The translations under genes were made by a program, and so were the position numbers. DNA of 64,000 nucleotides from the NCBI RefSeq assembly GCF_029350945.1, contig NZ_JARKMS010000001.1:710313-774312 (forward strand). The letters are read 5' to 3'. This document shows, in pieces, positions 1-64,000 of the stretch (positions within the stretch are counted from its first letter, which is position 1; every line of letters begins with the position of its first letter). Under the pieces are notes generated by a model that saw only the letters and a list, made by a program, of their open reading frames with translations, had not been told where the DNA came from and did not search any database. The stretch is from Maribacter huludaoensis. Its GTDB lineage: Bacteria > Bacteroidota > Bacteroidia > Flavobacteriales > Flavobacteriaceae.

Positions 1-1386
1 GCATCCATTTGTATTAGTTACAACGACTTCGTATTCGCCAGCTTCGGTAACATCGATCATTTGGGTAGTAGCACCTGTAGACCATTGGTAGGTGACATTC
101 TCAACTTCGGCGTCTAAAGTGATAAAAGAGTCTTCACATAGAAAAACACTAGCATCTTCAGGTATTACCGGTAATGGATTAACGGTTAAACTGACTGCAG
201 TTCTTGTAGTGGAAGCACATTCAATTTCGGTAGAATTGGCTTCTGCATAATATGTACCTGCAACTCCAATTTCTAAATTTTGGCTATTGGATACTATTAA
301 ATTTCCACCGGTAGGGGCGTCATACCAATTTATAGCGTATAGTGATGGTGTATTTACTGATATAGTCCCTATATCGCCTTCGCAAATTTCAACATCCCCG
401 TTGCTAACAGGTGCAGGAGGAATAGGTAATACGATAATGTCAAAAACATCGGATACCACATTGCATAGATTGTTATTGACGTTAACAATGTCCTCTGCTA
501 TTTTTGTCCTAAAATAGGTGGTTGTGGTGACGGTAGGTGTATTTAGAATAGCATTGTTTTCTCCCGGTATATCTGTCCATGTTTGTTGATCTGTACTTTG
601 CTGCCATTGGTAGGCATGAGAACTAAAAACGGAAGAGTCCGGTGTTGCGGTAAGCGTTGTGGATACTCCGCCCTGGTCTTCGCAGACTACCAAACTAGCT
701 TCGTTGGTAGGTGTTGAGACCGTAACGTTGTCTCCACAGGATCGAAATAAAATATCATCTATGGCAACATCATTCCCACAGCCACCGTTACTGTTGTTTC
801 TCATCTTAAGGATAACGGATGTTTGGCCAGGTTCGGTTTTAAAAACCAAGGCATATTGTTCCCATACGGTTGTACCGGTTCCTGGTATACTGCCGGTATC
901 TCCTTGGGCCAGCAAATTAGTGTCCGTTGCGTCCCAAATTTGAAAACGGACGTTAACAGGTATGCTGTTGCCGTCACAGCTATTCGCTGGTTGAAGGTTG
1001 ATCAGCCAAGATGAAAATTCATAAGTAGTATTCTCACATAGGCCCGTAACCTGTCTTTGGTAGAACTCGCCGGCGGTAAAACTGGCATTGACGATAAATG
1101 CTTTACCATTGGTATCGCCAGGTGTGTGGTCTTCAATGGATATCCAGTCGAAATAATTAGTAGTGCTAGATACAGTATAATCACCGTCATTGGGCGTGCC
1201 TGTGGTAAAATTATAGGTTGTGGTGCCGGGTGCCAGCATAGGACCGTCTGTGGTGCCCGCTCCAAAGTCCTCGGTAAAAATAGGATCGCCAGAGCTACCA
1301 CCGCAAAAACCTAGCTGCGCCTGAAGTATGGTAATACTGCAGCAGGTAAATAATAATATAAGTAAAATTGTTTTGGGGCACTTCAT
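1..1386 (-). CDS. Large secreted adhesin-like protein, N-terminal part only (runs off the left edge)
   Basis: The frame is open from ATG at 1386 to the window edge, giving the first 462 codons; the C-terminus lies outside. A hydrophobic signal peptide covers residues 1 to about 23 (likely cleavage in LQA/QL). Residues about 28-215 form one module running from FTEDFG to DDILFRSCG, which looks like a jelly-roll carbohydrate-binding fold. Ig/PKD-like repeats follow, marked by YQW (about residues 259 and 431) and VCED / LCED starts. In Bacteroidetes such proteins usually end in a T9SS type B (gliding-motility-associated) sorting domain and sit on the cell surface. That domain would be beyond the window, so T9SS export and an adhesive role are inference. 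The gene is divergent from the prenyltransferase gene at 1501. Confidence 0.8.
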   Translation of the reverse strand, partial: MKCPKTILLILLFTCCSITILQAQLGFCGGSSGDPIFTEDFGAGTTDGPMLAPGTTTYNFTTGTPNDGDYTVSSTTNYFDWISIEDHTPGDTNGKAFIVNASFTAGEFYQRQVTGLCENTTYEFSSWLINLQPANSCDGNSIPVNVRFQIWDATDTNLLAQGDTGSIPGTGTTVWEQYALVFKTEPGQTSVILKMRNNSNGGCGNDVAIDDILFRSCGDNVTVSTPTNEASLVVCEDQGGVSTTLTATPDSSVFSSHAYQWQQSTDQQTWTDIPGENNAILNTPTVTTTTYFRTKIAEDIVNVNNNLCNVVSDVFDIIVLPIPPAPVSNGDVEICEGDIGTISVNTPSLYAINWYDAPTGGNLIVSNSQNLEIGVAGTYYAEANSTEIECASTTRTAVSLTVNPLPVIPEDASVFLCEDSFITLDAEVENVTYQWSTGATTQMIDVTEAGEYEVVVTNTNGC

Positions 1387-1500
1387 AATCTAAGGTTAAA
1401 GATATACTTTTTAAAAAGATGAATAGTTGTAGTATAGCTTTCATGGCATAGTAGTGTCAAGTAAAGTATTTTTACGAAGATGTGAACTTAACCCAATTGT

Positions 1501-2361
1501 ATGTTGAATTTGTTGGACTTAAAAATTTCCAGGCCTGGACTTTGGTTTCCTACCATTTGGATCTATTTAGTTCCTTTTGCGAATCAGGTAGATTATTGGC
1601 AGTCGTTCAATTTTTGGCTAGGTCTATTTTTTGTCACCTTTCCCTTAAACTATCTGGTCTACGGTCTTAATGATTTAAATGATGTTGGTGCAGATGCGGT
1701 AAATGATAGAAAAGGAAACTTTCTCTTTGGTGCAAAGGCTTCAAAGTTGCAACTTAAAGGTGTGCTCACTAAAATAATTGTACTTACGACTGTGTTTGTA
1801 ACTGCGTTTACTTTTATAGCCGGATTAAAAATGTTTTTGTTATTGGTGTTTATGGTCGTCGTAAACATTCTCTATAATTTTAAGCCGTTCAGAATAAAAG
1901 AGAGGCCTCCGTTTGAAATATTGATACAGGTTGGGTACGTAGTTACTGTATTCTTTTCTATAGAACTGAATAATTTGGAAACATTGCCATGGCAGACATT
2001 GATGTATTTGTCATTGTTTGCATTTCAGGCACATATTGCTGGTGAAATAATGGATATAGAGCCAGATTTGGCTTCGGGAAAAAGAACCACCGCAACTTTG
2101 GTAGGGCGTAAAAACTCAAAATTGTTGATGCTTTTGATTTTGGTGTGCGAATCTGTTTTGGTGTGGTACTGGTTTCAAGATATCGTTTTAGCTTCTTTTC
2201 TTGGTCTTTTCTCTGCATTTATGGTGTTAGATATTTTTGTGATTTTTAAGGGTAGGGCATATACGTTGCCAGAAATGAAATTGTTTGGTTACCTTATTAA
2301 TATATCGGCATTGGCTTCAATGCTTTGGGTGCTTTTTAGTGGCAAATTGATAATGGCTTAG
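1501..2361 (+). CDS. UbiA-family prenyltransferase, integral membrane
   Basis: 286 residues with about eight hydrophobic segments. The first UbiA aspartate-rich motif is NDLND followed by D65 and D69 (residues 57-69), in a cytoplasmic loop. The second is DIEPD near residue 180, followed by the GKRTTATLVG segment common in the family. These motifs bind Mg2+-prenyl diphosphate. The family transfers prenyl chains to aromatic or other acceptors (quinones, haem O, carotenoid-like lipids). The acceptor cannot be read from the sequence, and no quinone genes are adjacent. The ATG at 1501 is the first start giving an N-terminus typical of the family (LKISRPGLW). It ends 83 bp before leuS, which has its own promoter. 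Confidence 0.85.
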   Translation: MLNLLDLKISRPGLWFPTIWIYLVPFANQVDYWQSFNFWLGLFFVTFPLNYLVYGLNDLNDVGADAVNDRKGNFLFGAKASKLQLKGVLTKIIVLTTVFVTAFTFIAGLKMFLLLVFMVVVNILYNFKPFRIKERPPFEILIQVGYVVTVFFSIELNNLETLPWQTLMYLSLFAFQAHIAGEIMDIEPDLASGKRTTATLVGRKNSKLLMLLILVCESVLVWYWFQDIVLASFLGLFSAFMVLDIFVIFKGRAYTLPEMKLFGYLINISALASMLWVLFSGKLIMA

Positions 2362-2387
2362 GTCTATAGTTATCAATTGGTTTAAAC

Positions 2388-2418
2388 TTTTCCCTTTAGC
2401 AGAATAAACCTATTTTTG
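2388..2418 (+). promoter_or_regulatory. Bacteroidetes-type promoter of leuS
   Basis: TATTTTTG at 2411-2418 matches the -7 consensus TAnnTTTG. TTTT at 2388-2391, 19 bp upstream, is one base off the -33 element TTTG. It lies 26 bp before the leuS start. Confidence 0.55.
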
Positions 2419-2444
2419 CGACTTACAGAAAAGAAGTAACTATC

Positions 2445-5400
2445 ATGCAATACAATTTCAACGAAATTGAGGCCAAATGGCAAAAATACTGGGCAGAAAA
2501 TCAAACATTTAAAGCAGAGAACAATTCTGAAAAAGAAAAGTTTTATGTGCTGGATATGTTCCCTTATCCTTCAGGTGCGGGACTCCATGTTGGCCATCCG
2601 TTAGGGTATATTGCCAGTGATATTTATGCACGTTACAAAAGGCATAAAGGTTTTAATGTATTGCACCCGCAAGGGTATGATTCTTTCGGGTTGCCTGCAG
2701 AGCAATATGCCATACAAACAGGTCAGCATCCTGCAATAACCACTGCGGCCAATATTAAAACATACAGAAGGCAATTAGATCAATTAGGTTTCTCTTTTGA
2801 TTGGAGCAGGGAAGTAAGAACTTCTAGTCCTGAGTATTATAAATGGACACAGTGGATATTCATTCAAATATTCAATTCTTGGTATAATACCGATACGGAT
2901 AAGGCGGAAGATATAGATACTTTGATTTCCGTATTTGAGGCAGAAGGCAATGCCAATGTAAATGCGGTTTGTGATGATGATATTGTTATTTTTTCTGCAG
3001 AAGACTGGACCAATTTTTCTGATGTTGAAAAGCAAGAAATTCTTTTAAAATATAGATTAACGTATTTGGCGGATACCGAGGTAAACTGGTGTCCGGCATT
3101 GGGTACGGTTTTGGCAAATGACGAAATAGTAAACGGAGTGTCAGAACGTGGTGGTCACCCGGTTGTTCGTAAAAAGATGACCCAGTGGAGCATGCGTATA
3201 TCTGCCTATGCACAACGTTTGTTGGACGGACTGGATAAGGTAGATTGGCCCCAGCCCTTGAAAGATTCGCAAACCAATTGGATAGGTCGTTCTCAAGGTG
3301 CATCGGCTATGTTTAATGTGAAAGACCATGATGAAAAAATAGAGGTTTTTACCACAAGACCCGATACTATTTTCGGAGTCTCTTTTATGACTTTGGCGCC
3401 AGAGCACGAATTGGTTGGTAAAATAACTACGGTAGAGCAGAAAGCAGAGGTAGAGGCATATATTGAGGCAACGGCAAAACGTAGCGAGCGTGATCGTATG
3501 GCAGATGTAAAAACCATTTCCGGTGCATTTACAGGTGCCTATGCGGAGCACCCATTTACAAAAGAGCCTATTCCAATTTGGATTGGTGATTACGTATTAG
3601 CGGGTTATGGAACAGGCGCGGTAATGTCAGTACCATGTGGTGATCAGCGCGATTATGACTTTGCAAAGCATTTTAATATTCCGATACCGAATATTTTTGA
3701 GGGAGTTGATATCTCTGAAGAAGCTTTTGCTGACAAGGAAAAAACGGTTATTGCAAATTCTGATTTCTTAAACGGATTGCCGTATAAGAAAGCCATGAAA
3801 TTGGCCATCTATGAATTGGAAAAACTAGGGCATGGTGAAGGAAAAATAAATTATCGTTTGCGCGATGCTGTTTTTAGTCGCCAAAGATATTGGGGAGAAC
3901 CTTTCCCTGTATATTATGTAGATGGTATGCCGCAGATAATCGCAAAAGAACATTTGCCGATTGAGTTACCGGAAGTGGAAAAGTATTTGCCAACCGAAAC
4001 CGGCGAACCACCATTAGGTAACGCTGAGGTATGGGCTTGGGATACCGTTGCCAATAAGGTTGTGAATAATAGCGAGATAAATAATACCACTGTATTTCCA
4101 TTGGAACTGAATACTATGCCAGGTTGGGCAGGTAGTTCACAGTATTTTAATAGGTATATGGATCCGCATAATAGCGAAGAAATATTCTCAGAGAAAGCCA
4201 TTAACTACTGGCAAGATGTAGATTTGTATATAGGTGGAAGCGAGCACGCAACAGGTCACTTATTGTACTCTCGTTTTTGGCAAAAATTCATGTTTGATAA
4301 AGGTTTGGTGCCTAAAGATGAGTTTGCCAAGAAGTTGATCAACCAAGGAATGATTACGGGGACTAGTGCTTTTTTATATCAAATTATACCTGGTGTAATG
4401 GCGACGGATAATTCTTTGTTTATGGGGAAGCCAATAACAGGTTGTTCTAATATTTTGGTTTCAGCGGATATGATTGATTTGATTGGACGTGAGCCTAACG
4501 CTTTTGGTTATTTGGAAACAAATAAATCAAAACCAATTTTTGATTTTGTTAAGTCAAAGATTGACAATATTGATGAATATTACTATACAGATGAAAATAA
4601 CATTATACATGAGTTAGGGTTTAAAATTCTTCGTTTGCATTTTGATGTAAATGTTGTTTTAGGAGATAATACGCTGGACACTAATTTTGTTCAAAACAGT
4701 AATAAAAGCAGGTTAAAAGACGATGTCGCATTCGTTTATAATGATGAAGGAAAGTTTATAGTTGAGCGCGAAGTCGAAAAAATGTCCAAATCTAAATACA
4801 ACGTAGTAAATCCAGATGCTATTTGTGAAGAATATGGTGCAGACAGTCTGCGCTTGTATGAAATGTTCTTAGGTCCGTTAGAGCAATCTAAACCTTGGAA
4901 CACGGCAGGTATTACCGGAGCACATGGTTTCTTAAAGAAACTGTGGAAATTGTACACGCCATTTTTAGATGAAACCGCGATCGCTGAGCGTAGCCAAAGT
5001 GAAGAAGAGCCTTCTAAAGAATCTTGGAAAACATTGCACAAGACCATTAAAAAGGTAGAAGAGGATATTGAAAACTTCAGTTTTAATACATCGGTATCTA
5101 CTTTCATGATCTGTGTAAATGAACTTTCAGCTCAAAAATGTGTCAGCAGAAAAGTGTTGGAGCCATTGGCAATATTGGTATCGCCATATGCGCCACATAT
5201 TGCGGAAGAATTGTGGAGCAAATTGGGTCATTCAGATTCTATTGCTACGGCACCATTCCCAAAATTTGAAGAAAAGTATATCAAAGAAAGTGATAAAGAA
5301 TATCCGATATCCTTTAACGGTAAAATGAAATTTACCATGCAGTTGTCTTTAGATTTAAGTAAAGATGAAATAGAGGCTGCGGTTATGGCACATGAAAAAA

Positions 5401-5477
5401 CCCAACAACAATTGGCAGGGCGTACTCCTAAAAAGGTGATTGTAGTACCTGGTAAAATTGTAAATATTGTTGGTTAA
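2445..5477 (+). CDS. leuS: Leucyl-tRNA synthetase
   Basis: 1010-residue class I aminoacyl-tRNA synthetase that charges tRNA-Leu in the cytoplasm. The HIGH signature appears as HVGH at residues 48-51. The CP1 editing domain contains the TTRPDTIFG segment, and KMSKS is at 779-783, followed by the anticodon-binding helical domain. It is longer than the roughly 860-930 residues usual for bacterial LeuRS. The extra length is partly an acidic insertion around residues 145-210 (nt 2880-3080) and partly an enlarged, AT-rich leucine-specific region just before KMSKS (nt about 4360-4745). The frame is intact, so the protein should be functional. It has its own promoter and a terminator at 5498. Confidence 0.97.
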   Translation: MQYNFNEIEAKWQKYWAENQTFKAENNSEKEKFYVLDMFPYPSGAGLHVGHPLGYIASDIYARYKRHKGFNVLHPQGYDSFGLPAEQYAIQTGQHPAITTAANIKTYRRQLDQLGFSFDWSREVRTSSPEYYKWTQWIFIQIFNSWYNTDTDKAEDIDTLISVFEAEGNANVNAVCDDDIVIFSAEDWTNFSDVEKQEILLKYRLTYLADTEVNWCPALGTVLANDEIVNGVSERGGHPVVRKKMTQWSMRISAYAQRLLDGLDKVDWPQPLKDSQTNWIGRSQGASAMFNVKDHDEKIEVFTTRPDTIFGVSFMTLAPEHELVGKITTVEQKAEVEAYIEATAKRSERDRMADVKTISGAFTGAYAEHPFTKEPIPIWIGDYVLAGYGTGAVMSVPCGDQRDYDFAKHFNIPIPNIFEGVDISEEAFADKEKTVIANSDFLNGLPYKKAMKLAIYELEKLGHGEGKINYRLRDAVFSRQRYWGEPFPVYYVDGMPQIIAKEHLPIELPEVEKYLPTETGEPPLGNAEVWAWDTVANKVVNNSEINNTTVFPLELNTMPGWAGSSQYFNRYMDPHNSEEIFSEKAINYWQDVDLYIGGSEHATGHLLYSRFWQKFMFDKGLVPKDEFAKKLINQGMITGTSAFLYQIIPGVMATDNSLFMGKPITGCSNILVSADMIDLIGREPNAFGYLETNKSKPIFDFVKSKIDNIDEYYYTDENNIIHELGFKILRLHFDVNVVLGDNTLDTNFVQNSNKSRLKDDVAFVYNDEGKFIVEREVEKMSKSKYNVVNPDAICEEYGADSLRLYEMFLGPLEQSKPWNTAGITGAHGFLKKLWKLYTPFLDETAIAERSQSEEEPSKESWKTLHKTIKKVEEDIENFSFNTSVSTFMICVNELSAQKCVSRKVLEPLAILVSPYAPHIAEELWSKLGHSDSIATAPFPKFEEKYIKESDKEYPISFNGKMKFTMQLSLDLSKDEIEAAVMAHEKTQQQLAGRTPKKVIVVPGKIVNIVG

Positions 5478-5497
5478 CTCTTAAATAGTATAACTGG

Positions 5498-5529
5498 AAA
5501 AGAGGCAATGAGAATTGCCTCTTTTTTTT
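5498..5529 (+). terminator. Rho-independent terminator of leuS
   Basis: AGAGGCAAT and ATTGCCTCT form a perfect stem around a GAGA loop, followed by a run of eight T, starting 21 bp after the leuS stop codon. Confidence 0.85.
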
Positions 5530-5679
5530 GCATTAATTATTTATCAAGGTTATGGTTAAATTGAGGGGTATAATTTAAAAATTAATATAAAAATGAAATA
5601 TACCCCCTAAAAAATTAGGGTATGTTTGTGATAAAATGATAATTATGACACAATACCCCTGTGTTTTGTCGAATTAATG

Positions 5680-5710
5680 TTTGATATGTTATTAATTAGT
5701 TTCAATTTTG
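5680..5710 (+). promoter_or_regulatory. Bacteroidetes-type promoter of ald
   Basis: TTTG at 5680-5683, a 19-bp spacer and CAATTTTG at 5703-5710 (one mismatch to TAnnTTTG), 24 bp before the ald start codon. Confidence 0.5.
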
Positions 5711-5734
5711 CAGTGTAACATTAAATGATAAATC

Positions 5735-6835
5735 ATGATTGTTGGTATTCCAAAAGAAATTAAGAACAATGAAAGCAGGGTAGGTATGACACCGGCCGGA
5801 GTTTTCGAATTGGTAAAGAACAACCACAAAGTATATGTACAATCAGGTGCTGGTGAAGGAAGTGGTTTTTTCAATCAAGATTATCAACAGGCAGGTGCTG
5901 TAATACTAGATACTATTGGTCAAGTATATGCTATGAGCGAAATGATCGTAAAGGTAAAAGAGCCTATTGCAGAAGAGTATAATTTAATACAGGAAGGTCA
6001 AATACTGTTTACATATTTCCATTTTGCGTCAAGTGAGGCATTGACCAAGGCAATGATCAAGCAAAAAGCTGTTTGCATAGCATATGAAACGGTAGAGGAT
6101 GAAGAAGGAACATTGCCACTTTTAACGCCAATGTCAGAAGTTGCAGGTAGAATGGCCATACAACAAGGTGCTAAATATTTAGAAAAACCTGTAAAAGGCC
6201 GTGGAGTGTTATTAGGTGGTGTGCCAGGTGTGGCCCCGGGCAAAGTTTTGGTGTTAGGTGCTGGCGTAGTGGGCATACAGGCTGCTAAAATGGCAGCAGG
6301 TTTGGGGGCTCATGTAACTATTTTAGATATTAACATGAAACGTCTGCGTTATGCAAATGATGTAATGCCACCACATGTGGTTACTGAATTCTCTAATGAA
6401 TTTAATATAAGAAGATTGATCAAGACTCATGATCTTATAATAGGTGGGGTATTGTTGAAAGGTGCCAAAGCTCCAAATTTGATTACTAGAGACATGCTGA
6501 AAGAAATGAGGCCGGGAACGGTAATCGTTGATGTTGCCGTAGATCAAGGGGGTTGTGTGGAGACAACAAAGCCTACCACACATGAAGATCCAATTTATAT
6601 CATTGATGATGTGGTGCATTACTCGGTAGCTAATATGCCGGGAGCAGTACCTTATACATCTACCATGGCATTGACCAATGTAACATTGCCGTATGCATTG
6701 AAATTGGCAAATTTAGGTTGGGAAGCTGCGTGTGAAAAAGATGCATCTTTGAAGAAAGGATTAAATATAGTAGAAGGGAATGTAGTATATCAAGAAATTA
6801 TTGAAGCCTTTGGTTGGGAAGAGATAGTGGCTTAA
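5735..6835 (+). CDS. ald: Alanine dehydrogenase
   Basis: 366 residues. The enzyme catalyses the reversible NAD-dependent deamination of L-alanine to pyruvate and ammonia. The N-terminus MIVGIPKEIK...ESRVGMTPAGV is the family signature with the pyruvate-binding Arg. VKVKEP supplies the catalytic Lys and FTYFHFA the catalytic His. A Rossmann NAD site is present (VLVLGAGVVGIQAAKMA, then ILDIN), and the C-terminal VAVDQGG and NMPGAVPYTST segments are conserved. Length is close to the family norm of about 370. It stands alone between a promoter at 5680 and a terminator at 6862, and likely feeds pyruvate/nitrogen balance during amino-acid growth. Confidence 0.96.
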   Translation: MIVGIPKEIKNNESRVGMTPAGVFELVKNNHKVYVQSGAGEGSGFFNQDYQQAGAVILDTIGQVYAMSEMIVKVKEPIAEEYNLIQEGQILFTYFHFASSEALTKAMIKQKAVCIAYETVEDEEGTLPLLTPMSEVAGRMAIQQGAKYLEKPVKGRGVLLGGVPGVAPGKVLVLGAGVVGIQAAKMAAGLGAHVTILDINMKRLRYANDVMPPHVVTEFSNEFNIRRLIKTHDLIIGGVLLKGAKAPNLITRDMLKEMRPGTVIVDVAVDQGGCVETTKPTTHEDPIYIIDDVVHYSVANMPGAVPYTSTMALTNVTLPYALKLANLGWEAACEKDASLKKGLNIVEGNVVYQEIIEAFGWEEIVA

Positions 6836-6861
6836 TCTGTACATTTTGTCAGTAAAATATG

Positions 6862-6897
6862 CCTCGTCATATCCGAAAGGAATTTGGCGGGGTTTTT
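6862..6897 (+). terminator. Terminator after ald
   Basis: CCTCGTCA (6862-6869) pairs with TGGCGGGG (6885-6892) through several G-U pairs and is followed by TTTTT. The stem is weaker than the leuS one. Confidence 0.6.
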
Positions 6898-6970
6898 GCT
6901 TTTCTAAAAATAGATTCTTTAAAAAGTGGGAATCTTTAGTATATTTAATCGATTTAAAAATTGAAACATT

Positions 6971-7666
6971 ATGATGGGATATTATATATTGATCGGAGCA
7001 ATTGCTTTGGTCAGCTGGTTAGTGAGCAGTAAATTAAAAAGTAAATTCAAGCATTACTCTAAAGTACATTTGCAAAATGGAATGAGTGGTGCGGAGATTG
7101 CGGAAAAAATGTTGGCAGATCATGGTATTAGAGATGTAAAGGTTGTTTCTACGCCTGGTATGCTTACCGATCACTATAACCCTGCAAACAAAACCGTAAA
7201 CTTAAGTGAAGGGGTATACAATCAAAGAAATGCTGCTGCCGCGGCAGTTTCGGCACATGAAGTTGGGCACGCCGTACAACATGCACAGGCATATGAGTGG
7301 TTGGGCATGCGTTCAAAGTTGGTGCCTATTGTAAGTGTTACATCTAGCATGTCTATGTGGGTCGTATTTGGTGGTTTGGCATTAGGTGCCGCTGCCGGTG
7401 TAGGTTTTGGATATTGGGTAGCCGTTGCCGGTCTGGTAATGATGGGCATGGCAACATTGTTCAGTTTTGTGACCCTACCGGTAGAATATGACGCCAGTAA
7501 TAGAGCATTGGCATGGTTAAAAAACAAGAATATAGTTACACCAGAAGAATATAAAGGTTCTGAAGATGCGCTGAAATGGGCTGCACGTACCTATTTGGTC
7601 GCTGCAATAGGTTCACTGGCAACTTTGGTCTACTGGGGGCTTCAAGTTTTTGGTGGTAGAGATTAA
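6971..7666 (+). CDS. Membrane zinc metallopeptidase, YugP-like (Zn_peptidase_2)
   Basis: 231 residues. An N-terminal membrane segment (residues 3-20) is followed by a conserved region containing GMLTDHYNP, then the zinc-binding HEVGHAVQH motif near residues 96-104. Two or three further hydrophobic segments and the second conserved motif LPVEYDASNRAL complete the family pattern. Members are membrane-bound putative metalloproteases of unknown substrate. There are two consecutive ATG codons at the start; either may be used. Monocistronic, ended by the hairpin at 7688. Confidence 0.88.
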   Translation: MMGYYILIGAIALVSWLVSSKLKSKFKHYSKVHLQNGMSGAEIAEKMLADHGIRDVKVVSTPGMLTDHYNPANKTVNLSEGVYNQRNAAAAAVSAHEVGHAVQHAQAYEWLGMRSKLVPIVSVTSSMSMWVVFGGLALGAAAGVGFGYWVAVAGLVMMGMATLFSFVTLPVEYDASNRALAWLKNKNIVTPEEYKGSEDALKWAARTYLVAAIGSLATLVYWGLQVFGGRD

Positions 7667-7687
7667 GATATAATTGTTTAGAAATAG

Positions 7688-7718
7688 AAAAGCCTTCCGT
7701 TCCGGGAAGGCTTTTTTT
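7688..7718. terminator. Bidirectional terminator between the zinc peptidase and Lrp genes
   Basis: AAAGCCTTCC and GGAAGGCTTT form a perfect stem, flanked by A-rich sequence on the left and seven T on the right. It lies in a 50-bp convergent gap, so it can serve both strands. Confidence 0.85.
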
Positions 7719-8187
7719 ATATGCTTATTTGTCGGTCTATTTGTTGGGCTAAAGAAATAAAAGTTTCTGTTCTTGAGACACCTTCTATGGCTTGTATTTC
7801 TTTGTTGAGTACCTGCATTAAATGCTCATTATCTCTACATAATACTTTAATAAGGATAGACCAGTTACCGGTGGTATAGTGGCATTCCAAAACTTCGGGT
7901 ATTTTTTCAAGCTGCTTCACGGCCATGGGATTGCTCATCGCCTTGTCCAAATAAATACCAATATAGGCCATAGTGGTATAGCCTAAAGATTTTGGGTTTA
8001 CAATGAACTTTGAGCCGGATAAAAGTCCTGATGCTTCTAGTTTTCTTAAACGCTGATGTATGGCTGCTCCGGAAATACCGATACTTCTTGCAATTTCAAG
8101 AACCGGTTTACGGGCGTCTTCCATTAAAAAACGTAAGATTTTTTTATCTATTCCGTCAATTTTAGCCAAAGAAGATGGTGTTTTCAT
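7717..8187 (-). CDS. Lrp/AsnC-family transcriptional regulator
   Basis: 156 residues. The N-terminal winged HTH starts with IDGIDKKILRFLMEDAR and includes the recognition region SIGISGAAIHQRLRKLE. The C-terminal RAM/AsnC ligand-binding domain has the typical turn HYTTGNWSILIKVLC. Lrp-family proteins bind DNA as multimers and respond to amino acids. It lies downstream of, and on the same strand as, the saccharopine dehydrogenase-like gene (gap 152 bp), so control of that amino-acid enzyme is a reasonable inference but not shown. Ordinary length for the family. Confidence 0.92.
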   Translation of the reverse strand: MKTPSSLAKIDGIDKKILRFLMEDARKPVLEIARSIGISGAAIHQRLRKLEASGLLSGSKFIVNPKSLGYTTMAYIGIYLDKAMSNPMAVKQLEKIPEVLECHYTTGNWSILIKVLCRDNEHLMQVLNKEIQAIEGVSRTETFISLAQQIDRQISI

Positions 8188-8339
8188 GTTATCTAAATCA
8201 AAGATCTCTTTTCTGGTGCTCCAGCTATGCTTCTACATACCTTAATTCTAGCAGGGCAAACCTTATTGTAATTTCAGTTGCTTTAAAGGTTTAAAATATA
8301 AAAGTACTTATTTGGTTTCAAAATGATACTTAAAATGTA

Positions 8340-9713
8340 CTAATTGACTACAGAATTTGGATTATACCCCAAATAAGGTATATCGTATTCTTTAAATTTA
8401 ACACCGTAATCTTCAAGTTCTTTAAGTATGGGTTCGTAAACTTCCTTGGATATCGGAATTTGAACTCCCGGTGTGGTTATTTTTCCGTTCAATATTTTTA
8501 AGGCGGCCATGGCTACCGGTAATCCTACGGTTTTTGCCATTGCGGTAAACGTTTGGTTTTCGCCGGTAACAACAAGTTTGGAATCAATTTGTTTCTTTTC
8601 ACCGTTTAACTCGTAACCAAATTTATGATACATAACGATCATGTCCTTTTCGTTTGATTTCAACGTCCAGCTATCTTCAAGAATTTTCTGAAGCGCTTGG
8701 GCCGGAGTAGCGTTTGGTATGCCTATGAATTTATTTTGATCAAAAATGTTCAGCTCTAGCAACTTGTCCCAACGAATATCATCTTGATCTAATTTTAGAT
8801 AATGTCTAAGTTTTAGCTCTACGGAATCGGTAGGGGAATACGGAAGAAATAGATTTATGAATTCTCGGTAACTCATTTTTTCAGAGTTTTCAATAGTGTA
8901 GGTGTCATCTGTAGCGCCTAATTGTATGAACATGTTCCAAGCTTTTGAAAAGCCTACACGGCGCATGGTGCCTCTGTAAATTGTTAGTGCATCTTGTAAT
9001 TTATAAGCTTCGCGATAATTTAATGAATCGCGGTTGGCATAACCTTCAAAACGGCCATAACCTTCAATTTCAAAGAATTCTGTACGTCTAAATAACCGAT
9101 GATAGGGAATGTATTTGTAAGTGCCTTCTTGTAGAAATTTGGCGGTACCGCCTTGTCCTGCCAAAACTACATTTCTAGGGTTCCAGGTAAATTTATAGTT
9201 CCATAGGTTATTGTCATGTTCTGGGGCAACCAAGCCACCACAGAAAGATTCAAACAATATTATTTTACCGCCGTTATCACGAATACGGTCAATTACTTGC
9301 ATGGCACTCATGTGATCCACACCTGGGTCCAGACCAATTTCGTTCATAAAAACTAGTCCGGCTTCCTTCACCTGTTCGTCAAGGGCTAGCAATTCATTAC
9401 TAACGTAAGATGCTGTTACCAAATGTTTTTTTAAACGAACACAATCTTGTGCTACCATGATGTGAAAACGGGCAGGAAGCATGGAGATTACGATATCTGA
9501 ATGTTCAATTACTTTTTGTCTTGCGGTATCTTCAAAAATATCAAGAGCAATTACGGTGCAGTGTGTATGTTCGCTAATCGATGATGGAATTGCAGTGGGG
9601 TTTATGTCGCCAATGGTGATTTCCAAATTTTCAGCTTCCGCTTTTCCTAATAGATAATCCAATAAATAAGAGGTGGATTTACCTGCGCCAATAACAAGAA
9701 TTTTTCGCATCAT
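8340..9713 (-). CDS. Saccharopine dehydrogenase-like oxidoreductase
   Basis: 457 residues. The N-terminal Rossmann site is KILVIGAGKSTSYLLDYL with the acidic partner in TIGDIN. The conserved ITASYVS-like segment appears as HLVTASYVSNE, and the family motif as GLDPGVDHMSA. The C-terminal catalytic domain (Sacchrp_dh_C) follows. Family members form or cleave saccharopine in lysine metabolism using NAD(P)H. In flavobacteria this gene often accompanies an Lrp regulator, as here (7717), which suggests lysine degradation. Direction and cofactor cannot be read from the sequence. There are two consecutive ATG codons at 9713 and 9710; the second gives the tighter N-terminus MRKILVIG. Confidence 0.88.
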   Translation of the reverse strand: MMRKILVIGAGKSTSYLLDYLLGKAEAENLEITIGDINPTAIPSSISEHTHCTVIALDIFEDTARQKVIEHSDIVISMLPARFHIMVAQDCVRLKKHLVTASYVSNELLALDEQVKEAGLVFMNEIGLDPGVDHMSAMQVIDRIRDNGGKIILFESFCGGLVAPEHDNNLWNYKFTWNPRNVVLAGQGGTAKFLQEGTYKYIPYHRLFRRTEFFEIEGYGRFEGYANRDSLNYREAYKLQDALTIYRGTMRRVGFSKAWNMFIQLGATDDTYTIENSEKMSYREFINLFLPYSPTDSVELKLRHYLKLDQDDIRWDKLLELNIFDQNKFIGIPNATPAQALQKILEDSWTLKSNEKDMIVMYHKFGYELNGEKKQIDSKLVVTGENQTFTAMAKTVGLPVAMAALKILNGKITTPGVQIPISKEVYEPILKELEDYGVKFKEYDIPYLGYNPNSVVN

Positions 9714-9794
9714 ACGATTTCAGTATTTTTGATTTGTAACGAAGGACTAAGGTATCAAATTGTTACATTTATAAAAAAAGTTATCTTAAAAGTT

Positions 9795-10187
9795 ATGAAA
9801 AAAACAATTTTAGGTACTGCTTGTTTGTTGGGAATGTTGGCGGTCATACTTGGTGCCTTTGGTGCACATGGATTAAAAAATTTGGTAGACGCACAATCCG
9901 TTACCACTTTTGAGACAGGGGTACGGTACCAAATGTATCATGCATTTTTCTTGTTTGTACTCGGCCTATTGCCCAATGAATACATAAAGTCTAGGAAAAG
10001 CATTTACATATGTACGGTAATTGGTGTAGTGTTATTTTCGTTTTCCATTTATATACTTTCTTTAAATTCATTAATGTCTTTTGACTTTAAGGTGATCGGT
10101 ATTATTACGCCTATAGGTGGTTTATTTTTAATAGCTGCTTGGCTACTTATGGGTTATGGTATATTAAGGTCAAAATTTGTAAAATAG
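9795..10187 (+). CDS. DUF423 membrane protein (YgdD-like)
   Basis: 130 residues with four hydrophobic segments. The N-terminal pattern LGAFGAHGLK and the segment FETGVRYQMYHAF are diagnostic of DUF423. I chose ATG 9795 (MKKTILGTA) rather than the in-frame ATG at 9729, because the longer version adds 22 residues with no family counterpart and overlaps the promoter space of the divergent saccharopine dehydrogenase gene. Small inner-membrane protein of unknown function. Confidence 0.87.
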   Translation: MKKTILGTACLLGMLAVILGAFGAHGLKNLVDAQSVTTFETGVRYQMYHAFFLFVLGLLPNEYIKSRKSIYICTVIGVVLFSFSIYILSLNSLMSFDFKVIGIITPIGGLFLIAAWLLMGYGILRSKFVK

Positions 10188-10248
10188 CGGTCAAATAAGT
10201 CAATGTGGCTTATAAATAGCGTATTTTCAATGTATATATGGCATTTAC

Positions 10249-11715
10249 ATGACTAAAACAAAATTATTAGGACTAGTCTTGGGTCCGCTTTTATTTGTAT
10301 TGATCCTTTTATTTTTTCGTCCGGCCGGGCTTTCACAACAAGCAAATGCGGTTTTGGCATCTACTATTTGGATTGCCGTTTGGTGGATTACGGAAGCTAT
10401 AAGCATTGCTATAACGGCATTATTGCCCTTGGTGCTGTTTCCTTTATCCGGTGGGTTGGACTTGTCTTCAACCTCTGGTTCTTTTGGTCATAAATATGTA
10501 TTTCTATATATGGGCGGTTTTATCATAGCCATTGCCATAGAAAAATGGAACCTGCACAGAAGGATTGCCTTGAATATTATCAACCTGATAGGTTCAGATG
10601 TTAGAAAGATCATTCTAGGTTTTATGATGGCAACTGCATTTCTGTCAATGTGGATATCGAACACGGCAACCTCTGTAATGATGCTACCAATAGGTCTGGC
10701 TATCATAAAGCAGTTACAGGATAATCCGGATACGGTAGAAGATGAAAACAAAATATTCGGTAAGGCGTTAATGTTGGCAATTGCCTATAGTGCCTCTATT
10801 GGCGGTGTGGCTACTTTGATCGGCACGCCGCCAAATTTGGTTTTGGCAGGTGTTGTTTTAGATACCTATGGTTATGAAATTACCTTTATGCAATGGTTTG
10901 CCTTTGGTCTGCCTATATCTATAATTCTGATTTTTATTTGCTGGAAATATTTAACAAGGTATGCCTTTAGCTTTAAGCAGACATCTTTTCCTGGAGGAAA
11001 GCAGGAAATTAAACGCTTATTATCCAATCTGGGTAAGGTATCATATGAGGAGAAAATAGTGGCCTTTGTATTTGCATTGACCGCTTTCTGTTGGATTACG
11101 CGCTCGTATCTTTTGCAAAAAGTTTTGCCTGGTTTAGATGATACCATAATTGCCATATTCTTTGCTATCGTCTTGTTTTTAATACCTTCAAAGAAAAAAG
11201 CGGAACAGATTATTAATTGGGAAGAGGCGGTTAAAATGCCATGGGGCATAATTTTATTGTTCGGTGGTGGTATGGCATTGGCAAAAGGATTTGAGGTTAG
11301 CGGGTTGGCCATTTGGATCGGTGGGCAAATGACCTCATTAGCTGGTCTGCCTATTGTTGTCCTAATTTTAGTTTTGATAGCCGCGGTAAATTTTCTGACC
11401 GAAATAACATCTAACCTTGCTACAACCGCAATGCTTTTGCCCGTATTGGCGCCAATGGCGTTGACAATAGATGTACACCCGTTCGTATTAATGGTGGGTG
11501 CAGCGGTTGCGGCATCATGCGCATTTATGTTGCCCGTTGCTACACCGCCAAATGCGGTAGTATTTGGTTCAGGCTACCTAAGAATACCAGATATGGTGGG
11601 CAAAGGATTATTTATGAATATAATTTCAATTATTATATTGACCTTTTTTGTATATTTTGTTCTCCCAGAGTTATGGGATATTTCAATAAATAGTTTCCCC
11701 AATAAATTCAAATAA
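10249..11715 (+). CDS. DASS (SLC13)-family anion/sodium symporter
   Basis: 488 residues with about twelve membrane segments. The two family SNT-type signatures are visible: SMWISNTATSVMMLP in the first half and LTEITSNLATTAMLLP in the second. The conserved ATPPNAVVFGSGY follows the second, and GTPPNLVLAG the first. The family imports di- and tricarboxylates (succinate, malate, citrate) or sulfate with Na+. The stop codon directly abuts the start of glycerate kinase, so the two are co-transcribed and the substrate may be a hydroxy acid such as glycerate or tartrate-like compounds (inference). Confidence 0.92.
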   Translation: MTKTKLLGLVLGPLLFVLILLFFRPAGLSQQANAVLASTIWIAVWWITEAISIAITALLPLVLFPLSGGLDLSSTSGSFGHKYVFLYMGGFIIAIAIEKWNLHRRIALNIINLIGSDVRKIILGFMMATAFLSMWISNTATSVMMLPIGLAIIKQLQDNPDTVEDENKIFGKALMLAIAYSASIGGVATLIGTPPNLVLAGVVLDTYGYEITFMQWFAFGLPISIILIFICWKYLTRYAFSFKQTSFPGGKQEIKRLLSNLGKVSYEEKIVAFVFALTAFCWITRSYLLQKVLPGLDDTIIAIFFAIVLFLIPSKKKAEQIINWEEAVKMPWGIILLFGGGMALAKGFEVSGLAIWIGGQMTSLAGLPIVVLILVLIAAVNFLTEITSNLATTAMLLPVLAPMALTIDVHPFVLMVGAAVAASCAFMLPVATPPNAVVFGSGYLRIPDMVGKGLFMNIISIIILTFFVYFVLPELWDISINSFPNKFK

Positions 11716-12843
11716 ATGAAGCTATTACTTATTCCGGATAAATTTGACGGTTCACTAACAAGTGAATCATTTGCCAATGCCTTTAATGATGGTATGAAAA
11801 AGTCTGGCGTTCCTTTTACATCGCGCTATATTAAAGCAACGGATGGGGGAGAAGGTTTCTTGAAGGTCATAAGTCACTATAAGCCTTGTATTTCTGTTGA
11901 AGTAATAAGTGAAAATCCACTAAGGGAGCCTATACGGTCATATTATTTATACAATAAAGAAGATAATTCTGCTTATATAGAGCTTGCCAATGCTTCGGGT
12001 CTGGATCTATTACCTTATGAAGAACGTAACCCAATGTTGACAACTACGTTTGGTACAGGCATTGAAATTAAAGATGCCGTAGAAAAAGGAATTAAGCATA
12101 TTTATATAGGCTTGGGAGCAAGTGCTACCAACGATGGCGGAATAGGTATTGCAAGTGCCTTGGGTTATGATTTTTTAAATGCTAATGGAGTGGTGTTGCC
12201 CCCTGTTGGCTCTAGCCTGCAATTGATAAGGTCTATAGATGATTCTCGGGTTTCGGATAAACTAAAGCAGGTAAAGTTCTACACAGTTCATGATGTAATA
12301 AATCCGCTATTCGGTAAAAATGGAGCAGCGTATGTATATGCTAAATACAAAGGCGCTACGGATGATGCCGTAGCCGAATTAAATAACGGTTTAATTAGAT
12401 TGAACAGAGTAGTTTCAGATAGATATAATGTAAATTATAATGAAGTGCCGGGTACCGGTGCCGCAGGAGGGGCCGCTTTTGGTTTAAAAGCTTTATTGAA
12501 TGCGGAGTTTTTAGGTGCAATGGATTTTATTTTGAAATTATCCGGTTTAAAGGAGGTATTACAAAAAGAGAGTTTTGATTATATTATTACCGGTGAAGGT
12601 AAAATTGATGAACAAAATTTAAACAGTAAACTACTGCAAGGGGTGATAGGATTGGGCAAAGAATATAAAATTCCTGTAATAGCTATTTGTGGAGCACTAG
12701 AAATTTCTAAAGACGATCTAAAAAAGGTTGGTGTTTTTGATGTGTTCGATATTAAGGATGAGCATAAGGATCTTGAGTACAATATGAAGCACGCAGCCCT
12801 GCTTTTAACTACAAAAACGGCTGAATATTTCTCTAAAAACTAA
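11716..12843 (+). CDS. Glycerate kinase (GarK/GlxK type)
   Basis: 375 residues, the usual size for the glycerate kinase type 1 family. Seen: N-terminal LLIPDKFDGSLTS, the ATDGGEG motif near residue 46, GLGASATNDGGIGIASALG around 135, and PGTGAAGGAAFGLKA around 240. The enzyme phosphorylates D-glycerate with ATP, usually to 2-phosphoglycerate in this family, linking glycerate use to glycolysis and gluconeogenesis. The ATG directly follows the TAA of the symporter gene, so the pair is a transporter-kinase operon. Confidence 0.93.
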   Translation: MKLLLIPDKFDGSLTSESFANAFNDGMKKSGVPFTSRYIKATDGGEGFLKVISHYKPCISVEVISENPLREPIRSYYLYNKEDNSAYIELANASGLDLLPYEERNPMLTTTFGTGIEIKDAVEKGIKHIYIGLGASATNDGGIGIASALGYDFLNANGVVLPPVGSSLQLIRSIDDSRVSDKLKQVKFYTVHDVINPLFGKNGAAYVYAKYKGATDDAVAELNNGLIRLNRVVSDRYNVNYNEVPGTGAAGGAAFGLKALLNAEFLGAMDFILKLSGLKEVLQKESFDYIITGEGKIDEQNLNSKLLQGVIGLGKEYKIPVIAICGALEISKDDLKKVGVFDVFDIKDEHKDLEYNMKHAALLLTTKTAEYFSKN

Positions 12844-13100
12844 GAATTGAGTGTCAAAAAAAGACCTCTTTTTTTATTTATTTCTTAAAATATTAAGCCT
12901 TAAATAACAATAATGCATTTAAAATACGTTATCTCCTTATAATGTGTATTAAAAGGAATAAAGTGCATGCGAATTTTTTTCATTTATAGCGATTCTATAA
13001 TTGAATTCGTATTTCGACGGGAAATGACGCTAATTGAGCTCTGAAAATCAGTGGTTCAGCTTTTATTTTTTTAGTTTTACACGAACAAATTTTCTAAAGC

Positions 13101-14717
13101 ATGAAAAGCTCAATGACAAATGCGAATACCATATCCCTAGAAAACTACGGGATTACACACGCCAATTTTCATTATCAGGAAACACCGGAACAACTTCAAA
13201 AGGCCACTTTAGATCTGGACATGGGAGTTGAAACCAGCAATGGAACACTTGCAGTCAATACCGGTGAATTTACAGGTAGGTCCCCCAAAGACAGATATAT
13301 TGTTAAAGACGATATAACTAAAGATAAAATATGGTGGGGAGATATCAATATTCCTTTTGAAAAAGAAAAATTTGATGCCTTATACACTAAGGTCATTAAT
13401 TATTTGAACGAAAAAGAACTTTTTGTTAGGGATAGTTATGCCTGTGCAGACGAAGATTATAGGTTGAATATTCGTGTTATCAATGAATTTCCTTGGTCAA
13501 ATATGTTTGCTTATAATATGTTTTTACGGCCTACGGAGAAAGAATTGGAAGATTTTACACCAGAATGGACCGTTATTAATGCACCGGGTTTTATGGCCAA
13601 TGCAGATGAGGATGGTACAAGGCAACATAATTTTGCAATCTTAAACTTCACTGATAAAATTGCCTTAATAGGTGGAACAGGATATACAGGTGAAATTAAA
13701 AAGGGAATTTTTTCTGCGTTGAATTTTATTTTACCTGTTTATAAGGAAACTTTGCCAATGCACTGTTCATCCAATGTTGGTAAGGATGGTGATACGGCAA
13801 TCTTTTTTGGATTGTCAGGAACAGGAAAAACAACTTTGTCTACTGATCCTAATAGAAAATTAATTGGTGATGATGAGCATGGCTGGACCAGTAGGAATAC
13901 GGTATTTAATTTTGAAGGAGGTTGCTATGCAAAAGTGATCAACCTTTCTGAAGAGCAAGAGCCGGAAATCTACGGAGCTATCAAGCCAGGTGCTATACTT
14001 GAAAATGTAGTCTTAGATGATAAAGGCAATGTTGATTTTGCGGATACTTCTATAACGCAAAATACAAGGGTTAGTTACCCAATTCATCATATTGATAATA
14101 TTCAACAACCGTCAATAGGTAAAAATGTAAAGAATATATTCTTTTTAACAGCCGATGCTTTTGGTGTTTTGCCTCCAATATCCAAGCTTACTCCTAGTCA
14201 GGCAGCTTACCACTTTATATCTGGTTACACTGCTAAGGTTGCAGGGACGGAAGCTGGTGTTGTAGAGCCTGTACCATCATTTTCTGCTTGTTTTGGCGCG
14301 CCGTTTATGCCATTGCACCCAACAAAGTACGCAGAAATGTTGAGTAAGAAAATGAAAGAATCTGGCGTAGATGTTTGGCTTGTAAATACAGGTTGGACAG
14401 GTGGACCTTACGGTGTTGGTACCAGAATGAAATTAAAGTATACCAGAGCAATGATTTCTGCTGCATTAAGTGGAGAGTTAGGTCTTTACTCTTATGATAA
14501 ATACCATATACATTCAGTATTCGGTGTTGCACAGCCAAGGGAGTGTCCTGGGGTACCAACTTCGGTTTTGAGTCCAAGAGCAACATGGAACGATGATGAG
14601 AAGTATTATAAAACTGCATTTAAACTGACAAATGCCTTTAGGGAAAACTTTAAAAAATTTGAAAGTTATGCCAGTGAAGAAATAAGAAGGGGCGGTCCAC
14701 AACGGTACGCGTTCTAA
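13101..14717 (+). CDS. pckA: Phosphoenolpyruvate carboxykinase (ATP)
   Basis: 538 residues, matching bacterial ATP-dependent PEPCK. It interconverts oxaloacetate + ATP and PEP + CO2 + ADP in gluconeogenesis or anaplerosis. Seen: GRSPKDRYIV near residue 59, the Walker A-like FFGLSGTGKTTLS near 235-247, the metal-binding LIGDDEHGW near 254, and the terminal TRMKLKYTRAM. ATG 13101 fits; an internal ATG at 13113 is possible. Monocistronic with a 257-bp upstream region and a strong terminator at 14722. The neighbouring glycerate kinase also feeds lower glycolysis. Confidence 0.97.
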   Translation: MKSSMTNANTISLENYGITHANFHYQETPEQLQKATLDLDMGVETSNGTLAVNTGEFTGRSPKDRYIVKDDITKDKIWWGDINIPFEKEKFDALYTKVINYLNEKELFVRDSYACADEDYRLNIRVINEFPWSNMFAYNMFLRPTEKELEDFTPEWTVINAPGFMANADEDGTRQHNFAILNFTDKIALIGGTGYTGEIKKGIFSALNFILPVYKETLPMHCSSNVGKDGDTAIFFGLSGTGKTTLSTDPNRKLIGDDEHGWTSRNTVFNFEGGCYAKVINLSEEQEPEIYGAIKPGAILENVVLDDKGNVDFADTSITQNTRVSYPIHHIDNIQQPSIGKNVKNIFFLTADAFGVLPPISKLTPSQAAYHFISGYTAKVAGTEAGVVEPVPSFSACFGAPFMPLHPTKYAEMLSKKMKESGVDVWLVNTGWTGGPYGVGTRMKLKYTRAMISAALSGELGLYSYDKYHIHSVFGVAQPRECPGVPTSVLSPRATWNDDEKYYKTAFKLTNAFRENFKKFESYASEEIRRGGPQRYAF

Positions 14718-14721
14718 ATAA

Positions 14722-14751
14722 AAAAAAGCCTTGCAATGCAAGGCTTTTTTA
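14722..14751. terminator. Terminator between pckA and the hemD-like gene (convergent)
   Basis: AAAAGCCTTGC and GCAAGGCTTTT form a perfect stem with a 3-nt AAT loop, flanked by A and T runs. It lies in a 53-bp gap between convergent genes and may act on both strands. Confidence 0.88.
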
Positions 14752-14770
14752 ATATCTAGTTATAAACGTT

Positions 14771-15514
14771 TTATTTGTTTACGCTCATAATATATTTCTG
14801 TAACGCCATGGTCATTGAAGGTGTCTCGGGCGTTGGAGCTTTAATATCTATTCGTAAGCCGGCATCTGTAGCGGCATCTACCGTAGAGTTGCCAAAAACA
14901 GCAATTCTAGTATTTTTTTGATCAAAATCCGGAAAATTCTGTAATAACGACTCTATACCAGATGGGCTAAAAAATACCAATATATCATAGTACACGTTGC
15001 GCAAATCTGAAAGGTCGCTAATCACGGTTTTGTAAAAAATAGCTCTTTTCCATTCAATACTCAAAGAGTCCAGCGTATCTGGTACATCTTGCTTGAGCAC
15101 ATCAGAAGAAGGAAGTAAGAATTTTTCATCCTTATATTTTTTTATCAACGGTACTAAATCCGTAAATAATCTTTTACCTACGTATATCTTACGTTTTCTA
15201 TAGACAACGTATTTTTGAAGGTAATAGGCAACCGCTTCTGACTGACAAAAATATTTCATGGAATCAGGCACTTTAAAGCGCATCTCATCCGCAATTCTAA
15301 AAAAGTGGTCTACTGCGTTTCTACTGGTTAAGATTATAGCGGTAAAATCATTCAAGTCTATTTTTTGCTGACGTACAGATTTTGCGTCAACTCCTTCTAC
15401 ATGAATGAACGGTCTAAAATCAACCTTTACTTTCTCTTTATCGATAAGTTTGGAATAGGGGGAGTTTTCCATTTTCGGCTCAGGTTGAGAGACCAAAATC
15501 GTTTTTACTTTCAT
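14771..15514 (-). CDS. hemD: Uroporphyrinogen-III synthase (HemD)-like protein
   Basis: 247 residues starting at MKVKTILVSQPEP. The two-lobed HemD pattern is visible: the first lobe contains FTAIILTSRNAVDHFF, the second VFFSPSGIESLL followed by IAVFGNSTVDAATDAGLRI. The family cyclises hydroxymethylbilane to uroporphyrinogen III in haem biosynthesis. No other haem genes are adjacent, so the assignment rests on the fold motifs. An upstream in-frame extension to 15643 overlaps the DUF4271 gene and does not fit the family, so I rejected it. Third gene of the minus-strand unit GT39-DUF4271-hemD, only 8 bp after DUF4271. Confidence 0.82.
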   Translation of the reverse strand: MKVKTILVSQPEPKMENSPYSKLIDKEKVKVDFRPFIHVEGVDAKSVRQQKIDLNDFTAIILTSRNAVDHFFRIADEMRFKVPDSMKYFCQSEAVAYYLQKYVVYRKRKIYVGKRLFTDLVPLIKKYKDEKFLLPSSDVLKQDVPDTLDSLSIEWKRAIFYKTVISDLSDLRNVYYDILVFFSPSGIESLLQNFPDFDQKNTRIAVFGNSTVDAATDAGLRIDIKAPTPETPSMTMALQKYIMSVNK

Positions 15515-15522
15515 ATGCTGCA

Positions 15523-16176
15523 CTATTTTAGAAAGCTTCCCATAATAACTAAGGGTGCAATTTCGAGTGCGCAAAGGTACAAAATAAAATAGAAAAAATA
15601 GCTGCTTATAAATTTTTGGTAATTCCTGAGGACTGTTACCCAACCAATTATATTGATCGCCAAAAATAAAATGAGTGCAATAATTATTATGATTCTTGAG
15701 TCTTTAAAAACATAAGCAAGAAATACGTTGGCAATGAAAAGAACAAAACCTGCATAATTAAGATAGGTTAGTTTCTTAAAAATCAATTCATTAAAGGTGT
15801 TGTAAGAGTTAAATATGAATCCATTTAACAGTTGTGCCATTGTTTTCGCGGAAAAAAATAAGAAAACCCCTGCAAGCAATAAAGGAAAAATATAGGGGTT
15901 TTTTGTTCCTGAAATATTTATATAAGAACGCCAAATAAAAAAAATAAATAAGGTTAGATTGATAATCTGGAACACGCTCATTAGAAAATGAAACCAGTTG
16001 AACAACTTCTCTTTCTTCGTGTACATGGTAATGTACTTATTGTTAAAAGGAAGAATTATAAAGTTTAAAAAACGTGGGTAATAGATACTTTTGGCAATCA
16101 ATGGAAATACAAGACTTGCCATAAGTGTTATGGTAATCCAGTCCGTCTGCTCTAAGGTTCTTGTAATAGGTTCCAT
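15523..16176 (-). CDS. DUF4271 integral membrane protein
   Basis: 217 residues and about five to six membrane segments, ending in IAPLVIMGSFLK. It resembles the Bacteroidetes DUF4271 family, which is typically encoded next to hemD-like genes, as here. Function unknown. I chose the ATG at 16176, which overlaps the stop codon of the upstream glycosyltransferase gene by one base (TGATG). A TTG one codon upstream is possible but unlikely. The overlap indicates translational coupling. Confidence 0.82.
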   Translation of the reverse strand: MEPITRTLEQTDWITITLMASLVFPLIAKSIYYPRFLNFIILPFNNKYITMYTKKEKLFNWFHFLMSVFQIINLTLFIFFIWRSYINISGTKNPYIFPLLLAGVFLFFSAKTMAQLLNGFIFNSYNTFNELIFKKLTYLNYAGFVLFIANVFLAYVFKDSRIIIIIALILFLAINIIGWVTVLRNYQKFISSYFFYFILYLCALEIAPLVIMGSFLK

Positions 16177-17849
16177 CAATTAATATGAATTGCTTTTCCG
16201 TTTAGACCGTATAAAAGATCATTTTCAGAAATTACCACTCTAAAGTAGCCAATCTTTTCCTTTTTCGTTTTAGGCAATTGAAATATAAAATGGGTAGTGT
16301 CCTGCTGTTTTAAGTATGCAGTGTTAACTTTTGTGGGTTTAGGTGTTATCTGCAGTGTTTCCTGGGGCTTTTTATAATCGTCCATATAACTGACCGCAAA
16401 TTTCAATTTTTTAAGATCAATATCTTCGTTGTAGGGGTTGTAAACTTTAAGCTCAATTTGCTCCTCTGAATTTAAAGATACCGGGGTGTCGTCAATAGTA
16501 CAATCTAATTTTCTGTACGATTGAAAGTTACTAATATATTTGCCCTTATAGAGACCGCCATTCTCTCTAGTATAGGTAAATGTAGGGCTGTTTAGATATT
16601 TAGAAACATAGGCAACATCCTTGCCCCGTACTTTCTCTTCTGAATCATTTATGGAATATTGATTTTTTCGATACATAAAATTGTTCAAAGAAAAGGTAGG
16701 TGTTGCACCGGTGTAAAAAGAATACATTGGTGCGTTTCTATAGGAGTTTTCAAAAACTACGGGGATATTACCTACTTCTTCTTTTATTGCAGCTGCCCAT
16801 TCTTTATTGCCATGGCTTTCATAATAAAAATTGAACAGTAATGGTTGGTAGACGAGTCCCATTCTTAAATAAATAATCAGCACCGTATTGATAAGGCCAA
16901 GTTTATAGATCCAAGCTAATGCTTGTTTATTCTGTAGCATGTAATTATAAGCTATAACCACCAGGGGAATACATACAATAATAATCCATTGAGTTTGTAC
17001 CCTTCTGTTAAAACTTGATATAAAAAAGAATATGAGTACACCGTAGGTAAGATAAATAAGTGCCCTGTTGAAAAGATTATTTCCTTTTGTTTTAAACAGT
17101 GATTTGTATATGAACGGAAAGGTAAGCCCAAATATGGCCACTAAATTTACCAAAAAGCCCAAAGTGTATTTTTCAAAGCTATACGCTCCATTTGGCCGCT
17201 CATATAAATGATATTTTATGGACACAAAGTCGTTCTCGTACAACCAATAAAAATGGGGGGAATAACAAAATAGCGCAATAAGAACGGCAAGCCAAGCATA
17301 TTTGTTGGTAGTAAGTTTAAGATTGGATAACAGTACAAAGAATATAACCAGTACGGCATGATATTTACTGTACATTAATGCGGCCATAAATAAGCCTAAA
17401 AGAATGGCCGATCCCACACCTTCATTTTTTATAAAATGCTTGTAAGTGAGTAAAAAGCAACTTGTAAAAAATAACAAAGGAGTATCCGGTAAGGTGAAAA
17501 ACCCGTAAGCGTTGAGCAAGGTCATTGAAAAAACCAGTACAAAGAAATGTTTAATGTAGTCGTTCTTTTTGGGGTTGTCTATCATTAACCAAAGAATAAT
17601 AATGTTGGCTGCAGATAGCACACAGCTCATAAAGCGAACACCCAATTCACCATTAAAAAAGAAGTTACTAATCTTCACCAAAAGCGCTACCATAGGTGGA
17701 TGGTCAAAATAGCCCCATGCCATATTTTGACTGTAATACCAGTAATAGGCTTCGTCAAAAATGAGTTGCGTAAAACTAGATTGAATAAGGTTTAAAATGA
17801 ATATGGCAGCTAAAAAATAGTAAAACTGCTTTGGTATTTTAGTCAACAT
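16176..17849 (-). CDS. GT39/ArnT-like membrane glycosyltransferase
   Basis: 557 residues. The N-terminal half has about nine to eleven membrane segments. The first periplasmic loop carries the acidic catalytic-type motif FDEAYYWYYS and FDHPPMVALL, characteristic of the PMT/ArnT (GT39, GT-C fold) superfamily. The family transfers sugars from polyprenyl-phosphate donors to lipids or proteins in the periplasm. A soluble C-terminal domain follows from about residue 350. Upstream and divergent at 17985 lies a polyprenol-phosphate mannose synthase-like gene that could make its donor (inference from proximity). Acceptor unknown. Confidence 0.87.
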   Translation of the reverse strand: MLTKIPKQFYYFLAAIFILNLIQSSFTQLIFDEAYYWYYSQNMAWGYFDHPPMVALLVKISNFFFNGELGVRFMSCVLSAANIIILWLMIDNPKKNDYIKHFFVLVFSMTLLNAYGFFTLPDTPLLFFTSCFLLTYKHFIKNEGVGSAILLGLFMAALMYSKYHAVLVIFFVLLSNLKLTTNKYAWLAVLIALFCYSPHFYWLYENDFVSIKYHLYERPNGAYSFEKYTLGFLVNLVAIFGLTFPFIYKSLFKTKGNNLFNRALIYLTYGVLIFFFISSFNRRVQTQWIIIVCIPLVVIAYNYMLQNKQALAWIYKLGLINTVLIIYLRMGLVYQPLLFNFYYESHGNKEWAAAIKEEVGNIPVVFENSYRNAPMYSFYTGATPTFSLNNFMYRKNQYSINDSEEKVRGKDVAYVSKYLNSPTFTYTRENGGLYKGKYISNFQSYRKLDCTIDDTPVSLNSEEQIELKVYNPYNEDIDLKKLKFAVSYMDDYKKPQETLQITPKPTKVNTAYLKQQDTTHFIFQLPKTKKEKIGYFRVVISENDLLYGLNGKAIHIN

Positions 17850-17931
17850 CTGCTTAGATTACTAAATGGTAAAATTACAAATTTAAGGTTAGGTAACTAA
17901 TGTAAAAATATCATAAAGGTATTGTTGCCCA

Positions 17932-17962
17932 TTTTAATAAGACTTTTAAAACCTTACTTTTG
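17932..17962 (+). promoter_or_regulatory. Bacteroidetes-type promoter of the dpm1-like/pyrC unit
   Basis: TACTTTTG at 17955-17962 matches TAnnTTTG. TTTT at 17932-17935, 19 bp upstream, is one base off TTTG. It lies 22 bp before the ATG at 17985. Confidence 0.55.
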
Positions 17963-17984
17963 TCGAAACACCTATAATTAACAT

Positions 17985-18713
17985 ATGTCCAATAGTATCG
18001 TAATCATACCTACGTATAACGAAATTGAGAATGTAGAGGCTATAATTAGGGCGGTATTTGTTTTGCAGAAAGAATTTCATGTACTAATTGTCGATGACAA
18101 TTCACCGGATAAAACAGGGGACTGCGTTCGCGGACTTCAAGAAGAGTTCAAGAATAAATTATTTTTAGAGACAAGATTGGAGAAATCAGGATTAGGTACT
18201 GCCTATATTCATGGTTTTAAATGGGCAATTGAAAAGGGCTACGATTATATTTGTGAGATGGATGCAGATTTTTCGCATACGCCTTCAGATTTGTTACGGT
18301 TACAGAAAGCATGTGAGAACGGAGCGGATTTAGCAGTTGGCAGTAGATATAAAAAAGGAGTTAATGTAGTAAACTGGCCCTTATATAGAGTTTTGTTGTC
18401 CTATGGGGCATCAATCTATGTAAAGTTGATTACTGGTATGCGTGTAGATGATCCTACAGCAGGTTTTGTATGTTATAAAAGACATGTATTGGAAGCCATA
18501 GACTTAGATTCGGTTCGGTTTGTAGGTTACGCATTTCAAATAGAAATGAAATTTAGGGCGTATTTAAAGCACTTTAAAATAGAGGAAGTATCTATTATTT
18601 TCAGGGATCGGATACTGGGGAAGTCTAAAATGAGTTCCTCTATTATCAGTGAAGCTATTTGGGGTGTATTTATAATGAAAATGAGAAGTCTATTTTTGAA
18701 AAATAAGTTTTAA
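17985..18713 (+). CDS. Polyprenol monophosphomannose synthase-like glycosyltransferase (GT2)
   Basis: 242 residues, GT2 fold. Seen: VIIPTYNEIENVEAII at the N-terminus, VDDNSPDKTGD for nucleotide binding, EMDADFSHTP as the DxD-type metal site near residue 94, and the acceptor region GSRYKKGV. There is no C-terminal membrane domain, as in short bacterial Dpm1/Ppm1-type enzymes. These transfer mannose (or another sugar) from GDP-sugar to polyprenyl phosphate at the inner membrane face. It starts a tightly packed unit with pyrC (2-bp gap). Confidence 0.9.
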   Translation: MSNSIVIIPTYNEIENVEAIIRAVFVLQKEFHVLIVDDNSPDKTGDCVRGLQEEFKNKLFLETRLEKSGLGTAYIHGFKWAIEKGYDYICEMDADFSHTPSDLLRLQKACENGADLAVGSRYKKGVNVVNWPLYRVLLSYGASIYVKLITGMRVDDPTAGFVCYKRHVLEAIDLDSVRFVGYAFQIEMKFRAYLKHFKIEEVSIIFRDRILGKSKMSSSIISEAIWGVFIMKMRSLFLKNKF

Positions 18714-18715
18714 GT

Positions 18716-20053
18716 ATGGGTAAAATTTTGTTGAAAAACGGAATAATGGTCAACGAGGGGGTGACACAGGAAAGTGACATCCTAATTATAGATGATGTTA
18801 TCGCTAAAATAGGAAAAGACATATCTGATCCAGATGCAGAGGTGATCGATATTGCTGGTAAACATGTTTTACCCGGTGTTATAGATGATCAAGTTCATTT
18901 TAGGGAGCCGGGCCTTACCCACAAAGGAACAATTGCAACAGAAAGTAGAGCGGCACTTGCAGGTGGTATTACTACATTTATGGAGCAACCTAATACAACG
19001 CCACAAACGACTACTATAGAAAAATTGGAAGAGAAGTTCGCTACTGCGGCAAATGCTGCTTTTGCCAATTATTCTTTTCTTTTTGGCGGTACCAATGACA
19101 ACCTGGAAGAATTAAAAAGATTGGATAAAAATGCCTGTTCAGGTATTAAGTTGTTCTTGGGTTCTTCTACAGGCAATATGTTGGTAGATGATGAAAAGGT
19201 AATAGAGAATATTTTCAGCAATACAGAAATGGTCATCTCCGCACATTGTGAAGATGAAACGACCATTAGGGAAAACTTGGCAAAATATAAGGCAGAGTAT
19301 GGTGATGATATTCCTGTAGAAATGCATCCTATTATTAGAAGTGAAGAGGCTTGTTACCTTTCTTCGTCCAGGGCAATTGCGTTGGCCAAGAAAACTGGTG
19401 CAAGATTGCATGTTTTTCATCTTTCTACCGGAAAGGAAACAGATCTGTTTCGTAATGATATTCCGTTGGAACAAAAGAAAATTACGGCAGAGGTCTGTAT
19501 ACACCACCTTTGGTTTTCAGATGCGGATTATGCAAACAAAGGCACTTTAATAAAGTGGAACCCTGCGGTAAAGACCGCTAAGGATAGGGATATGCTTTGG
19601 GATGCGCTATTAGATGATAGAATAGATGTCATTGCAACAGATCACGCCCCACACTTATTGGAGGAGAAGAGTAATGTGTATACAAAAGCGCCCTCCGGCG
19701 GTCCGTTGGTACAGCACGCATTAAATGCAATGTTGGAAAAAGTAAAAGAAGGAAAGATTACTTTAGAAAATATGGTACAGAAAATGTGCCATAATCCGGC
19801 AATATTGTTTCAAATAGAAAAACGCGGGTATCTTCGTGAAGGTTATTATGCAGATTTGGTTGTAGCGGATTTAAATAGCCCTTGGACGGTTACTAAGGAA
19901 AATATCGCCTACAAATGCAAATGGTCACCTTTTGAGGATACTACGTTCTCATCTAAAGTTGTACATACTTTTGTAAATGGCCATTTAGGTTATAGCAACG
20001 GACAGTTTTCCGAAAAGCGAAATGCCAAAAGGCTAACATTCAATAGACCATGA
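18716..20053 (+). CDS. pyrC: Dihydroorotase
   Basis: 445 residues, amidohydrolase superfamily. It cyclises carbamoyl aspartate to dihydroorotate in pyrimidine synthesis. Seen: the beta-1 metal motif as DDQVHFREPG near residue 58, GIKLFLGSSTG carrying the usually carboxylated Lys, the metal ligands in SAHCED and LHVFHLST, and the catalytic Asp in IATDHAPH. The usual HxH of beta-1 reads QVH, so the first metal His is replaced by Gln. I believe this is a trait of the Bacteroidetes enzyme group, but I cannot check it here. It overlaps the DUF4296 gene by four bases (ATGA). Confidence 0.92.
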   Translation: MGKILLKNGIMVNEGVTQESDILIIDDVIAKIGKDISDPDAEVIDIAGKHVLPGVIDDQVHFREPGLTHKGTIATESRAALAGGITTFMEQPNTTPQTTTIEKLEEKFATAANAAFANYSFLFGGTNDNLEELKRLDKNACSGIKLFLGSSTGNMLVDDEKVIENIFSNTEMVISAHCEDETTIRENLAKYKAEYGDDIPVEMHPIIRSEEACYLSSSRAIALAKKTGARLHVFHLSTGKETDLFRNDIPLEQKKITAEVCIHHLWFSDADYANKGTLIKWNPAVKTAKDRDMLWDALLDDRIDVIATDHAPHLLEEKSNVYTKAPSGGPLVQHALNAMLEKVKEGKITLENMVQKMCHNPAILFQIEKRGYLREGYYADLVVADLNSPWTVTKENIAYKCKWSPFEDTTFSSKVVHTFVNGHLGYSNGQFSEKRNAKRLTFNRP

Positions 20054-20484
20054 AACACATATTGTTTTTAGTGGCGGCACTTTTCTTGTTAACTTCTTGC
20101 GCCGAAGAATTAATTGAGAAGCCGGATAATTTAATACCAGAGGATAAAATGGTATTGATTATTAAAGAGATGGCGATCGTTAATGCCGCAAAAGCGACCA
20201 ATTTGGGTAAGCTGCGAGAGAACGGGGTAGAGCCTACATCTTTTATATTTGAGAAATTTGAAATAGATAGCGCTCAATATGTTGATAGTGACAGGTATTA
20301 TGCTTCTAAACCTTTGCGATATGAGAATATGTACAAAGAGGTAGAATCTGATCTAGAAGAACAGCGCTTAAAATTAGAGGCAGAGAAAAAAATTAGGGAT
20401 AGTTTAAGTATTGCCGAGAAAACTAAACAAAATATAGAAATTAAAAAGAAAGATTCGGTCTCGTCTAAAAATGTTCAGAAGTAA
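20050..20484 (+). CDS. DUF4296 lipoprotein
   Basis: 144 residues. A lipoprotein signal peptide ends in LLTSC (Cys17). The mature N-terminus KPDNLIPEDKMVLIIKEMAI followed by FEKFEIDSAQY is the DUF4296 signature seen throughout Flavobacteriaceae. The C-terminus is a charged, Lys/Glu-rich coiled-coil-like tail. Function unknown. The ATGA overlap with pyrC shows one operon, and the 3' end overlaps the opposing epimerase-like gene by 20 bp. Confidence 0.85.
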   Translation: MKHILFLVAALFLLTSCAEELIEKPDNLIPEDKMVLIIKEMAIVNAAKATNLGKLRENGVEPTSFIFEKFEIDSAQYVDSDRYYASKPLRYENMYKEVESDLEEQRLKLEAEKKIRDSLSIAEKTKQNIEIKKKDSVSSKNVQK

Positions 20485-21472
20485 AAAGTTTAGAACTAAA
20501 TTTTATTTGTTCGTCTAAGTTCTCGAACTCCATATTCAAGGTGTTTTTTATTTTCCCATTGTTGAATTCGGTAGTGTTTTTTAGTCCGTAAATAGTATTT
20601 TTTGTAATAGTTCTAGGGCTTCCGGTGAGTAAATTTCTAATTTTGTCTACAATCTTGCCTATTTCTAGTTGCCAAAATTTAAGCACGGTTGTAGGTGGTT
20701 TTTTGCTCATTGCCAAGGCTATTTTTTCCAATATTCGTTGGTAGGTCAAATTTTCGGCGACCAGAATAAATCGTTCGTTATAAATAGTAGAGTTCATAAG
20801 TGCGATCATAATATTGGTAACATCGTTTATGGTAATAAAACCTGTTCCACCGGGTGGGTAATATTTATATCCTTTTGCGGCAGTTTTAAAGAAAGCGCCA
20901 CTACCACTGTTCCAAAATCCGGGTCCAAGAATAACCCCTGGATTTACGATCACAACTTTTAATTCTTCTTGTGCGCCACGCCAAACTTCCATTTCGGCCA
21001 GGTGCTTTGTTATGGCATACGGATTGGCATTTTGGCGCGTCCATTCAGTTTCTTCATCAGCCAATTCTCCGTTTAAAGACCTACCTATTGCGCCAATGGT
21101 ACTCACATGGCACAATTTACTTATGGCATATGAGATACAAATATTTACAATGTTGGCCGTGCCTTCACGGTTTATGCGTTCAAGCTTTTTAAAATCTGAG
21201 GGGTCAAAAGAAATATAGGCTGCACAATGATAAACTTGGGTAACACCCTCTATGGCATTTTCTAAAGAAGGGATATCTAAAATATCTCCCTGTACCCAAT
21301 CAATTTGGTCAAATAGGGTTATGGCGTTATCAGAATAATAAGAGAAGATTTTTTTTACCTGAACAAGTTTGTCCTTGGTTCTGAACAACGCTCTAACCTT
21401 TGTGTTGTTCATCGTTAATTTTAGTAGCAAATGGGACCCCACCAAGCCTGTGCCTCCTGTAACTAATACCAT
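20465..21472 (-). CDS. NAD-dependent epimerase/dehydratase (extended SDR)
   Basis: 335 residues. The Rossmann motif is VLVTGGTGLVGSHLL at the N-terminus, with VQGDILD after beta-3 and YHCAAYIS as the substrate-side strand. The catalytic residues are in HVSTIGAIG and YAITKHLAE (YxxxK). This is the dihydroflavonol-4-reductase-like group of extended SDRs, which act on nucleotide sugars, sterols or small ketones. The substrate is not evident. The gene opposes the DUF4296 gene, and 104 bp separate its start from tyrS on the other strand. Confidence 0.88.
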   Translation of the reverse strand: MVLVTGGTGLVGSHLLLKLTMNNTKVRALFRTKDKLVQVKKIFSYYSDNAITLFDQIDWVQGDILDIPSLENAIEGVTQVYHCAAYISFDPSDFKKLERINREGTANIVNICISYAISKLCHVSTIGAIGRSLNGELADEETEWTRQNANPYAITKHLAEMEVWRGAQEELKVVIVNPGVILGPGFWNSGSGAFFKTAAKGYKYYPPGGTGFITINDVTNIMIALMNSTIYNERFILVAENLTYQRILEKIALAMSKKPPTTVLKFWQLEIGKIVDKIRNLLTGSPRTITKNTIYGLKNTTEFNNGKIKNTLNMEFENLDEQIKFSSKLFTSEHF

Positions 21473-21520
21473 AATTCAAATTTAGGAAATACCGGTGGAT
21501 AAATTCATGCTTTAAACTTC

Positions 21521-21551
21521 TGTGTACTGGCAAGAATTCCATTTATATTTG
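21521..21551 (+). promoter_or_regulatory. Bacteroidetes-type promoter of tyrS
   Basis: TATATTTG at 21544-21551 is a full match to TAnnTTTG. TGTG, 19 bp upstream, matches TTTG in three of four bases. It lies 25 bp before the ATG. Confidence 0.5.
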
Positions 21552-21576
21552 CAGTTCAATTAAAATTAAGCAAGAA

Positions 21577-22869
21577 ATGACAAATTTTGTCAAAGAATTA
21601 CAGTGGCGCGGTATGTTGCACGATGCAATGCCAGGAACGGAAGAACATTTATTGGAAGGTATGCAGTCTGCTTATGTAGGTATTGATCCTACTGCAGATT
21701 CTTTACATATAGGCCATTTGGTGGGCGTAATGATGTTACGTCACTTTCAACTGGCGGGGCATAAACCGTATGCTTTGATCGGTGGTGCTACAGGTATGAT
21801 CGGTGATCCATCCGGTAAATCTGCAGAACGTAATTTGCTTGATGAGAAAACGCTTCGTCATAATCAAAATGCATTAAAAGAGCAATTATCCCGTTTTTTG
21901 GATTTTTCCGGAGATGAGGATAATGCCGCTGTTTTGGTCAATAATTATGATTGGATGAAAGACTTTTCGTTCTTGGAATTTATCAGAGACGTAGGTAAGC
22001 ATATTACCGTAAACTATATGATGTCTAAAGACTCGGTCAAAAAACGTCTTTCATCAGAAGCAAAAGAAGGCATGTCTTTTACTGAATTTACCTACCAACT
22101 AGTTCAGGGATATGATTTTCTACATTTATACAGAGAGAACAATTGTAGCCTTCAAATGGGCGGTAGTGACCAATGGGGAAATATTACCACGGGTACAGAG
22201 TTAATCAGAAGAATTGCAGGTGGAAAGGGCTATGCATTAACATGCCCGTTAATTACAAAGGCAGACGGTACCAAGTTCGGCAAGACAGAAGGCGGTAATG
22301 TATGGTTAGATGCAGAAAGAACATCGCCGTACAAGTTCTACCAATATTGGTTGAATACATCAGATGAAGATGCTGAGAAGTATATAAAGATTTTTACATT
22401 TTTAGGTCAACAAGAAATTGAAGATCTGATAAAGGAACATAAAGAAGCTCCGCATTTAAGATTGTTACAGAAGAGATTGGCGGACGAGATTACGGTAATG
22501 GTGCATTCACAAGAAGATTTGGACAATGCGGTTAAAGCCAGTAAAATATTATTCGGAAAATCTACGGCATCAGATTTAAAAGGGTTGAACGAAAAGACAT
22601 TTTTAGAAATCTTTGATGGAGTGCCACAAGCAGAACTATCTAAATCTGAATTGGTTGACGGATTGGATATGATTGGAGCTTTGGCAGCTAAAACCAGTTT
22701 TTTAGGCTCTAATGGAGAGGCTAGAAGAGAGCTCAAACAAAATTCTATTTCGGTCAACAAGGAGAAAGTAAAAGAAGATTTTTTGATTACTGCAGAAGAT
22801 TTGATCAATAACAAGTTTGTATTATTACAGCGCGGTAAGAAAAATTATTTCGTATTGGTGTTCAATTAA
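21577..22869 (+). CDS. tyrS: Tyrosyl-tRNA synthetase
   Basis: 430 residues, class I. HIGH is at residues 44-47 and the KMSKS equivalent is KFGKT at 233-237, the normal form in this enzyme group. Tyrosine-binding elements are seen in [12 protein letters not shown] and in [11 protein letters not shown]. The C-terminal S4 RNA-binding domain occupies about the last 70 residues (ends in [11 protein letters not shown]). It charges tRNA-Tyr in the cytoplasm. Length is normal. Confidence 0.97.
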
Positions 22870-22891
22870 ATCTTTCTAAACAGGCTATTTC

Positions 22892-23275
22892 ATGAAGTTT
22901 AATCTAGTAGCAATACTATTATTGTTTTTTATTTCTTGTAGTGATGATGATCGTATAATAGATGATCTGGCATTGGAAGGTGACTGGGTGCTCTCAAATG
23001 TAATATGTTTTTGCAGTTTTACTGAAGATGTAGATTTTTCTTTAACTACAATTAATTTCGATCCTAGAAGGGGTATGGTTACCGTTGACCATGAAAGTGA
23101 CTATGAATTTTTTAGGAAAAGTGGGGAACATTTTTACGGCGGTCAGGCCAATAGAATTAATTTTTCTGATGGTGCCGTGTTTTTTTTCGAGACTCAGGAG
23201 GATCAATTGACACTTACTTTTGAGGATAACCCGGATATTGCCGATGATGAGGTAACCTATATTTTTAATAGATAA
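22892..23275 (+). CDS. Small lipoprotein of unknown function
   Basis: 127 residues. The signal peptide has a lipobox near residue 16 (FFISC) followed by SDDD, typical of Bacteroidetes lipoproteins. The mature part contains LEGDWVLSNV and a series of short beta-strand-like segments, resembling lipocalin-like small lipoproteins, but similarity is too weak to name. It has internal Cys residues (ICFCSF). It starts 22 bp after tyrS and may be read through from it. Confidence 0.7.
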   Translation: MKFNLVAILLLFFISCSDDDRIIDDLALEGDWVLSNVICFCSFTEDVDFSLTTINFDPRRGMVTVDHESDYEFFRKSGEHFYGGQANRINFSDGAVFFFETQEDQLTLTFEDNPDIADDEVTYIFNR

Positions 23276-23351
23276 TATATCTCTCAATAAATTTACTAAG
23301 GGTTTTAAATATTTTTTGAAGAATGGCGTTTACTAATTTAAACCCCTAATT

Positions 23352-23885
23352 ATGTTTAAAAAGTACATTGCCGTTATTTGTTTATTTGCATTGTTTACCG
23401 CTTGTGATAAGCTTGATGAGTTAACAAAATTTGACATGGAATATAGCCAACGCGCTACCATACCTTCTTCTGCTGGTATTGATTTACCTTTCGATGTTTT
23501 TACTCCTGAAATTGAGACCAATTCAGAATCTACTTTTGAAGTTAACGATACTAGAAAAGACCTAATTGAAGAGATTAAGTTGACAGAATTGGAATTGGTC
23601 ATTATATCGCCCGATGGTGCAGATTTCAGTTTTTTAAATTCGATAGAAGTATATATTTCTGCAGATGATTTAGAGGAGATAAGAATTGCCTATTTGGAAG
23701 AAGTGCCAGATGATGCTGGTAGTGTCATTACTTTAGACACTTCAGATACCGATTTAAAGGAGTATATAAAGAAAGACGAATTTAGTTTAAGGCTAAATAC
23801 CGTTACCGATGAGTTGATGAGTACGGACCATGAATTGGAAGTAAATTCTACTTTTTTTGTAGATGCCAAGATTTTAGGACTTTAA
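23352..23885 (+). CDS. Lipoprotein of unknown function
   Basis: 177 residues with signal peptide and lipobox LFTAC (Cys18). The mature part is acidic, with segments LTELELVIISPDGADFSFL and YISADDLEEIRIAY that suggest a beta-sandwich. I do not recognise a named family. It lies 76 bp after the previous lipoprotein gene and 69 bp before the next; all three are small lipoproteins in one direction. Confidence 0.7.
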   Translation: MFKKYIAVICLFALFTACDKLDELTKFDMEYSQRATIPSSAGIDLPFDVFTPEIETNSESTFEVNDTRKDLIEEIKLTELELVIISPDGADFSFLNSIEVYISADDLEEIRIAYLEEVPDDAGSVITLDTSDTDLKEYIKKDEFSLRLNTVTDELMSTDHELEVNSTFFVDAKILGL

Positions 23886-23954
23886 TTTAATACTGCGTTA
23901 ACGCAACTATTTGTGGTTTAGGGTATCTTGTAACTAGTTAAAGGTCTAGGTGCT

Positions 23955-24404
23955 ATGAAAAGATATTCCGTTTTGTTTCTGTTTTTATTGCTTTTTATTT
24001 CATGTGCAGATGACGATGACTTTGGTCTAGAGTCAACACAATTTGTGTTCTCCGAGCAAAGATGGGAATTGGTTCAAATGTCTGGTAGTTTTACGGGTTC
24101 TGAAACTACGGGCAAAGATATGCCGTGGCAAGAATATTACATTTTCTCACCAGAAGGTATTTTTCTAAAATCTAGAACGGTCAATGATGAAGTTACCGAG
24201 GCTACAGGTACTTTTGAGGTTGTAGAATATGATAATGATCTCAATCATTACTTAGAACTTACATACCAAACCGGAAATACATTGGTGGGCAATTGCACAG
24301 GCGATAATAAAGAGCTCTTAATGTACAGAAATACCACTATGATCTCTAGCTTATGGTTGGCTTGCGATGGACCAGGGTTAGATTACCAGCTTAGAAAAAA
24401 CTAA
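23955..24404 (+). CDS. Small lipoprotein of unknown function
   Basis: 149 residues. Signal peptide with lipobox LFISC (Cys17) followed by ADDDD. The mature part has QRWELVQMSGSF and EYYIFSPEGIFLKSRT, a strand pattern reminiscent of lipocalin-like lipoproteins, and two later cysteines (NCTG, LACDG) that could form a disulfide. No family is named with confidence. The stop codon overlaps the opposing LuxE-like gene by 4 bp. Confidence 0.7.
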   Translation: MKRYSVLFLFLLLFISCADDDDFGLESTQFVFSEQRWELVQMSGSFTGSETTGKDMPWQEYYIFSPEGIFLKSRTVNDEVTEATGTFEVVEYDNDLNHYLELTYQTGNTLVGNCTGDNKELLMYRNTTMISSLWLACDGPGLDYQLRKN

Positions 24405-25378
24405 AGCACCATTAAATTACAACCTCTAATATCAGAGTTATCGAATCTACCGATAATTTCAAAAGTGTTGTCTTGGTTAATTTTTCCAAGATCTTGAGTT
24501 GCAATAAAAGAACAGGAATTAATATTGGCCAAATCTATCACATTGATTCCGCCAGATTTACCGGTGTTTAAATACGTAAGAGGGTCTTCGGTATCCCTAA
24601 CCATTATTTTCATCCAGCCAGGGCAATTGAACACTCCGTCACCTTTAGAGTAAGCTTGCGAAAGTAGCTCTGTCATTCCGTATTCAGAATGTATTTTAGT
24701 TACACCAAATCCGTTAGAAAGGATTTCATGTAGTTCTTGGCGTACAATTTCTTTTCTACGCCCTTTCATACCACCAGTTTCCATAATTATGGTGTTTTGC
24801 AAGGACATTTGGTATTGCTCGGTAAACTCCAGTAATGCAAAAGAAACACCAATGATCAAAATTTTGGTATCTGTTTTTTGAAGCTCAAGAAGAAGTTGGT
24901 GCAATTGTTCATATTCATTTAAAAAAAAGCCACTTTTTGGGTGATTTGATTTTTTTATCAAATCATCTGCCATATAGATCAAAGAAGAACCGGTACGTTC
25001 TAAATAAGAAGGTAAAAGCGCAATAACGCAATAATCTTCAATAGAACCATAAAAGTGATCAAAGGCCTTTAGATAACTTCTTTCGTACAAACTTAGGTCA
25101 CTAACAAAATGCTTACTGGTCTCGCTACCTGTGGTGCCGCTACTGGTAAAGATTATTTCTGGTGTTTTGGTTGTGCTTAGTACACTTTTAGACTTAAAGA
25201 ATTCAATAGGTAAAAAAGGGATCTGTTCTAAAGTTAGAACGGTATTTGGGTCTACATTTAAATAGGAACAGAAAGAACGGTATACAACATTGTTGTGGTA
25301 TTGAAAATGAAATACGCGTAATGCCTGGATTAAAAAATCCTCTTTAGTCTGTATATCAAAAATTGCCTTGTGTTCCAT
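24401..25378 (-). CDS. LuxE/PaaK-like acyl-activating enzyme
   Basis: 325 residues. Similar to the acyl-protein synthetase LuxE group of the adenylate-forming superfamily. Seen: FTSSGTTGSETSKHF, which is the adenylation P-loop, IIMETGGMKGRR, and HSEYGMTELLSQAY, the conserved core motif YGMTE. The C-terminal lid is short (GRFDNSDIRGCNLM). LuxE-type proteins activate fatty acids with ATP and pass them to a partner. The partner here is unknown. I chose ATG 25378; a TTG 12 bp upstream is less likely. Adjacent to T9SS mini-proteins with no obvious link. Confidence 0.8.
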   Translation of the reverse strand: MEHKAIFDIQTKEDFLIQALRVFHFQYHNNVVYRSFCSYLNVDPNTVLTLEQIPFLPIEFFKSKSVLSTTKTPEIIFTSSGTTGSETSKHFVSDLSLYERSYLKAFDHFYGSIEDYCVIALLPSYLERTGSSLIYMADDLIKKSNHPKSGFFLNEYEQLHQLLLELQKTDTKILIIGVSFALLEFTEQYQMSLQNTIIMETGGMKGRRKEIVRQELHEILSNGFGVTKIHSEYGMTELLSQAYSKGDGVFNCPGWMKIMVRDTEDPLTYLNTGKSGGINVIDLANINSCSFIATQDLGKINQDNTFEIIGRFDNSDIRGCNLMVL

Positions 25379-25452
25379 GTACCTGATCAATTATGACAAA
25401 GGTACTGAACCAAATTATTTTAATGGTTTTGAGATGAGAATATGTAAGTTAT

Positions 25453-25776
25453 CTATTTAACTACTAGCTTACGGGTAAAAGAATTACCATTTTCAGTTAC
25501 TTGAACTACATATACGCCTGGTGATAATCTAGAGATGTTCATGGCTTTTGCAGATAATTTTTCGGTCAATACCAATTCACCGAATACATCATAGATTCTT
25601 ACTTCTTTAAATGAATTCTGCTGGGTGGTTACATAAACCACATCTGCAATTGCTGGGTTTGGGTATAATTTAAAACCGGAAATTTCATCTTTACGTAGGT
25701 TGTTGACATCTATAGTGTCTTGGGCATATAAACCAACGGAGACTACCATAAATAGCATAAAGTAGATTTTTTTCAT
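25453..25776 (-). CDS. Mini-secreted protein: signal peptide plus T9SS type A sorting domain
   Basis: 107 residues starting at MKKIYFML; an upstream in-frame ATG at 25800 would place charged residues before the signal and is less likely. The signal peptide ends near LYA/QD. After a linker of only about 20 residues comes a complete T9SS type A sorting domain: GFKLYPNP, VRIYDVFGELV, LSPGVYVVQV and the terminal TRKLVVK. The domain normally follows a large cargo and directs secretion and anchoring by the Por system. Here there is practically no cargo. A paralogue with the same layout lies 267 bp upstream. Confidence 0.82.
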   Translation of the reverse strand: MKKIYFMLFMVVSVGLYAQDTIDVNNLRKDEISGFKLYPNPAIADVVYVTTQQNSFKEVRIYDVFGELVLTEKLSAKAMNISRLSPGVYVVQVTENGNSFTRKLVVK

Positions 25777-26043
25777 TTTGTATTGATTTGGGATCAACAC
25801 TATAAAGGTATGTAGAAGTGTAACTAGAACACTGAAAATGTTGTGAAAGGTAAATTTATGTAGGTCAATGAAATACGCGGAGTATTTCGTCGTAAAAACG
25901 TGTATTTGACCGATATTGAATTTTACGGATTAAGAAGGAGACTGATGCTGATCTTGTTCGGTATATCATAAAATAACCTGTGCTTAAGTAGCAATCAATT
26001 CTAAATTTAAACCTATTATTATGTAGATCTTCTTAGAGGTTTT

Positions 26044-26352
26044 TTACTTGACGATCAACTTACGGGTGCACATCTTGTTCTTTTCAAGAACACGTAATAC
26101 GTAAACACCGGCATCTAAATCAGAAAGATTTAATTCTTTTCCTAAGATGGTAGTTTTGAGCAATAATGTACCAAATACATCATAGATGAAAATTTCTTTG
26201 GGAGCATTAAGGTTTGTAGAAATAAATACTTTACCTGTTGTAACCGGATTTGGATACATATTAAAACCATCAATATCCCCATTGCTTTGAGTACTTTGCC
26301 CATAGCTGAAAGAAATAATAAAAAAGAAGAGGATTAGGTAAAGGTGCTTCAT
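26044..26352 (-). CDS. Mini-secreted protein: signal peptide plus T9SS type A sorting domain (paralogue)
   Basis: 102 residues from ATG 26352 (MKHLYLILFF); a longer frame to 26451 has no signal-like start. Signal peptide ends near SYG/QS. The rest is almost entirely a sorting domain: GFNMYPNPVTTG, IFIYDVFGTLLLKT, DLDAGVYVLRV and the terminal TRKLIVK. Same architecture as the gene at 25453. Possible roles are a secreted peptide, a chaperone-like or competitive client of the secretion system, or a minimal adhesin; none is shown. A 14-bp direct repeat lies about 85 bp upstream. Confidence 0.82.
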   Translation of the reverse strand: MKHLYLILFFFIISFSYGQSTQSNGDIDGFNMYPNPVTTGKVFISTNLNAPKEIFIYDVFGTLLLKTTILGKELNLSDLDAGVYVLRVLEKNKMCTRKLIVK

Positions 26353-26436
26353 ATATAGCTGGTTACAAATGCTATGCCACAAATATAGGAATTTAACACG
26401 CTCCTGTGTTTTTGTAGGAGGAGATATTGTGAAAAG

Positions 26437-26469
26437 ATCGATGAAATGCAAAATAATCGATGAAATGCA
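26437..26469 (-). repeat. 14-bp direct repeat upstream of a mini-T9SS gene, possible operator
   Basis: ATCGATGAAATGCA occurs at 26437-26450 and again at 26456-26469, period 19 bp. On the gene strand it reads TGCATTTCATCGAT. It lies about 85 bp upstream of the start at 26352. A related single element (TCAATGAAATACGC) lies at 25865-25878, about 89 bp upstream of the start at 25776. Confidence 0.5.
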
Positions 26470-26549
26470 CTATTTATGACTTGAGCTACCTGTTTTATTG
26501 GGCTTATAACTGGCGTGTAGTCCTAGATTGTAAGAATATTTTTAATTAA

Positions 26550-26574
26550 AAAAGCCCGCTATTTGCGGGCTTTT
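26550..26574 (-). terminator. Terminator of the duplicated-domain lipoprotein gene
   Basis: AAAAGCCCGC and GCGGGCTTTT form a perfect 10-bp stem with a 5-nt loop. On the minus strand it is followed by a T-rich run, 23 bp after the stop codon at 26597. Confidence 0.85.
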
Positions 26575-26596
26575 AAATAGAATATAATACTGTTAA

Positions 26597-28651
26597 TTAG
26601 TTGCCGGTTGCCCAAGCAAAAATTGTAACATCAACTGTAGTTCCGTTGAAAACGTCATCTTCAGTTGTAGTAAGGGCAGTTCCGTCCACAATTACATTTT
26701 CCAAAGGACCATTGTCTTTCATGTCTACATTTGTATCATAACCAACTAGACTTACGTTTGTCAATGTAGCGCCAGAAGTCGCTTTAAATTGTAAAGCAGT
26801 ACCACCAACTGTAGAAACAGCGGTAAAGTCAATTAACTTAGGGTTTCCGTTAGCTTTATCAGCTTCCACAGCAGTTGAGAAACCTTCAACATTATGTAGA
26901 ACGTAAGCGGTTGTTACTGTACCGTTCCAACCTTCTGTCCAGTCAATAGAATCATCTTGGTTGTTTTCAAAGTATAAGTTTGAAGCCGAAACTGTGCCGC
27001 CAAAGAACTCAACACCATCATCTTCACCATCGATCATTGCAACGTTGTCAATAGTTGTTTCAGAACCTACAGCATAAAGCGTAAGACCGTTATACTGAGA
27101 CTCGGCATTGATTTGTGCTCCTGCATTTTTAATAATCAAGTAGCTTATGGAACCAGAGTTGTCTGTATCGTTAGTACCACCGTATTTGAAATCACCTACT
27201 TCGGCAGTAGCATCTATACCTTCAGTAGTAGTTGCATCTCCTAAAATTACCAAACCTCCCCAATCTCCAGGGTTGTTATTGGTTGAAGTCATTACAACAG
27301 GATTCGCTTCTGTACCTTCAATTACAATTTTACCTCCACGTTGAACAACGATGTAAGTTTCAGTTTCATCACCAGATTCAACTTGTGCACTAATAGTTGT
27401 ACCTGCAGGAATGGTTAGCGTAGCGCCATCCTCAACACTATAATTTTTTGATAATAGGTAGTTGATGCTTGCATCTAAGGTAAGGTCGTTGGTTAAGTTT
27501 CCTGTCAAAATGCTGCTCCCTACAGCTGCATCTGTATTTACCCAATCAAAAATTGCAACGTCTACAGTTGCATTTGCATTGTAGCTGTTATCTGGATTAC
27601 CAGCTTCGCCTTCAATGACAACATTAGCCAAAGGACCATCGTCTTTCATGTCTATAGAAGTTTCGTAACCACTTAAAGAAAGACCTGTAATGGTAGCGCC
27701 AGAAGTAGCTTTGAACTGTAAAGCCGTACCACCAACGGTTGAAACAGCGGTAAAGTTTATTAAACTAGGATTTCCGTTTGCTTTATCAGCCTCAACTGCA
27801 GTTGAGAAACCTTCTTTTGTATGAAGTACGTAAGCATTGGTTACAGTACCGTTCCAACCTTCTGTCCAGTCGATAGAATCATCTTGGTTGTTTTCGAAAT
27901 ATAAGTTAGAAGCAGAAACAGTTCCTCCAAAAAATTCAACACCATCATCATCACCGTCGATCATTGCAACGTTATCAATACTGGTTTCAGAACCTACAGC
28001 ATATAATGTAAGCCCGTTATACTGAGATTCGGCGTTAATCTGAGCACCTGCATGTTTTATGATCAAGTAGCTGATTGATCCGGAATTATCGGCATCATTA
28101 GAACCACCATATTTAAAGTTTCCAACTTCTGCAGTAGCATCAACACCTTCAGTAGTAGTGGCATCTCCTAATAATACCAAACCACCCCATTGACCTGCTT
28201 CGCCACCTGTAGATTGCATAATTACCGGCGCGGCAGCTGTACCCTGTACATCTATTTCTCCACCTCTTTGAACAACGATATAAGTTTCAGTTTCATCACC
28301 AGACTCAACTGTCGCATTAATAACAGTACCTGCAGGTATTATTAATTTACCCCCAGCTTCAATACTGTAGTTTTTTTCCAGTGTATAAGTTTTAGAGGCG
28401 TCAAGAGTTCTTTCTTCTGATAATTGTCCAGTTAAAGTAGTACTTTCTTCTGGGTTTGTTGCTTCGCATGCAGTACAAGAACCGCCGCAATCAACACCTG
28501 TTTCATCACCATTTTTTATACCATCGGTACAGGTTGGTGCTACCGCATCAGGTCCATCATCTGGATCATTATCATCACTACTACAGCTGGCAAAGGTAAT
28601 AGCCGCTGCTAAGGCAAAAACTTTTACAAAATTTCTTGTTTTCAATTTCAT
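26597..28651 (-). CDS. Surface lipoprotein with two near-identical right-handed beta-helix-like repeats
   Basis: 684 residues from ATG 28651 (MKLKTRNF); another ATG at 28660 would add three residues. Lipobox TFASC is followed by SSDDN. A cysteine motif DGIKNGDETGVDCGGSC..C (about residues 43-62) is a common linker in flavobacterial surface proteins. Two repeats of about 300 residues follow, from about 73 and 385. Both contain ESGDETETYIVVQRGG, WGGLVxLGDATTTEG, YNGLTLYAVGSET, DDGVEFFGGTVSASNLYFEN and WTEGWNGTVT. The glycine-rich periodicity suggests a beta-helix. It lies 54 bp after the TonB-dependent receptor gene on the same strand, so it is likely its outer-surface partner. Ligand unknown. 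Confidence 0.8.
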   Translation of the reverse strand: MKLKTRNFVKVFALAAAITFASCSSDDNDPDDGPDAVAPTCTDGIKNGDETGVDCGGSCTACEATNPEESTTLTGQLSEERTLDASKTYTLEKNYSIEAGGKLIIPAGTVINATVESGDETETYIVVQRGGEIDVQGTAAAPVIMQSTGGEAGQWGGLVLLGDATTTEGVDATAEVGNFKYGGSNDADNSGSISYLIIKHAGAQINAESQYNGLTLYAVGSETSIDNVAMIDGDDDGVEFFGGTVSASNLYFENNQDDSIDWTEGWNGTVTNAYVLHTKEGFSTAVEADKANGNPSLINFTAVSTVGGTALQFKATSGATITGLSLSGYETSIDMKDDGPLANVVIEGEAGNPDNSYNANATVDVAIFDWVNTDAAVGSSILTGNLTNDLTLDASINYLLSKNYSVEDGATLTIPAGTTISAQVESGDETETYIVVQRGGKIVIEGTEANPVVMTSTNNNPGDWGGLVILGDATTTEGIDATAEVGDFKYGGTNDTDNSGSISYLIIKNAGAQINAESQYNGLTLYAVGSETTIDNVAMIDGEDDGVEFFGGTVSASNLYFENNQDDSIDWTEGWNGTVTTAYVLHNVEGFSTAVEADKANGNPKLIDFTAVSTVGGTALQFKATSGATLTNVSLVGYDTNVDMKDNGPLENVIVDGTALTTTEDDVFNGTTVDVTIFAWATGN

Positions 28652-28705
28652 AATAAACATTTTAAAAGATTAAAATTAAAGATTAGTGATTATTGAGTGT
28701 TCCTA

Positions 28706-31534
28706 TTAAAATTTGTAATTAAGCCCTAAGCTTATTCCCATACCTGTAGAATATGAGCTTACGGTTTGTTCAGTTTCTATTTCTGTTACGGGGTTTCTAA
28801 TTAACTGAGTTTGTTTAATTTCTGGATTTAATAAATTCTTTCCTGTAAGACTTACTTTAATATGCTCGCCAAATTCTTTACTTATTTGGGCATTTAAAAC
28901 AACGAAGCCGTTTTCAATGATAGCATCGTCATAAAATATATCTCTATTGGTCTGGTCTGTTGGTACACCTAAAGAGTAGATTTTGTCAGATGCGTAATTA
29001 GCATTTAAAGATGCGGCAAAAGGATTGTCGCCGGCAGAGTCAAAATTTAAACTAGTATTGAAAATCCAATCAGAGGCACCTTGTAGATCGGTTTCGGTAA
29101 TTCCTTTATATTGAAAACTTCGAAGTAAGTTGCCGTTTTCATTATAGATTTCTTTTAAGTCTTGTTGGTGCCACATACGGGTTACATTTAATACCATATT
29201 TAAATTGTAACCAGATTCAGAACCATTGTCGTCGTCGTATGCAGGTGTAACTAAATCTATTTTAGTTTCTGCTTCAAGACCGAAAATTTCTGCTTTTTCG
29301 CCTGAATTGAAGTAAGAGAATATTCCTGCAGAACCTCTTTCTCTAACTCTGTTGATCGGGTCAGATATATCTTTGTAGAACGCGGCGACAGAAACTAATT
29401 GACCTGCAGATGGAAAATACTCCCACTTTAAGTCCATATTAATATCTTTTGATGCGATCAAATCTGGGTTACCACGACTTATTTGTCCTGTTGGAGATAC
29501 ATAACTGAAAGGTGCAATTTCCTTAAATTCTGGTAATGTAATCGTACGACTAACCGCCAAACGTAATGCATGTAATTCGTTGATGGTATATTTAATATTT
29601 AGGCTTGGATAAAAATTACTGTAATCCTGATTGCTTTCTCCTGTTCTAGGTGAAAGGTTACCTATGTCATAGGCAACTTCGATTTCATCTCTTTGAAACC
29701 TAAGACCTGCATCAAAGTTCCATTTTTCGAGTCCTACATTAAAAGAAAAGAATGCAGCTTTAGAATCTAATGTACCTAAATAAATATCTTTTCTTTCTCC
29801 ATTTGCATTTGAACCTAAAAGATTAATTTCTAAAAGTCCCGCATCAAAATAAGATTGACGAAAAATAGCACCAAGATCATCTATAGATGTTGGGTTTACG
29901 GCGTTAGTACTTACTTCTTCTACACCAACAAATTCAGAACTAAAATCACGCTCTTTATTTCTGTAAGAAACACCAAAGTTTAATTTGAAGTTTTTAGTCT
30001 CTTCATCAATGATTTTTAGCTCGTCTTTCAAATAGGTGCTGAATTCAGTGTCATCTATTTCTTGGCTAGATTTACGTTGTTGAAAACCACCATTTCTACC
30101 AAGTTGTACAAGAGTACCGTCTGGGTCAAAGTTTACTTCGTTTCTAATTCTATTTGGCTCATTGGCATTTAGTAAATTATATCCTGCAGCCCATTGCAAT
30201 GTGTTTTTTTCGCCTATTTGGTGTCTACCTATTAGCTGGGTTACCAATAATCTTGTTTGTTTTGTATTTTGATCTCTAATAAATTGGAAAAGACCTTCGC
30301 TAGGACTAGTTTCTTCAAAGATTGTTGCTTCCCCGTTACGTCCACCTTCAAAAACATTCTCATCCAATTTGTTTACAAAAAAGGTACTGGATTTAATTTT
30401 ATGTTTGGCATTGGCCAAATAAGTAAGGTCAAGTAATGCCGTGTTGACAATTTTCTTTTGGTAAGTTGTAGCATCGGTAATGGTGTCGTCAATAAAATTA
30501 GACCTGAATTGTCTGAACAAACCTTCTCTATGCTCAAAAGACCTTGAGTGTGAAGCTGTAAAGAAAACGGCAAGTTTATCTGCAATTTTTTTACCAGCTG
30601 CAATGGACATGGAATAATCTATAGGGTTTTCCTGTCTTAAAGTGTTCCATCCTTGATTGGTGATCAGCTGTTGCGTAGATAGGTTTTGGTCGTAGAACCC
30701 AAAAGTAGTATTCTTGCTATTCTGCGATATTTTAAAGTTGTCATACACGCCGCTTTTCACAACATTTGAATTTACTCCTCCGGAAACTCCGATAGCAAGT
30801 TCACTTGAACCTGCTAATTCTCTAGAAGTAATGTTTACATTACCAGAGGCTTGATCGGCAGATCCTTCAACACCGTAAGTTTTACTGATACTTACATTTT
30901 GTAGAACACGTGTAGGAAACAAAGAAAGGTTGATGTTCTTTTTATCAATGTCATCAGATGGTACGGGAAGTCCGTTTAAAGTTGAGGATAAATATCTATC
31001 GCCCAAACCTCGTACAAATACATCTCCAGAAGCTTCACTACTAGAAACCCCTGATATTTTTGTAGTTGCTGTTGCTGCATCTGATACCCCAATTTTAGCA
31101 AGCTCTACGGCACCTATGCTCTCTTTAATTTCAATAGCTTTTTTCTGATCCAAAAGAAGAGCTGTTTCAGAATCTTTTCGCGCTACAGTTGTCACTGTTA
31201 CTTCATCAAGTGATACACCTTGCGATGCACTCAAAGGGACATCAATTGTAGTAACCTTTCCTGCTATAATTTCTACATTAGGAATTTCAACCGTCTCGTA
31301 ACCTAAATAACTAAATGTTACAGTATAAGTCCCGGGCTCAATAGCCGATATCTCGTATAAGCCGTCAAAATCTGAAGTGGTACCCTTTGTGGTACCTTTT
31401 AATAATACGTTTGCAAATGGTAATGGCTCGTTGTTCAATTCTTTGTCAGTAAGTGTTCCGACAATGCTTCCCGTGTCTTGAGCATTTGAAATAATAGTAA
31501 CAATAAGGGATGCAAAAATTAGTAATTTGTTCAT
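28706..31534 (-). CDS. TonB-dependent outer-membrane receptor with carboxypeptidase-like N-terminal domain
   Basis: 942 residues from ATG 31534 (MNKLLIFAS); an upstream ATG at 31564 would precede the signal peptide. Signal cleavage is near SNA/QD. Residues about 22-115 are a CarboxypepD_reg-like domain (GSIVGTLTDKELNNEPLPFANV, GYETVEIPNV). The plug domain follows with DVFVRGLGDRYLSSTLNGLPVPS and the phrase ADQASGNVNITSREL. The rest is a TonB-type beta-barrel ending in GISLGLNYKF with a terminal aromatic. It is not followed by a SusD gene but by a lipoprotein with duplicated repeats, and is divergent from a PhoB/PhoR-like pair. Phosphate-linked uptake is a hypothesis only. Confidence 0.92.
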   Translation of the reverse strand: MNKLLIFASLIVTIISNAQDTGSIVGTLTDKELNNEPLPFANVLLKGTTKGTTSDFDGLYEISAIEPGTYTVTFSYLGYETVEIPNVEIIAGKVTTIDVPLSASQGVSLDEVTVTTVARKDSETALLLDQKKAIEIKESIGAVELAKIGVSDAATATTKISGVSSSEASGDVFVRGLGDRYLSSTLNGLPVPSDDIDKKNINLSLFPTRVLQNVSISKTYGVEGSADQASGNVNITSRELAGSSELAIGVSGGVNSNVVKSGVYDNFKISQNSKNTTFGFYDQNLSTQQLITNQGWNTLRQENPIDYSMSIAAGKKIADKLAVFFTASHSRSFEHREGLFRQFRSNFIDDTITDATTYQKKIVNTALLDLTYLANAKHKIKSSTFFVNKLDENVFEGGRNGEATIFEETSPSEGLFQFIRDQNTKQTRLLVTQLIGRHQIGEKNTLQWAAGYNLLNANEPNRIRNEVNFDPDGTLVQLGRNGGFQQRKSSQEIDDTEFSTYLKDELKIIDEETKNFKLNFGVSYRNKERDFSSEFVGVEEVSTNAVNPTSIDDLGAIFRQSYFDAGLLEINLLGSNANGERKDIYLGTLDSKAAFFSFNVGLEKWNFDAGLRFQRDEIEVAYDIGNLSPRTGESNQDYSNFYPSLNIKYTINELHALRLAVSRTITLPEFKEIAPFSYVSPTGQISRGNPDLIASKDINMDLKWEYFPSAGQLVSVAAFYKDISDPINRVRERGSAGIFSYFNSGEKAEIFGLEAETKIDLVTPAYDDDNGSESGYNLNMVLNVTRMWHQQDLKEIYNENGNLLRSFQYKGITETDLQGASDWIFNTSLNFDSAGDNPFAASLNANYASDKIYSLGVPTDQTNRDIFYDDAIIENGFVVLNAQISKEFGEHIKVSLTGKNLLNPEIKQTQLIRNPVTEIETEQTVSSYSTGMGISLGLNYKF

Positions 31535-31599
31535 TATATATATTGATTCTTTAATCAGCGGCAAAGAAAGAGAGAGGTTGTAATCTTCGGGTTAGATCC

Positions 31600-31657
31600 A
31601 TGTTAAACATTTATTTTGTTAATGTTATCTAAATGTTACTACATTAAATCAATGTTA
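31600..31657. promoter_or_regulatory. Phased ATGTTA direct repeats (Pho-box-like operator)
   Basis: ATGTTA occurs at 31600-31605, 31622-31627, 31633-31638 and 31652-31657. The first three are in an 11-bp register (22 and 11 bp apart); the fourth is 19 bp further. On the opposite strand it reads TAACAT. Repeats of an 11-bp period are how PhoB/PhoP-type response regulators bind DNA. The cluster lies in the divergent region between the receptor and the response regulator genes, ending 7 bp upstream of the -33 element at 31664. Confidence 0.6.
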
Positions 31658-31663
31658 ACTGGC

Positions 31664-31693
31664 TTTGCAGTAATAGTATTATCTTTACTTTTG
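31664..31693 (+). promoter_or_regulatory. Bacteroidetes-type promoter of the two-component operon
   Basis: TTTG at 31664-31667, 18-bp spacer, TACTTTTG at 31686-31693: full matches to both -33 and -7 elements. It lies 25 bp before the response regulator ATG at 31719, with phased ATGTTA repeats just upstream. Confidence 0.65.
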
Positions 31694-31718
31694 AGCCAAT
31701 CAATCTAATTTTAAAACC

Positions 31719-32405
31719 ATGAAAAAGAAGGACATTAGAATACTTTTAGTTGATGATGAACCGGACATACTAGAGATAGTAGCCTATAATTTATCTGCGG
31801 AAGGATATGATGTATACACTGCTAAGAATGGTGCCGATGGTGTTGCCAAGGCAAAAAAGAAAATGCCACATCTTATAATATTGGATGTAATGATGCCCGA
31901 AATGGATGGTATTGAAGCTTGTGAGATCCTAAGAAGAACTCCTGGTATGGAAAACACCATAATTACCTTCTTAACAGCTAGAGGGGAAGATTATTCTCAA
32001 GTAGCAGGTTTTGATGCGGGTGCAGATGACTACATTACAAAACCAATAAAACCAAAAGTTTTGGTAAGTAAGGTAAATGCGCTACTAAGACGCATGAAGA
32101 ACGAAGAGAATGCTCAAGAAGATATTACCAAAGTAGGTGATATTGTAATTAATAGAGAAGAATATAAGATTGTTAAAAAAGGTAAAGAGATTATTTTGCC
32201 TAGAAAAGAATTTGAACTTCTAGCTTTATTAACTTCAAAACCTAGCAAAGTATTTAAAAGAGAGGTAATTCTTGATAAAGTTTGGGGTAATGAAGTTGTT
32301 GTTGGTGGTCGTACCATAGATGTACACATTAGAAAACTTCGTGAGAAAATAGGTGAGGATCATTTTAAAACTGTTAAAGGGGTAGGTTATAAGTTTGTAC
32401 TCTAG
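31719..32405 (+). CDS. OmpR/PhoB-family response regulator
   Basis: 228 residues. Receiver domain with acidic pocket LLVDDEPD, phosphoacceptor Asp in LIILDVMMPEMDG (about residue 53), Thr/Ser switch in TFLTARGED and Lys in DYITKPIKP. The C-terminal winged-helix DNA-binding domain ends in VWGNEVVVGGRTIDVHIRKLREKIG and VKGVGYKFVL. It is the response half of the pair with the kinase gene that starts immediately after its stop codon. Overall layout is PhoB-like. The operator with 11-bp periodicity upstream suggests autoregulation and control of the divergent receptor operon. Confidence 0.94.
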   Translation: MKKKDIRILLVDDEPDILEIVAYNLSAEGYDVYTAKNGADGVAKAKKKMPHLIILDVMMPEMDGIEACEILRRTPGMENTIITFLTARGEDYSQVAGFDAGADDYITKPIKPKVLVSKVNALLRRMKNEENAQEDITKVGDIVINREEYKIVKKGKEIILPRKEFELLALLTSKPSKVFKREVILDKVWGNEVVVGGRTIDVHIRKLREKIGEDHFKTVKGVGYKFVL

Positions 32406-33476
32406 ATGGCTGCACCGTTACGTTCAAGAAAGTCATATCGTTTTGCATTTCGCTCATCGCTGTACATTGTAATAATCGGCATATCTGTGCTGGCATTATT
32501 GCAATGGCGTTTTAGCACCATAAATTGGGCTATTTTATTATTTGCGGCCTTGTTCTTTTTTGTCATTTCCTTTGTTACCCTACAATTAAGAATTGAAAAA
32601 TTCATCTACAAGCGTATCAAGAAAATTTACGATGATGTAGAGTTGCTGGAATCTAGTACGATACTCTCTTACCCTGTAACTACAGATATGAGAACCTTGA
32701 CACAAGAGATAGAGAAATTTGCGAAGGATAAGAAAATTGAAATAGATACTTTAAAGATTAGGGAAGAGTACCGTAAAGATTTTTTGGGTAATGTATCCCA
32801 TGAGCTAAAAACTCCATTGTTTACCGTACAGGGATATATAGAAACCTTATTAGATGGTGCTATGGAAGATAAGAATATTAGGAAAAAGTATCTTACCCGT
32901 GCCAACAAGGCGGTAGATAGATTAATATATATTGTTAAAGATCTAGACTTGATCACTAAATTGGAAGTTGGTGACCTTAATCTTGAAAAAAGCTCTTTTG
33001 ATATTATAGATTTGATACAAAGTGTATTTGATCTTTTGGAGATGAAAGCGGCCAAGAAAAATATCACCCTTACTTTTGATATGGAATATGCAGATCCCAT
33101 ATTTGTCTTTGCCGACAAAGAAAAGATTCAGCAAGTACTTACCAATTTGTTGGTGAATTCCATTAAATACGGAAATGACAACGGTACCACAGAGGTAAGT
33201 GTAGAAGACTTGGTCAAGAACAAGGTGATTGTAAGGGTGACCGATAATGGAGAGGGTATACCTGCAGTGCACATACCAAGACTTTTTGAACGCTTTTACA
33301 GGGTAGATCAAAGTGGTAGCCGTCGTGAAGGCGGTTCTGGCTTGGGGCTTGCCATAGTAAAACATGTTATTGAGGCACATGGCGAAAAAATCTACGTAGA
33401 AAGTGCCGTAGAGGTAGGATCAGAGTTTTCTTTTACATTAGAGAAAAGTATCGTTCAAATAGAGGAAGTACAATAA
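32406..33476 (+). CDS. PhoR-like sensor histidine kinase
   Basis: 356 residues. Two N-terminal membrane segments (about 18-35 and 40-60) with almost no periplasmic loop between them, so an external ligand domain is lacking, as in PhoR-type kinases. HisKA H-box FLGNVSHELKTPLFTVQGY, N-box LTNLLVNSIKYG, G1 VTDNGEGIP, F-box RLFERFYRVD, G2 GGSGLGLAIVKHV. The start codon directly follows the TAG of the response regulator gene. It presumably phosphorylates the regulator at 31719. The signal is unknown. Confidence 0.93.
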   Translation: MAAPLRSRKSYRFAFRSSLYIVIIGISVLALLQWRFSTINWAILLFAALFFFVISFVTLQLRIEKFIYKRIKKIYDDVELLESSTILSYPVTTDMRTLTQEIEKFAKDKKIEIDTLKIREEYRKDFLGNVSHELKTPLFTVQGYIETLLDGAMEDKNIRKKYLTRANKAVDRLIYIVKDLDLITKLEVGDLNLEKSSFDIIDLIQSVFDLLEMKAAKKNITLTFDMEYADPIFVFADKEKIQQVLTNLLVNSIKYGNDNGTTEVSVEDLVKNKVIVRVTDNGEGIPAVHIPRLFERFYRVDQSGSRREGGSGLGLAIVKHVIEAHGEKIYVESAVEVGSEFSFTLEKSIVQIEEVQ

Positions 33477-33528
33477 ACGCTAACCCTTCCTTTTTTCTTA
33501 GATTTGCCCCAGTTTAGATGTAATCATT

Positions 33529-34197
33529 GTGGGAAGTAAGAATAAGTTAAAAAGATTTCAGGAAAACGAGACGTTTTCAAATGTAATTCAGCCAACTAGA
33601 GAAGAGGTGGTAGGTGGTTTTCCATTAAAGGGAAAATGGAATACACACTTTAAAAATGACAATCCTATTGTTTTGGAATTGGGTTGTGGTAAGGGTGAGT
33701 ATACCGTTGGCTTGGCAAAGAAATTTCCGAACAAGAATTTTATTGGTATAGATATCAAAGGTGCCCGTTTTTGGAAAGGAGCCAAAGAAGCTATTGAAGG
33801 TGATTTACCCAATGTTTGCTTTATACGTACACAAATAGAACTGATCGATCATATTTTTGGTGCGGCCGAAGTTTCTGAAATCTGGATTACCTTTCCTGAT
33901 CCGCAAATAAAATATAAGCGTACAAAGCACCGTATGACCAATGCTACATTTTTGGAGCGCTATAAACAAGTTTTAAAACCAGAAGGTACCGTAAATCTAA
34001 AAACAGATAGCGAGTTTATGCACGGGTATACTTTGGGCTTATTGCATGGTCTTGGTTTAGAGGTACTGTATGCCAACCATGATGTATACAAAAATGAAGG
34101 CAGTCCTAAAGAGGTTTTGGAAATACAGACTTTCTATGAAAATCAGTATCTTGAAAAGGGAAAGCCTATAACCTTTGTTAGGTTCAGGGTAAACTAA
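33529..34197 (+). CDS. trmB: tRNA (guanine-N7-)-methyltransferase
   Basis: 222 residues starting with a GTG at 33529; no in-frame ATG fits upstream, and GSKNKLKRF is the usual N-terminus in this group. The SAM-binding motif is VLELGCGKGEYTVGLA, followed by FIGIDIKGARFW, and the TrmB signature ITFPDPQIKYKRTKHRMT lies near residue 123. The enzyme makes m7G46 in the tRNA variable loop. A TAGATTTG -7-like element is at 33499. It lies 4 bp before the LysE gene, so these are co-transcribed. Confidence 0.94.
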   Translation: MGSKNKLKRFQENETFSNVIQPTREEVVGGFPLKGKWNTHFKNDNPIVLELGCGKGEYTVGLAKKFPNKNFIGIDIKGARFWKGAKEAIEGDLPNVCFIRTQIELIDHIFGAAEVSEIWITFPDPQIKYKRTKHRMTNATFLERYKQVLKPEGTVNLKTDSEFMHGYTLGLLHGLGLEVLYANHDVYKNEGSPKEVLEIQTFYENQYLEKGKPITFVRFRVN

Positions 34198-34201
34198 ATC
34201 A

Positions 34202-34828
34202 ATGCAACAACTACCAACCTTGTTTGTTTTTACTTTTGGTGCAGCTTTTATTGCATCATTGCCACCAGGCCTGCTCAACTTAAATGCAGCCAAGACCAGT
34301 GTGGAGAAAGGTAAGGCAAATGGTATTATTTTTGGATTGGGAGTAGCACTGGCCGTAATGTTACAGACCTATATTGCTGTACGTATCGCCAAACTAATAT
34401 CAAGAAATCAACATGTGATAGAGGTGTTGCTACAATTGGCATTGGGTATCTTTTTTATATTGGCGATCGTGTTTTTTATCAAAGGGAGAAATCAGAAAAG
34501 TAAACCCTTAATGTTGGTGGAGACCAAAAAACGAAACAGTTTTTCAAAAGGGGTGTTCTTGGCACTCATTAACCTACTGGCCATACCTTATTACAGCGGA
34601 CTCAACACTGTGTTTCACTCTCAGGGTATTATGACCTATGAAATTATAGATGAGGTGCTATTTATATTGGCAACGGGTAGTGGTACCTTTTTGGCAATGT
34701 ATTTATATGTTATTTATTTCAATAGATGGGAGCATAGAGCGGCTTCATTCTCTAAGAACAGTAATTATATTTTAAGCGGATTAATGGTATTGCTTTTTAT
34801 TATCACTGCTTTTCGATTATTTAATTAA
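34202..34828 (+). CDS. LysE-family transporter
   Basis: 208 residues and about six membrane segments. The LysE/RhtB signature appears as FGAAFIASLPPGLLNLNAAKTSVEKG at the N-terminus (the family PGP region reads PPG), with GLGVALAVMLQTYIAV following. The second half has INLLAIPYYSGLN. The family exports amino acids or related metabolites. It starts 4 bp after trmB and is followed 13 bp later by the alkyltransferase-like gene. Substrate unknown. Confidence 0.85.
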   Translation: MQQLPTLFVFTFGAAFIASLPPGLLNLNAAKTSVEKGKANGIIFGLGVALAVMLQTYIAVRIAKLISRNQHVIEVLLQLALGIFFILAIVFFIKGRNQKSKPLMLVETKKRNSFSKGVFLALINLLAIPYYSGLNTVFHSQGIMTYEIIDEVLFILATGSGTFLAMYLYVIYFNRWEHRAASFSKNSNYILSGLMVLLFIITAFRLFN

Positions 34829-34841
34829 ACGATAGGATGCC

Positions 34842-35186
34842 ATGAAACCTGAAAATGAGAATTTCTTTGAAAGAGTATATCAGGTGGCACGGTTAATTCC
34901 TGAAGGTAGGGTAACTTCCTATGGTGCCATTGCCAAATATTTGGGTGCGGCACGTAGTGCAAGAATGGTAGGTTGGGCAATGAACGCATCTCACACTATG
35001 GATGATATACCTGCACATAGGGTCGTCAATAAGGCTGGGATATTAACCGGAAAACACCATTTTGACGGCACCAACCTTATGCAGCAATTGTTAGAGGAAG
35101 AAGGTGTTCAAATTAAAGATCTGCAAATAGTGGATTTGGATAAACATTTCTGGGATCCGTTTACTGAGCTTAAAGCAGAATTATAA
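34842..35186 (+). CDS. Alkyltransferase-like (ATL) DNA-binding protein, catalytic Cys replaced by Ala
   Basis: 114 residues, only the C-terminal DNA-binding domain of O6-alkylguanine transferases. HTH region FERVYQVARLIPEGRVTSYGAIAKYLG and the arginine-finger segment ARSARMVGWAMNAS are present. The active-site motif PCHRV reads PAHRV (near residues 56-60), so methyl transfer is not possible. ATL proteins bind O6-alkylguanine and hand lesions to nucleotide excision repair. The best-known E. coli member has Trp in this position. It is the last gene of the trmB-LysE unit, ending 2 bp from the convergent kinase gene. Confidence 0.88.
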   Translation: MKPENENFFERVYQVARLIPEGRVTSYGAIAKYLGAARSARMVGWAMNASHTMDDIPAHRVVNKAGILTGKHHFDGTNLMQQLLEEEGVQIKDLQIVDLDKHFWDPFTELKAEL

Positions 35187-35188
35187 TG

Positions 35189-36535
35189 CTATTGAAAGGT
35201 TAACGTAAACGTCGTTGTTTCATTTGATGTTACACGTATTGATCCCCCATGTAAGCGCATAATCTGTTTGCTTAAGCTAAGCCCTATTCCGGTACCAGTA
35301 CTTTTGGTCGTAAAAAATGGAACAAAAACTTCATCTAACATTTCAGGAGAAATACCAGGACCATTATCCGTTACGGTAATATATTTCTTGCCTTGTGGAG
35401 ATTCACCTGCCGTGATCACTATTTTTCCTTCTTCTTGACCTTCTAACGCTTGTTGTGCATTTTTCCCTAGATTTAGGAGTATTTGGGTAAGTTGTTTTTC
35501 ATCAATATACAGTTCTAGATCTTTAGGTTCTGCGACTACCTCAAGAGTGATGTCGTGCGCATTGGTATATTCTTGTAATAGGAGGCGTACTTTTTCTAAA
35601 ATTTTGGTCGCAGGTATTAGTCCCCTGTCAGGTTCAGGTACACTTAAAAAAGTACGGTAAGACTGTACAAAACTCATAAGGTCATTACCTTGTTCTTTAA
35701 TGACTTCAAGACCTTTGGCAGAATTCTTTATTTGTAGTTCTCCAAATTCTTCTGGGATAGTCAGTTCATTTCCTTTCTTAAAGTATTTTAAAATAGATTC
35801 AGAAATAGAGGTTATTGGTGTAATGGTATTCATGATTTCATGCGTAAGTACACGTATAAGCTTTGCCCAAGAATCTGTTTCTCTGTCATCCAATTCTTTT
35901 TGTATATCATGAACTACGACTAATAGTAGTTGCTGTCCTTCAATGGAAATTGGGGTGCATTTTAACGTTAGCTCTTTTTTTCCTCGTTCATTGCCAAGTG
36001 AGTGTATGGTACTTTCAAACGGTTGTAGATTTTCAAACAAGCCATAAAGACCAGGATCTATTTGCTTTAATTGTTTTACATGGTTTAAAGGTCTGTAATT
36101 GAGCAAATCTTGCACGGTAGGGTTGGCGTAGAGAATGTGTCCTTTATTATTGACGGTAAAAATGCCTATATCCGCTTGTCGTAAAATCTCTTGGTAGTAT
36201 TGTTCTTGCGCCTGTTTTTTAAGGTGAATATCTTGAATCATATTGTTCAACATATTCAAACTATGGTTCAATTCTTCAATAGACTTTACGCTTAGTTTTT
36301 CGGGAAAGCGTAGGGTAAAATCCTCATTTTTTATAGCATCAAAAAAATAGGCTATTTTTCTATTCGTCTGGTTTACGTAATGTATAAGAGCGTACACCAA
36401 TCCTATAAATACAACGGTTAAAATAACACCGAGTAAATACTGTTCTTTAGAAAAAAGAAAAGCGGTACAAAGTGCACAAATAGCAATGAGAACAATGCGA
36501 AATACAAGTTGGTAGTATATGCTTTTGCTGACCAT
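35189..36535 (-). CDS. NtrB-like sensor histidine kinase
   Basis: 448 residues. Two membrane segments at about 10-28 and 33-52, a HAMP-like/coiled stretch to about 115, a PAS domain from about 118 (ADIGIFTVNNKGHILYANP), HisKA with VLTHEIMNTITPITSI (His near 232), and the ATPase domain with ILLNLGKNAQQAL, VTDNGPGIS and GTGIGLSLSKQIM. The H-box HEIxNxxxPI is of the NtrB/AtoS type that pairs with sigma-54 activators. Its start overlaps the stop of the regulator gene by one base. No periplasmic sensor domain is visible, so the cue is probably membrane-borne or intracellular. Confidence 0.92.
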   Translation of the reverse strand: MVSKSIYYQLVFRIVLIAICALCTAFLFSKEQYLLGVILTVVFIGLVYALIHYVNQTNRKIAYFFDAIKNEDFTLRFPEKLSVKSIEELNHSLNMLNNMIQDIHLKKQAQEQYYQEILRQADIGIFTVNNKGHILYANPTVQDLLNYRPLNHVKQLKQIDPGLYGLFENLQPFESTIHSLGNERGKKELTLKCTPISIEGQQLLLVVVHDIQKELDDRETDSWAKLIRVLTHEIMNTITPITSISESILKYFKKGNELTIPEEFGELQIKNSAKGLEVIKEQGNDLMSFVQSYRTFLSVPEPDRGLIPATKILEKVRLLLQEYTNAHDITLEVVAEPKDLELYIDEKQLTQILLNLGKNAQQALEGQEEGKIVITAGESPQGKKYITVTDNGPGISPEMLDEVFVPFFTTKSTGTGIGLSLSKQIMRLHGGSIRVTSNETTTFTLTFQ

Positions 36536-37899
36536 TATTTCCCTGATTTTTTAAGTTTATTATAAAGTGTTTGTCTGGAAATACCCAATTGGTCCGCTGC
36601 GGCACTGTAATTACCGTCATTGTCGTTAAGGGCTTTGGTTATCATCAACAATTCCATTTCTTCAAGGGTTTTTGGTCCGGCTTCCATTGCAACGGCTGGT
36701 TTTGCGTCCAATAAAAAATCAGTTGGTTTTAGTACATTTCCTTCAGACAAAATTACGGCACGTTCCATAGTGTGTAGAAGTTCACGTACGTTTCCCGGCC
36801 ATGGGTAGGCCATTAATTTTTCTTGTGCAGTTTGGTTTATTTTTAAACTTGGTTTACCATATTTATGGGCATATTTTTTTAGAAAATAATCTGACAAAAC
36901 CAAAACGTCATTATCACGATCGCGCAATGCAGGCACCTGTACTTGAATGGTATTTATTCTATATAACAGATCTTCTCTAAAAAGTCCGTCTGCCACCATT
37001 TGTTCTAAATTACAATTGGTTGCACATACCAATCTTATATCTACGGGTATGGGTTTGTTTGATCCTACCCTTACCACCACTCTGTTTTGTATGACCGATA
37101 ATAATTTGGCTTGCATCTGCAAAGAAAGATTCCCTATTTCATCTAAGAACAAAGTACCTCCATTGGCAGCTTCAAACTTACCGGCACGGTCATCTTTGGC
37201 ATCTGTAAAGGAGCCTTTTACGTGACCAAAAAGTTCACTTTCAAATAAATTTTCAGAAATAGACCCCATATCCACAGAAATAAAAACCTCATTATTTCGG
37301 GCAGATGATTTATGAAGTTCTCTGGCTATAAGTTCCTTTCCAGTACCGTTCTCCCCGGTTACTAAAATATTTACATCGGTTTTGGCAACTTTCTGCACAA
37401 GGCTCAGTACACTATTAAGTGCTTTTGAATTACCAATGATGTAATTGGAATTCTGATTGATAACCTGTTTTAGGTTACTTTCTTTCTGTTTTAAGTGCTG
37501 TACTTCTTTCTGTGATTTTCTAAGCTCGTAGGCAGATTTAACCGTAGTTAAAAGTCGTTCGTTATTCCAAGGTTTCAATACAAAATCTGTTGCCCCTTCT
37601 TTAATGGCTTCTACTGCAAGCTCAACGGCACCATAAGCCGTCATCATAATAACCGATATGTGCGGAGCCTTTTTCTTAATTTCTCGCAGCCAATACAATC
37701 CTTCGTTACCGGTATTCACTCCGGCAGAAAAATTCATATCCAATAATATGATATCTATTTCCTTAAGGTTGGGAAAAGATGAAAGTAAATTAGGGTTAGA
37801 AATGGTTTGTACACTTTTATATTCAAACTGTAATAGTATTTCTAATGCGCTGAGCACGCTTTTGGTATCATCTATTACAAGAATCTTGGCATCGATCAT
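36535..37899 (-). CDS. NtrC-family sigma-54-dependent response regulator
   Basis: 454 residues. Receiver domain with VIDDTKS and phosphoacceptor Asp54 (DIILLDMNF). The AAA+ domain has Walker A GENGTGKEL (about 170), the sigma-54 loop as GSFTDA rather than the usual GAFTGA, Walker B GGTLFLDEIG, and the arginine region LREDLLYRINT. The C-terminal Fis-type HTH is NYSAAADQLGISRQTLYNKLKK. It activates sigma-54 promoters after phosphorylation by the kinase encoded next to it. It is divergent from the TolC-like gene; the gap carries two 17-bp inverted repeats and a -24/-12-like element. I infer it controls the efflux cluster at 38-55 kb. Confidence 0.95.
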   Translation of the reverse strand: MIDAKILVIDDTKSVLSALEILLQFEYKSVQTISNPNLLSSFPNLKEIDIILLDMNFSAGVNTGNEGLYWLREIKKKAPHISVIMMTAYGAVELAVEAIKEGATDFVLKPWNNERLLTTVKSAYELRKSQKEVQHLKQKESNLKQVINQNSNYIIGNSKALNSVLSLVQKVAKTDVNILVTGENGTGKELIARELHKSSARNNEVFISVDMGSISENLFESELFGHVKGSFTDAKDDRAGKFEAANGGTLFLDEIGNLSLQMQAKLLSVIQNRVVVRVGSNKPIPVDIRLVCATNCNLEQMVADGLFREDLLYRINTIQVQVPALRDRDNDVLVLSDYFLKKYAHKYGKPSLKINQTAQEKLMAYPWPGNVRELLHTMERAVILSEGNVLKPTDFLLDAKPAVAMEAGPKTLEEMELLMITKALNDNDGNYSAAADQLGISRQTLYNKLKKSGK

Positions 37900-37958
37900 G
37901 GTTACATTCTTTTTAACTCATTTAAATCTACACATAGAAGTTTGTATTTTCATATCAC

Positions 37959-37997
37959 TGTAAAAAAATTTGACAATATCTGTACAACATTTTTACA
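37959..37997. promoter_or_regulatory. Paired 17-bp TGT-N11-ACA sites, unit 1 (probable NtrC-like enhancer)
   Basis: TGTAAAAAAATTTGACA at 37959-37975 and TGTACAACATTTTTACA at 37981-37997, start-to-start 22 bp. The same pair with the same spacing occurs at 46556 and 51675. It lies between the divergent NtrC-like regulator and the TolC-like gene, and the second site starts 80 bp upstream of the -24-like element. Confidence 0.7.
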
Positions 37998-38060
37998 CTG
38001 ATAAAATATGGTCAAATTTTATTTCAAGTTAAACACCTGTAAATCAATAATTTAAAATTA

Positions 38061-38076
38061 TGGCACGCATATAGTA
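38061..38076 (+). promoter_or_regulatory. Sigma-54-like promoter of the TolC-like gene
   Basis: TGGCAC at 38061 is a perfect -24 element. After 5 bp comes TAGTA, where the consensus is TTGCA; GG and the -12 G are 12 bp apart, as required. It lies 41 bp before the ATG at 38102. Confidence 0.65.
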
Positions 38077-38101
38077 TAGAGAATGGCATACCAATAAAGA
38101 A

Positions 38102-39454
38102 ATGAACAAAAAATTTAAAATAACGACACTTTTTCTGCTGACCATTTGGGCATCTGTATTTGCTCAAGAAAGTTGGACATTAGATGAATGTGTTTCATAT
38201 GCCTTAGTGCATAATTTACAGTTGAATGATTTTAAGTATACCAATCAATCTAATAAAGAAACCTATAGACAATCGGTTCGTAACTTGTTGCCATCGGTAA
38301 ATGCATCATCTAGTTATCTTGTTAATTATGGTAGGGCAGAAGATCCTAATACGGGAACATTTGTAAATCAGGATTTCTACTCTAATAATTATTCGTTGGA
38401 GTCCTCCATTGATTTGTTTCAGGGATTTCAAAAAATAAATGCCATTAAAGCATCTAAATTGTTGTTCAAAGCAACCAAAGAAGATGTGCTGCAACAAAAA
38501 TATTTACTGGCATTTAGGGTAATGCAAGCCTTTTATGATATTCAGTTTTTTGAAGGATTGGTAGAAATCTCAAAAGAACAATTAACGGTATCGCAAACCA
38601 ATTACAGTTTGGTAGAAAAGCAGGTAGAATTAGGCTTAAAAGCCGGTGCCGATTTATATGAGGCAGAGTCGTTACTATTGACCGATAAATTGAACGTAAC
38701 ACAAAGTGCCAATCAATTGGCGACGGCAAAATTAACCTTGATCCAAGAAATGAACTTGGAGAATACCTCTGAAATTGAAATTACAAAAGAATTGCCGCAA
38801 GTGGTAACAGATGCAATGGTTAACGAAATAAAATCTGATTCTGTTTACACCGAAGCTCGCGAGTTTTTACCATTGATAAAAGCTCAGGAATTAAGAGCTA
38901 AAGCAGCAAGAAAACAGGTTGCGGTCTCCAGGGGAAGATTGTATCCGTCACTTTCTTTCTTTGCAGGAATTGGTACTGGGTATTTTGAAACTACGAGAGA
39001 CACGCTTGGCAAAACCTTACCGTTTAGGCAACAATTTAGGGACAATACTTCGCAGTATATTGGAGTGAATTTGAGTGTGCCCATTAGTAACGGTTGGTCT
39101 GCACGATCACAGGTGAAGCAATCTAAAATAGAAAAGCTTCGTGCAGAGAATAATTTAAAGACACAAGAGCAAGAGTTGTTTCAAACCATTCAGCAATTAG
39201 TGCAAGATTATAATTCATTATTGGTAGAATTGGTGCAGAGCAACCAAAAAATGGAAGCGCAGAATTTAGCCTTTACCATTGCTCAAAAAAGATATGAAAA
39301 AGGACTGATAAATGCATTAGAACTTTTTACCGCCAAAAATTTATATGCTAGTGCACAAAATGAGAATTTGCAGGTAAAATTACGTTCAGAGATCAATAAA
39401 AGCACATTGGACTTTTACCGAGGACTTCCAGTATTTAATATTGAAGCCAACTAA
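38102..39454 (+). CDS. TolC-family outer-membrane efflux protein
   Basis: 450 residues. Signal peptide with cleavage near VFA/QE. The mature protein starts with SWTLDECVSYALVHNLQL, the usual OEP start, and has two homologous halves rich in long alpha-helices (QANQLATAKLTLIQEMN; EQELFQTIQQLVQDYNSLLVEL), separated by beta segments such as SASSSYLVNYG and YIGVNLSVPISNGW. TolC-like trimers form the outer-membrane duct for tripartite pumps. First gene of the unit with the adaptor, ATPase and permeases, behind the sigma-54-like promoter at 38061. Confidence 0.93.
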   Translation: MNKKFKITTLFLLTIWASVFAQESWTLDECVSYALVHNLQLNDFKYTNQSNKETYRQSVRNLLPSVNASSSYLVNYGRAEDPNTGTFVNQDFYSNNYSLESSIDLFQGFQKINAIKASKLLFKATKEDVLQQKYLLAFRVMQAFYDIQFFEGLVEISKEQLTVSQTNYSLVEKQVELGLKAGADLYEAESLLLTDKLNVTQSANQLATAKLTLIQEMNLENTSEIEITKELPQVVTDAMVNEIKSDSVYTEAREFLPLIKAQELRAKAARKQVAVSRGRLYPSLSFFAGIGTGYFETTRDTLGKTLPFRQQFRDNTSQYIGVNLSVPISNGWSARSQVKQSKIEKLRAENNLKTQEQELFQTIQQLVQDYNSLLVELVQSNQKMEAQNLAFTIAQKRYEKGLINALELFTAKNLYASAQNENLQVKLRSEINKSTLDFYRGLPVFNIEAN

Positions 39455-39512
39455 ATTTTTATTTGGAACCAGCAACCAAAAACGAACAAAGAACAACGAA
39501 CAAACGATTACC

Positions 39513-40763
39513 ATGGATATAAAATTAGAAAAGAAAAAAGGATTAAAACCAAAACACTACGGTTACATTGCTCTGGGTGTATTGCTACTATTTGTAGGTT
39601 ACCAACTGTTATTTGCCAGTTCGGTATCCACATTTAGAACCGAAAAAGATAAACTTTCGGTTGCTGAGGTGTCTGCAGGAAAATTCGATGATTATATTAC
39701 CATTAACGGTAACGTTGCGCCTATTGCAACTATTTATATGGATGCCTATGAAGGTGGTCGTGTAAGCGAAAAGTTAATAGAAGAAGGTGCTATGGTCAAA
39801 AAAGGCGATATCATCTTAAAGCTGGAAAACATGAATCTGTACGAACAGATTTTGGCGAGTGAAAGTAACCTGGCATTAAAGCAAAACGATTTAAGATCCA
39901 CAAAATTGAATTTCGATTCTAGACAAGTAGAAGGTAGAAAGTCATTGGCAACGGCAAGTACAGATCTGCAGCGGTTAAAGAGAAATTACGAGCAGAACAA
40001 AGCGTTGTTCGATGAGGAATTAATATCTAGGGAAGCCTATCAACTATCAAAAGAAAACTATGAACTTTCTCAAAAGCAGCATGAAATTGTAAAGTTACAG
40101 ACCGAGCAGGATGATGAGTTACGCGAAACTTCATTAAGAGGTTTGGATACAGATTTGGCTCGTATGCAAAAAACATTGGGTATGGTGTACCAAAGGCTGG
40201 ATCATTTAAATGTTCGGGCTCCTGCAGATGGTCAATTAGGATTTTTAGATGCTGAAATTGGTCAGAGTATTGCTCAAGGACAGCGTATTGGGCAAATCAA
40301 CGTATTAACAGATTATAAAATTGAAGCAGATATTGATGAGCATTATATTGATCGTGTAAAAAGAGACCTTACGGCGGTATTAGAGCGTAACGGTGCAGAA
40401 TTTCCATTGCGTTTACGTAAGGTATATCCAGAAGTTAGAAATGGTAGGTTCAAGGTAGATTTAGTATTTACCGATAATAAACCAGAGACCATACGTTCAG
40501 GACAGAGCTACAATATTAAATTACAATTGGGAGAATCTAATGATGCGCTTTTATTACCAAAAGGAAGCTTTTTTCAGAGTACCGGCGGTCAATGGATATT
40601 TGTACTAAACCCAGATGGAGGAGAAGCCATAAAAAGAAATATAAGAATAGGAAAACAGAATTCTAGATACTATGAAGTATTGGAAGGCTTGGAACCAGGG
40701 GAAAAAGTAATTACCAGTAACTATGATAATTTTGGGGAAGCCGAAAGAATAGTGTTGAAATAG
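39513..40763 (+). CDS. HlyD/MacA-like periplasmic adaptor protein
   Basis: 416 residues from ATG 39513 (MDIKLEKKKG); an in-frame ATG at 39441 overlaps the TolC-like gene and adds a tail without family counterpart. One N-terminal membrane segment (about 20-37), a biotinyl-lipoyl-like half (GGRVSEKLIEEGAMVKKGDIIL), a long coiled coil (about 120-210), then HLNVRAPADGQLGFLDAEIGQ and a beta-barrel domain. It connects inner-membrane MacB-type permeases to the TolC-like duct. Situated 58 bp after the TolC-like gene. Confidence 0.92.
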   Translation: MDIKLEKKKGLKPKHYGYIALGVLLLFVGYQLLFASSVSTFRTEKDKLSVAEVSAGKFDDYITINGNVAPIATIYMDAYEGGRVSEKLIEEGAMVKKGDIILKLENMNLYEQILASESNLALKQNDLRSTKLNFDSRQVEGRKSLATASTDLQRLKRNYEQNKALFDEELISREAYQLSKENYELSQKQHEIVKLQTEQDDELRETSLRGLDTDLARMQKTLGMVYQRLDHLNVRAPADGQLGFLDAEIGQSIAQGQRIGQINVLTDYKIEADIDEHYIDRVKRDLTAVLERNGAEFPLRLRKVYPEVRNGRFKVDLVFTDNKPETIRSGQSYNIKLQLGESNDALLLPKGSFFQSTGGQWIFVLNPDGGEAIKRNIRIGKQNSRYYEVLEGLEPGEKVITSNYDNFGEAERIVLK

Positions 40764-40821
40764 CTTCGGCTCCGCTCAGCTACCTATAAAGTTCAGTTTC
40801 GAACCCTGAGCGCAGCCGAAG
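40764..40821. repeat. Inverted repeat after the adaptor gene (CTTCGGC element)
   Basis: CTTCGGCTCCGCTCAG at 40764-40779 and CTGAGCGCAGCCGAAG at 40806-40821 are inverted copies with one mismatch, around a 26-nt loop. It begins directly after the stop codon of the adaptor gene. A further copy of the arm lies at 41644. It could fold in RNA and attenuate or protect the upstream message. Confidence 0.7.
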
Positions 40822-40910
40822 GGTAGAAAGTAGGAAAGAATTATCTTAAAATAAAAACTGTCACATCAGAGAATTTTCGATGTCATTATAACAATCAAAA
40901 TAGTAGGAAA

Positions 40911-41606
40911 ATGATAACCATTACAAACCTAAAAAAGAGTTTTAGAACAGAAGAAGTGGAAACCTTGGCATTGAACAGTGTCAACCTAAAAGTAGAAGAT
41001 GGCGAGTTTGTTGCCATTATGGGACCATCTGGTTGTGGTAAATCTACATTATTGAACATCATTGGTATGTTGGACAACCCAACGGAGGGTAGCTACAATT
41101 TTGCAGGTAATGAAGTGGGAGGCTTAAAGGAGAGCGAGCGTACCCAATTGCGTAAGGGTAATTTAGGTTTTGTATTTCAGAGCTTTAATTTAATAGATGA
41201 GCTTACCGTTTTTGAAAACGTAGAACTACCATTGATCTATTTAAAAATGGGAAAGGCAGAACGTAAGGAGAAAGTAATGAAAGTGCTGGAACGTATGAAA
41301 ATAGCACATAGGGAAAAACATTTTCCCCAGCAATTATCAGGTGGTCAGCAGCAACGTGTGGCAATATCAAGAGCGGTGGTTACCAATCCGAAATTAATAC
41401 TTGCCGATGAGCCAACGGGGAACTTGGATTCTAAAAACGGAATTGAGGTAATGAACTTGTTGACAGAATTAAACCAAGAAGGAACCACAATAGTAATGGT
41501 AACACACTCGGACAGAGACTCACATTACGCGCATAGAGTTGTAAATCTATTCGACGGTCAAATCGTAACTGAAAGTCAGAATAGGGCTATAGGTGCCATG
41601 ATGTAA
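40911..41606 (+). CDS. MacB/LolD-type ABC transporter ATP-binding protein
   Basis: 231 residues, a single ABC domain. Walker A GPSGCGKST (about residues 39-47), Q-loop FVFQSFNLI, signature LSGGQQQRVAISRAV, Walker B LILADEPTGNLDS and the H-loop VTHSD. The LolD/MacB-type insert SERTQLRKGNLGFVFQ is present. It powers the FtsX-like permeases encoded downstream by mechanotransmission; with five permeases and two ATPases in the locus, it may serve several of them. It follows the adaptor gene by 147 bp, including an inverted repeat. Confidence 0.94.
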   Translation: MITITNLKKSFRTEEVETLALNSVNLKVEDGEFVAIMGPSGCGKSTLLNIIGMLDNPTEGSYNFAGNEVGGLKESERTQLRKGNLGFVFQSFNLIDELTVFENVELPLIYLKMGKAERKEKVMKVLERMKIAHREKHFPQQLSGGQQQRVAISRAVVTNPKLILADEPTGNLDSKNGIEVMNLLTELNQEGTTIVMVTHSDRDSHYAHRVVNLFDGQIVTESQNRAIGAMM

Positions 41607-41643
41607 GGGAGTTTATTCATCAATCAATCATTAATTCTGTTCA

Positions 41644-41659
41644 CTGAGCGGAGCCGAAG
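41644..41659 (+). repeat. Third copy of the CTTCGGC/CTGAGCG element
   Basis: CTGAGCGGAGCCGAAG at 41644-41659 is the exact reverse complement of the arm at 40764-40779. The extended form CACTGAGCGGAGCCGAAGTG has complementary ends (CACT, AGTG). Confidence 0.65.
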
Positions 41660-41682
41660 TGAAGATTACTAATCGACCAACA

Positions 41683-41708
41683 AACCAAACCAACCAAACC
41701 AACCAAAC
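41683..41708 (+). repeat. 9-bp tandem repeat AACCAAACC
   Basis: AACCAAACC is repeated nearly three times (41683-41691, 41692-41700, 41701-41708 incomplete) in the gap before permease 1. No function is apparent. Confidence 0.6.
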
Positions 41709-41762
41709 TTATCCCTTAATCACGGATAATAATTTAATCATCGATCAATAAAAACGAGAGCC

Positions 41763-44180
41763 ATGTTCAGAAACCATCTTAAAATAGCCTGGAGAAGTAT
41801 TAAGAAGGATACGCTATTTGCCACCATTAAAATTGGTGGTTTTGCTGTTGGTATAGCGGCTTGTCTTTTAATAGCCTTGTTCATTCACAATGAAGTGGGT
41901 TATGATCAGCACTATACCAAAAAAGATCAGTTATATAGGGTAGTGTTAGAAGGCATGTACAAAGGTGAAGTCATGAAAAGCACTCACTTTCAATTACCCT
42001 TTGCAGAAGCCTTGCAAAATGATTTTCCAGAAATAAAAAAGGCAGGGAAAATAAATACAATTGAAATTTTTGGGGCAGGTAAACGCGGTATTCGCTTAGC
42101 TGGGGCAGCTCAAAATAACTTGGAAACCGGATTTGTGCTTGCGGATCAAGAAGCATTTGAACTTTTGGAGGTGAAGTTGCAACAAGGTAATTCTAAAACC
42201 GCATTGGCAAATCCTAAAAGTATTGTCATATCGGAAACCAAAGCGGCAAAGTATTTTAATGGGGATAAAATTTTGGGCGAAACCATCATTTTAGATAATG
42301 ATGAGAGTACTCCGTATACGGTAACCGGGGTCATGAAAGATGCTCCAAAAAACTCACATCTAGCCTTTGACTTTCTTTTACCTATAGAAGATACCAATGC
42401 AAACTGGACCAACCAGAATTACTTTACCTATGTGTTGGTAGATGACCATACGAACGTGCAGGAATTGGAACAAAAAATGGTTTCTATTGTAGAAGACTAT
42501 ATTATACCTGCACAGCGCGAACGAGGGCGCGCTCCAGACTTTATTGAGGTGCTTAGAACCATGAAGTACAAACTACAGCCCATAACCGATATTCATCTGC
42601 ATTCGGATATTAAAATGTCAGACGGACTTAAACATGGCGATATTCGTTTTGTTTGGCTTTTTGCCGCTGTAGCCGGTTTTGTGTTATTATTGGCAGTAAT
42701 TAACTTTATTAATCTTTCTACCGCAAAGTCTGCCAATAGGGCTAAAGAAGTTGGCTTAAGAAAAACCATTGGTGCTTTTAAAAGCAATTTGATAACGCAA
42801 TTTTTGACCGAATCTATGATGTTTAGTTTTGTGTCTTTTCTATTAGGTGTGTTATTGGCTTGGGCATTACTGCCAACATTTAACAACATGGCATCTAAAA
42901 CTATAGAAATGCCTTGGTCTGCTTGGTGGTTTGTTCCGGTAATAATAGTTGCCGCTCTTTTGGTAGGTGCTTTGGCGGGCTTATATCCGGCATTTTATTT
43001 GTCGGCATTTAAACCGGTAAATGTTTTAAAGGGAAGTCTTAGTATTGGTAGTAAAAGTGGCAAATTAAGGAGCGGACTCGTTATTTTTCAATTTACTACA
43101 TCGGTAGTACTGATCATTGCCACTTTGATTATTTACAAACAAATGGACTTTATTCTTCAAAAAGAATTGGGGTATGATAAGGAACAGGTTGTTGTTCTAG
43201 AAGGTACCGGAATCTTAGGGGAGAGTGCTGAAAATTTTAAAGAACAACTACTTCAATTGCCACAAGTGAAATCGGCTACCATTTCTAATTATTTGCCGGT
43301 AGATGGTGGTAGTAGAAACGGTAATACCTTTAGAAGGGAAGATGAAGGAAATGAAGGTAGAGGTATACCTGCCCAAATCTGGAGAGTAGATTATGATTAC
43401 ATTAAAACGCTGGGTATTACGGTTAAAACAGGAAGAGATTTTTCTAAGCAATTTGCATCTGATGCTTTGAATTCAATTATTATAAACGCCAATATGCAAC
43501 GTGAATTGGGCTTGGAAAACGCTATTGGCAAAGAACTAAACAATAACGGTCAACAGTTTAAGGTCATAGGTGTAATAGATGATTTTCATTTTAAGTCCTT
43601 AAAAGAAGATATTTCTTCGCTATCGCTCGTAATCGGTAAAGATTTAGGGTCTATATCGCTAAAGTTAGAAAAAGGAAATGTGAATGAAGCCCTGGCTTCA
43701 ATTACTTCGGTTTGGGATAAAAATGTGCCCAGTCAGTCCATTAATTATAGTTTTTTAGATCAAGAGTTCAGCAATATGCATGATGAGGTGGAACGTATGG
43801 GTAAAATATTCAACAGCTTTGCCCTGTTCGCCATTTTAGTTGCTTGTTTAGGTTTGTTTGCACTATCTGCCTTTATGGTAGAACAACGTAAAAAAGAGAT
43901 CAGCATCCGTTTGGTTTTAGGGGCTCCGTTTAAAAGCATCTATAAATTACTTACCGTAGATTTTATGAAACTGATTATAATTTCTATCGCCATTGCTATA
44001 CCTGTAGGGTGGTATTTAATGAGCCGTTGGTTAGAGGATTTTGCCTACCACATCACTATTGGTTGGGGCATATTCTTTATCGCAGGATTTATTGCACTGA
44101 CCATAGCTATTTTGACCATAAGCTATCAATCTATAGGCGCTGCGCTGATACAGCCTTTAAAAAGCTTGCGTAAAGAATAA
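41763..44180 (+). CDS. MacB/FtsX-type ABC permease 1
   Basis: 805 residues. Membrane segment near 20-42 (FAVGIAACLLIALFIHNE), a MacB-type periplasmic domain to about 275, three membrane segments with the FtsX motif AKEVGLRKTIGA, then YPAFYLSAFKPVNVLKG. A second periplasmic domain and a second FtsX set follow (CLGLFALSAFMVEQRKKEISIRLVLGA), ending in QPLKSLRKE. It is twice the size of E. coli MacB's membrane part and lacks a fused ATPase. First of five paralogues; shares the ATGs leader pattern with the others. Likely extrudes lipids, peptides or drugs with the TolC-like duct, or acts in envelope stress. The substrate is unknown. Confidence 0.9.
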   Translation: MFRNHLKIAWRSIKKDTLFATIKIGGFAVGIAACLLIALFIHNEVGYDQHYTKKDQLYRVVLEGMYKGEVMKSTHFQLPFAEALQNDFPEIKKAGKINTIEIFGAGKRGIRLAGAAQNNLETGFVLADQEAFELLEVKLQQGNSKTALANPKSIVISETKAAKYFNGDKILGETIILDNDESTPYTVTGVMKDAPKNSHLAFDFLLPIEDTNANWTNQNYFTYVLVDDHTNVQELEQKMVSIVEDYIIPAQRERGRAPDFIEVLRTMKYKLQPITDIHLHSDIKMSDGLKHGDIRFVWLFAAVAGFVLLLAVINFINLSTAKSANRAKEVGLRKTIGAFKSNLITQFLTESMMFSFVSFLLGVLLAWALLPTFNNMASKTIEMPWSAWWFVPVIIVAALLVGALAGLYPAFYLSAFKPVNVLKGSLSIGSKSGKLRSGLVIFQFTTSVVLIIATLIIYKQMDFILQKELGYDKEQVVVLEGTGILGESAENFKEQLLQLPQVKSATISNYLPVDGGSRNGNTFRREDEGNEGRGIPAQIWRVDYDYIKTLGITVKTGRDFSKQFASDALNSIIINANMQRELGLENAIGKELNNNGQQFKVIGVIDDFHFKSLKEDISSLSLVIGKDLGSISLKLEKGNVNEALASITSVWDKNVPSQSINYSFLDQEFSNMHDEVERMGKIFNSFALFAILVACLGLFALSAFMVEQRKKEISIRLVLGAPFKSIYKLLTVDFMKLIIISIAIAIPVGWYLMSRWLEDFAYHITIGWGIFFIAGFIALTIAILTISYQSIGAALIQPLKSLRKE

Positions 44181-44203
44181 TTCATCATCAAAAAACAAAA
44201 ATC

Positions 44204-46549
44204 ATGATCAAAAACTATTTAAAAATCGCTTGGAGAAACCTTTGGAAGAACAAGGGCTATAGTATGCTGAATATCTTTGGTTTGGCAATAGGTATCACCT
44301 GTGCGGCCATGATTTTGCTTTGGGTAGAAGATGAGGTTGGTTATGATGCTAATTTTGATAAGCAAGACGTGGTATATTATGTACCCACAAATCAGCAATA
44401 TGAAGGTGAGTGGCGTACATTTCATTCAACTCCCGGTCCGTTGGCAGAAGTTTTAAAGGAAGAGGTACCAGGTATTGTAGGTGCGGCCCGAACAAAAGAA
44501 GAAGATTTTTTATTTCAGGTAGGTGAAACGGCCATCAATAAAGATGGACGTTACGCAGATGCTGATTTTTTAAGGATGTTCAGTCTGTCATTTGTGGAAG
44601 GAAATTTGGAAACTGCTTTTAATGATGTAGATGCCATTGTTATTTCACAAGAAACGGCTACACAATTATTTGGTGAGAATATTTCAGCAATTAACAAAGT
44701 AATTAAAATAAACAACGAAGAAAGTTATACCGTTTCAGGAGTTTACGAAGATTTGCCGCACAATGTAACCTATAGTTTTGATTGGGTTGTTCCTTTTGAT
44801 CACTTTGCAAAGGATAATGAATGGGTAAACGAATATGATAGAAACTTCGCGGACACTTTTGTGGAACTTTCTCCAGAAGCAAATTTTGATGTGGTCAATA
44901 GTAAAGTAAAGGCAATACTACCAATGAAAACCGAGGACGATGAAACCATCGCCTTTTTATTCTCCATGAAAGATTGGCATTTACGTTCGGCATTTGAAGG
45001 CGGTAAAAATATAGGAGGACAAATAACCTATGTACGGCTGTTTAGTCTTATTGCACTCATTATTCTATTAATTGCCTGTATCAATTTTATGAACTTGGCT
45101 ACGGCACGTAGCGAGAAAAGGGCAAATGAAGTAGGGGTGCGTAAAGTTTTAGGCTCTGGGAGAAAAGGACTGATCTCTCAATTTATGGCAGAAGCGATAA
45201 TCACAGCAGGGTTATCTGCCGTGTTAAGTGTGCTTTTGTTAAAGTTTTTGGTGCCGCAATTTAATACCATGATCGGCAAACAATTAGCGTTAAACCTGGT
45301 AAACCCAACGCATTTGTTAACGCTGTTAGGTATCACATTGATTTGTGGCTTGGTTGCAGGCTGGTATCCGGCATTTTATTTGTCATCTTTTAAACCTGTA
45401 GACGTTTTAAAAGGAGCAAGAAGGTCAAAAGGAAGTGCCTCAGTGATAAGAAAAGGGCTGGTAGCTACTCAGTTTGTTGTATCCATAGTATTTATCATTA
45501 GCACCATTATCGTCTATCAACAAGTACAGCATGTAAAAGGTCGAGATTTAGGCTACAATAAAGAAAATCTGGTGAAAATTCCCGTTAACGGAGATATGAT
45601 CAAAAACTTTAAACCTATTGAAGAAGATATGAAATCTTCGGGGATGATAGAAAGCATCGGATTCATTAACTCTGATATTTTATCCGGTGGAAATAATACA
45701 TCGGGGTTAAGCTGGCAAGGCGGTGTAGATACTGAAGATGTACTGGTATCGGTTAGAGATATTACAGCAGATTTCTTCAACACTACAGGAATGAAAATTA
45801 TTGAAGGACGCGGATTTAGTAACAATCCTGCACAGGACAGTGTCAATATTATTGTAAGTGAATCTTTTGCAAAACTTATGGGTAACGGTAGTGCCATTGG
45901 TAAAACTATAGAAGAAGATTATCCTGTGATAGGGGTTGTAAAAGATTATGTGTACGGAGATATGTATGGTTCAAGTGACCCTGTCATTTTTTTTAACGAC
46001 CCTAGTCAAGCACGTTTTATGTACGTAAAAACTAAAACGGGTAAAGAAACAGCATTGGCACTAAATGCAATGGAAGCAACGTTGCACAGGTTTAACCCTG
46101 CGTTTCCTTTTGAATATGAATTTGTGGATGACACTTACGATGCCAAATTTAAGAGTGAACAATTAATAGGCAACCTTTCTCAAGTTTTTGCACTGCTGGC
46201 CATCCTAATATCTTGTTTGGGACTCTTTGGCTTGTCCGCTTTTACTGCAGACCAACGTAGAAAGGAAATTGGCGTACGAAAAGTACTAGGTTCAAGTATT
46301 ACAGGTATTGTGGGCTTATTATCTAAAGATTTTATGAAATTGGTAGGTATGGCAATAGTAATTGCAACGCCAATAGCCTGGTTGTTAATGCAGAATTGGT
46401 TAGAGGGTTTTGCATACAGAACTTCAATTAATGCTTGGGCGTTCATAATTGCCGGAGCGGTAGCCATTGTAATAGCGTTATTGACCATTAGTTTTCAGGC
46501 TATTAATGCAGCAAGGGTAAACCCGGTAAAAAGTCTAAGAACAGAGTAG
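44204..46549 (+). CDS. MacB/FtsX-type ABC permease 2
   Basis: 781 residues, same plan as permease 1: N-terminal segment LAIGITCAAMILLWVEDEVGY, periplasmic MacB_PCD-like domain, FtsX set with CINFMNLATARSEKRANEVGVRKVLG, motif YPAFYLSSFKPVDVLKG, second periplasmic domain, terminal set with EIGVRKVLGSS and the end NPVKSLRTE. It starts 23 bp after permease 1, so it belongs to the same transcript as the TolC-like gene. Divergence between the paralogues is mainly in the periplasmic domains, suggesting different substrates or partners. Confidence 0.9.
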   Translation: MIKNYLKIAWRNLWKNKGYSMLNIFGLAIGITCAAMILLWVEDEVGYDANFDKQDVVYYVPTNQQYEGEWRTFHSTPGPLAEVLKEEVPGIVGAARTKEEDFLFQVGETAINKDGRYADADFLRMFSLSFVEGNLETAFNDVDAIVISQETATQLFGENISAINKVIKINNEESYTVSGVYEDLPHNVTYSFDWVVPFDHFAKDNEWVNEYDRNFADTFVELSPEANFDVVNSKVKAILPMKTEDDETIAFLFSMKDWHLRSAFEGGKNIGGQITYVRLFSLIALIILLIACINFMNLATARSEKRANEVGVRKVLGSGRKGLISQFMAEAIITAGLSAVLSVLLLKFLVPQFNTMIGKQLALNLVNPTHLLTLLGITLICGLVAGWYPAFYLSSFKPVDVLKGARRSKGSASVIRKGLVATQFVVSIVFIISTIIVYQQVQHVKGRDLGYNKENLVKIPVNGDMIKNFKPIEEDMKSSGMIESIGFINSDILSGGNNTSGLSWQGGVDTEDVLVSVRDITADFFNTTGMKIIEGRGFSNNPAQDSVNIIVSESFAKLMGNGSAIGKTIEEDYPVIGVVKDYVYGDMYGSSDPVIFFNDPSQARFMYVKTKTGKETALALNAMEATLHRFNPAFPFEYEFVDDTYDAKFKSEQLIGNLSQVFALLAILISCLGLFGLSAFTADQRRKEIGVRKVLGSSITGIVGLLSKDFMKLVGMAIVIATPIAWLLMQNWLEGFAYRTSINAWAFIIAGAVAIVIALLTISFQAINAARVNPVKSLRTE

Positions 46550-46555
46550 TGGCTT

Positions 46556-46594
46556 TGTAAATATATTGGACATAATCTGTCTAAATATTTGACA
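46556..46594. promoter_or_regulatory. Paired 17-bp TGT-N11-ACA sites, unit 2
   Basis: TGTAAATATATTGGACA at 46556-46572 and TGTCTAAATATTTGACA at 46578-46594; start-to-start 22 bp, exactly as at 37959 and 51675. The second site starts 69 bp upstream of the -24-like element at 46647. Confidence 0.72.
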
Positions 46595-46646
46595 CTTAGT
46601 ATTTTGTGTATTTACATAAATAACTGAAAATCAATATTTTATATTT

Positions 46647-46662
46647 TGGCATAGAAATAGAA
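46647..46662 (+). promoter_or_regulatory. Sigma-54-like promoter of permease 3
   Basis: TTGGCAT at 46646-46652, 5-bp spacer, TAGAA at 46658-46662. GG (46648) and G (46660) are 12 bp apart. It lies 54 bp before the ATG at 46701. Confidence 0.6.
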
Positions 46663-46700
46663 TTTGATAATCCGTAATCAAGCATCAAAAAACGAGAACC

Positions 46701-49133
46701 ATGTTTAAAAACTATCTAAAAATTGCCTGGAGGAGTCTAAAAAAGCAAGCCTTTTTCACTTTTCTAAACACCTTCGGTCTAGCCATAGGAATGGCGGGGG
46801 CATTAATTATATCGCTTTATATCTACGATGAGCTTAGCTATGATAAAATGTTTGCCAATGCAGATAGGATTTATCGTATAGATTCTGATATCAAATTTGG
46901 TGGTGCGGAAATTAAGGCAGGAGAAGCTGCCGCACCCATGGCGGAAACCTTAAAAAGAGACTATCCGCAAGTAGAAGCTGCAGTACGTTTTAGGACCATA
47001 GGTAGTGCTTATGTTAAAAAAGTTGGAGGAAACAGAAGTGCCAAGGAAAACCATATCACCTATGCCGATTCCACTGTTTTTGAATTTTTTGGGATAGACT
47101 TACTTGCGGGTGATGCCAAAACAGCATTAACGGGGACTAATTCATTAGTACTTACCAAAACTGCCGCAGAAAAACATTTTGGCTCTACAGATGTTATAGG
47201 TCAAAATTTATTGTTGGATAATACCGATACCTATACGGTAACCGGAGTCATAGAAGACATGCCCAAAAATTCTTATTTCAATGACTATAGCGTGTTTTTG
47301 GCAATGGCGGGCAACGTGGCATCAAGAGAAGATAATTGGGGCGGTAATAACTATTTTACATTTATAAAGTTAATTCCCGGTGCCAAGGCCGAAGATTTTC
47401 AAGAGCCCTTACAAGGTATGTTAGAGCGTTACATGTTGCCATGGTCACAAAAATATTTTCCAGGTATGACGGCAGAGTCGTTTGCGGCATCCGGTAATTA
47501 TATTAGGTACCACACCATGCCCTTGACCGATATTCATTTGCATTCAGATAAAAACTCGGAAATGAGTGCAACGAGCAGTATTCAGAATATCTACATTCTT
47601 TCTTTTATTGGGCTGTTTTTGATCATATTGGCAAGTGTAAATTTTATGAATTTGTCTACGGCACATTCGTTAAAGAGGGCTAAAGAAGTAGGGGTGCGTA
47701 AAACCTTGGGCTCAAATAAACTGAATTTGGTCTTTCAATTTTTAACCGAATCAGGATTAATTGCATTTGTGTCCTTACTTGCGGCACTATTGATTACACT
47801 GGTAGTCTTGCCGTTTTTCAATAGCTTTACAGGCAAATCAATTGAAATTCCGTTTACGCAGCCCTTATTTTGGTTTGCGTTATTGGGGGCAACTATGTTA
47901 CTTGGACTGTTGTCAGGAAGTTATCCTGCGTTTTTTATGTCGAGGTTTACACCTGTTAAAACGTTAAAAGGTAACAGTTCTGAAAGTGTGGGCAATGGTA
48001 GGGTACGTAATGCCTTGGTAATTTTTCAATTTTCAATTTCGGTATTTCTTATCATCAGCACCTTGGTAGTATTTCAGCAATTGAATTATATACAGAATAA
48101 AGATTTGGGCTTCTCCAAAGACCAAGTATTGTTAATAAATGAATTGGGTGCATTAGGGTCCAAAACCAAAGCTTTTAAAGAACAGATTGCTAATATGGGT
48201 TTTGTAGAGAGTGCTACGTTGAGCAATTATTATCCAACGCCATCTTGGCGGTCAGATACTTCGTTCTTTGAAGAAGGTTCTAGAGATCAGGAAAGTGCCA
48301 TTCAAATGCAAGAGTGGGATGTAGATACAGATTATCTAAAAACTATGGAAATGGAACTGGTTGCCGGTCGTGATTTTAATCCTGCCTATACATCAGATTC
48401 TACAGCAATTATTATCAATGAAGCTACGCTGCCTATTTTAAATGTTACGGCAGAAGAAGCTTTAGGAATGCGTATATCCGAGGAAATAGATCAAGAAAAT
48501 CCTACCTACTATACCATAATTGGGGTGGTCAAAGACTTTCATTATAGAACGTTAAGAACCAATATAGACGCTTTGGGAATGCATTTAAATTCAAATGCAC
48601 AGAACATGGCGGTAAGAATGAGTGGTGGAAATTATGCCGATAATATTGCTGCAATAGAAAATACGTGGAACACTATGGCACCTGGTCAACCTTTTGATTA
48701 TCGATTTATGGATGAAGCTTTTAATACCACCTATGAAGCCGAACAAAAACTGAGTCAGATATTTTTCATTTTTACTATGCTGTCCATTTTTATTGCTTGT
48801 TTGGGATTATTTGGATTAGCTGCCTTTAATGCCGAAAAACGAACAAAAGAAATCGGTGTTAGAAAAGTGTTGGGAGCTACTGTAAGTCAAATTTCTTACC
48901 GGCTTACGGTAGATTTCCTAAAATTGGTAGGTGTAGCCATATTGATTTCTTTGCCCGTAGGATGGTATGTCATGAATAAATGGCTTGAAGATTTCTCTTA
49001 TAGAATAGAGATTGGTGTTGGGGTATTCCTGTTGGCGGCTGTGCTTGCCATTATCGTAGCAATACTAACGGTAAGCTACCAAAGTATAAAAGCGGCAATC
49101 GTTAATCCCGTGAAGAGTTTACGGTCAGAGTAA
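46701..49133 (+). CDS. MacB/FtsX-type ABC permease 3
   Basis: 810 residues, same double MacB/FtsX plan. Seen: LAIGMAGALIISLYIYDEL at the N-terminus, NFMNLSTAHSLKRAKEVGVRKTLG in the first FtsX set, YPAFFMSRFTPVKTLKG in the middle, LFGLAAFNAEKRTKEIGVRKVLGA near the end, and terminal NPVKSLRSE. It is the first gene behind its own sigma-54-like promoter and is followed 36 bp later by permease 4, forming a second transcription unit. Confidence 0.9.
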   Translation: MFKNYLKIAWRSLKKQAFFTFLNTFGLAIGMAGALIISLYIYDELSYDKMFANADRIYRIDSDIKFGGAEIKAGEAAAPMAETLKRDYPQVEAAVRFRTIGSAYVKKVGGNRSAKENHITYADSTVFEFFGIDLLAGDAKTALTGTNSLVLTKTAAEKHFGSTDVIGQNLLLDNTDTYTVTGVIEDMPKNSYFNDYSVFLAMAGNVASREDNWGGNNYFTFIKLIPGAKAEDFQEPLQGMLERYMLPWSQKYFPGMTAESFAASGNYIRYHTMPLTDIHLHSDKNSEMSATSSIQNIYILSFIGLFLIILASVNFMNLSTAHSLKRAKEVGVRKTLGSNKLNLVFQFLTESGLIAFVSLLAALLITLVVLPFFNSFTGKSIEIPFTQPLFWFALLGATMLLGLLSGSYPAFFMSRFTPVKTLKGNSSESVGNGRVRNALVIFQFSISVFLIISTLVVFQQLNYIQNKDLGFSKDQVLLINELGALGSKTKAFKEQIANMGFVESATLSNYYPTPSWRSDTSFFEEGSRDQESAIQMQEWDVDTDYLKTMEMELVAGRDFNPAYTSDSTAIIINEATLPILNVTAEEALGMRISEEIDQENPTYYTIIGVVKDFHYRTLRTNIDALGMHLNSNAQNMAVRMSGGNYADNIAAIENTWNTMAPGQPFDYRFMDEAFNTTYEAEQKLSQIFFIFTMLSIFIACLGLFGLAAFNAEKRTKEIGVRKVLGATVSQISYRLTVDFLKLVGVAILISLPVGWYVMNKWLEDFSYRIEIGVGVFLLAAVLAIIVAILTVSYQSIKAAIVNPVKSLRSE

Positions 49134-49169
49134 GCTAAGCATCAAACTTCATCAATCAAAAAGAACATC

Positions 49170-51599
49170 ATGTTAAAGAATTATATCAAAATAGCTTGGC
49201 GTAATTTAATAAAGAACAAGCAGCAAACTATTATCAACTTATTGGGTCTTACGCTTGGTACCGTAAGCTGTTTAGTAATATTGTTATATGTATTTGCGCA
49301 GTTGGGTTATGATCAGCACCATAACCAGGCGTCATCAATTTATAGGGTGGAGACAATTATAGATCGTGATGGTCAAGAATCTTTTGATTCCGCCACCTCG
49401 TCGCCACCAATAGCATTTGCATTAAAAGAAGATTTTGCCGAGGTAGAAGAAGCAACCAGAGTTGTATTGACCGATGCATTTTACAGTCCACTAATAAGAG
49501 CGACAAATAGCAAAGATGCTTACTATGAACCAAGGGTCTATTTAGCAGATTCAACTTTTTTCAAAGTATTCAATTTTAAAATACTTGAAGGTGATGAAAA
49601 AACGGCTTTAGATGAACCCAATACCGTAATGCTGTCATCATACTTGTCCGATAAGTTATTCGGCAAAACCAGTCCTTTGGACAAAACTGTAGTTTGGGGC
49701 AGTGGAGAAAGTGCATTAACCCTTACCGTAAAAGGAGTTTATGATGAAAAGGCTTATAAAACGCATTTTAATCCTAGTTATATTGTAAGTATGAGTACCC
49801 CGGGAATGGGAACCTTTGTACAGAACTTCCAAAGCTTTGCCACCAATAATTTTGCGTATAGTTATGTAAAATTGACTTCAAATGGTAGTGGTTTAGGTCT
49901 TCAACGTAAATTGCCCCAGTTTATGGAAGATAGAGGAGCGCAAGATTTAAAAGATGCCGGTATGAGCAGTAAGACGCTAGAGCTTACAAAAGTTACTGAT
50001 ATTCACTTGTACTCCAACGGTAGAAAAAATCAGCTGGATCGCGTATCTAATAGTACCTACCTTTATTTTTTACTGAGTTTGGCATTTTTTATACAATTGG
50101 TGGCATGTATTAATTTTATAAATCTTAGTACGGCTAGGGCTAGTAAAAGGGCGCGTGAAATTGGGGTTAGAAAAGTAGTTGGCGCAGGTAAAAATGCATT
50201 AATGCGGCAATTTTTGGGCGAGTCTTTGTTACTGTCCATATTCGCCATGTTGATTAGTATTCCTATAGTTATATTGCTTTTGCCATTTGTAAATGAAGTA
50301 ACACAAGAATTATTGACCTATACAAGTTTGTACCAATGGCAGATTTTGGTAATATTATTGGCTGTAGGTGTAGTTACAGGTTTGGCTTCAGGTGTTTATC
50401 CTGCTATAGTCCTGTCTTCTATAAAACCGGTGAGAGCATTAAAAAGTTCGGCTATTTTACAATCTGGTAGCGGTACCTTTAGAAAAGCTTTAGTAGTATT
50501 TCAATTTGTAATTTCTATATGTTTAATAAGTACGGTAATTATAATAGGCCAACAGTTTAAATATGCCCAAACCAAAGACTTAGGTTATAAAAAAGATAAC
50601 CTTTTGGCATTGCGGGTAGGGACCGAAGAATCATCTAATAAGTTTGAATCTTTAAAAGCATCATTTTTAAAAGTACCGGGCGTATTACAAGTGTCAAGTG
50701 GAAATTATTCGCCATCGGAAATTATATTGGCAGATAATGGATTTTACTTGCCTGGCGGAAATAAGGAAAATAAAACAGTGATAAAACGTAACGGCGTTAG
50801 CGATGGCTATTTTAACACCATGGGTATAGAATTGTTGAAAGGTAGGGATTTCAATGCTGCCGATACCGTAGACCAGATTATAGTGAACGAGGCTACGTTA
50901 AAGGCTTTTAATATTGATATTGAAAACGCGTTAAGTGCCACTTTGATGCAAAGTTATGGCGATGAAATTGACGAATTACGAATTATAGGTGTGGTAAAAA
51001 ACTATCATTTTGCTTCCTTAAAAGAAGAGATTCAGCCTTTGTTCCTGCATAAGGAAACGGAACCTAATTGGCTGTTTATTAAGGCAAACACAGAAAATTA
51101 TGGTCAGTTGCTACAAGGTTTGGAACAACAATGGAAATCTACGTTAAGTAACATCCCTTTTGATTATAGATTTGTAGATAAAGAAGTAGAAAAGTTATAC
51201 GAAGAAGAAAAGCGTTTAGGGTTTATCTCTGTAGGATTTACCATTTTAGCAATATTCATAAGCTGCTTGGGCTTATTTGGACTTATCTCCTATGTAGCGG
51301 AGCAAAAGAAAAAAGAAATAGGTGTACGAAAAGTGTTGGGCGCAAGTATACAGTCAGTGGTTAAATTACTAACGAAAGACTTTATTAAACTAGTACTCAT
51401 TGCTTTTGTATTGGCATCACCAATAGCCTATTACTTTATCTCTAGATGGTTAGAGGGTTTTACGTACCGTATTGAAATTAAGTGGTGGGTGTTTTTGGCA
51501 AGTGGTGTACTTGTTATGGTAATCACATTTTTGACCGTGGGACTGCAATCATTAAAATCAGCAGCTGCAAATCCCGTAAAAAGCTTGCGTTCAGAGTAA
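49170..51599 (+). CDS. MacB/FtsX-type ABC permease 4
   Basis: 809 residues, same plan. N-terminal LLGLTLGTVSCLVILLYVF, first FtsX set with CINFINLSTARASKRAREIGVRKVVG, midpoint YPAIVLSSIKPVRALKS, final set EQKKKEIGVRKVLGASIQ, end NPVKSLRSE. The gap to permease 3 is 36 bp with no promoter-like element, so it is co-transcribed with permease 3. Confidence 0.9.
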   Translation: MLKNYIKIAWRNLIKNKQQTIINLLGLTLGTVSCLVILLYVFAQLGYDQHHNQASSIYRVETIIDRDGQESFDSATSSPPIAFALKEDFAEVEEATRVVLTDAFYSPLIRATNSKDAYYEPRVYLADSTFFKVFNFKILEGDEKTALDEPNTVMLSSYLSDKLFGKTSPLDKTVVWGSGESALTLTVKGVYDEKAYKTHFNPSYIVSMSTPGMGTFVQNFQSFATNNFAYSYVKLTSNGSGLGLQRKLPQFMEDRGAQDLKDAGMSSKTLELTKVTDIHLYSNGRKNQLDRVSNSTYLYFLLSLAFFIQLVACINFINLSTARASKRAREIGVRKVVGAGKNALMRQFLGESLLLSIFAMLISIPIVILLLPFVNEVTQELLTYTSLYQWQILVILLAVGVVTGLASGVYPAIVLSSIKPVRALKSSAILQSGSGTFRKALVVFQFVISICLISTVIIIGQQFKYAQTKDLGYKKDNLLALRVGTEESSNKFESLKASFLKVPGVLQVSSGNYSPSEIILADNGFYLPGGNKENKTVIKRNGVSDGYFNTMGIELLKGRDFNAADTVDQIIVNEATLKAFNIDIENALSATLMQSYGDEIDELRIIGVVKNYHFASLKEEIQPLFLHKETEPNWLFIKANTENYGQLLQGLEQQWKSTLSNIPFDYRFVDKEVEKLYEEEKRLGFISVGFTILAIFISCLGLFGLISYVAEQKKKEIGVRKVLGASIQSVVKLLTKDFIKLVLIAFVLASPIAYYFISRWLEGFTYRIEIKWWVFLASGVLVMVITFLTVGLQSLKSAAANPVKSLRSE

Positions 51600-51674
51600 T
51601 TTTTGAAATGTATGGTCAAAACTTGGTTTAGCGTAGATGACAATGGTGTAACATTCTAATTTTTAAATGGTCAT

Positions 51675-51713
51675 TGTAAATATATTGTACATCTTTTGTC
51701 AAAATATTTTACA
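51675..51713. promoter_or_regulatory. Paired 17-bp TGT-N11-ACA sites, unit 3
   Basis: TGTAAATATATTGTACA at 51675-51691 and TGTCAAAATATTTTACA at 51697-51713; start-to-start 22 bp. Nearly identical to the pair at 46556. The second site starts 69 bp upstream of the -24-like element at 51766, as in unit 2. Confidence 0.72.
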
Positions 51714-51765
51714 CACGAAAATGTACTTTCATTTTAAGTATTTGATAATTAGGTCTTTAATATAG

Positions 51766-51781
51766 TGGCATGAAATTAGTT
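51766..51781 (+). promoter_or_regulatory. Sigma-54-like promoter of permease 5
   Basis: TGGCAT at 51766-51771, 5-bp spacer, TAGTT at 51777-51781; the GG to G distance is 12 bp. It lies 80 bp before the ATG at 51846. Confidence 0.6.
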
Positions 51782-51845
51782 TCATATTTTATATCATCAA
51801 TCAATGTTTAGCATCAACTAATCATCAATCAAAAAACGAACGATC

Positions 51846-54263
51846 ATGTTTAAGAATTATTTAAAAGTAGCTTGGCGAAATTTAATAAAGAACAAAGTGT
51901 TTACCGCTGCAAATATTGTGGGGTTGACCTTGGCATTTGCTGTAGCATTATTGTTGGCTATGACAGCTTTGTTTGAGTTGTCATACGACCAATTTCATGA
52001 AAATAAGAGTGCTGTTTTTCAAGTATATTATACAAATCAAACTCCGAAAGGTTCAGAAATTTCTACAGCTAATCCTGTGCCATTTGCTCCGGCTTTGAAA
52101 GAAGAGGTTCCGGGCGTAAAACATATTGCAAGGGCATTAAGTGAAAACGCGCTAGTGTCTTATGGAGATAACGATTTTAATTTAGATGCAGAGTTTGTAG
52201 ATGCAGACTATTTTTCCATTTTTAGTTTTCCTACACTTACAGGGGATACCAATAAACCAATGCCCGACCAAAACTCGGTGACCATTACCGAAAAGGCATC
52301 TGAAAAGCTTTTTGGTTCTACGGATGGTATTGGGAAAACAGTAAGAATTCTTATAGGTAAAGAAGAAAAACCCTTTACGGTTACTAGTATTCTAAAAAAC
52401 ATACCAGAAAATAGCAGTGTAAGTTTTGATATTGCTATTCCATTTGAAAGCCATTGGGATTATCCGGAATATGTTGATGTTTGGGATTCACAAAATCACC
52501 CAGTATATCTTCTGTTGGAAGACGGAGTTTCTAAATCTCAGTTTGAAGAAAGCACAATAGAGTTTACGCTTTTGCATAAAGGGGAGCAAATGGATAATAT
52601 GAAGCGTGATGGTGCACAGCCAGATGCAAACGGAAATTACAGTCAGCTCAACTTATTGCCATTTACGGACAAACGCTTTGCAAATTTTAATACGGGTGTA
52701 CTTCAAATAAAAAGAACATTTCCTTATATGATTTTAGGCATAGCCTTTTTAATCATTTTTATTGCCTGTGCCAATTTTGTGAACATGAACATTGCCTTGG
52801 GTGAAAAACGCCTAAAGGAAATAGGTATGAGAAAAACCCTTGGGGCAGTAAAAGGGCAATTATTTGGACAGTTTTGGTTAGAGAGTCTAATGGTGTTCAC
52901 CATAGCCATTGTGTTTGCATTAGTTCTTTCTAATTTATTGATTGATTCGTATAAAACGCTCTTTAATACAGATGCAACTTTTGCTAATTTAATGACGCCA
53001 ACAATTCTTGGTAGCTTTTTGTTAGGCATATTATTGGTGACCTTGGTTACAGGAGGATACCCAGCACTGCTTTTAAGTAAACTTAATACTTTAAAGGCTT
53101 TGAAGGGTAAATGGGAATTGGGTAAAAACGGAGTAAGAAATGCATTAATAGTGGTTCAGTTTGTAATTGCTATTGTGTTGATAACCGGTACTTTGGTCTT
53201 TCAAGGGCAGTTAGAGTTTATGAGAAGCAAAAATCTTGGTTTTAATAAAGAACAGGTGGTGTCCATACCTTTGAACGGAAAAAAAGATAGTTACCGAGTG
53301 GTAGAGTTGTTGCGAAATGAACTTAGTGGAAATAGAAATATTTTAAGTGTAACCGGGTCGGACAATAACCTAGGGCGTGGAAAAGACGGCAGCATGTCCA
53401 TCAGTAAATTCGGGTTTGAATATAAAGGTCGGGTAGTAAATAGTAATGTACTAAATGTAGATTATGATTATGCTAAAACTTTGGATATTCAATTATTAGA
53501 AGGGCGCATGTTTAATAGAGAATACAGTGCAGATAGTTTAAGCATGGTCATCAATGAAGCTATGGTAAAAGAGCTGAACGAAGAAGATAATCCGTTGGCA
53601 ACAAGAATATATTTTGATGAAGATTCTGTAGCGTATAATGTCATAGGAGTGTTAAAAGATTATAACCATCAAAATATCAGTAAAAGCATAGAGCCACTTA
53701 CCTTTTTTCTTGATAAGAATTTTGATTTGTATTATGCTTACGTAAAAGTGGCGCCTACAGATATGGCTAATTCTTTTGACGCCATTAAGAATGCTTGGCA
53801 AAAAGTAGAACCCAATGCAGAGTTCTTAGGTTCATTTCTAGATGAAAATATTGATAGAACTTTTAAACGAGAGAAATCTATGGCAACAATTATTACCGCT
53901 GGTTCTGTTTTAGGTATTGTATTAAGTTGTATCGGTTTGTTTGCGATGTCATTATTAGTAGTTGCCCAAAGAACAAAAGAAATAGGAGTAAGAAAAGTAA
54001 TTGGTGCAAGTACAGGGTCTATAACCATATTACTGACCAAAGACTTTTTAAAGTTGGTTGGCATAGCGTTCATCATAGGAGCTCCAATAGCATATTTTGC
54101 CTTAGATAAATGGTTGCAAGACTATGCCTTTAGAGTGCCATTAAGTATTTGGTTTTTTATAGGTGCAGGTCTATTGGCAGCTTTAATTGCATTGTTGACG
54201 GTAGGAGCTAGAACCATGAAAGCAGCGGCGGCAAACCCTGTTAAAAGCTTAAGAACAGAATAA
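51846..54263 (+). CDS. MacB/FtsX-type ABC permease 5
   Basis: 805 residues, same plan as its four paralogues. N-terminal LTLAFAVALLLAMTALFEL, first FtsX set with CANFVNMNIALGEKRLKEIGMRKTLGA, midpoint YPALLLSKLNTLKALKG, last set VAQRTKEIGVRKVIGAS, end NPVKSLRTE. It looks the most diverged of the five in the first FtsX set (ALGEKRLKEIGM where others have STARxxKRAxEVGV). It has its own sigma-54-like promoter and is followed 66 bp later by the second ATPase gene, a permease-ATPase pair. Confidence 0.9.
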   Translation: MFKNYLKVAWRNLIKNKVFTAANIVGLTLAFAVALLLAMTALFELSYDQFHENKSAVFQVYYTNQTPKGSEISTANPVPFAPALKEEVPGVKHIARALSENALVSYGDNDFNLDAEFVDADYFSIFSFPTLTGDTNKPMPDQNSVTITEKASEKLFGSTDGIGKTVRILIGKEEKPFTVTSILKNIPENSSVSFDIAIPFESHWDYPEYVDVWDSQNHPVYLLLEDGVSKSQFEESTIEFTLLHKGEQMDNMKRDGAQPDANGNYSQLNLLPFTDKRFANFNTGVLQIKRTFPYMILGIAFLIIFIACANFVNMNIALGEKRLKEIGMRKTLGAVKGQLFGQFWLESLMVFTIAIVFALVLSNLLIDSYKTLFNTDATFANLMTPTILGSFLLGILLVTLVTGGYPALLLSKLNTLKALKGKWELGKNGVRNALIVVQFVIAIVLITGTLVFQGQLEFMRSKNLGFNKEQVVSIPLNGKKDSYRVVELLRNELSGNRNILSVTGSDNNLGRGKDGSMSISKFGFEYKGRVVNSNVLNVDYDYAKTLDIQLLEGRMFNREYSADSLSMVINEAMVKELNEEDNPLATRIYFDEDSVAYNVIGVLKDYNHQNISKSIEPLTFFLDKNFDLYYAYVKVAPTDMANSFDAIKNAWQKVEPNAEFLGSFLDENIDRTFKREKSMATIITAGSVLGIVLSCIGLFAMSLLVVAQRTKEIGVRKVIGASTGSITILLTKDFLKLVGIAFIIGAPIAYFALDKWLQDYAFRVPLSIWFFIGAGLLAALIALLTVGARTMKAAAANPVKSLRTE

Positions 54264-54329
54264 TAAGTAAGATTTAACCATTAACAACTAACTTACTATT
54301 TCACTAATCAACTAATTCACTACATAAAG

Positions 54330-54995
54330 ATGTTATTACAATTAAGAAATATTTTCAAATGGGTACAGCAAGGCGGTCAACGCGTGTTTTTGCTAAAGGA
54401 TATTAATTTAGAAGTACAGGAAGGCGAATTCATTTCAATTATGGGTCCGTCCGGTTCAGGGAAATCTACATTATTGAATGTTATAGGTATGCTAGACACG
54501 TTTGATGAAGGAGAGTATGATTTCTTGAACGAATCGGTACATACCTTAAAAGAAAAATACCGTTCTAATCTGTATAAAGAATATATAGGTTTTGTGTTTC
54601 AGTCATACCATTTGTTAGATGATCTTACGGTAGAGGAAAATTTGGAAATGCCTTTGTTGTACAAGAAAATAAAAGGTTCTGAAAGAAAGGCACTGGTAGC
54701 CGATATGTTGGATAGGTTCAATATTGTAGGTAAAAAAGATTTGTTCCCAACACAGTTAAGTGGTGGACAGCAACAATTGGTTGGTGTGGCACGAGCTTTA
54801 ATTGCAAACCCAAAACTGATATTGGCAGATGAGCCAACAGGCAACCTAAACTCTCAACAAAGCGAAGAAATCATGCAGCTTTTTAAGAAGCTTAATGAAG
54901 AAGAAGGCGTCACCATTATACAAGTAACGCATTCGGAAAAGAACGCCGAGTATGGTTCAAGAATCATTAATCTTTTAGACGGCAGACAGATTTAG
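54330..54995 (+). CDS. Second MacB/LolD-type ABC transporter ATP-binding protein
   Basis: 221 residues. Walker A GPSGSGKST, Q-loop FVFQSYHLL, Walker B LILADEPTGN and H-loop QVTHSE are normal. The signature reads LSGGQQQLVGVARAL, where the usual Arg after QQQ is Leu, and the D-loop has GNLNSQ instead of GNLDS. Neither removes the catalytic Glu or Walker Lys, so activity is probably kept. Last gene of the efflux cluster; probably serves permease 5, while the ATPase at 40911 serves the earlier ones (inference). Confidence 0.92.
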   Translation: MLLQLRNIFKWVQQGGQRVFLLKDINLEVQEGEFISIMGPSGSGKSTLLNVIGMLDTFDEGEYDFLNESVHTLKEKYRSNLYKEYIGFVFQSYHLLDDLTVEENLEMPLLYKKIKGSERKALVADMLDRFNIVGKKDLFPTQLSGGQQQLVGVARALIANPKLILADEPTGNLNSQQSEEIMQLFKKLNEEEGVTIIQVTHSEKNAEYGSRIINLLDGRQI

Positions 54996-55078
54996 TTTTT
55001 GAAATATATAAAAAGACATTTCAAGCGCAGTCGAGAAACATTAAGTTTTAATGTAATTTGCGAATGTCAGTTCGAGTG

Positions 55079-55109
55079 CCCCTTATTCAATTTTTTATTG
55101 AATAAGGGG
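55079..55109. repeat. Perfect 13-bp inverted repeat in a convergent gap
   Basis: CCCCTTATTCAAT and ATTGAATAAGGGG flank a 5-nt T loop, within a larger TCGAG-rich element (GTTCGAGTG before it, TATCGAGAACC after it). It lies between the convergent ATPase and amidase genes, so it may end both transcripts, though no long T run follows. Confidence 0.6.
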
Positions 55110-55178
55110 TGTATCGAGAACCTTTTGAAAACGAATAGTTGTCGACTTTATTGAAAATTATAGTATTCTAACAACTAA

Positions 55179-56855
55179 CTAATCCGTATATCCTTCAGGA
55201 TGCATTTCATCAAAATCCGTTTGGTCTTGAAAGGCTTTTGCTAATAAAAGAATACTGGCTTCATCATACAAGTTGCTAATTAGCGTGATACTGGTAGGGT
55301 GCTTTTTTTCATCTAACCCAGTAGGAATGGAAATTGCCGGATGACCGGTCAGGTTTGTAATAATTGAAAGTCTGTTGCCCGAACTTGGTGAAATAAGCAC
55401 ATCATAATCTTTCATAACGGCCTGCATTTTTTCAATAAGTACCTGTCTTTGTCTGTTGGCTTGTATATATTCCACTGCGGGAATAAAGCGTGCCTGGCGT
55501 AATGAATTTGCTCTTGAACGTTGGTGTTGTTCTACCATTTTATCCACTTCTTCAGCTCTGACCATATCATCGAAAAATGCACCCGCTTCTGCTCTTAAAA
55601 TGATATCAAAACTATTGTAGGGCAGATCTTTAGGTAGTTCTACGGCGTGTAAGGAAATGCCCATATCTTCAAATTTCTTCACGGCATTATCTAAATTTTC
55701 TTTGTTAAGTGAAGAGTCTTTTTCAATGTCATTTTTTAAATAGGCAACTTTAAGAGACTTGTAGTCTTTGTTGGGTTCAAATCCATCAGGGAAATCCGTC
55801 GTCATACCATCTTTAGGGTCCTTGCCTGTAATTACGCTGTAAACAATTGCGCAGTCCTCAGCACTTCTGGTCATAGGACCAACCTTGTCCATAGACCAGC
55901 TTAAACTCATTACACCGTGTCTGCTTACTCTACCGTAAGTAGGGCGTAAACCGGTAATTCCGTTTCTGGTACTTGGTGATAAAATAGAGCCTAATGTTTC
56001 GGTACCTAATGCATAAGGCACCAAACCTGCAGAAGTTGCCGATCCAGATCCTGCTGATGATCCAGAAGCACCTTGAGTAGTATCCCACGGGTTTTTAGTT
56101 TTTCCGTCGAACCAAACATCACCACGTGCCAATGAACCAGAAACTAATTTGGCTACTAAAATGCCACCTGCATCCTGTAACTTTTGCACCACGGTTGCGG
56201 TCATATCAATTTGTTGGTCGCGGTAGGGTGCTGCTCCCCACGTAGTTTTGTAACCTTGCACTGCCATTAAATCTTTAACGCCATAAGGAATGCCATGAAG
56301 AATTCCACGATATTTTCCGTTGGCAAGTTCGGCATCCATGGTTTTAGCTTGTTCCAGTGCCATCTCTTCGGTTATGGTTATGGTACACTGTAAGATGTCG
56401 TTATATTTTTTTAAGCGTTCAATAAAAAATTGGGTCAATTCTAGCGAGCTAATTTTTTTGTTTTTAATTAGGGATGCTAGTTGAGGTATCGAATAAAAAG
56501 CTAGATCAGCTTTATTTTCTGGTATGTCAATATTATTCGGAATTTCCCATTCTGGAAACCCAGATTGTGGTTTTGGTGTAAAATTCATTGGTAATGGGTT
56601 AAATCTAACCGCAGGTACCACATCGTAATCCAGAGTGTATTTTCTAAGGGAATCAAATCCTTTTTTATTTCGCTGTAAATAGGGATATAAGGTGTCTATA
56701 TATTTCTTGTCAAAATCAAGCCCTATCAGTTTTTGAGAGCGCTTTACATCTTTTTTTGTAAAATCGGTATGAGAACTGGAGCATGAAGTAATGAAAAGGC
56801 AAAAAAGTAGACTATGAAATGAAAGTAGGAGAGTTTTTTTGGTAGGTTGGTACAT
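55179..56855 (-). CDS. Amidase-signature family lipoprotein
   Basis: 558 residues. Signal peptide with lipobox FITSC (Cys25), so it is anchored in the periplasm or outer membrane. Amidase signature core: catalytic Lys in GIPYGVKDLMA, Ser pair in GASGSSAGSGSATSAG followed by GTETLGSILSPS. The Ser-cisSer-Lys triad is intact. Family members hydrolyse amides from small molecules to peptidyl or acyl amides; substrate unknown. About 120 residues precede the family core, with no recognised domain. Convergent with the efflux cluster, not part of it. Confidence 0.9.
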   Translation of the reverse strand: MYQPTKKTLLLSFHSLLFCLFITSCSSSHTDFTKKDVKRSQKLIGLDFDKKYIDTLYPYLQRNKKGFDSLRKYTLDYDVVPAVRFNPLPMNFTPKPQSGFPEWEIPNNIDIPENKADLAFYSIPQLASLIKNKKISSLELTQFFIERLKKYNDILQCTITITEEMALEQAKTMDAELANGKYRGILHGIPYGVKDLMAVQGYKTTWGAAPYRDQQIDMTATVVQKLQDAGGILVAKLVSGSLARGDVWFDGKTKNPWDTTQGASGSSAGSGSATSAGLVPYALGTETLGSILSPSTRNGITGLRPTYGRVSRHGVMSLSWSMDKVGPMTRSAEDCAIVYSVITGKDPKDGMTTDFPDGFEPNKDYKSLKVAYLKNDIEKDSSLNKENLDNAVKKFEDMGISLHAVELPKDLPYNSFDIILRAEAGAFFDDMVRAEEVDKMVEQHQRSRANSLRQARFIPAVEYIQANRQRQVLIEKMQAVMKDYDVLISPSSGNRLSIITNLTGHPAISIPTGLDEKKHPTSITLISNLYDEASILLLAKAFQDQTDFDEMHPEGYTD

Positions 56856-57068
56856 GTTGTAAAGTTTTAAGAAGATTCTAATGTACGTCTTTTGAAAAAT
56901 TTATGTGAATTGCCTAATCATAAAAAAATGTGAATTGAATATCTATGAATAAGAGGATCTGTTTATAATGGCATCTTCATTTTCAATACGCTAGCTTCCT
57001 AATCTGATAACTAAGGATTATCTTTGTAACCTACTTGTCAATGGGCAGGTTTTGAATGAATTTATACA

Positions 57069-58211
57069 ATGAAGATAGATAAGAAGGATGTTTTAAAGGC
57101 TTTGGAGCATATTACGGTTCCCGGGGAAGGCAAAAACATGGTAGAAAGTGGTGCGGTAACCAATATTCAAATTTTTGGTGATGAGGTAGAGGTAGATATT
57201 ACCATTGCCAACCCAAGTTTACAAGCTCGCAAAAAGACCGAAGTGGAGATTTTAAAAGTCATCCATAGAGAGGTGTATGAAAAAGCTAAGATTAAGATCA
57301 ATATTAAGGTTGAAGCACCTGCGGCAAAACCAAAGGTGAATGAAATTAAAGGTAAGCCTATACCGGGTATTAATAATATTATAGCCGTAGCCTCTGGTAA
57401 AGGAGGTGTAGGTAAATCTACGGTAACGGCCAACCTTGCGGTTACTTTGGCAAAAATGGGCTTTAAAGTAGGCCTTTTAGATGCTGATATATATGGGCCT
57501 TCAATGCCTATTATGTTCGACGTTGCCAATGAGAAACCATTGGCGGTAAACGTAGAGGGTAAATCTAAAATGAAGCCTGTAGAGAATTACGGAGTAAAAT
57601 TATTGTCTATTGGGTTTTTTACCCAACGTGACCAAGCGGTTATATGGAGAGGACCTATGGCGTCAAAAGCATTGAACCAAATGATTTTTGATGCACATTG
57701 GGGCGAGTTGGATTTTATGCTGATCGATTTACCACCGGGTACCGGTGATATTCATTTGAGTATCATGCAATCTTTGCCGGTTACAGGGGCTGTTGTAGTA
57801 AGTACACCACAAGAGGTTGCCTTGGCAGATGCTAGAAAAGGTGTGGCCATGTTTCAGCAAGATTCTATAAATGTTCCTGTTTTAGGAATCGTGGAGAATA
57901 TGGCATATTTTACACCTGCAGAGCTGCCAGAAAATAAATATTATATTTTTGGTAAAGAAGGCGCTAAAAACCTGGCAGAAGATTTAAATGTACCTTTCTT
58001 AGGTGAAATGCCATTGGTACAGAGCATACGTGAAGCTGGTGATGTTGGTAGGCCTGCGGCTTTGCAAACCGCTACACCTGTAGAAAAAGCATTTGAAGAA
58101 TTGACAAAGCAGGTGGTTAGTGAGGTGGTTGCTAGAAACAAGACAATGCCACCTACAGAAGCAATAAAAATTACTACAATGGCGGGTTGTTCGCCGGTTA
58201 ATAAAAAATAG
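57069..58211 (+). CDS. mrp: Mrp/ApbC-type P-loop ATPase, Fe-S cluster carrier
   Basis: 380 residues. Residues 1-90 are a DUF59/MIP18-like domain (VLKALEHITVPGEGKNMVESG). The P-loop is ASGKGGVGKSTVTANLA, followed by LLDADIYGPSMP, and DLPPGTGDIHLS is the Walker B/switch segment. Mrp proteins carry Fe-S clusters to apo-enzymes. The CxxC that holds the cluster at the dimer interface in many members is missing: after VENMAYF the sequence is TPAELPENKYYIFG. A single Cys lies near the C-terminus (MAGCSPV). A TATCTTTG -7-like element is at 57019. It precedes a NifU-type scaffold gene by 2 bp. Confidence 0.93.
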   Translation: MKIDKKDVLKALEHITVPGEGKNMVESGAVTNIQIFGDEVEVDITIANPSLQARKKTEVEILKVIHREVYEKAKIKINIKVEAPAAKPKVNEIKGKPIPGINNIIAVASGKGGVGKSTVTANLAVTLAKMGFKVGLLDADIYGPSMPIMFDVANEKPLAVNVEGKSKMKPVENYGVKLLSIGFFTQRDQAVIWRGPMASKALNQMIFDAHWGELDFMLIDLPPGTGDIHLSIMQSLPVTGAVVVSTPQEVALADARKGVAMFQQDSINVPVLGIVENMAYFTPAELPENKYYIFGKEGAKNLAEDLNVPFLGEMPLVQSIREAGDVGRPAALQTATPVEKAFEELTKQVVSEVVARNKTMPPTEAIKITTMAGCSPVNKK

Positions 58212-58213
58212 AT

Positions 58214-58453
58214 ATGACTGCAACAGAGCTAAAAGTGAATGTGGAAAAAGCATTGGAAGAAATTAGACCTTTCTTACAGAGCGATGGTGGGGACATTAGT
58301 CTTATTTCTATTGAAGAAGAAACGGTTACAGTGCGTTTAGAAGGTGCTTGTGTTGGTTGCAGTGTCAATCAAATGACCTTAAAGAGCGGTGTAGAAATGA
58401 CCATTAAGAAATACGCACCACAAATTCAAAATGTAATTAATATAGAAGCTTAG
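58214..58453 (+). CDS. NifU C-terminal domain protein (Fe-S scaffold)
   Basis: 79 residues, only the NifU C-terminal domain: NVEKALEEIRPFLQSDGGDISL, then the cluster-binding GACVGCSVNQMTLKSGVE with the CxxC. Such proteins hold a transient Fe-S cluster for delivery. Only 2 bp separate it from the Mrp-type ATPase gene, whose own CxxC is absent, so the pair may share the cluster-handling job (inference). Confidence 0.93.
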   Translation: MTATELKVNVEKALEEIRPFLQSDGGDISLISIEEETVTVRLEGACVGCSVNQMTLKSGVEMTIKKYAPQIQNVINIEA

Positions 58454-58525
58454 ATCTTGATAATTGTCATGATATTTAAAACAATAGAATGATAATTTTG
58501 AGAAATATTACAAACCATCTCAGTA

Positions 58526-59584
58526 ATGATTAAGACCGATATATTAATAATTGGCGCGGGACCTACGGGTCTTTTTGCCGTTTTTGAAGCCGGACTCCTA
58601 AAACTTAAGTGCCATTTGATAGATGCCTTGCCACAGGCTGGTGGTCAGTGTGCAGAGATTTATCCAAAAAAACCCATTTATGATATTCCGGGCTTTCCAG
58701 AAGTATTGGCGGGCGATTTGGTGGATAATCTAATGGAGCAGATCAAATCTTTTCAACCTGGTTTTACTTTGGGCGAACGTGCCGAAACTATTGAAAAGTT
58801 AGAAGATGGTAGTTTTGTGGTCACTACCAATAAGGGAACAAAGCATAATGCCCCGGTTATAGCCATTGCAGGAGGGTTAGGAAGTTTTGAACCTAGAAAA
58901 CCTTTGTTGGATAATTTAGCAAAATTTGAAGATAACGGTGTTGCTTACATGATTAAAGATCCAGAAGTGTATCGTGATAAGAAAGTGGTTATTGCAGGTG
59001 GTGGAGACTCGGCATTGGACTGGAGTATCTTTTTGGCAGATGTAGCTGCTCAGGTCACATTGGTGCACAGAAGAAATGAGTTTAGGGGCGCTTTGGATTC
59101 TGTAGAAAAGGTTCAGGAACTGAAGAATCAAGGCAAGCTTAATCTAATTACTCCCGCTGAAATTATTGCCTTAAATGGGGATGATAAACTAGAATCTGTT
59201 CTAATCAGAAAAATATCCGATGCTAAGGAAGAGCTTGTTTTGGAGGTCGATGATTTTATTCCTTTATTCGGGCTATCACCCAAATTAGGACCTATTGGAG
59301 ATTGGGGATTGGAGATTGAAAAAAATGCCATAAAGGTGGATACCTTTGATTACCAAACCAATATTCCGGGTATATACGCCATTGGAGATGTCAATACCTA
59401 TCCTGGTAAACTAAAACTGATTTTATGTGGTTTTCATGAGGCAACGCTAATGTGCCAAAGCGCCTTTCAAAAAATTCATCCAGATAAGAAGTACGTAATG
59501 AAATACACTACCGTAGGTGGAGTAAGCGGATTTGATGGAACAAAAAAAGAAGCGCCTAAAGCGGTGGTGAAGAAGATTGAATAA
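58526..59584 (+). CDS. Thioredoxin reductase-like ferredoxin-NAD(P)H reductase
   Basis: 352 residues. FAD-binding IIGAGPTGLFAVFEAGLL, then LPQAGGQCAEIYPKKPIYDIPGFP, NAD(P)-binding VVIAGGGDSALDWSIFLAD, and the second FAD motif YAIGDVNTYPGKLKLI. The redox-active CxxC of thioredoxin reductases is absent; this is the pattern of bacterial type-2 ferredoxin-NADP reductases (YumC/Bacillus FNR group). A 2Fe-2S ferredoxin gene lies 421 bp downstream, a natural partner, with an S23 gene cassette between them. It moves electrons between NAD(P)H and ferredoxin. Confidence 0.92.
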   Translation: MIKTDILIIGAGPTGLFAVFEAGLLKLKCHLIDALPQAGGQCAEIYPKKPIYDIPGFPEVLAGDLVDNLMEQIKSFQPGFTLGERAETIEKLEDGSFVVTTNKGTKHNAPVIAIAGGLGSFEPRKPLLDNLAKFEDNGVAYMIKDPEVYRDKKVVIAGGGDSALDWSIFLADVAAQVTLVHRRNEFRGALDSVEKVQELKNQGKLNLITPAEIIALNGDDKLESVLIRKISDAKEELVLEVDDFIPLFGLSPKLGPIGDWGLEIEKNAIKVDTFDYQTNIPGIYAIGDVNTYPGKLKLILCGFHEATLMCQSAFQKIHPDKKYVMKYTTVGGVSGFDGTKKEAPKAVVKKIE

Positions 59585-59593
59585 AAAAGTTGT

Positions 59594-59618
59594 TAGGGTA
59601 TAGGATTTAGGGGTTAGT
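59594..59618 (+). repeat. Left 25-bp inverted repeat of the S23 cassette
   Basis: TAGGGTATAGGATTTAGGGG followed by TTAGT. It matches the reverse complement of 59978-60002 at 21 of 25 positions and ends 3 bp before the S23 start codon. Confidence 0.6.
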
Positions 59619-59621
59619 AAA

Positions 59622-59969
59622 ATGGCAGTAAAAAGATTTGAAGATTTATTAGTTTGGCAAAAATCACAAGATTTAGCTGTTTTAGTTTATCAAGAATTTA
59701 TAACCTTGAAAGATTATTCTTTTAAAGATCAAATATCTAGAGCTTCTGTTTCAATATCTAATAATATTGCTGAAGGTTTTGATAGGAAAACTAATCCTGA
59801 TTTTATCAGATTTTTATATTTTGCGGCAAGTTCAAATAGCGAGGTAAGGTCTATGTTGTATTTGTCTGAAAGATTAAATTATTTAAAAAAAGAGAGAACA
59901 GTTGAGTTAATTGAAAAGTCCAACGAAATTTCTAGTATGCTTTACGGACTAATTCAGTCAATAAAATAA
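59622..59969 (+). CDS. Four-helix bundle protein (23S rRNA intervening-sequence/S23 family)
   Basis: 115 residues. Family features: FEDLLVWQKSQDLAVLVYQ at the N-terminus, KDQISRASVSISNNIAEGFDR in the centre and SSNSEVRSMLYLS in the third helix. Members were named from ORFs in intervening sequences of 23S rRNA genes but are also widespread as single genes; the biochemical role is unclear. No rRNA is present. The gene sits inside a redox gene pair and is bounded by 25-bp imperfect inverted repeats, with codon use more AT-rich than the neighbours. This suggests it arrived as a small cassette. Confidence 0.85.
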   Translation: MAVKRFEDLLVWQKSQDLAVLVYQEFITLKDYSFKDQISRASVSISNNIAEGFDRKTNPDFIRFLYFAASSNSEVRSMLYLSERLNYLKKERTVELIEKSNEISSMLYGLIQSIK

Positions 59970-59977
59970 ACTAGTTC

Positions 59978-60002
59978 ACTAATCCCTAACTACTAAACCC
60001 TA
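59978..60002 (-). repeat. Right 25-bp inverted repeat of the S23 cassette
   Basis: ACTAATCCCTAACTACTAAA followed by CCCTA. Inverted partner of 59594-59618 (21 of 25 positions). It ends 3 bp before the ferredoxin start codon. Confidence 0.6.
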
Positions 60003-60005
60003 GTA

Positions 60006-60338
60006 ATGACCGACATCAAAATAAAAATTACAGACCGCGACGGAGTATTACATGAGATAGATGCGCCGACCGATATGAATATGAATTTAATGGAAGTAGT
60101 TCGTTCTTATGAACTTGCTCCAGAAGGTACTATAGGTATTTGTGGTGGTATGGCAATGTGCGCTTCTTGTCAATGCTATGTGTTGTCAGATACAGAACTT
60201 CCAGAAATGGGTGATGATGAAGAAGCCATGTTATCTGAAGCATTTAATGTAAAAGATAATTCACGCTTAGGCTGTCAATTACATATCACCGAAGATATGG
60301 ACGGACTAGAAGTAGAGCTAGCTCCAGAGGAATTATAA
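60006..60338 (+). CDS. 2Fe-2S ferredoxin (adrenodoxin-like)
   Basis: 110 residues. Cluster ligands in GICGGMAMCASCQC (four Cys, of which three are in the CxxxxxCxxC pattern) and the distant Cys in RLGCQLHITEDMDGL. The acidic helix TELPEMGDDEEAM is that of vertebrate-type/ISC-type ferredoxins. It carries single electrons to Fe-S assembly or oxygenases. Its likely reductase is encoded at 58526, and the Mrp/NifU genes upstream link the group to Fe-S assembly. Confidence 0.92.
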   Translation: MTDIKIKITDRDGVLHEIDAPTDMNMNLMEVVRSYELAPEGTIGICGGMAMCASCQCYVLSDTELPEMGDDEEAMLSEAFNVKDNSRLGCQLHITEDMDGLEVELAPEEL

Positions 60339-60450
60339 GAGTCTAATCATTGCGAGAAAACGAGATGCAATCGGAATTGACGAAGCTATCTGTTGAAATG
60401 ATTCTAAAAGCTTGTTATAGTCTTATAATTTGAAAATTAATTTTTATTTT

Positions 60451-60485
60451 CCAACAGCCAACAGCCAACAGCCAACAGCCAACAG
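60451..60485 (+). repeat. Tandem 7-bp repeat CCAACAG x5
   Basis: CCAACAG is repeated five times without error from 60451 to 60485. Confidence 0.85.
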
Positions 60486-60848
60486 CTATTAAGCAGATAT
60501 GAGTTCCAAATAAACAGATAGCCACGCTTTGCTCGCTATGACGAAAAGATTATTGCTTACGTCATTGCGAGAAGTATTTCGCGACGAAGCAATCTGTTAA
60601 ATTCGTGTTCCTAAGTTTTTCGACTACTGTTAATATGAAAGATTTTTTTGTGGTTTAGTGTCAATATAGAATTGTATTGAAAATGGTTTAGGTACTGGCG
60701 ACAGTTCTCAATACCTGCCCGCCGGCAGGCAGGCAAATTTTCTCATACTTCGAAAATTCACTCGAACTGACATTTTATATTTTCAACAGAATTTTTGAAC
60801 TTGAACTTAAGTTTTGAACTTGTTTTTTGAATTTGTATTTATTTTTTC

Positions 60849-60903
60849 TCCTAACTCCTAACTCCTAACTCCTAACTCCTAACTCCTAACTCCTAACTCC
60901 TAA
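60849..60903 (+). repeat. Tandem 7-bp repeat TCCTAAC, about 7.9 copies
   Basis: TCCTAAC is repeated seven times exactly (60849-60897) with a partial eighth copy, ending 2 bp before the stop codon of the convergent ABC exporter gene. Copy number could vary by slippage. Confidence 0.88.
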
Positions 60904-60905
60904 AA

Positions 60906-62645
60906 TTATATCCTAGCCTGATACGTAAACAGATTATGGTATCTACCTTCTTTGGCAATCAGCTCTTCATGGGTTCCCTGCTCAGCAATACGTCCGTTTT
61001 CAATCACTAAAATCTGATTCGCTTTTCTGATAGTGCTTAAACGGTGCGCAATGACAAAAGTGGTTCTTCCTTTCGTTAGTTCAGCCAAACTCTTTTGAAT
61101 TAAAGCTTCACTTTCCGTATCAAGATTAGAGGTAGCTTCATCTAAAATCAAGATTCTTGGATTTGCCAACACAGCTCTGGCAATGGCAATACGCTGGCGT
61201 TGACCACCAGATAATTTTACGCCACGTTCCCCTATAACGGTATTCAATCCGTCTTCAAATCTATCTGTAAATTCATCTACGTACGCTGCTTTAATCGCTG
61301 CTTGTAATTCCTCTTCAGAAGCATTTGGTCTAGGGAAAAGAATGTTCTCTCTAATAGTGCCCTCAAATAGAAAATCATCCTGTAAAACCACGCCTAAAAA
61401 TTGTCTAAAACTGGTTAGGTCAACTTTTGAAAGGTCCGTGCCATCAATGGTAATTTCACCGGAGTCAGGGTTTAAAAAACTAGCCGCTAAACCTGCAATG
61501 GTAGACTTCCCGGATCCAGAACTACCCACAAGCGCAATAACATCACCAGATTTAGCTTCAAAGCTAATGTTGTGCAAGACATCTTTATCTTCCTCGTACG
61601 CAAAGCTTACGTCCTTAAAAGCCATATCTCCTTTTAATTGGGAAAGCACAATGGTTCGGTCTTTTTCGTCAGACTCTGAAACCTTGTTCATCAATTCTTC
61701 GGTACGATCTAAACCGGCCAAAGCTTCGGTCAGCTGGCTTCCAATATTGCTCATTTGTACAATGGGCGCTACCATTAGGGCAAGAAGAAAAGTAAACTCA
61801 AAATACTCGCCCGTAGTCAATTCGCCCTGCATCATTTGGTATCCACCATACCCCATCATAATTCCTGTAGTGGCCAATCCCAATAAAAAGGTAGAAGCAC
61901 TGGTCATAAAAGCGGTAGCCGTTAAACTCTTTTTTACATTTTGGTATAATTTGTCGACCCCTTCTTCAAAAACCTTACTTTCTTGCACCTCTGCGTTAAA
62001 GCCTTTAATAACGCGTATTCCACCAAGGGTTTCCGTTAGTCTTCCTTTTACTTCTGCATTAATTTTACCACGCTCCCTAAAAACAGGTCTTATAATCTTA
62101 AATGCCTTTAGAGCAATGAATGCAAATAATATTAAGGGTACAAAAGTCAATAAGGTCATTATTGGGCTAATTCTCAATAACAATACAAGAGACACTACAG
62201 CGGTAATGGTACCACCAACAAGTTGTACGAGTCCGGTGCCAATTAAATTTCTAACCCCTTCCACATCGCTCATGATTCTAGAAACTAATGAGCCGGATTT
62301 GGTGTTGTCAAAAAATCGAATAGGTAATGAAAGTACTTGCTTTTGTACCTGTGCACGAAGCTCGGAAATCATGTATTGTGCCTGAATGCTAAGCACTTTG
62401 GTAAGTAGGAAAGACATGACCGCTTGTACCAAAAATGCAAAAATAACAACGGCAACCAATATTTTTAATAGGTCATAGTTTTTATTAGGGATGATATCAT
62501 CTAAAAAGTATCGTAAAGAAACCGGAGCCACAAAACTAGCAGCTTTACTGATTACGATAAGCAATAAACCCAACAAAACCAGTTTTCTGCGTGGCCATAT
62601 AATTGTTTTAAAAGCGGTTAGTATACTTACTTTTTTTTCTGCCAT
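60906..62645 (-). CDS. MsbA-like ABC exporter (membrane + ATPase half-transporter)
   Basis: 579 residues. Six membrane segments in the first 320 residues (ABC transporter type 1 domain, with ISELRAQVQKQVLSLPIRFFD). The ATPase has Walker A GSSGSGKSTIA, Q-loop VVLQDDFLF, signature LSGGQRQRIAIARAVL, Walker B ILILDEATSNLD and H-loop VIAHRL. It works as a homodimer and probably exports lipids or drugs at the inner membrane; the lipid A flippase role of MsbA is possible but not provable here. It ends within the 7-bp repeat region. Confidence 0.93.
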   Translation of the reverse strand: MAEKKVSILTAFKTIIWPRRKLVLLGLLLIVISKAASFVAPVSLRYFLDDIIPNKNYDLLKILVAVVIFAFLVQAVMSFLLTKVLSIQAQYMISELRAQVQKQVLSLPIRFFDNTKSGSLVSRIMSDVEGVRNLIGTGLVQLVGGTITAVVSLVLLLRISPIMTLLTFVPLILFAFIALKAFKIIRPVFRERGKINAEVKGRLTETLGGIRVIKGFNAEVQESKVFEEGVDKLYQNVKKSLTATAFMTSASTFLLGLATTGIMMGYGGYQMMQGELTTGEYFEFTFLLALMVAPIVQMSNIGSQLTEALAGLDRTEELMNKVSESDEKDRTIVLSQLKGDMAFKDVSFAYEEDKDVLHNISFEAKSGDVIALVGSSGSGKSTIAGLAASFLNPDSGEITIDGTDLSKVDLTSFRQFLGVVLQDDFLFEGTIRENILFPRPNASEEELQAAIKAAYVDEFTDRFEDGLNTVIGERGVKLSGGQRQRIAIARAVLANPRILILDEATSNLDTESEALIQKSLAELTKGRTTFVIAHRLSTIRKANQILVIENGRIAEQGTHEELIAKEGRYHNLFTYQARI

Positions 62646-62815
62646 TGAGATGAATTGTTTGGTTTTTAATGTCTGGTCGAGCGTAGTCCAGACCGACCGA
62701 TAATGATCCGCAAGTTACTTCAATTCTAAACTTTAACCGAATCTAGAATAGATTTTGATATTGCTGTCCGGTATCGATAAAGGTTTTTATATTTGAGTAT
62801 CCTGATTACCGCCCG

Positions 62816-63859
62816 ATGCTTAAAAAAACCATTTTTCTTTTTTTATTAGTTACTTTTTATACGAATGCACAACAGCAATACTATGAATTGCGTGATTTCG
62901 TAACCGATAGTGCAGGCATTTTCACAGCAAGTCAAACAGCAGATTTAAATCAGCGTTTGGTAGCGTTTGAGGAGAATACTACCAATCAACTAGTAATAGT
63001 CACGATAGAAGAGTTGGGTTTTGATACCATTGAGTCTTATGCGAACGGACTGTTCAATCAAAATAAAATTGGTCAAGAAGGAAAGGATAACGGACTACTG
63101 ATTCTGTTTTCAGAATTGGACCGAGAAGTAAGAATAGAGGTAGGTTATGGGTTGGAACCGTACATTACAGATGCCGTGGCCTCAAGAATTATTAGAAATA
63201 CGATGATTCCCAAATTTAAGGAGGAGGCATATTTTGATGGTGTTGATGAGGCTACTGATCAGCTTATAGCGTTTCTCAATAACCCAGAAGCCTTAGATGA
63301 GTTTAAACAAGAAATTGAAGATAAAAAACGGAAGGAAAGGCTTTATATGAACATTTTTCTTGGTGTTTTTCTGTCAATATTTATTGGGGTAGGTGGTTTT
63401 TTCTTTCTTAAAAGCTATAGAAATATTATAGAGGTTTTTAGAGGAATATTTATGGGTAAATTAGGCGTATTACCTGGTGTTTTTATGCTTTTAGGAGGTT
63501 CTATTTCTACTATTTTTGGTTTGGTATTTATGGTGGTGCCTCTTTTTGTGGGGTATAGTATTTATACCGCAGACCAAGATCTTGCCATGCGAATTTTTGA
63601 TCATCCTAAAGTTCTGTTGTGGTTATTACTACCGTTTTTTGGCATAGCTGCCATAATCGCTTTTTTTAAGCTTAAACTATCTGATAACGAAGATTTCAGT
63701 ATTTCGTGGCTAAAGAACGATAAAACATATTACAGAAAAACATTTTCATCATCAGGTTCCCACTCTTTTGGTTCGGGCAGTAGCTCATCAAGTGGTGGTA
63801 GTTCATTTTCTGGCGGTGGCGGCAGTTCAGGTGGTGGTGGAGCAAGCGGTAGTTGGTAA
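62816..63859 (+). CDS. TPM-domain protein with Gly/Ser-rich C-terminus
   Basis: 347 residues. Signal peptide with cleavage near TNA/QQ. The TPM domain (about 25-165) has LRDFVTDSAGIFTASQTADLN, LVIVTIEELGFDTIESYANGLF and VRIEVGYGLEPYITDAVASRI. Two to three membrane segments follow (about 175-195, 215-245, 260-280), and the end is a Gly/Ser tail. Family members were first linked to photosystem repair in plants; in bacteria the role is unclear (envelope-linked phosphatase/chaperone-like activity is suspected). A TATATTTG -7-like element is at 62788. Confidence 0.85.
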   Translation: MLKKTIFLFLLVTFYTNAQQQYYELRDFVTDSAGIFTASQTADLNQRLVAFEENTTNQLVIVTIEELGFDTIESYANGLFNQNKIGQEGKDNGLLILFSELDREVRIEVGYGLEPYITDAVASRIIRNTMIPKFKEEAYFDGVDEATDQLIAFLNNPEALDEFKQEIEDKKRKERLYMNIFLGVFLSIFIGVGGFFFLKSYRNIIEVFRGIFMGKLGVLPGVFMLLGGSISTIFGLVFMVVPLFVGYSIYTADQDLAMRIFDHPKVLLWLLLPFFGIAAIIAFFKLKLSDNEDFSISWLKNDKTYYRKTFSSSGSHSFGSGSSSSSGGSSFSGGGGSSGGGGASGSW

Positions 63860-63907
63860 AATTCAAGTACTTTTATGTATCTCAAATATTCAAAATAAAT
63901 AGCATCC

Positions 63908-64000
63908 ATGAACAGAATAATTTACTTGTTGACATTTGTATTGGTTTTGTCATGTAAGACAAATAAACCAGAGAAGGGAGAAATAGAAAAATGGGAAGCA
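63908..64000 (+). CDS. Lipoprotein, N-terminal fragment (runs off the right edge)
   Basis: 31 codons from ATG 63908. Signal peptide with lipobox VLVLSC (Cys16), followed by KTNKPEKGEIEKWEA. Only the start is visible. The IEKWE segment right after the lipobox reminds me of penicillin-acylase-like (Ntn hydrolase) lipoproteins of flavobacteria, but this is a weak guess. Confidence 0.65.
   Translation, partial: MNRIIYLLTFVLVLSCKTNKPEKGEIEKWEA

Follow-up and report, generated by a model that had tools for sequence, protein, structure and literature searches.

The predicted exporter locus

The window (the whole stretch of 64,000 nucleotides of Maribacter huludaoensis that was analysed) carries a two-component system on the minus strand and, divergent from it, a series of genes for a predicted membrane exporter:

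35189-36535, minus strand: sensor histidine kinase, 448 aa, with PAS and HATPase_c domains
36535-37899, minus strand: NtrC-family response regulator, 454 aa, with receiver, sigma-54 AAA+ domain (GSFTDA loop) and Fis-type HTH
38102-39454, plus strand: TolC-family outer-membrane channel
39441-40763, plus strand: HlyD-family adaptor, start codon uncertain; top NCBIfam model DarC, below cut-off
40911-41606, plus strand: ABC ATPase 1; top NCBIfam model DarD, below cut-off
41763-44180, plus strand: MacB/FtsX duplicated permease 1 (ADOP-like), without its own cassette in this locus
44204-46549, plus strand: duplicated permease 2
46701-49133, plus strand: duplicated permease 3
49170-51599, plus strand: duplicated permease 4
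51846-54263, plus strand: duplicated permease 5
54330-54995, plus strand: ABC ATPase 2

The regulator matches the sigma-54 AAA+ domain (PF00158, 229.4 bits) and the Fis-type HTH (PF02954, 49.5 bits), and the genome encodes a single RpoN (one PF04552 match, 177.8 bits). Its loop reads GSFTDA where the NtrC-family hallmark is GAFTGA; among 63 orthologs the loop is GSFTDA in 45, GAFTDA in 17 and GAFTDS in one. An identity with NtrC itself was rejected (TIGR01818, 353.5 bits, below the NCBIfam equivalog cut-off of 558.6), as was PspF (a receiver domain is present, and TIGR02974 scores 264.3 against a cut-off of 443.55); the top-scoring model, TIGR02915 for the PEP-CTERM response regulator, also stays below its cut-off (395.8 against 502.6). 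A plasmid search with the regulator as query gave closest relatives of only 55.9% identity. Relatives of the kinase adjoin orthologous regulators in L112 and L113 (67%), in L222 (72%, partial) and in L225 (56%, partial).

For the exporter genes, the darobactin exporter DarBCD was considered and rejected, the scores being 209.8 for DarC, 299.5 for DarD and 130-175 for DarB against NCBIfam equivalog cut-offs of 450, 375 and 700; the adaptor does score above the cut-off of the general RND_mfp subfamily model. The two top NCBIfam models of the five permeases are ADOP, then DarB, and assignment to ADOP was also rejected (TIGR03434, 284-329 below a cut-off of 622.3), though the match spans nearly the full length. 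An Rfam scan of the window returned no RNA family match.

Three predicted promoter cassettes

Ahead of the tolC gene, permease 3 and permease 5 lie three cassettes with the same succession of elements:

37923-37930, minus strand: TAGATTTA, the predicted -7 box of a primary-sigma promoter for the regulator gene; enhancer site 1 is 28 bp away
37959-37975, no strand: tolC cassette, enhancer site 1
37981-37997, no strand: tolC cassette, enhancer site 2
38030-38054, no strand: tolC cassette, 25-bp IHF-like palindrome that departs from the symmetric pattern by 1 mismatch
38061-38074, plus strand: tolC cassette, sigma-54-like -24/-12 element TGGCACGCATATAG
38084-38089, plus strand: second TGGCAT, located 23 bp downstream of the first TGGCA
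46556-46572, no strand: permease-3 cassette, enhancer site 1
46578-46594, no strand: permease-3 cassette, enhancer site 2
46617-46641, no strand: permease-3 cassette, 25-bp IHF-like palindrome, exact
46647-46660, plus strand: permease-3 cassette, -24/-12 element TGGCATAGAAATAG
51675-51691, no strand: permease-5 cassette, enhancer site 1
51697-51713, no strand: permease-5 cassette, enhancer site 2
51735-51759, no strand: permease-5 cassette, 25-bp IHF-like palindrome, 1 mismatch
51766-51779, plus strand: permease-5 cassette, -24/-12 element TGGCATGAAATTAG

The initial annotation had described six 17-bp TGT-N11-ACA sites in a 22-bp register and three TGGCAY-N5-TAG elements, 80, 69 and 69 bp after the second sites, and we recovered all of these at the same positions and distances. 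Three pairs at 22 bp occur in the window against 0.01 expected, a number reached by none of 100 shuffles, and the exact pair is not a random occurrence, as the whole genome of 4,236,768 bases holds these three places only and the reversed control none. Since lone TGT-N11-ACA sites are not above chance (16 versus 19.3 expected), the signal resides in the pairing. When up to two mismatches are allowed, the window contains 9 pairs (3.85 expected), and none of the additional ones falls in the other intergenic gaps of the cluster, two of which (44180-44204 and 49133-49170) had been described as devoid of the pair; a further near-site follows the permease-3 pair at 46600-46616 (one mismatch in the pair). 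The proposal that the motif rule could find more members of the regulon failed here, the exact rule yielding no further target, and the regulon in this genome is this locus only.

The sigma-54 consensus is TGGCA at -24 and TTGC at -12, GG and GC being separated by 10 bp. TGGCAY-N5-TAG by itself occurs 5 times against 0.97 expected and is present in all three cassettes, but its -12 part proved to be T-N-G and not TAG alone; the strict rule was dropped in favour of T-N-G, which fits the comparative set. Across 61 orthologous loci T-15 and G-13 are invariant, and C at -12 is found in only 14; the promoters presumed for groES and grpE in this genome, by contrast, retain GC.

Conservation of the cassette and its tie to the regulator

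The pair is present in 35 of 36 genomes of the genus, our own included, at 93 places versus 9 for the control (table totals summed by hand). From these matches we used 20 regions of 18 other genomes of the genus, and in these together with the window 51 of 54 oriented matches precede a TolC or permease gene, the remaining three being two pairs read backwards and one at the end of a region. Conservation at orthologous loci, on which the initial annotation would have stood or fallen, is clear: among 66 loci whose regulator is 71-100% identical, 61 have the pair upstream of the divergent gene, followed after 79-81 bp by TGGCA, the pair being exact in 55 and bearing one mismatch in 6.

In the wider set, 148 cassettes belong to what we call type A, counting a TGGCA only when 62-83 bp from site 2. 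Their sites share an A at position 6 (144/148 in site 1, 148/148 in site 2) and a T at position 12 (148/148 in both), and the next gene is a TolC, permease or exporter ATPase in 137; the other 11, among them two DUF2807 genes and L219, comprise 7 without an ORF call and 4 others, and for at least two of the 7 tblastn identified the gene, as TolC in L074 and a permease in L080. Maribacter and Zobellia both have the type-A system. In two other genera lone scattered permeases bear the same cassette, so that membership is defined by the cassette and not by the operon. From the wider search 30 loci were stored, extra genome parts were selected for holding sites, and some matches (L054, L073) resemble chance and lie inside genes; all these counts concern sequences that are kin and not independent, nearly all regions having been selected for the site or the regulator.

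Distances from site 2 to TGGCA fall at 64, 68-71 or 79-82 bp in 126 of 129 cases, with nothing at 72-78, and so form two classes about one helical turn apart, a correction to the initial annotation. This histogram covers TGGCAY-N5-T-N-G within 17 to about 150 bp in either direction; 8 pair places lie outside it, having no such element in reach, namely L044 and L098 (one locus, type B), L104 (type B), L093 (contig end), L108, L130, L172 and L184. By eye, the spacers between the motifs differ strongly across many genera and the motif positions are constant.

A regulator ortholog, 66-85% identical, is encoded in all 25 genomes chosen for a type-A site, and 30 of 40 genomes chosen without a site match have neither the ortholog nor its paralog. 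The paralogous regulator goes with a different site sequence in the same 22-bp register (type B; the A and B labels follow a script rule based on CGAACA-like endings). In 15 of 15 genomes chosen for type-B sites the closest relative of the window regulator is only 47-50% identical, and type-A sites thus track the window regulator and not its paralog. B-like regulators were also checked in 7 genomes (8 stretches) without a site match: L208 has an exact pair in a 21-bp register, L209 a pair with one mismatch at 21, L212 one mismatch at 22 and L215 three mismatches at 22, L211 and L214 have other palindromes, and L210 and L213 no convincing site pair. The recognition-helix comparison omits L122, L123, L179 and one truncated protein. 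Among more distant relatives of the regulator (L184-L196, 49-54% identity) none of 13 combines an exact pair and a TGGCA within reach of it, L184 having an exact pair followed by TTGGCC; in L179, of the Bacteroidales (regulator 59%), an exact pair is followed after 80 bp by an element with a TTGC -12 box.

A palindrome between enhancer and -24 box

Each cassette also contains a predicted IHF-type palindrome that the initial annotation had missed. Its symmetric pattern, YAA-N4-YTGAWWWTCAR-N4-TTR, amounts to two inverted IHF half-sites; the IHF binding consensus is WATCAANNNNTTR, and IHF sites are asymmetric. The right half of the tolC palindrome (38042-38054) is an exact WATCAANNNNTTR, as is the left half of the permease-5 palindrome on the minus strand. 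At least 8 of 10 core letters are found in 125 of 136 type-A cassettes against about 0.5% of shuffles, and WATCAANNNNTTR stands at the fixed place exactly in 21/74 tolC and 7/62 permease cassettes and within one mismatch in 39/74 and 24/62 (shuffle means below 0.5), shuffle controls that overstate significance because the WATCARNNNNTTR form and the 10-letter core were picked after viewing the alignment. The fairer test is by counts of the symmetric palindrome, which are 44 versus 5 places genome-wide and 61 versus 0 in 12 other genomes. It is also found in 7 of 8 type-B cassettes. Two DNABII proteins of this genome (C7:662539-662805 and C12:157367-157636) are candidates for binding it. In the window, WATCAANNNNTTR alone is mildly over-represented (15 versus 8.1). 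A loosened IHF half-site ahead of TGGCA was rejected as a genome-wide feature (8 places, two of them in this locus, versus 3 in the control). The presumed grpE and groES promoters are without the loosened half-site by eye.

The predicted promoter of the regulator gene

Two further features had escaped the initial annotation: a second TGGCA in the tolC cassette and the constant spacing between the enhancer and the predicted promoter of the regulator. The sequence TA-N2-TTT[AG] lies exactly 28 bp from the enhancer in 56 of 61 orthologous loci and at 27-29 bp in 60; in the window, a TTG is absent from the -33 position. As the pair keeps a fixed distance from this predicted primary-sigma promoter, the regulator most likely controls its own gene, and the position of the enhancer suggests autoregulation. 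The second TGGCA, which lies near the start site, occurs at exactly 23 bp in 37 of 61 loci; with 22-25 bp allowed, 56 of 74 tolC cassettes have it and 0 of 62 permease cassettes. It was rejected as a second sigma-54 promoter, having no T-N-G partner by eye.

Proposed mechanism and alternatives

The cassettes, their conservation, their spacing and their tie to the regulator are properties of the sequences themselves, and the proposal of an NtrC-type regulator, sigma-54 promoters and a single regulon, as predicted from one locus, is well supported by the comparison. We hold it probable that three complete enhancer-promoter cassettes, each formed of a pair of 17-bp palindromes spaced by two helical turns, an IHF-like bend site and a sigma-54 -24/-12 promoter, stand under the adjoining regulator and co-open the exporter units. 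The membrane kinase would sense a signal, which we guess to be envelope stress or a toxic compound; the phosphorylated regulator would then assemble on the site pair, and a bend at the symmetric IHF-like site would allow it to reach RNA polymerase-sigma-54. Three promoters would thereby be opened together, serving units that we infer to be tolC-hlyD-ATPase 1-permeases 1-2, permeases 3-4 and permease 5-ATPase 2, with a putative role in export, and the regulator may also act on its own primary-sigma promoter from the same pair. Several observations sit uneasily with this reading: the canonical -12 C is mostly missing, the loop is GSFTDA and not GAFTGA, the exact IHF half-consensus stands at the fixed place in a minority of cassettes, and 8 pair places have no TGGCAY-N5-T-N-G in reach.

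The pairs could be operators of the regulator without the TGGCAY elements serving as sigma-54 promoters, action being on primary-sigma promoters at all sites; the weak -12 box would fit, as would the fixed 28 bp between the pair and the -7 box of primary-sigma type that belongs to the regulator gene, but TGGCA stands at one of two fixed distances, the -12 T and G are invariant, the regulator has a sigma-54 AAA+ domain and the genome an RpoN, and in Flavobacterium psychrophilum sigma-54 promoters have been mapped and one checked by mutation (PMC9723704, in the part considered here), so that we find this improbable. Still less credible is that the cassettes are alike through recent copying of promoter-permease units, with spacing devoid of function. 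The permeases are indeed paralogous arrays that vary between genomes, but the spacers differ strongly by eye in many genera with constant motif positions, and the distances fall into classes about one turn apart, leaving 72-78 empty.

A doubt of greater weight concerns the block before the -24 box, for which it is quite conceivable, if not our preference, that it serves a different dimeric regulator as operator, or is contacted by the RNA-polymerase alpha subunit, and is not IHF-type. Its clean palindrome, set against the asymmetry of IHF sites, and the minority of exact IHF matches speak for this, and against it are the fit of both halves to the IHF half-consensus with its spacing, its occurrence under two different regulators (type A and most type-B cassettes) and its over-representation in this genome and in the 12 others. 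Within the IHF-type reading, we put forward only tentatively, as a rather doubtful extension, that a homodimeric IHF-like protein of Flavobacteriaceae reads the 25-bp site genome-wide and is an obligate bender in a modular cassette that spread together with exporter permeases, and that its enhancer, at a distance constant to the base, also drives the primary-sigma promoter of the regulator, in which case a single NtrC-type protein would serve two sigma classes from one site pair.

The enhancer code described here would belong to an exporter regulon of many Flavobacteriaceae, and the published sigma-54 work, in the portions considered, gives promoters and no enhancer sites. Two sister regulators, each matched to its own site sequence within a common geometry, make specificity testable by a recognition-helix swap, and the natural spacing variants (69/70 versus 80 bp) are usable for looping studies. 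Two predictions follow from the analysis: that a DNA-bending protein of Flavobacteriaceae has a symmetric, sequence-specific IHF-like site, and that membrane exporters form an expandable set under a single two-component regulator.

Comparison with known systems

In E. coli, pspA is expressed from a sigma-54 promoter with two upstream activating sites and the assistance of IHF, and the sigma-70 promoter of the activator gene pspF is controlled from the same enhancer (PMC3709507). Judged by the part of that work considered, the present locus resembles it in layout, with a site pair, a candidate IHF-like sequence and a predicted divergent -7 box in one region; unlike psp, its activator contains a receiver domain and is partnered by a kinase, its targets are exporter genes, the cassettes are several and alike and the IHF-like site is symmetric. 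In Bacteroidia, matrices have predicted sigma-54 promoters before FtsX-like ABC permeases (COG0577), and sigma-54 control of this family is shared with our proposal (PMC12316311); the portion of that paper considered describes neither enhancer sites nor a cognate regulator, and gives no spacing rule and no IHF-like element; its text nowhere mentions IHF or integration host factor, upstream activation, EBP binding or an enhancer sequence. Finally, the adaptor, ATPase 1 and permeases resemble the darobactin exporter DarBCD and ADOP in having these as their top NCBIfam models, below the curated cut-offs, and the locus differs from both in combining several permeases with a dedicated two-component system.

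Exporter cluster and its paired sites

The cluster of the window and its cassettes (each a pair of 17-bp TGT-N11-ACA sites, 22 bp start to start, then a palindrome and a TGGCAY-N5-T-N-G element) comprise:

Kinase gene: PAS and HATPase_c domains
Response regulator gene: receiver, sigma-54 AAA+ and Fis HTH domains
Exporter genes: TolC, HlyD-type adaptor, ABC ATPase, five MacB/FtsX-type duplicated permeases, second ATPase
37959 and 37981: sites of the tolC cassette
46556 and 46578: sites of the permease 3 cassette
51675 and 51697: sites of the permease 5 cassette

Permeases 2 and 4 were identified by NCBIfam model scan. The best NCBIfam models are DarC for the adaptor, DarD for the first ATPase and ADOP for the permeases, each below its cut-off, and the adaptor is above the cut-off of the general RND_mfp model. 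Because the regulator is 100% identical to that of Maribacter sp. MAG-157 and 98% to that of M. litoralis, we place the genome, on protein identity, within Maribacter. It encodes one RpoN, five strong sigma-54 activators (>228 bits) and six weaker matches (20-36 bits), likewise above the Pfam cut-off.

All six sites and the three TGGCAY-N5-TAG elements lie where the initial annotation had placed them. The window has three full pairs for an expectation of 0.01 from shuffles, and single TGT-N11-ACA sites show no excess over chance there; the information is thus carried by the pairing and its position, not by single sites. Nor is the pair scattered at random genome-wide, since the 4,236,768 bases (15 contigs) hold it at the same three places only, with none in the reversed control. 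The expectation that the exact rule would retrieve the rest of a regulon in this genome failed, as it returns this one locus only. A third near-site (46600-46616) lies 22 bp past the permease 3 pair, giving a pair with one mismatch.

Conservation and two site types

The pair is present in 35 of 36 same-genus genomes, the window's own included, and in 30 of the 30 good assemblies; it occupies 93 places versus 9 in the control (totals added up from the table), and a few of the 93, in GC-richer sequence off the cluster, look like chance. In a sample selected for carrying pairs (the window and 20 regions of 18 other same-genus genomes), 51 of 54 oriented matches lie before TolC or a permease, two others being pairs read backwards and one lying at a region end. 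The regulator scan retained 80 loci, with regulators 71-100% identical in 66 (L117-L183 without L179), and the proposed conservation at orthologous loci was borne out in 61 of these 66, where the divergent gene is preceded by a pair, exact in 55 loci and with one mismatch in 6, and TGGCA follows the pair at 79-81 bp. As for the exceptions, L122 reaches a contig end, in L130 and L172 the pair is exact and CGGCAC replaces TGGCAC (by eye), L163 has a 23-bp register and one mismatch (by eye), and L154 has no pair, none being seen by eye. Family-wide, the pair with TGGCA at a gap of 48-66 bp was found in 75 of 397 genomes and 58 of 237 genera, with 7 control places (counted from the table).

This family search yielded two site types: type A, TGT-M-N-A-N5-T-N-N-ACA, as in the window, and type B, which resembles TGTATCAAAACCGAACA, keeps the 22-bp register and has TGGCA 69-70 bp on. 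From the family scan we drew 80 genomes (25 with A sites, 15 with B sites and 40 without match) and assigned regulators by best E-value among the matches listed. Among these matches, all 25 A-site genomes have a regulator 66-85% identical and all 15 B-site genomes a best relative 47-50% identical, and the no-match genomes comprise three with an A-like regulator (62-78%), seven whose best relative is B-like (44-49%) and 30 with neither. The three A-like cases show an exact pair with CGGCAT, a one-mismatch pair and a contig end. The predicted recognition helices differ consistently between types, being SRQTLYNK in A (consensus of 63 sequences) and TR(T/A)ALYRR in B (7 sequences).

A 387-aa sigma-54 activator at L094:9244-10407 has no residues at the HTH columns of the alignment and may lack a DNA-binding domain; related open frames of about 387-395 aa occur in many of the 80 genomes among the matches listed.

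Promoter elements and spacing

When TGGCAY-N5-T-N-G was accepted from 17 to about 150 bp off in either direction, the 129 distinct spacings from second site to TGGCA fell at 64 bp (1), 68-71 bp (35), 79-82 bp (90) and 103 bp (3, all the second TGGCA at tolC), with none at 72-78 bp; eight additional pair places have no such element within this reach. Counted per gene, with TGGCA accepted at 62-83 bp only, the spacing is 79-81 bp in all 74 TolC cassettes, 64 (1), 68-71 (36) or 79-82 bp (25) in the 62 permease cassettes and 70 bp in all eight B cassettes. About one helical turn separates the two spacing classes, in sequences that are related, so that the events are not independent.

In the tolC promoters (n=61), T at -15 and G at -13 are invariant, -14 is A, G or C (T in none), and C stands at -12 in only 14, while the presumed grpE and groES promoters of the window's genome keep TTGC and CTGC as their -12 boxes; their orthologs in F. 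psychrophilum are given as sigma-54 promoters in PMC9723704. The exporter promoters therefore look like a weakened form of the sigma-54 promoter. The B promoters (n=8) have C at -12 in six and G at -13 in none.

A second TGGCA (38084-38089 in the window) follows the -24 box by 22-25 bp, close to where transcription would be expected to start; it occurs in 56 of 74 tolC versus 0 of 62 permease cassettes. No -12 partner was seen by eye in the named orthologous loci, and the element could be a sigma-54 pause or decoy element or the site of another regulator.

IHF-like palindrome

The stretch between enhancer and -24 box contains YAA-N4-YTG-N5-CAR-N4-TTR, with 5 or 6 bp from its end to TGGCA; it consists of two inverted copies of WATCAR-N4-TTR, a loosened form of the IHF half-consensus. 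At least 8 of 10 core letters are kept in 125 of 136 A and 7 of 8 B cassettes versus 0.3-0.5% of shuffles. In each window cassette one half is an exact match to WATCAANNNNTTR (38042, 46629, 51735 on the minus strand), a consensus that on its own shows only mild enrichment in the window (15 vs 8.1). With up to one mismatch, the symmetric pattern has 44 places in the genome (e.g. contig positions C7:591694, C8:1073174 and C10:313300) versus 5 in the reversed control. Eleven of the 44 match exactly; the window cassettes account for three of the 44, one of them exact. Fifteen loci were inspected (the 11 exact and four with one mismatch, one being a window cassette): 12 are intergenic, two are inside frames and one overlaps the very start of a predicted frame. 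At L256 an exact palindrome stands beside another sigma-54 activator gene and is followed by CGGCACATCAATTGCCG, a canonical-looking putative sigma-54 promoter.

Twelve other family genomes hold 61 exact palindromes versus 0 in the control, some in each genome, at least two being cassettes (G209, G249) and four in G071 resembling copies of one repeat; seven of the 12 have no A or B regulator among the matches listed. The window's genome has two DNABII proteins, nearest to the HU-beta and IHF-alpha models, both below cut-off, and we infer that a putative homodimeric IHF-like bender would read the palindrome. PMC3969353 treats a Porphyromonas HU protein, and the word "consensus" is absent from its text.

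Genes behind the cassettes

The 156 non-redundant cassettes comprise A cassettes followed by TolC (74), a permease (62), the second ATPase (1), other genes (4) or no ORF (7), and B cassettes followed by HlyD (8). In 20 other family regions, the 20 cassettes are all followed by an exporter gene: TolC (7), a permease (11), the second ATPase (1) or, in type B, HlyD (1). Scattered cassettes occur in two other genera (G053, G410), where tolC adjoins the cassette in 2 of 15 regions inspected, a permease in 10 and a DUF2807 gene in two. The last region (L219, G053) has an A-type cassette aimed at small unknown frames, then SusC/SusD-like genes, possibly by chance. The DUF2807 (Toastrack) genes adjoining A-type cassettes, in two genera, are L221:7254-7859 and L230:7175-8038; PMC11237479 unifies DUF2807 with the Toastrack domain of envelope-stress systems, at most a hint that the regulon might be linked to an envelope-stress signal.

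Predicted promoter of the regulator gene

Towards the regulator gene, the pair is flanked by a predicted -7 box, TA-N2-TTT[AG]. Its distance to site 1 is exactly 28 bp in 56 and 27-29 bp in 60 of the 61 loci, and is kept in 9 of the 10 loci whose start codon is 114-204 bp away. TTG, the -33 element of primary-sigma promoters, is not enriched at its expected place in the 61 loci. Of 12 type B loci, 11 have a box TAnn[AT]TTG at a distance of 56-58 bp, and some of these contain additional matches. The primary-sigma consensus is given as TAnnTTTG in PMC9723704. Since the box distance is conserved to the nucleotide and the leader length is not, the arrangement points to direct control by the regulator of its own gene, as either activator or repressor. 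E. coli PspF represses its own gene from the pspA enhancer, assisted by IHF (PMC3709507).

Comparison with known systems

Sigma-54 control of FtsX-like permeases is already published as a prediction, a 2025 survey (PMC12316311) reporting predicted sigma-54 promoters enriched at such permeases in Bacteroidia. A full-text search (titles and starts of abstracts, few subscription journals) found no prior description of the enhancer sites, their cognate regulator or the symmetric IHF-like site, and PMC3162934 does not mention Bacteroid-, Flavobacter-, ABC, efflux, FtsX or MacB. The layout works like that of the psp region, yet the system, as judged from its activator, is not psp, because both the model score and the domain order set this protein apart from PspF.
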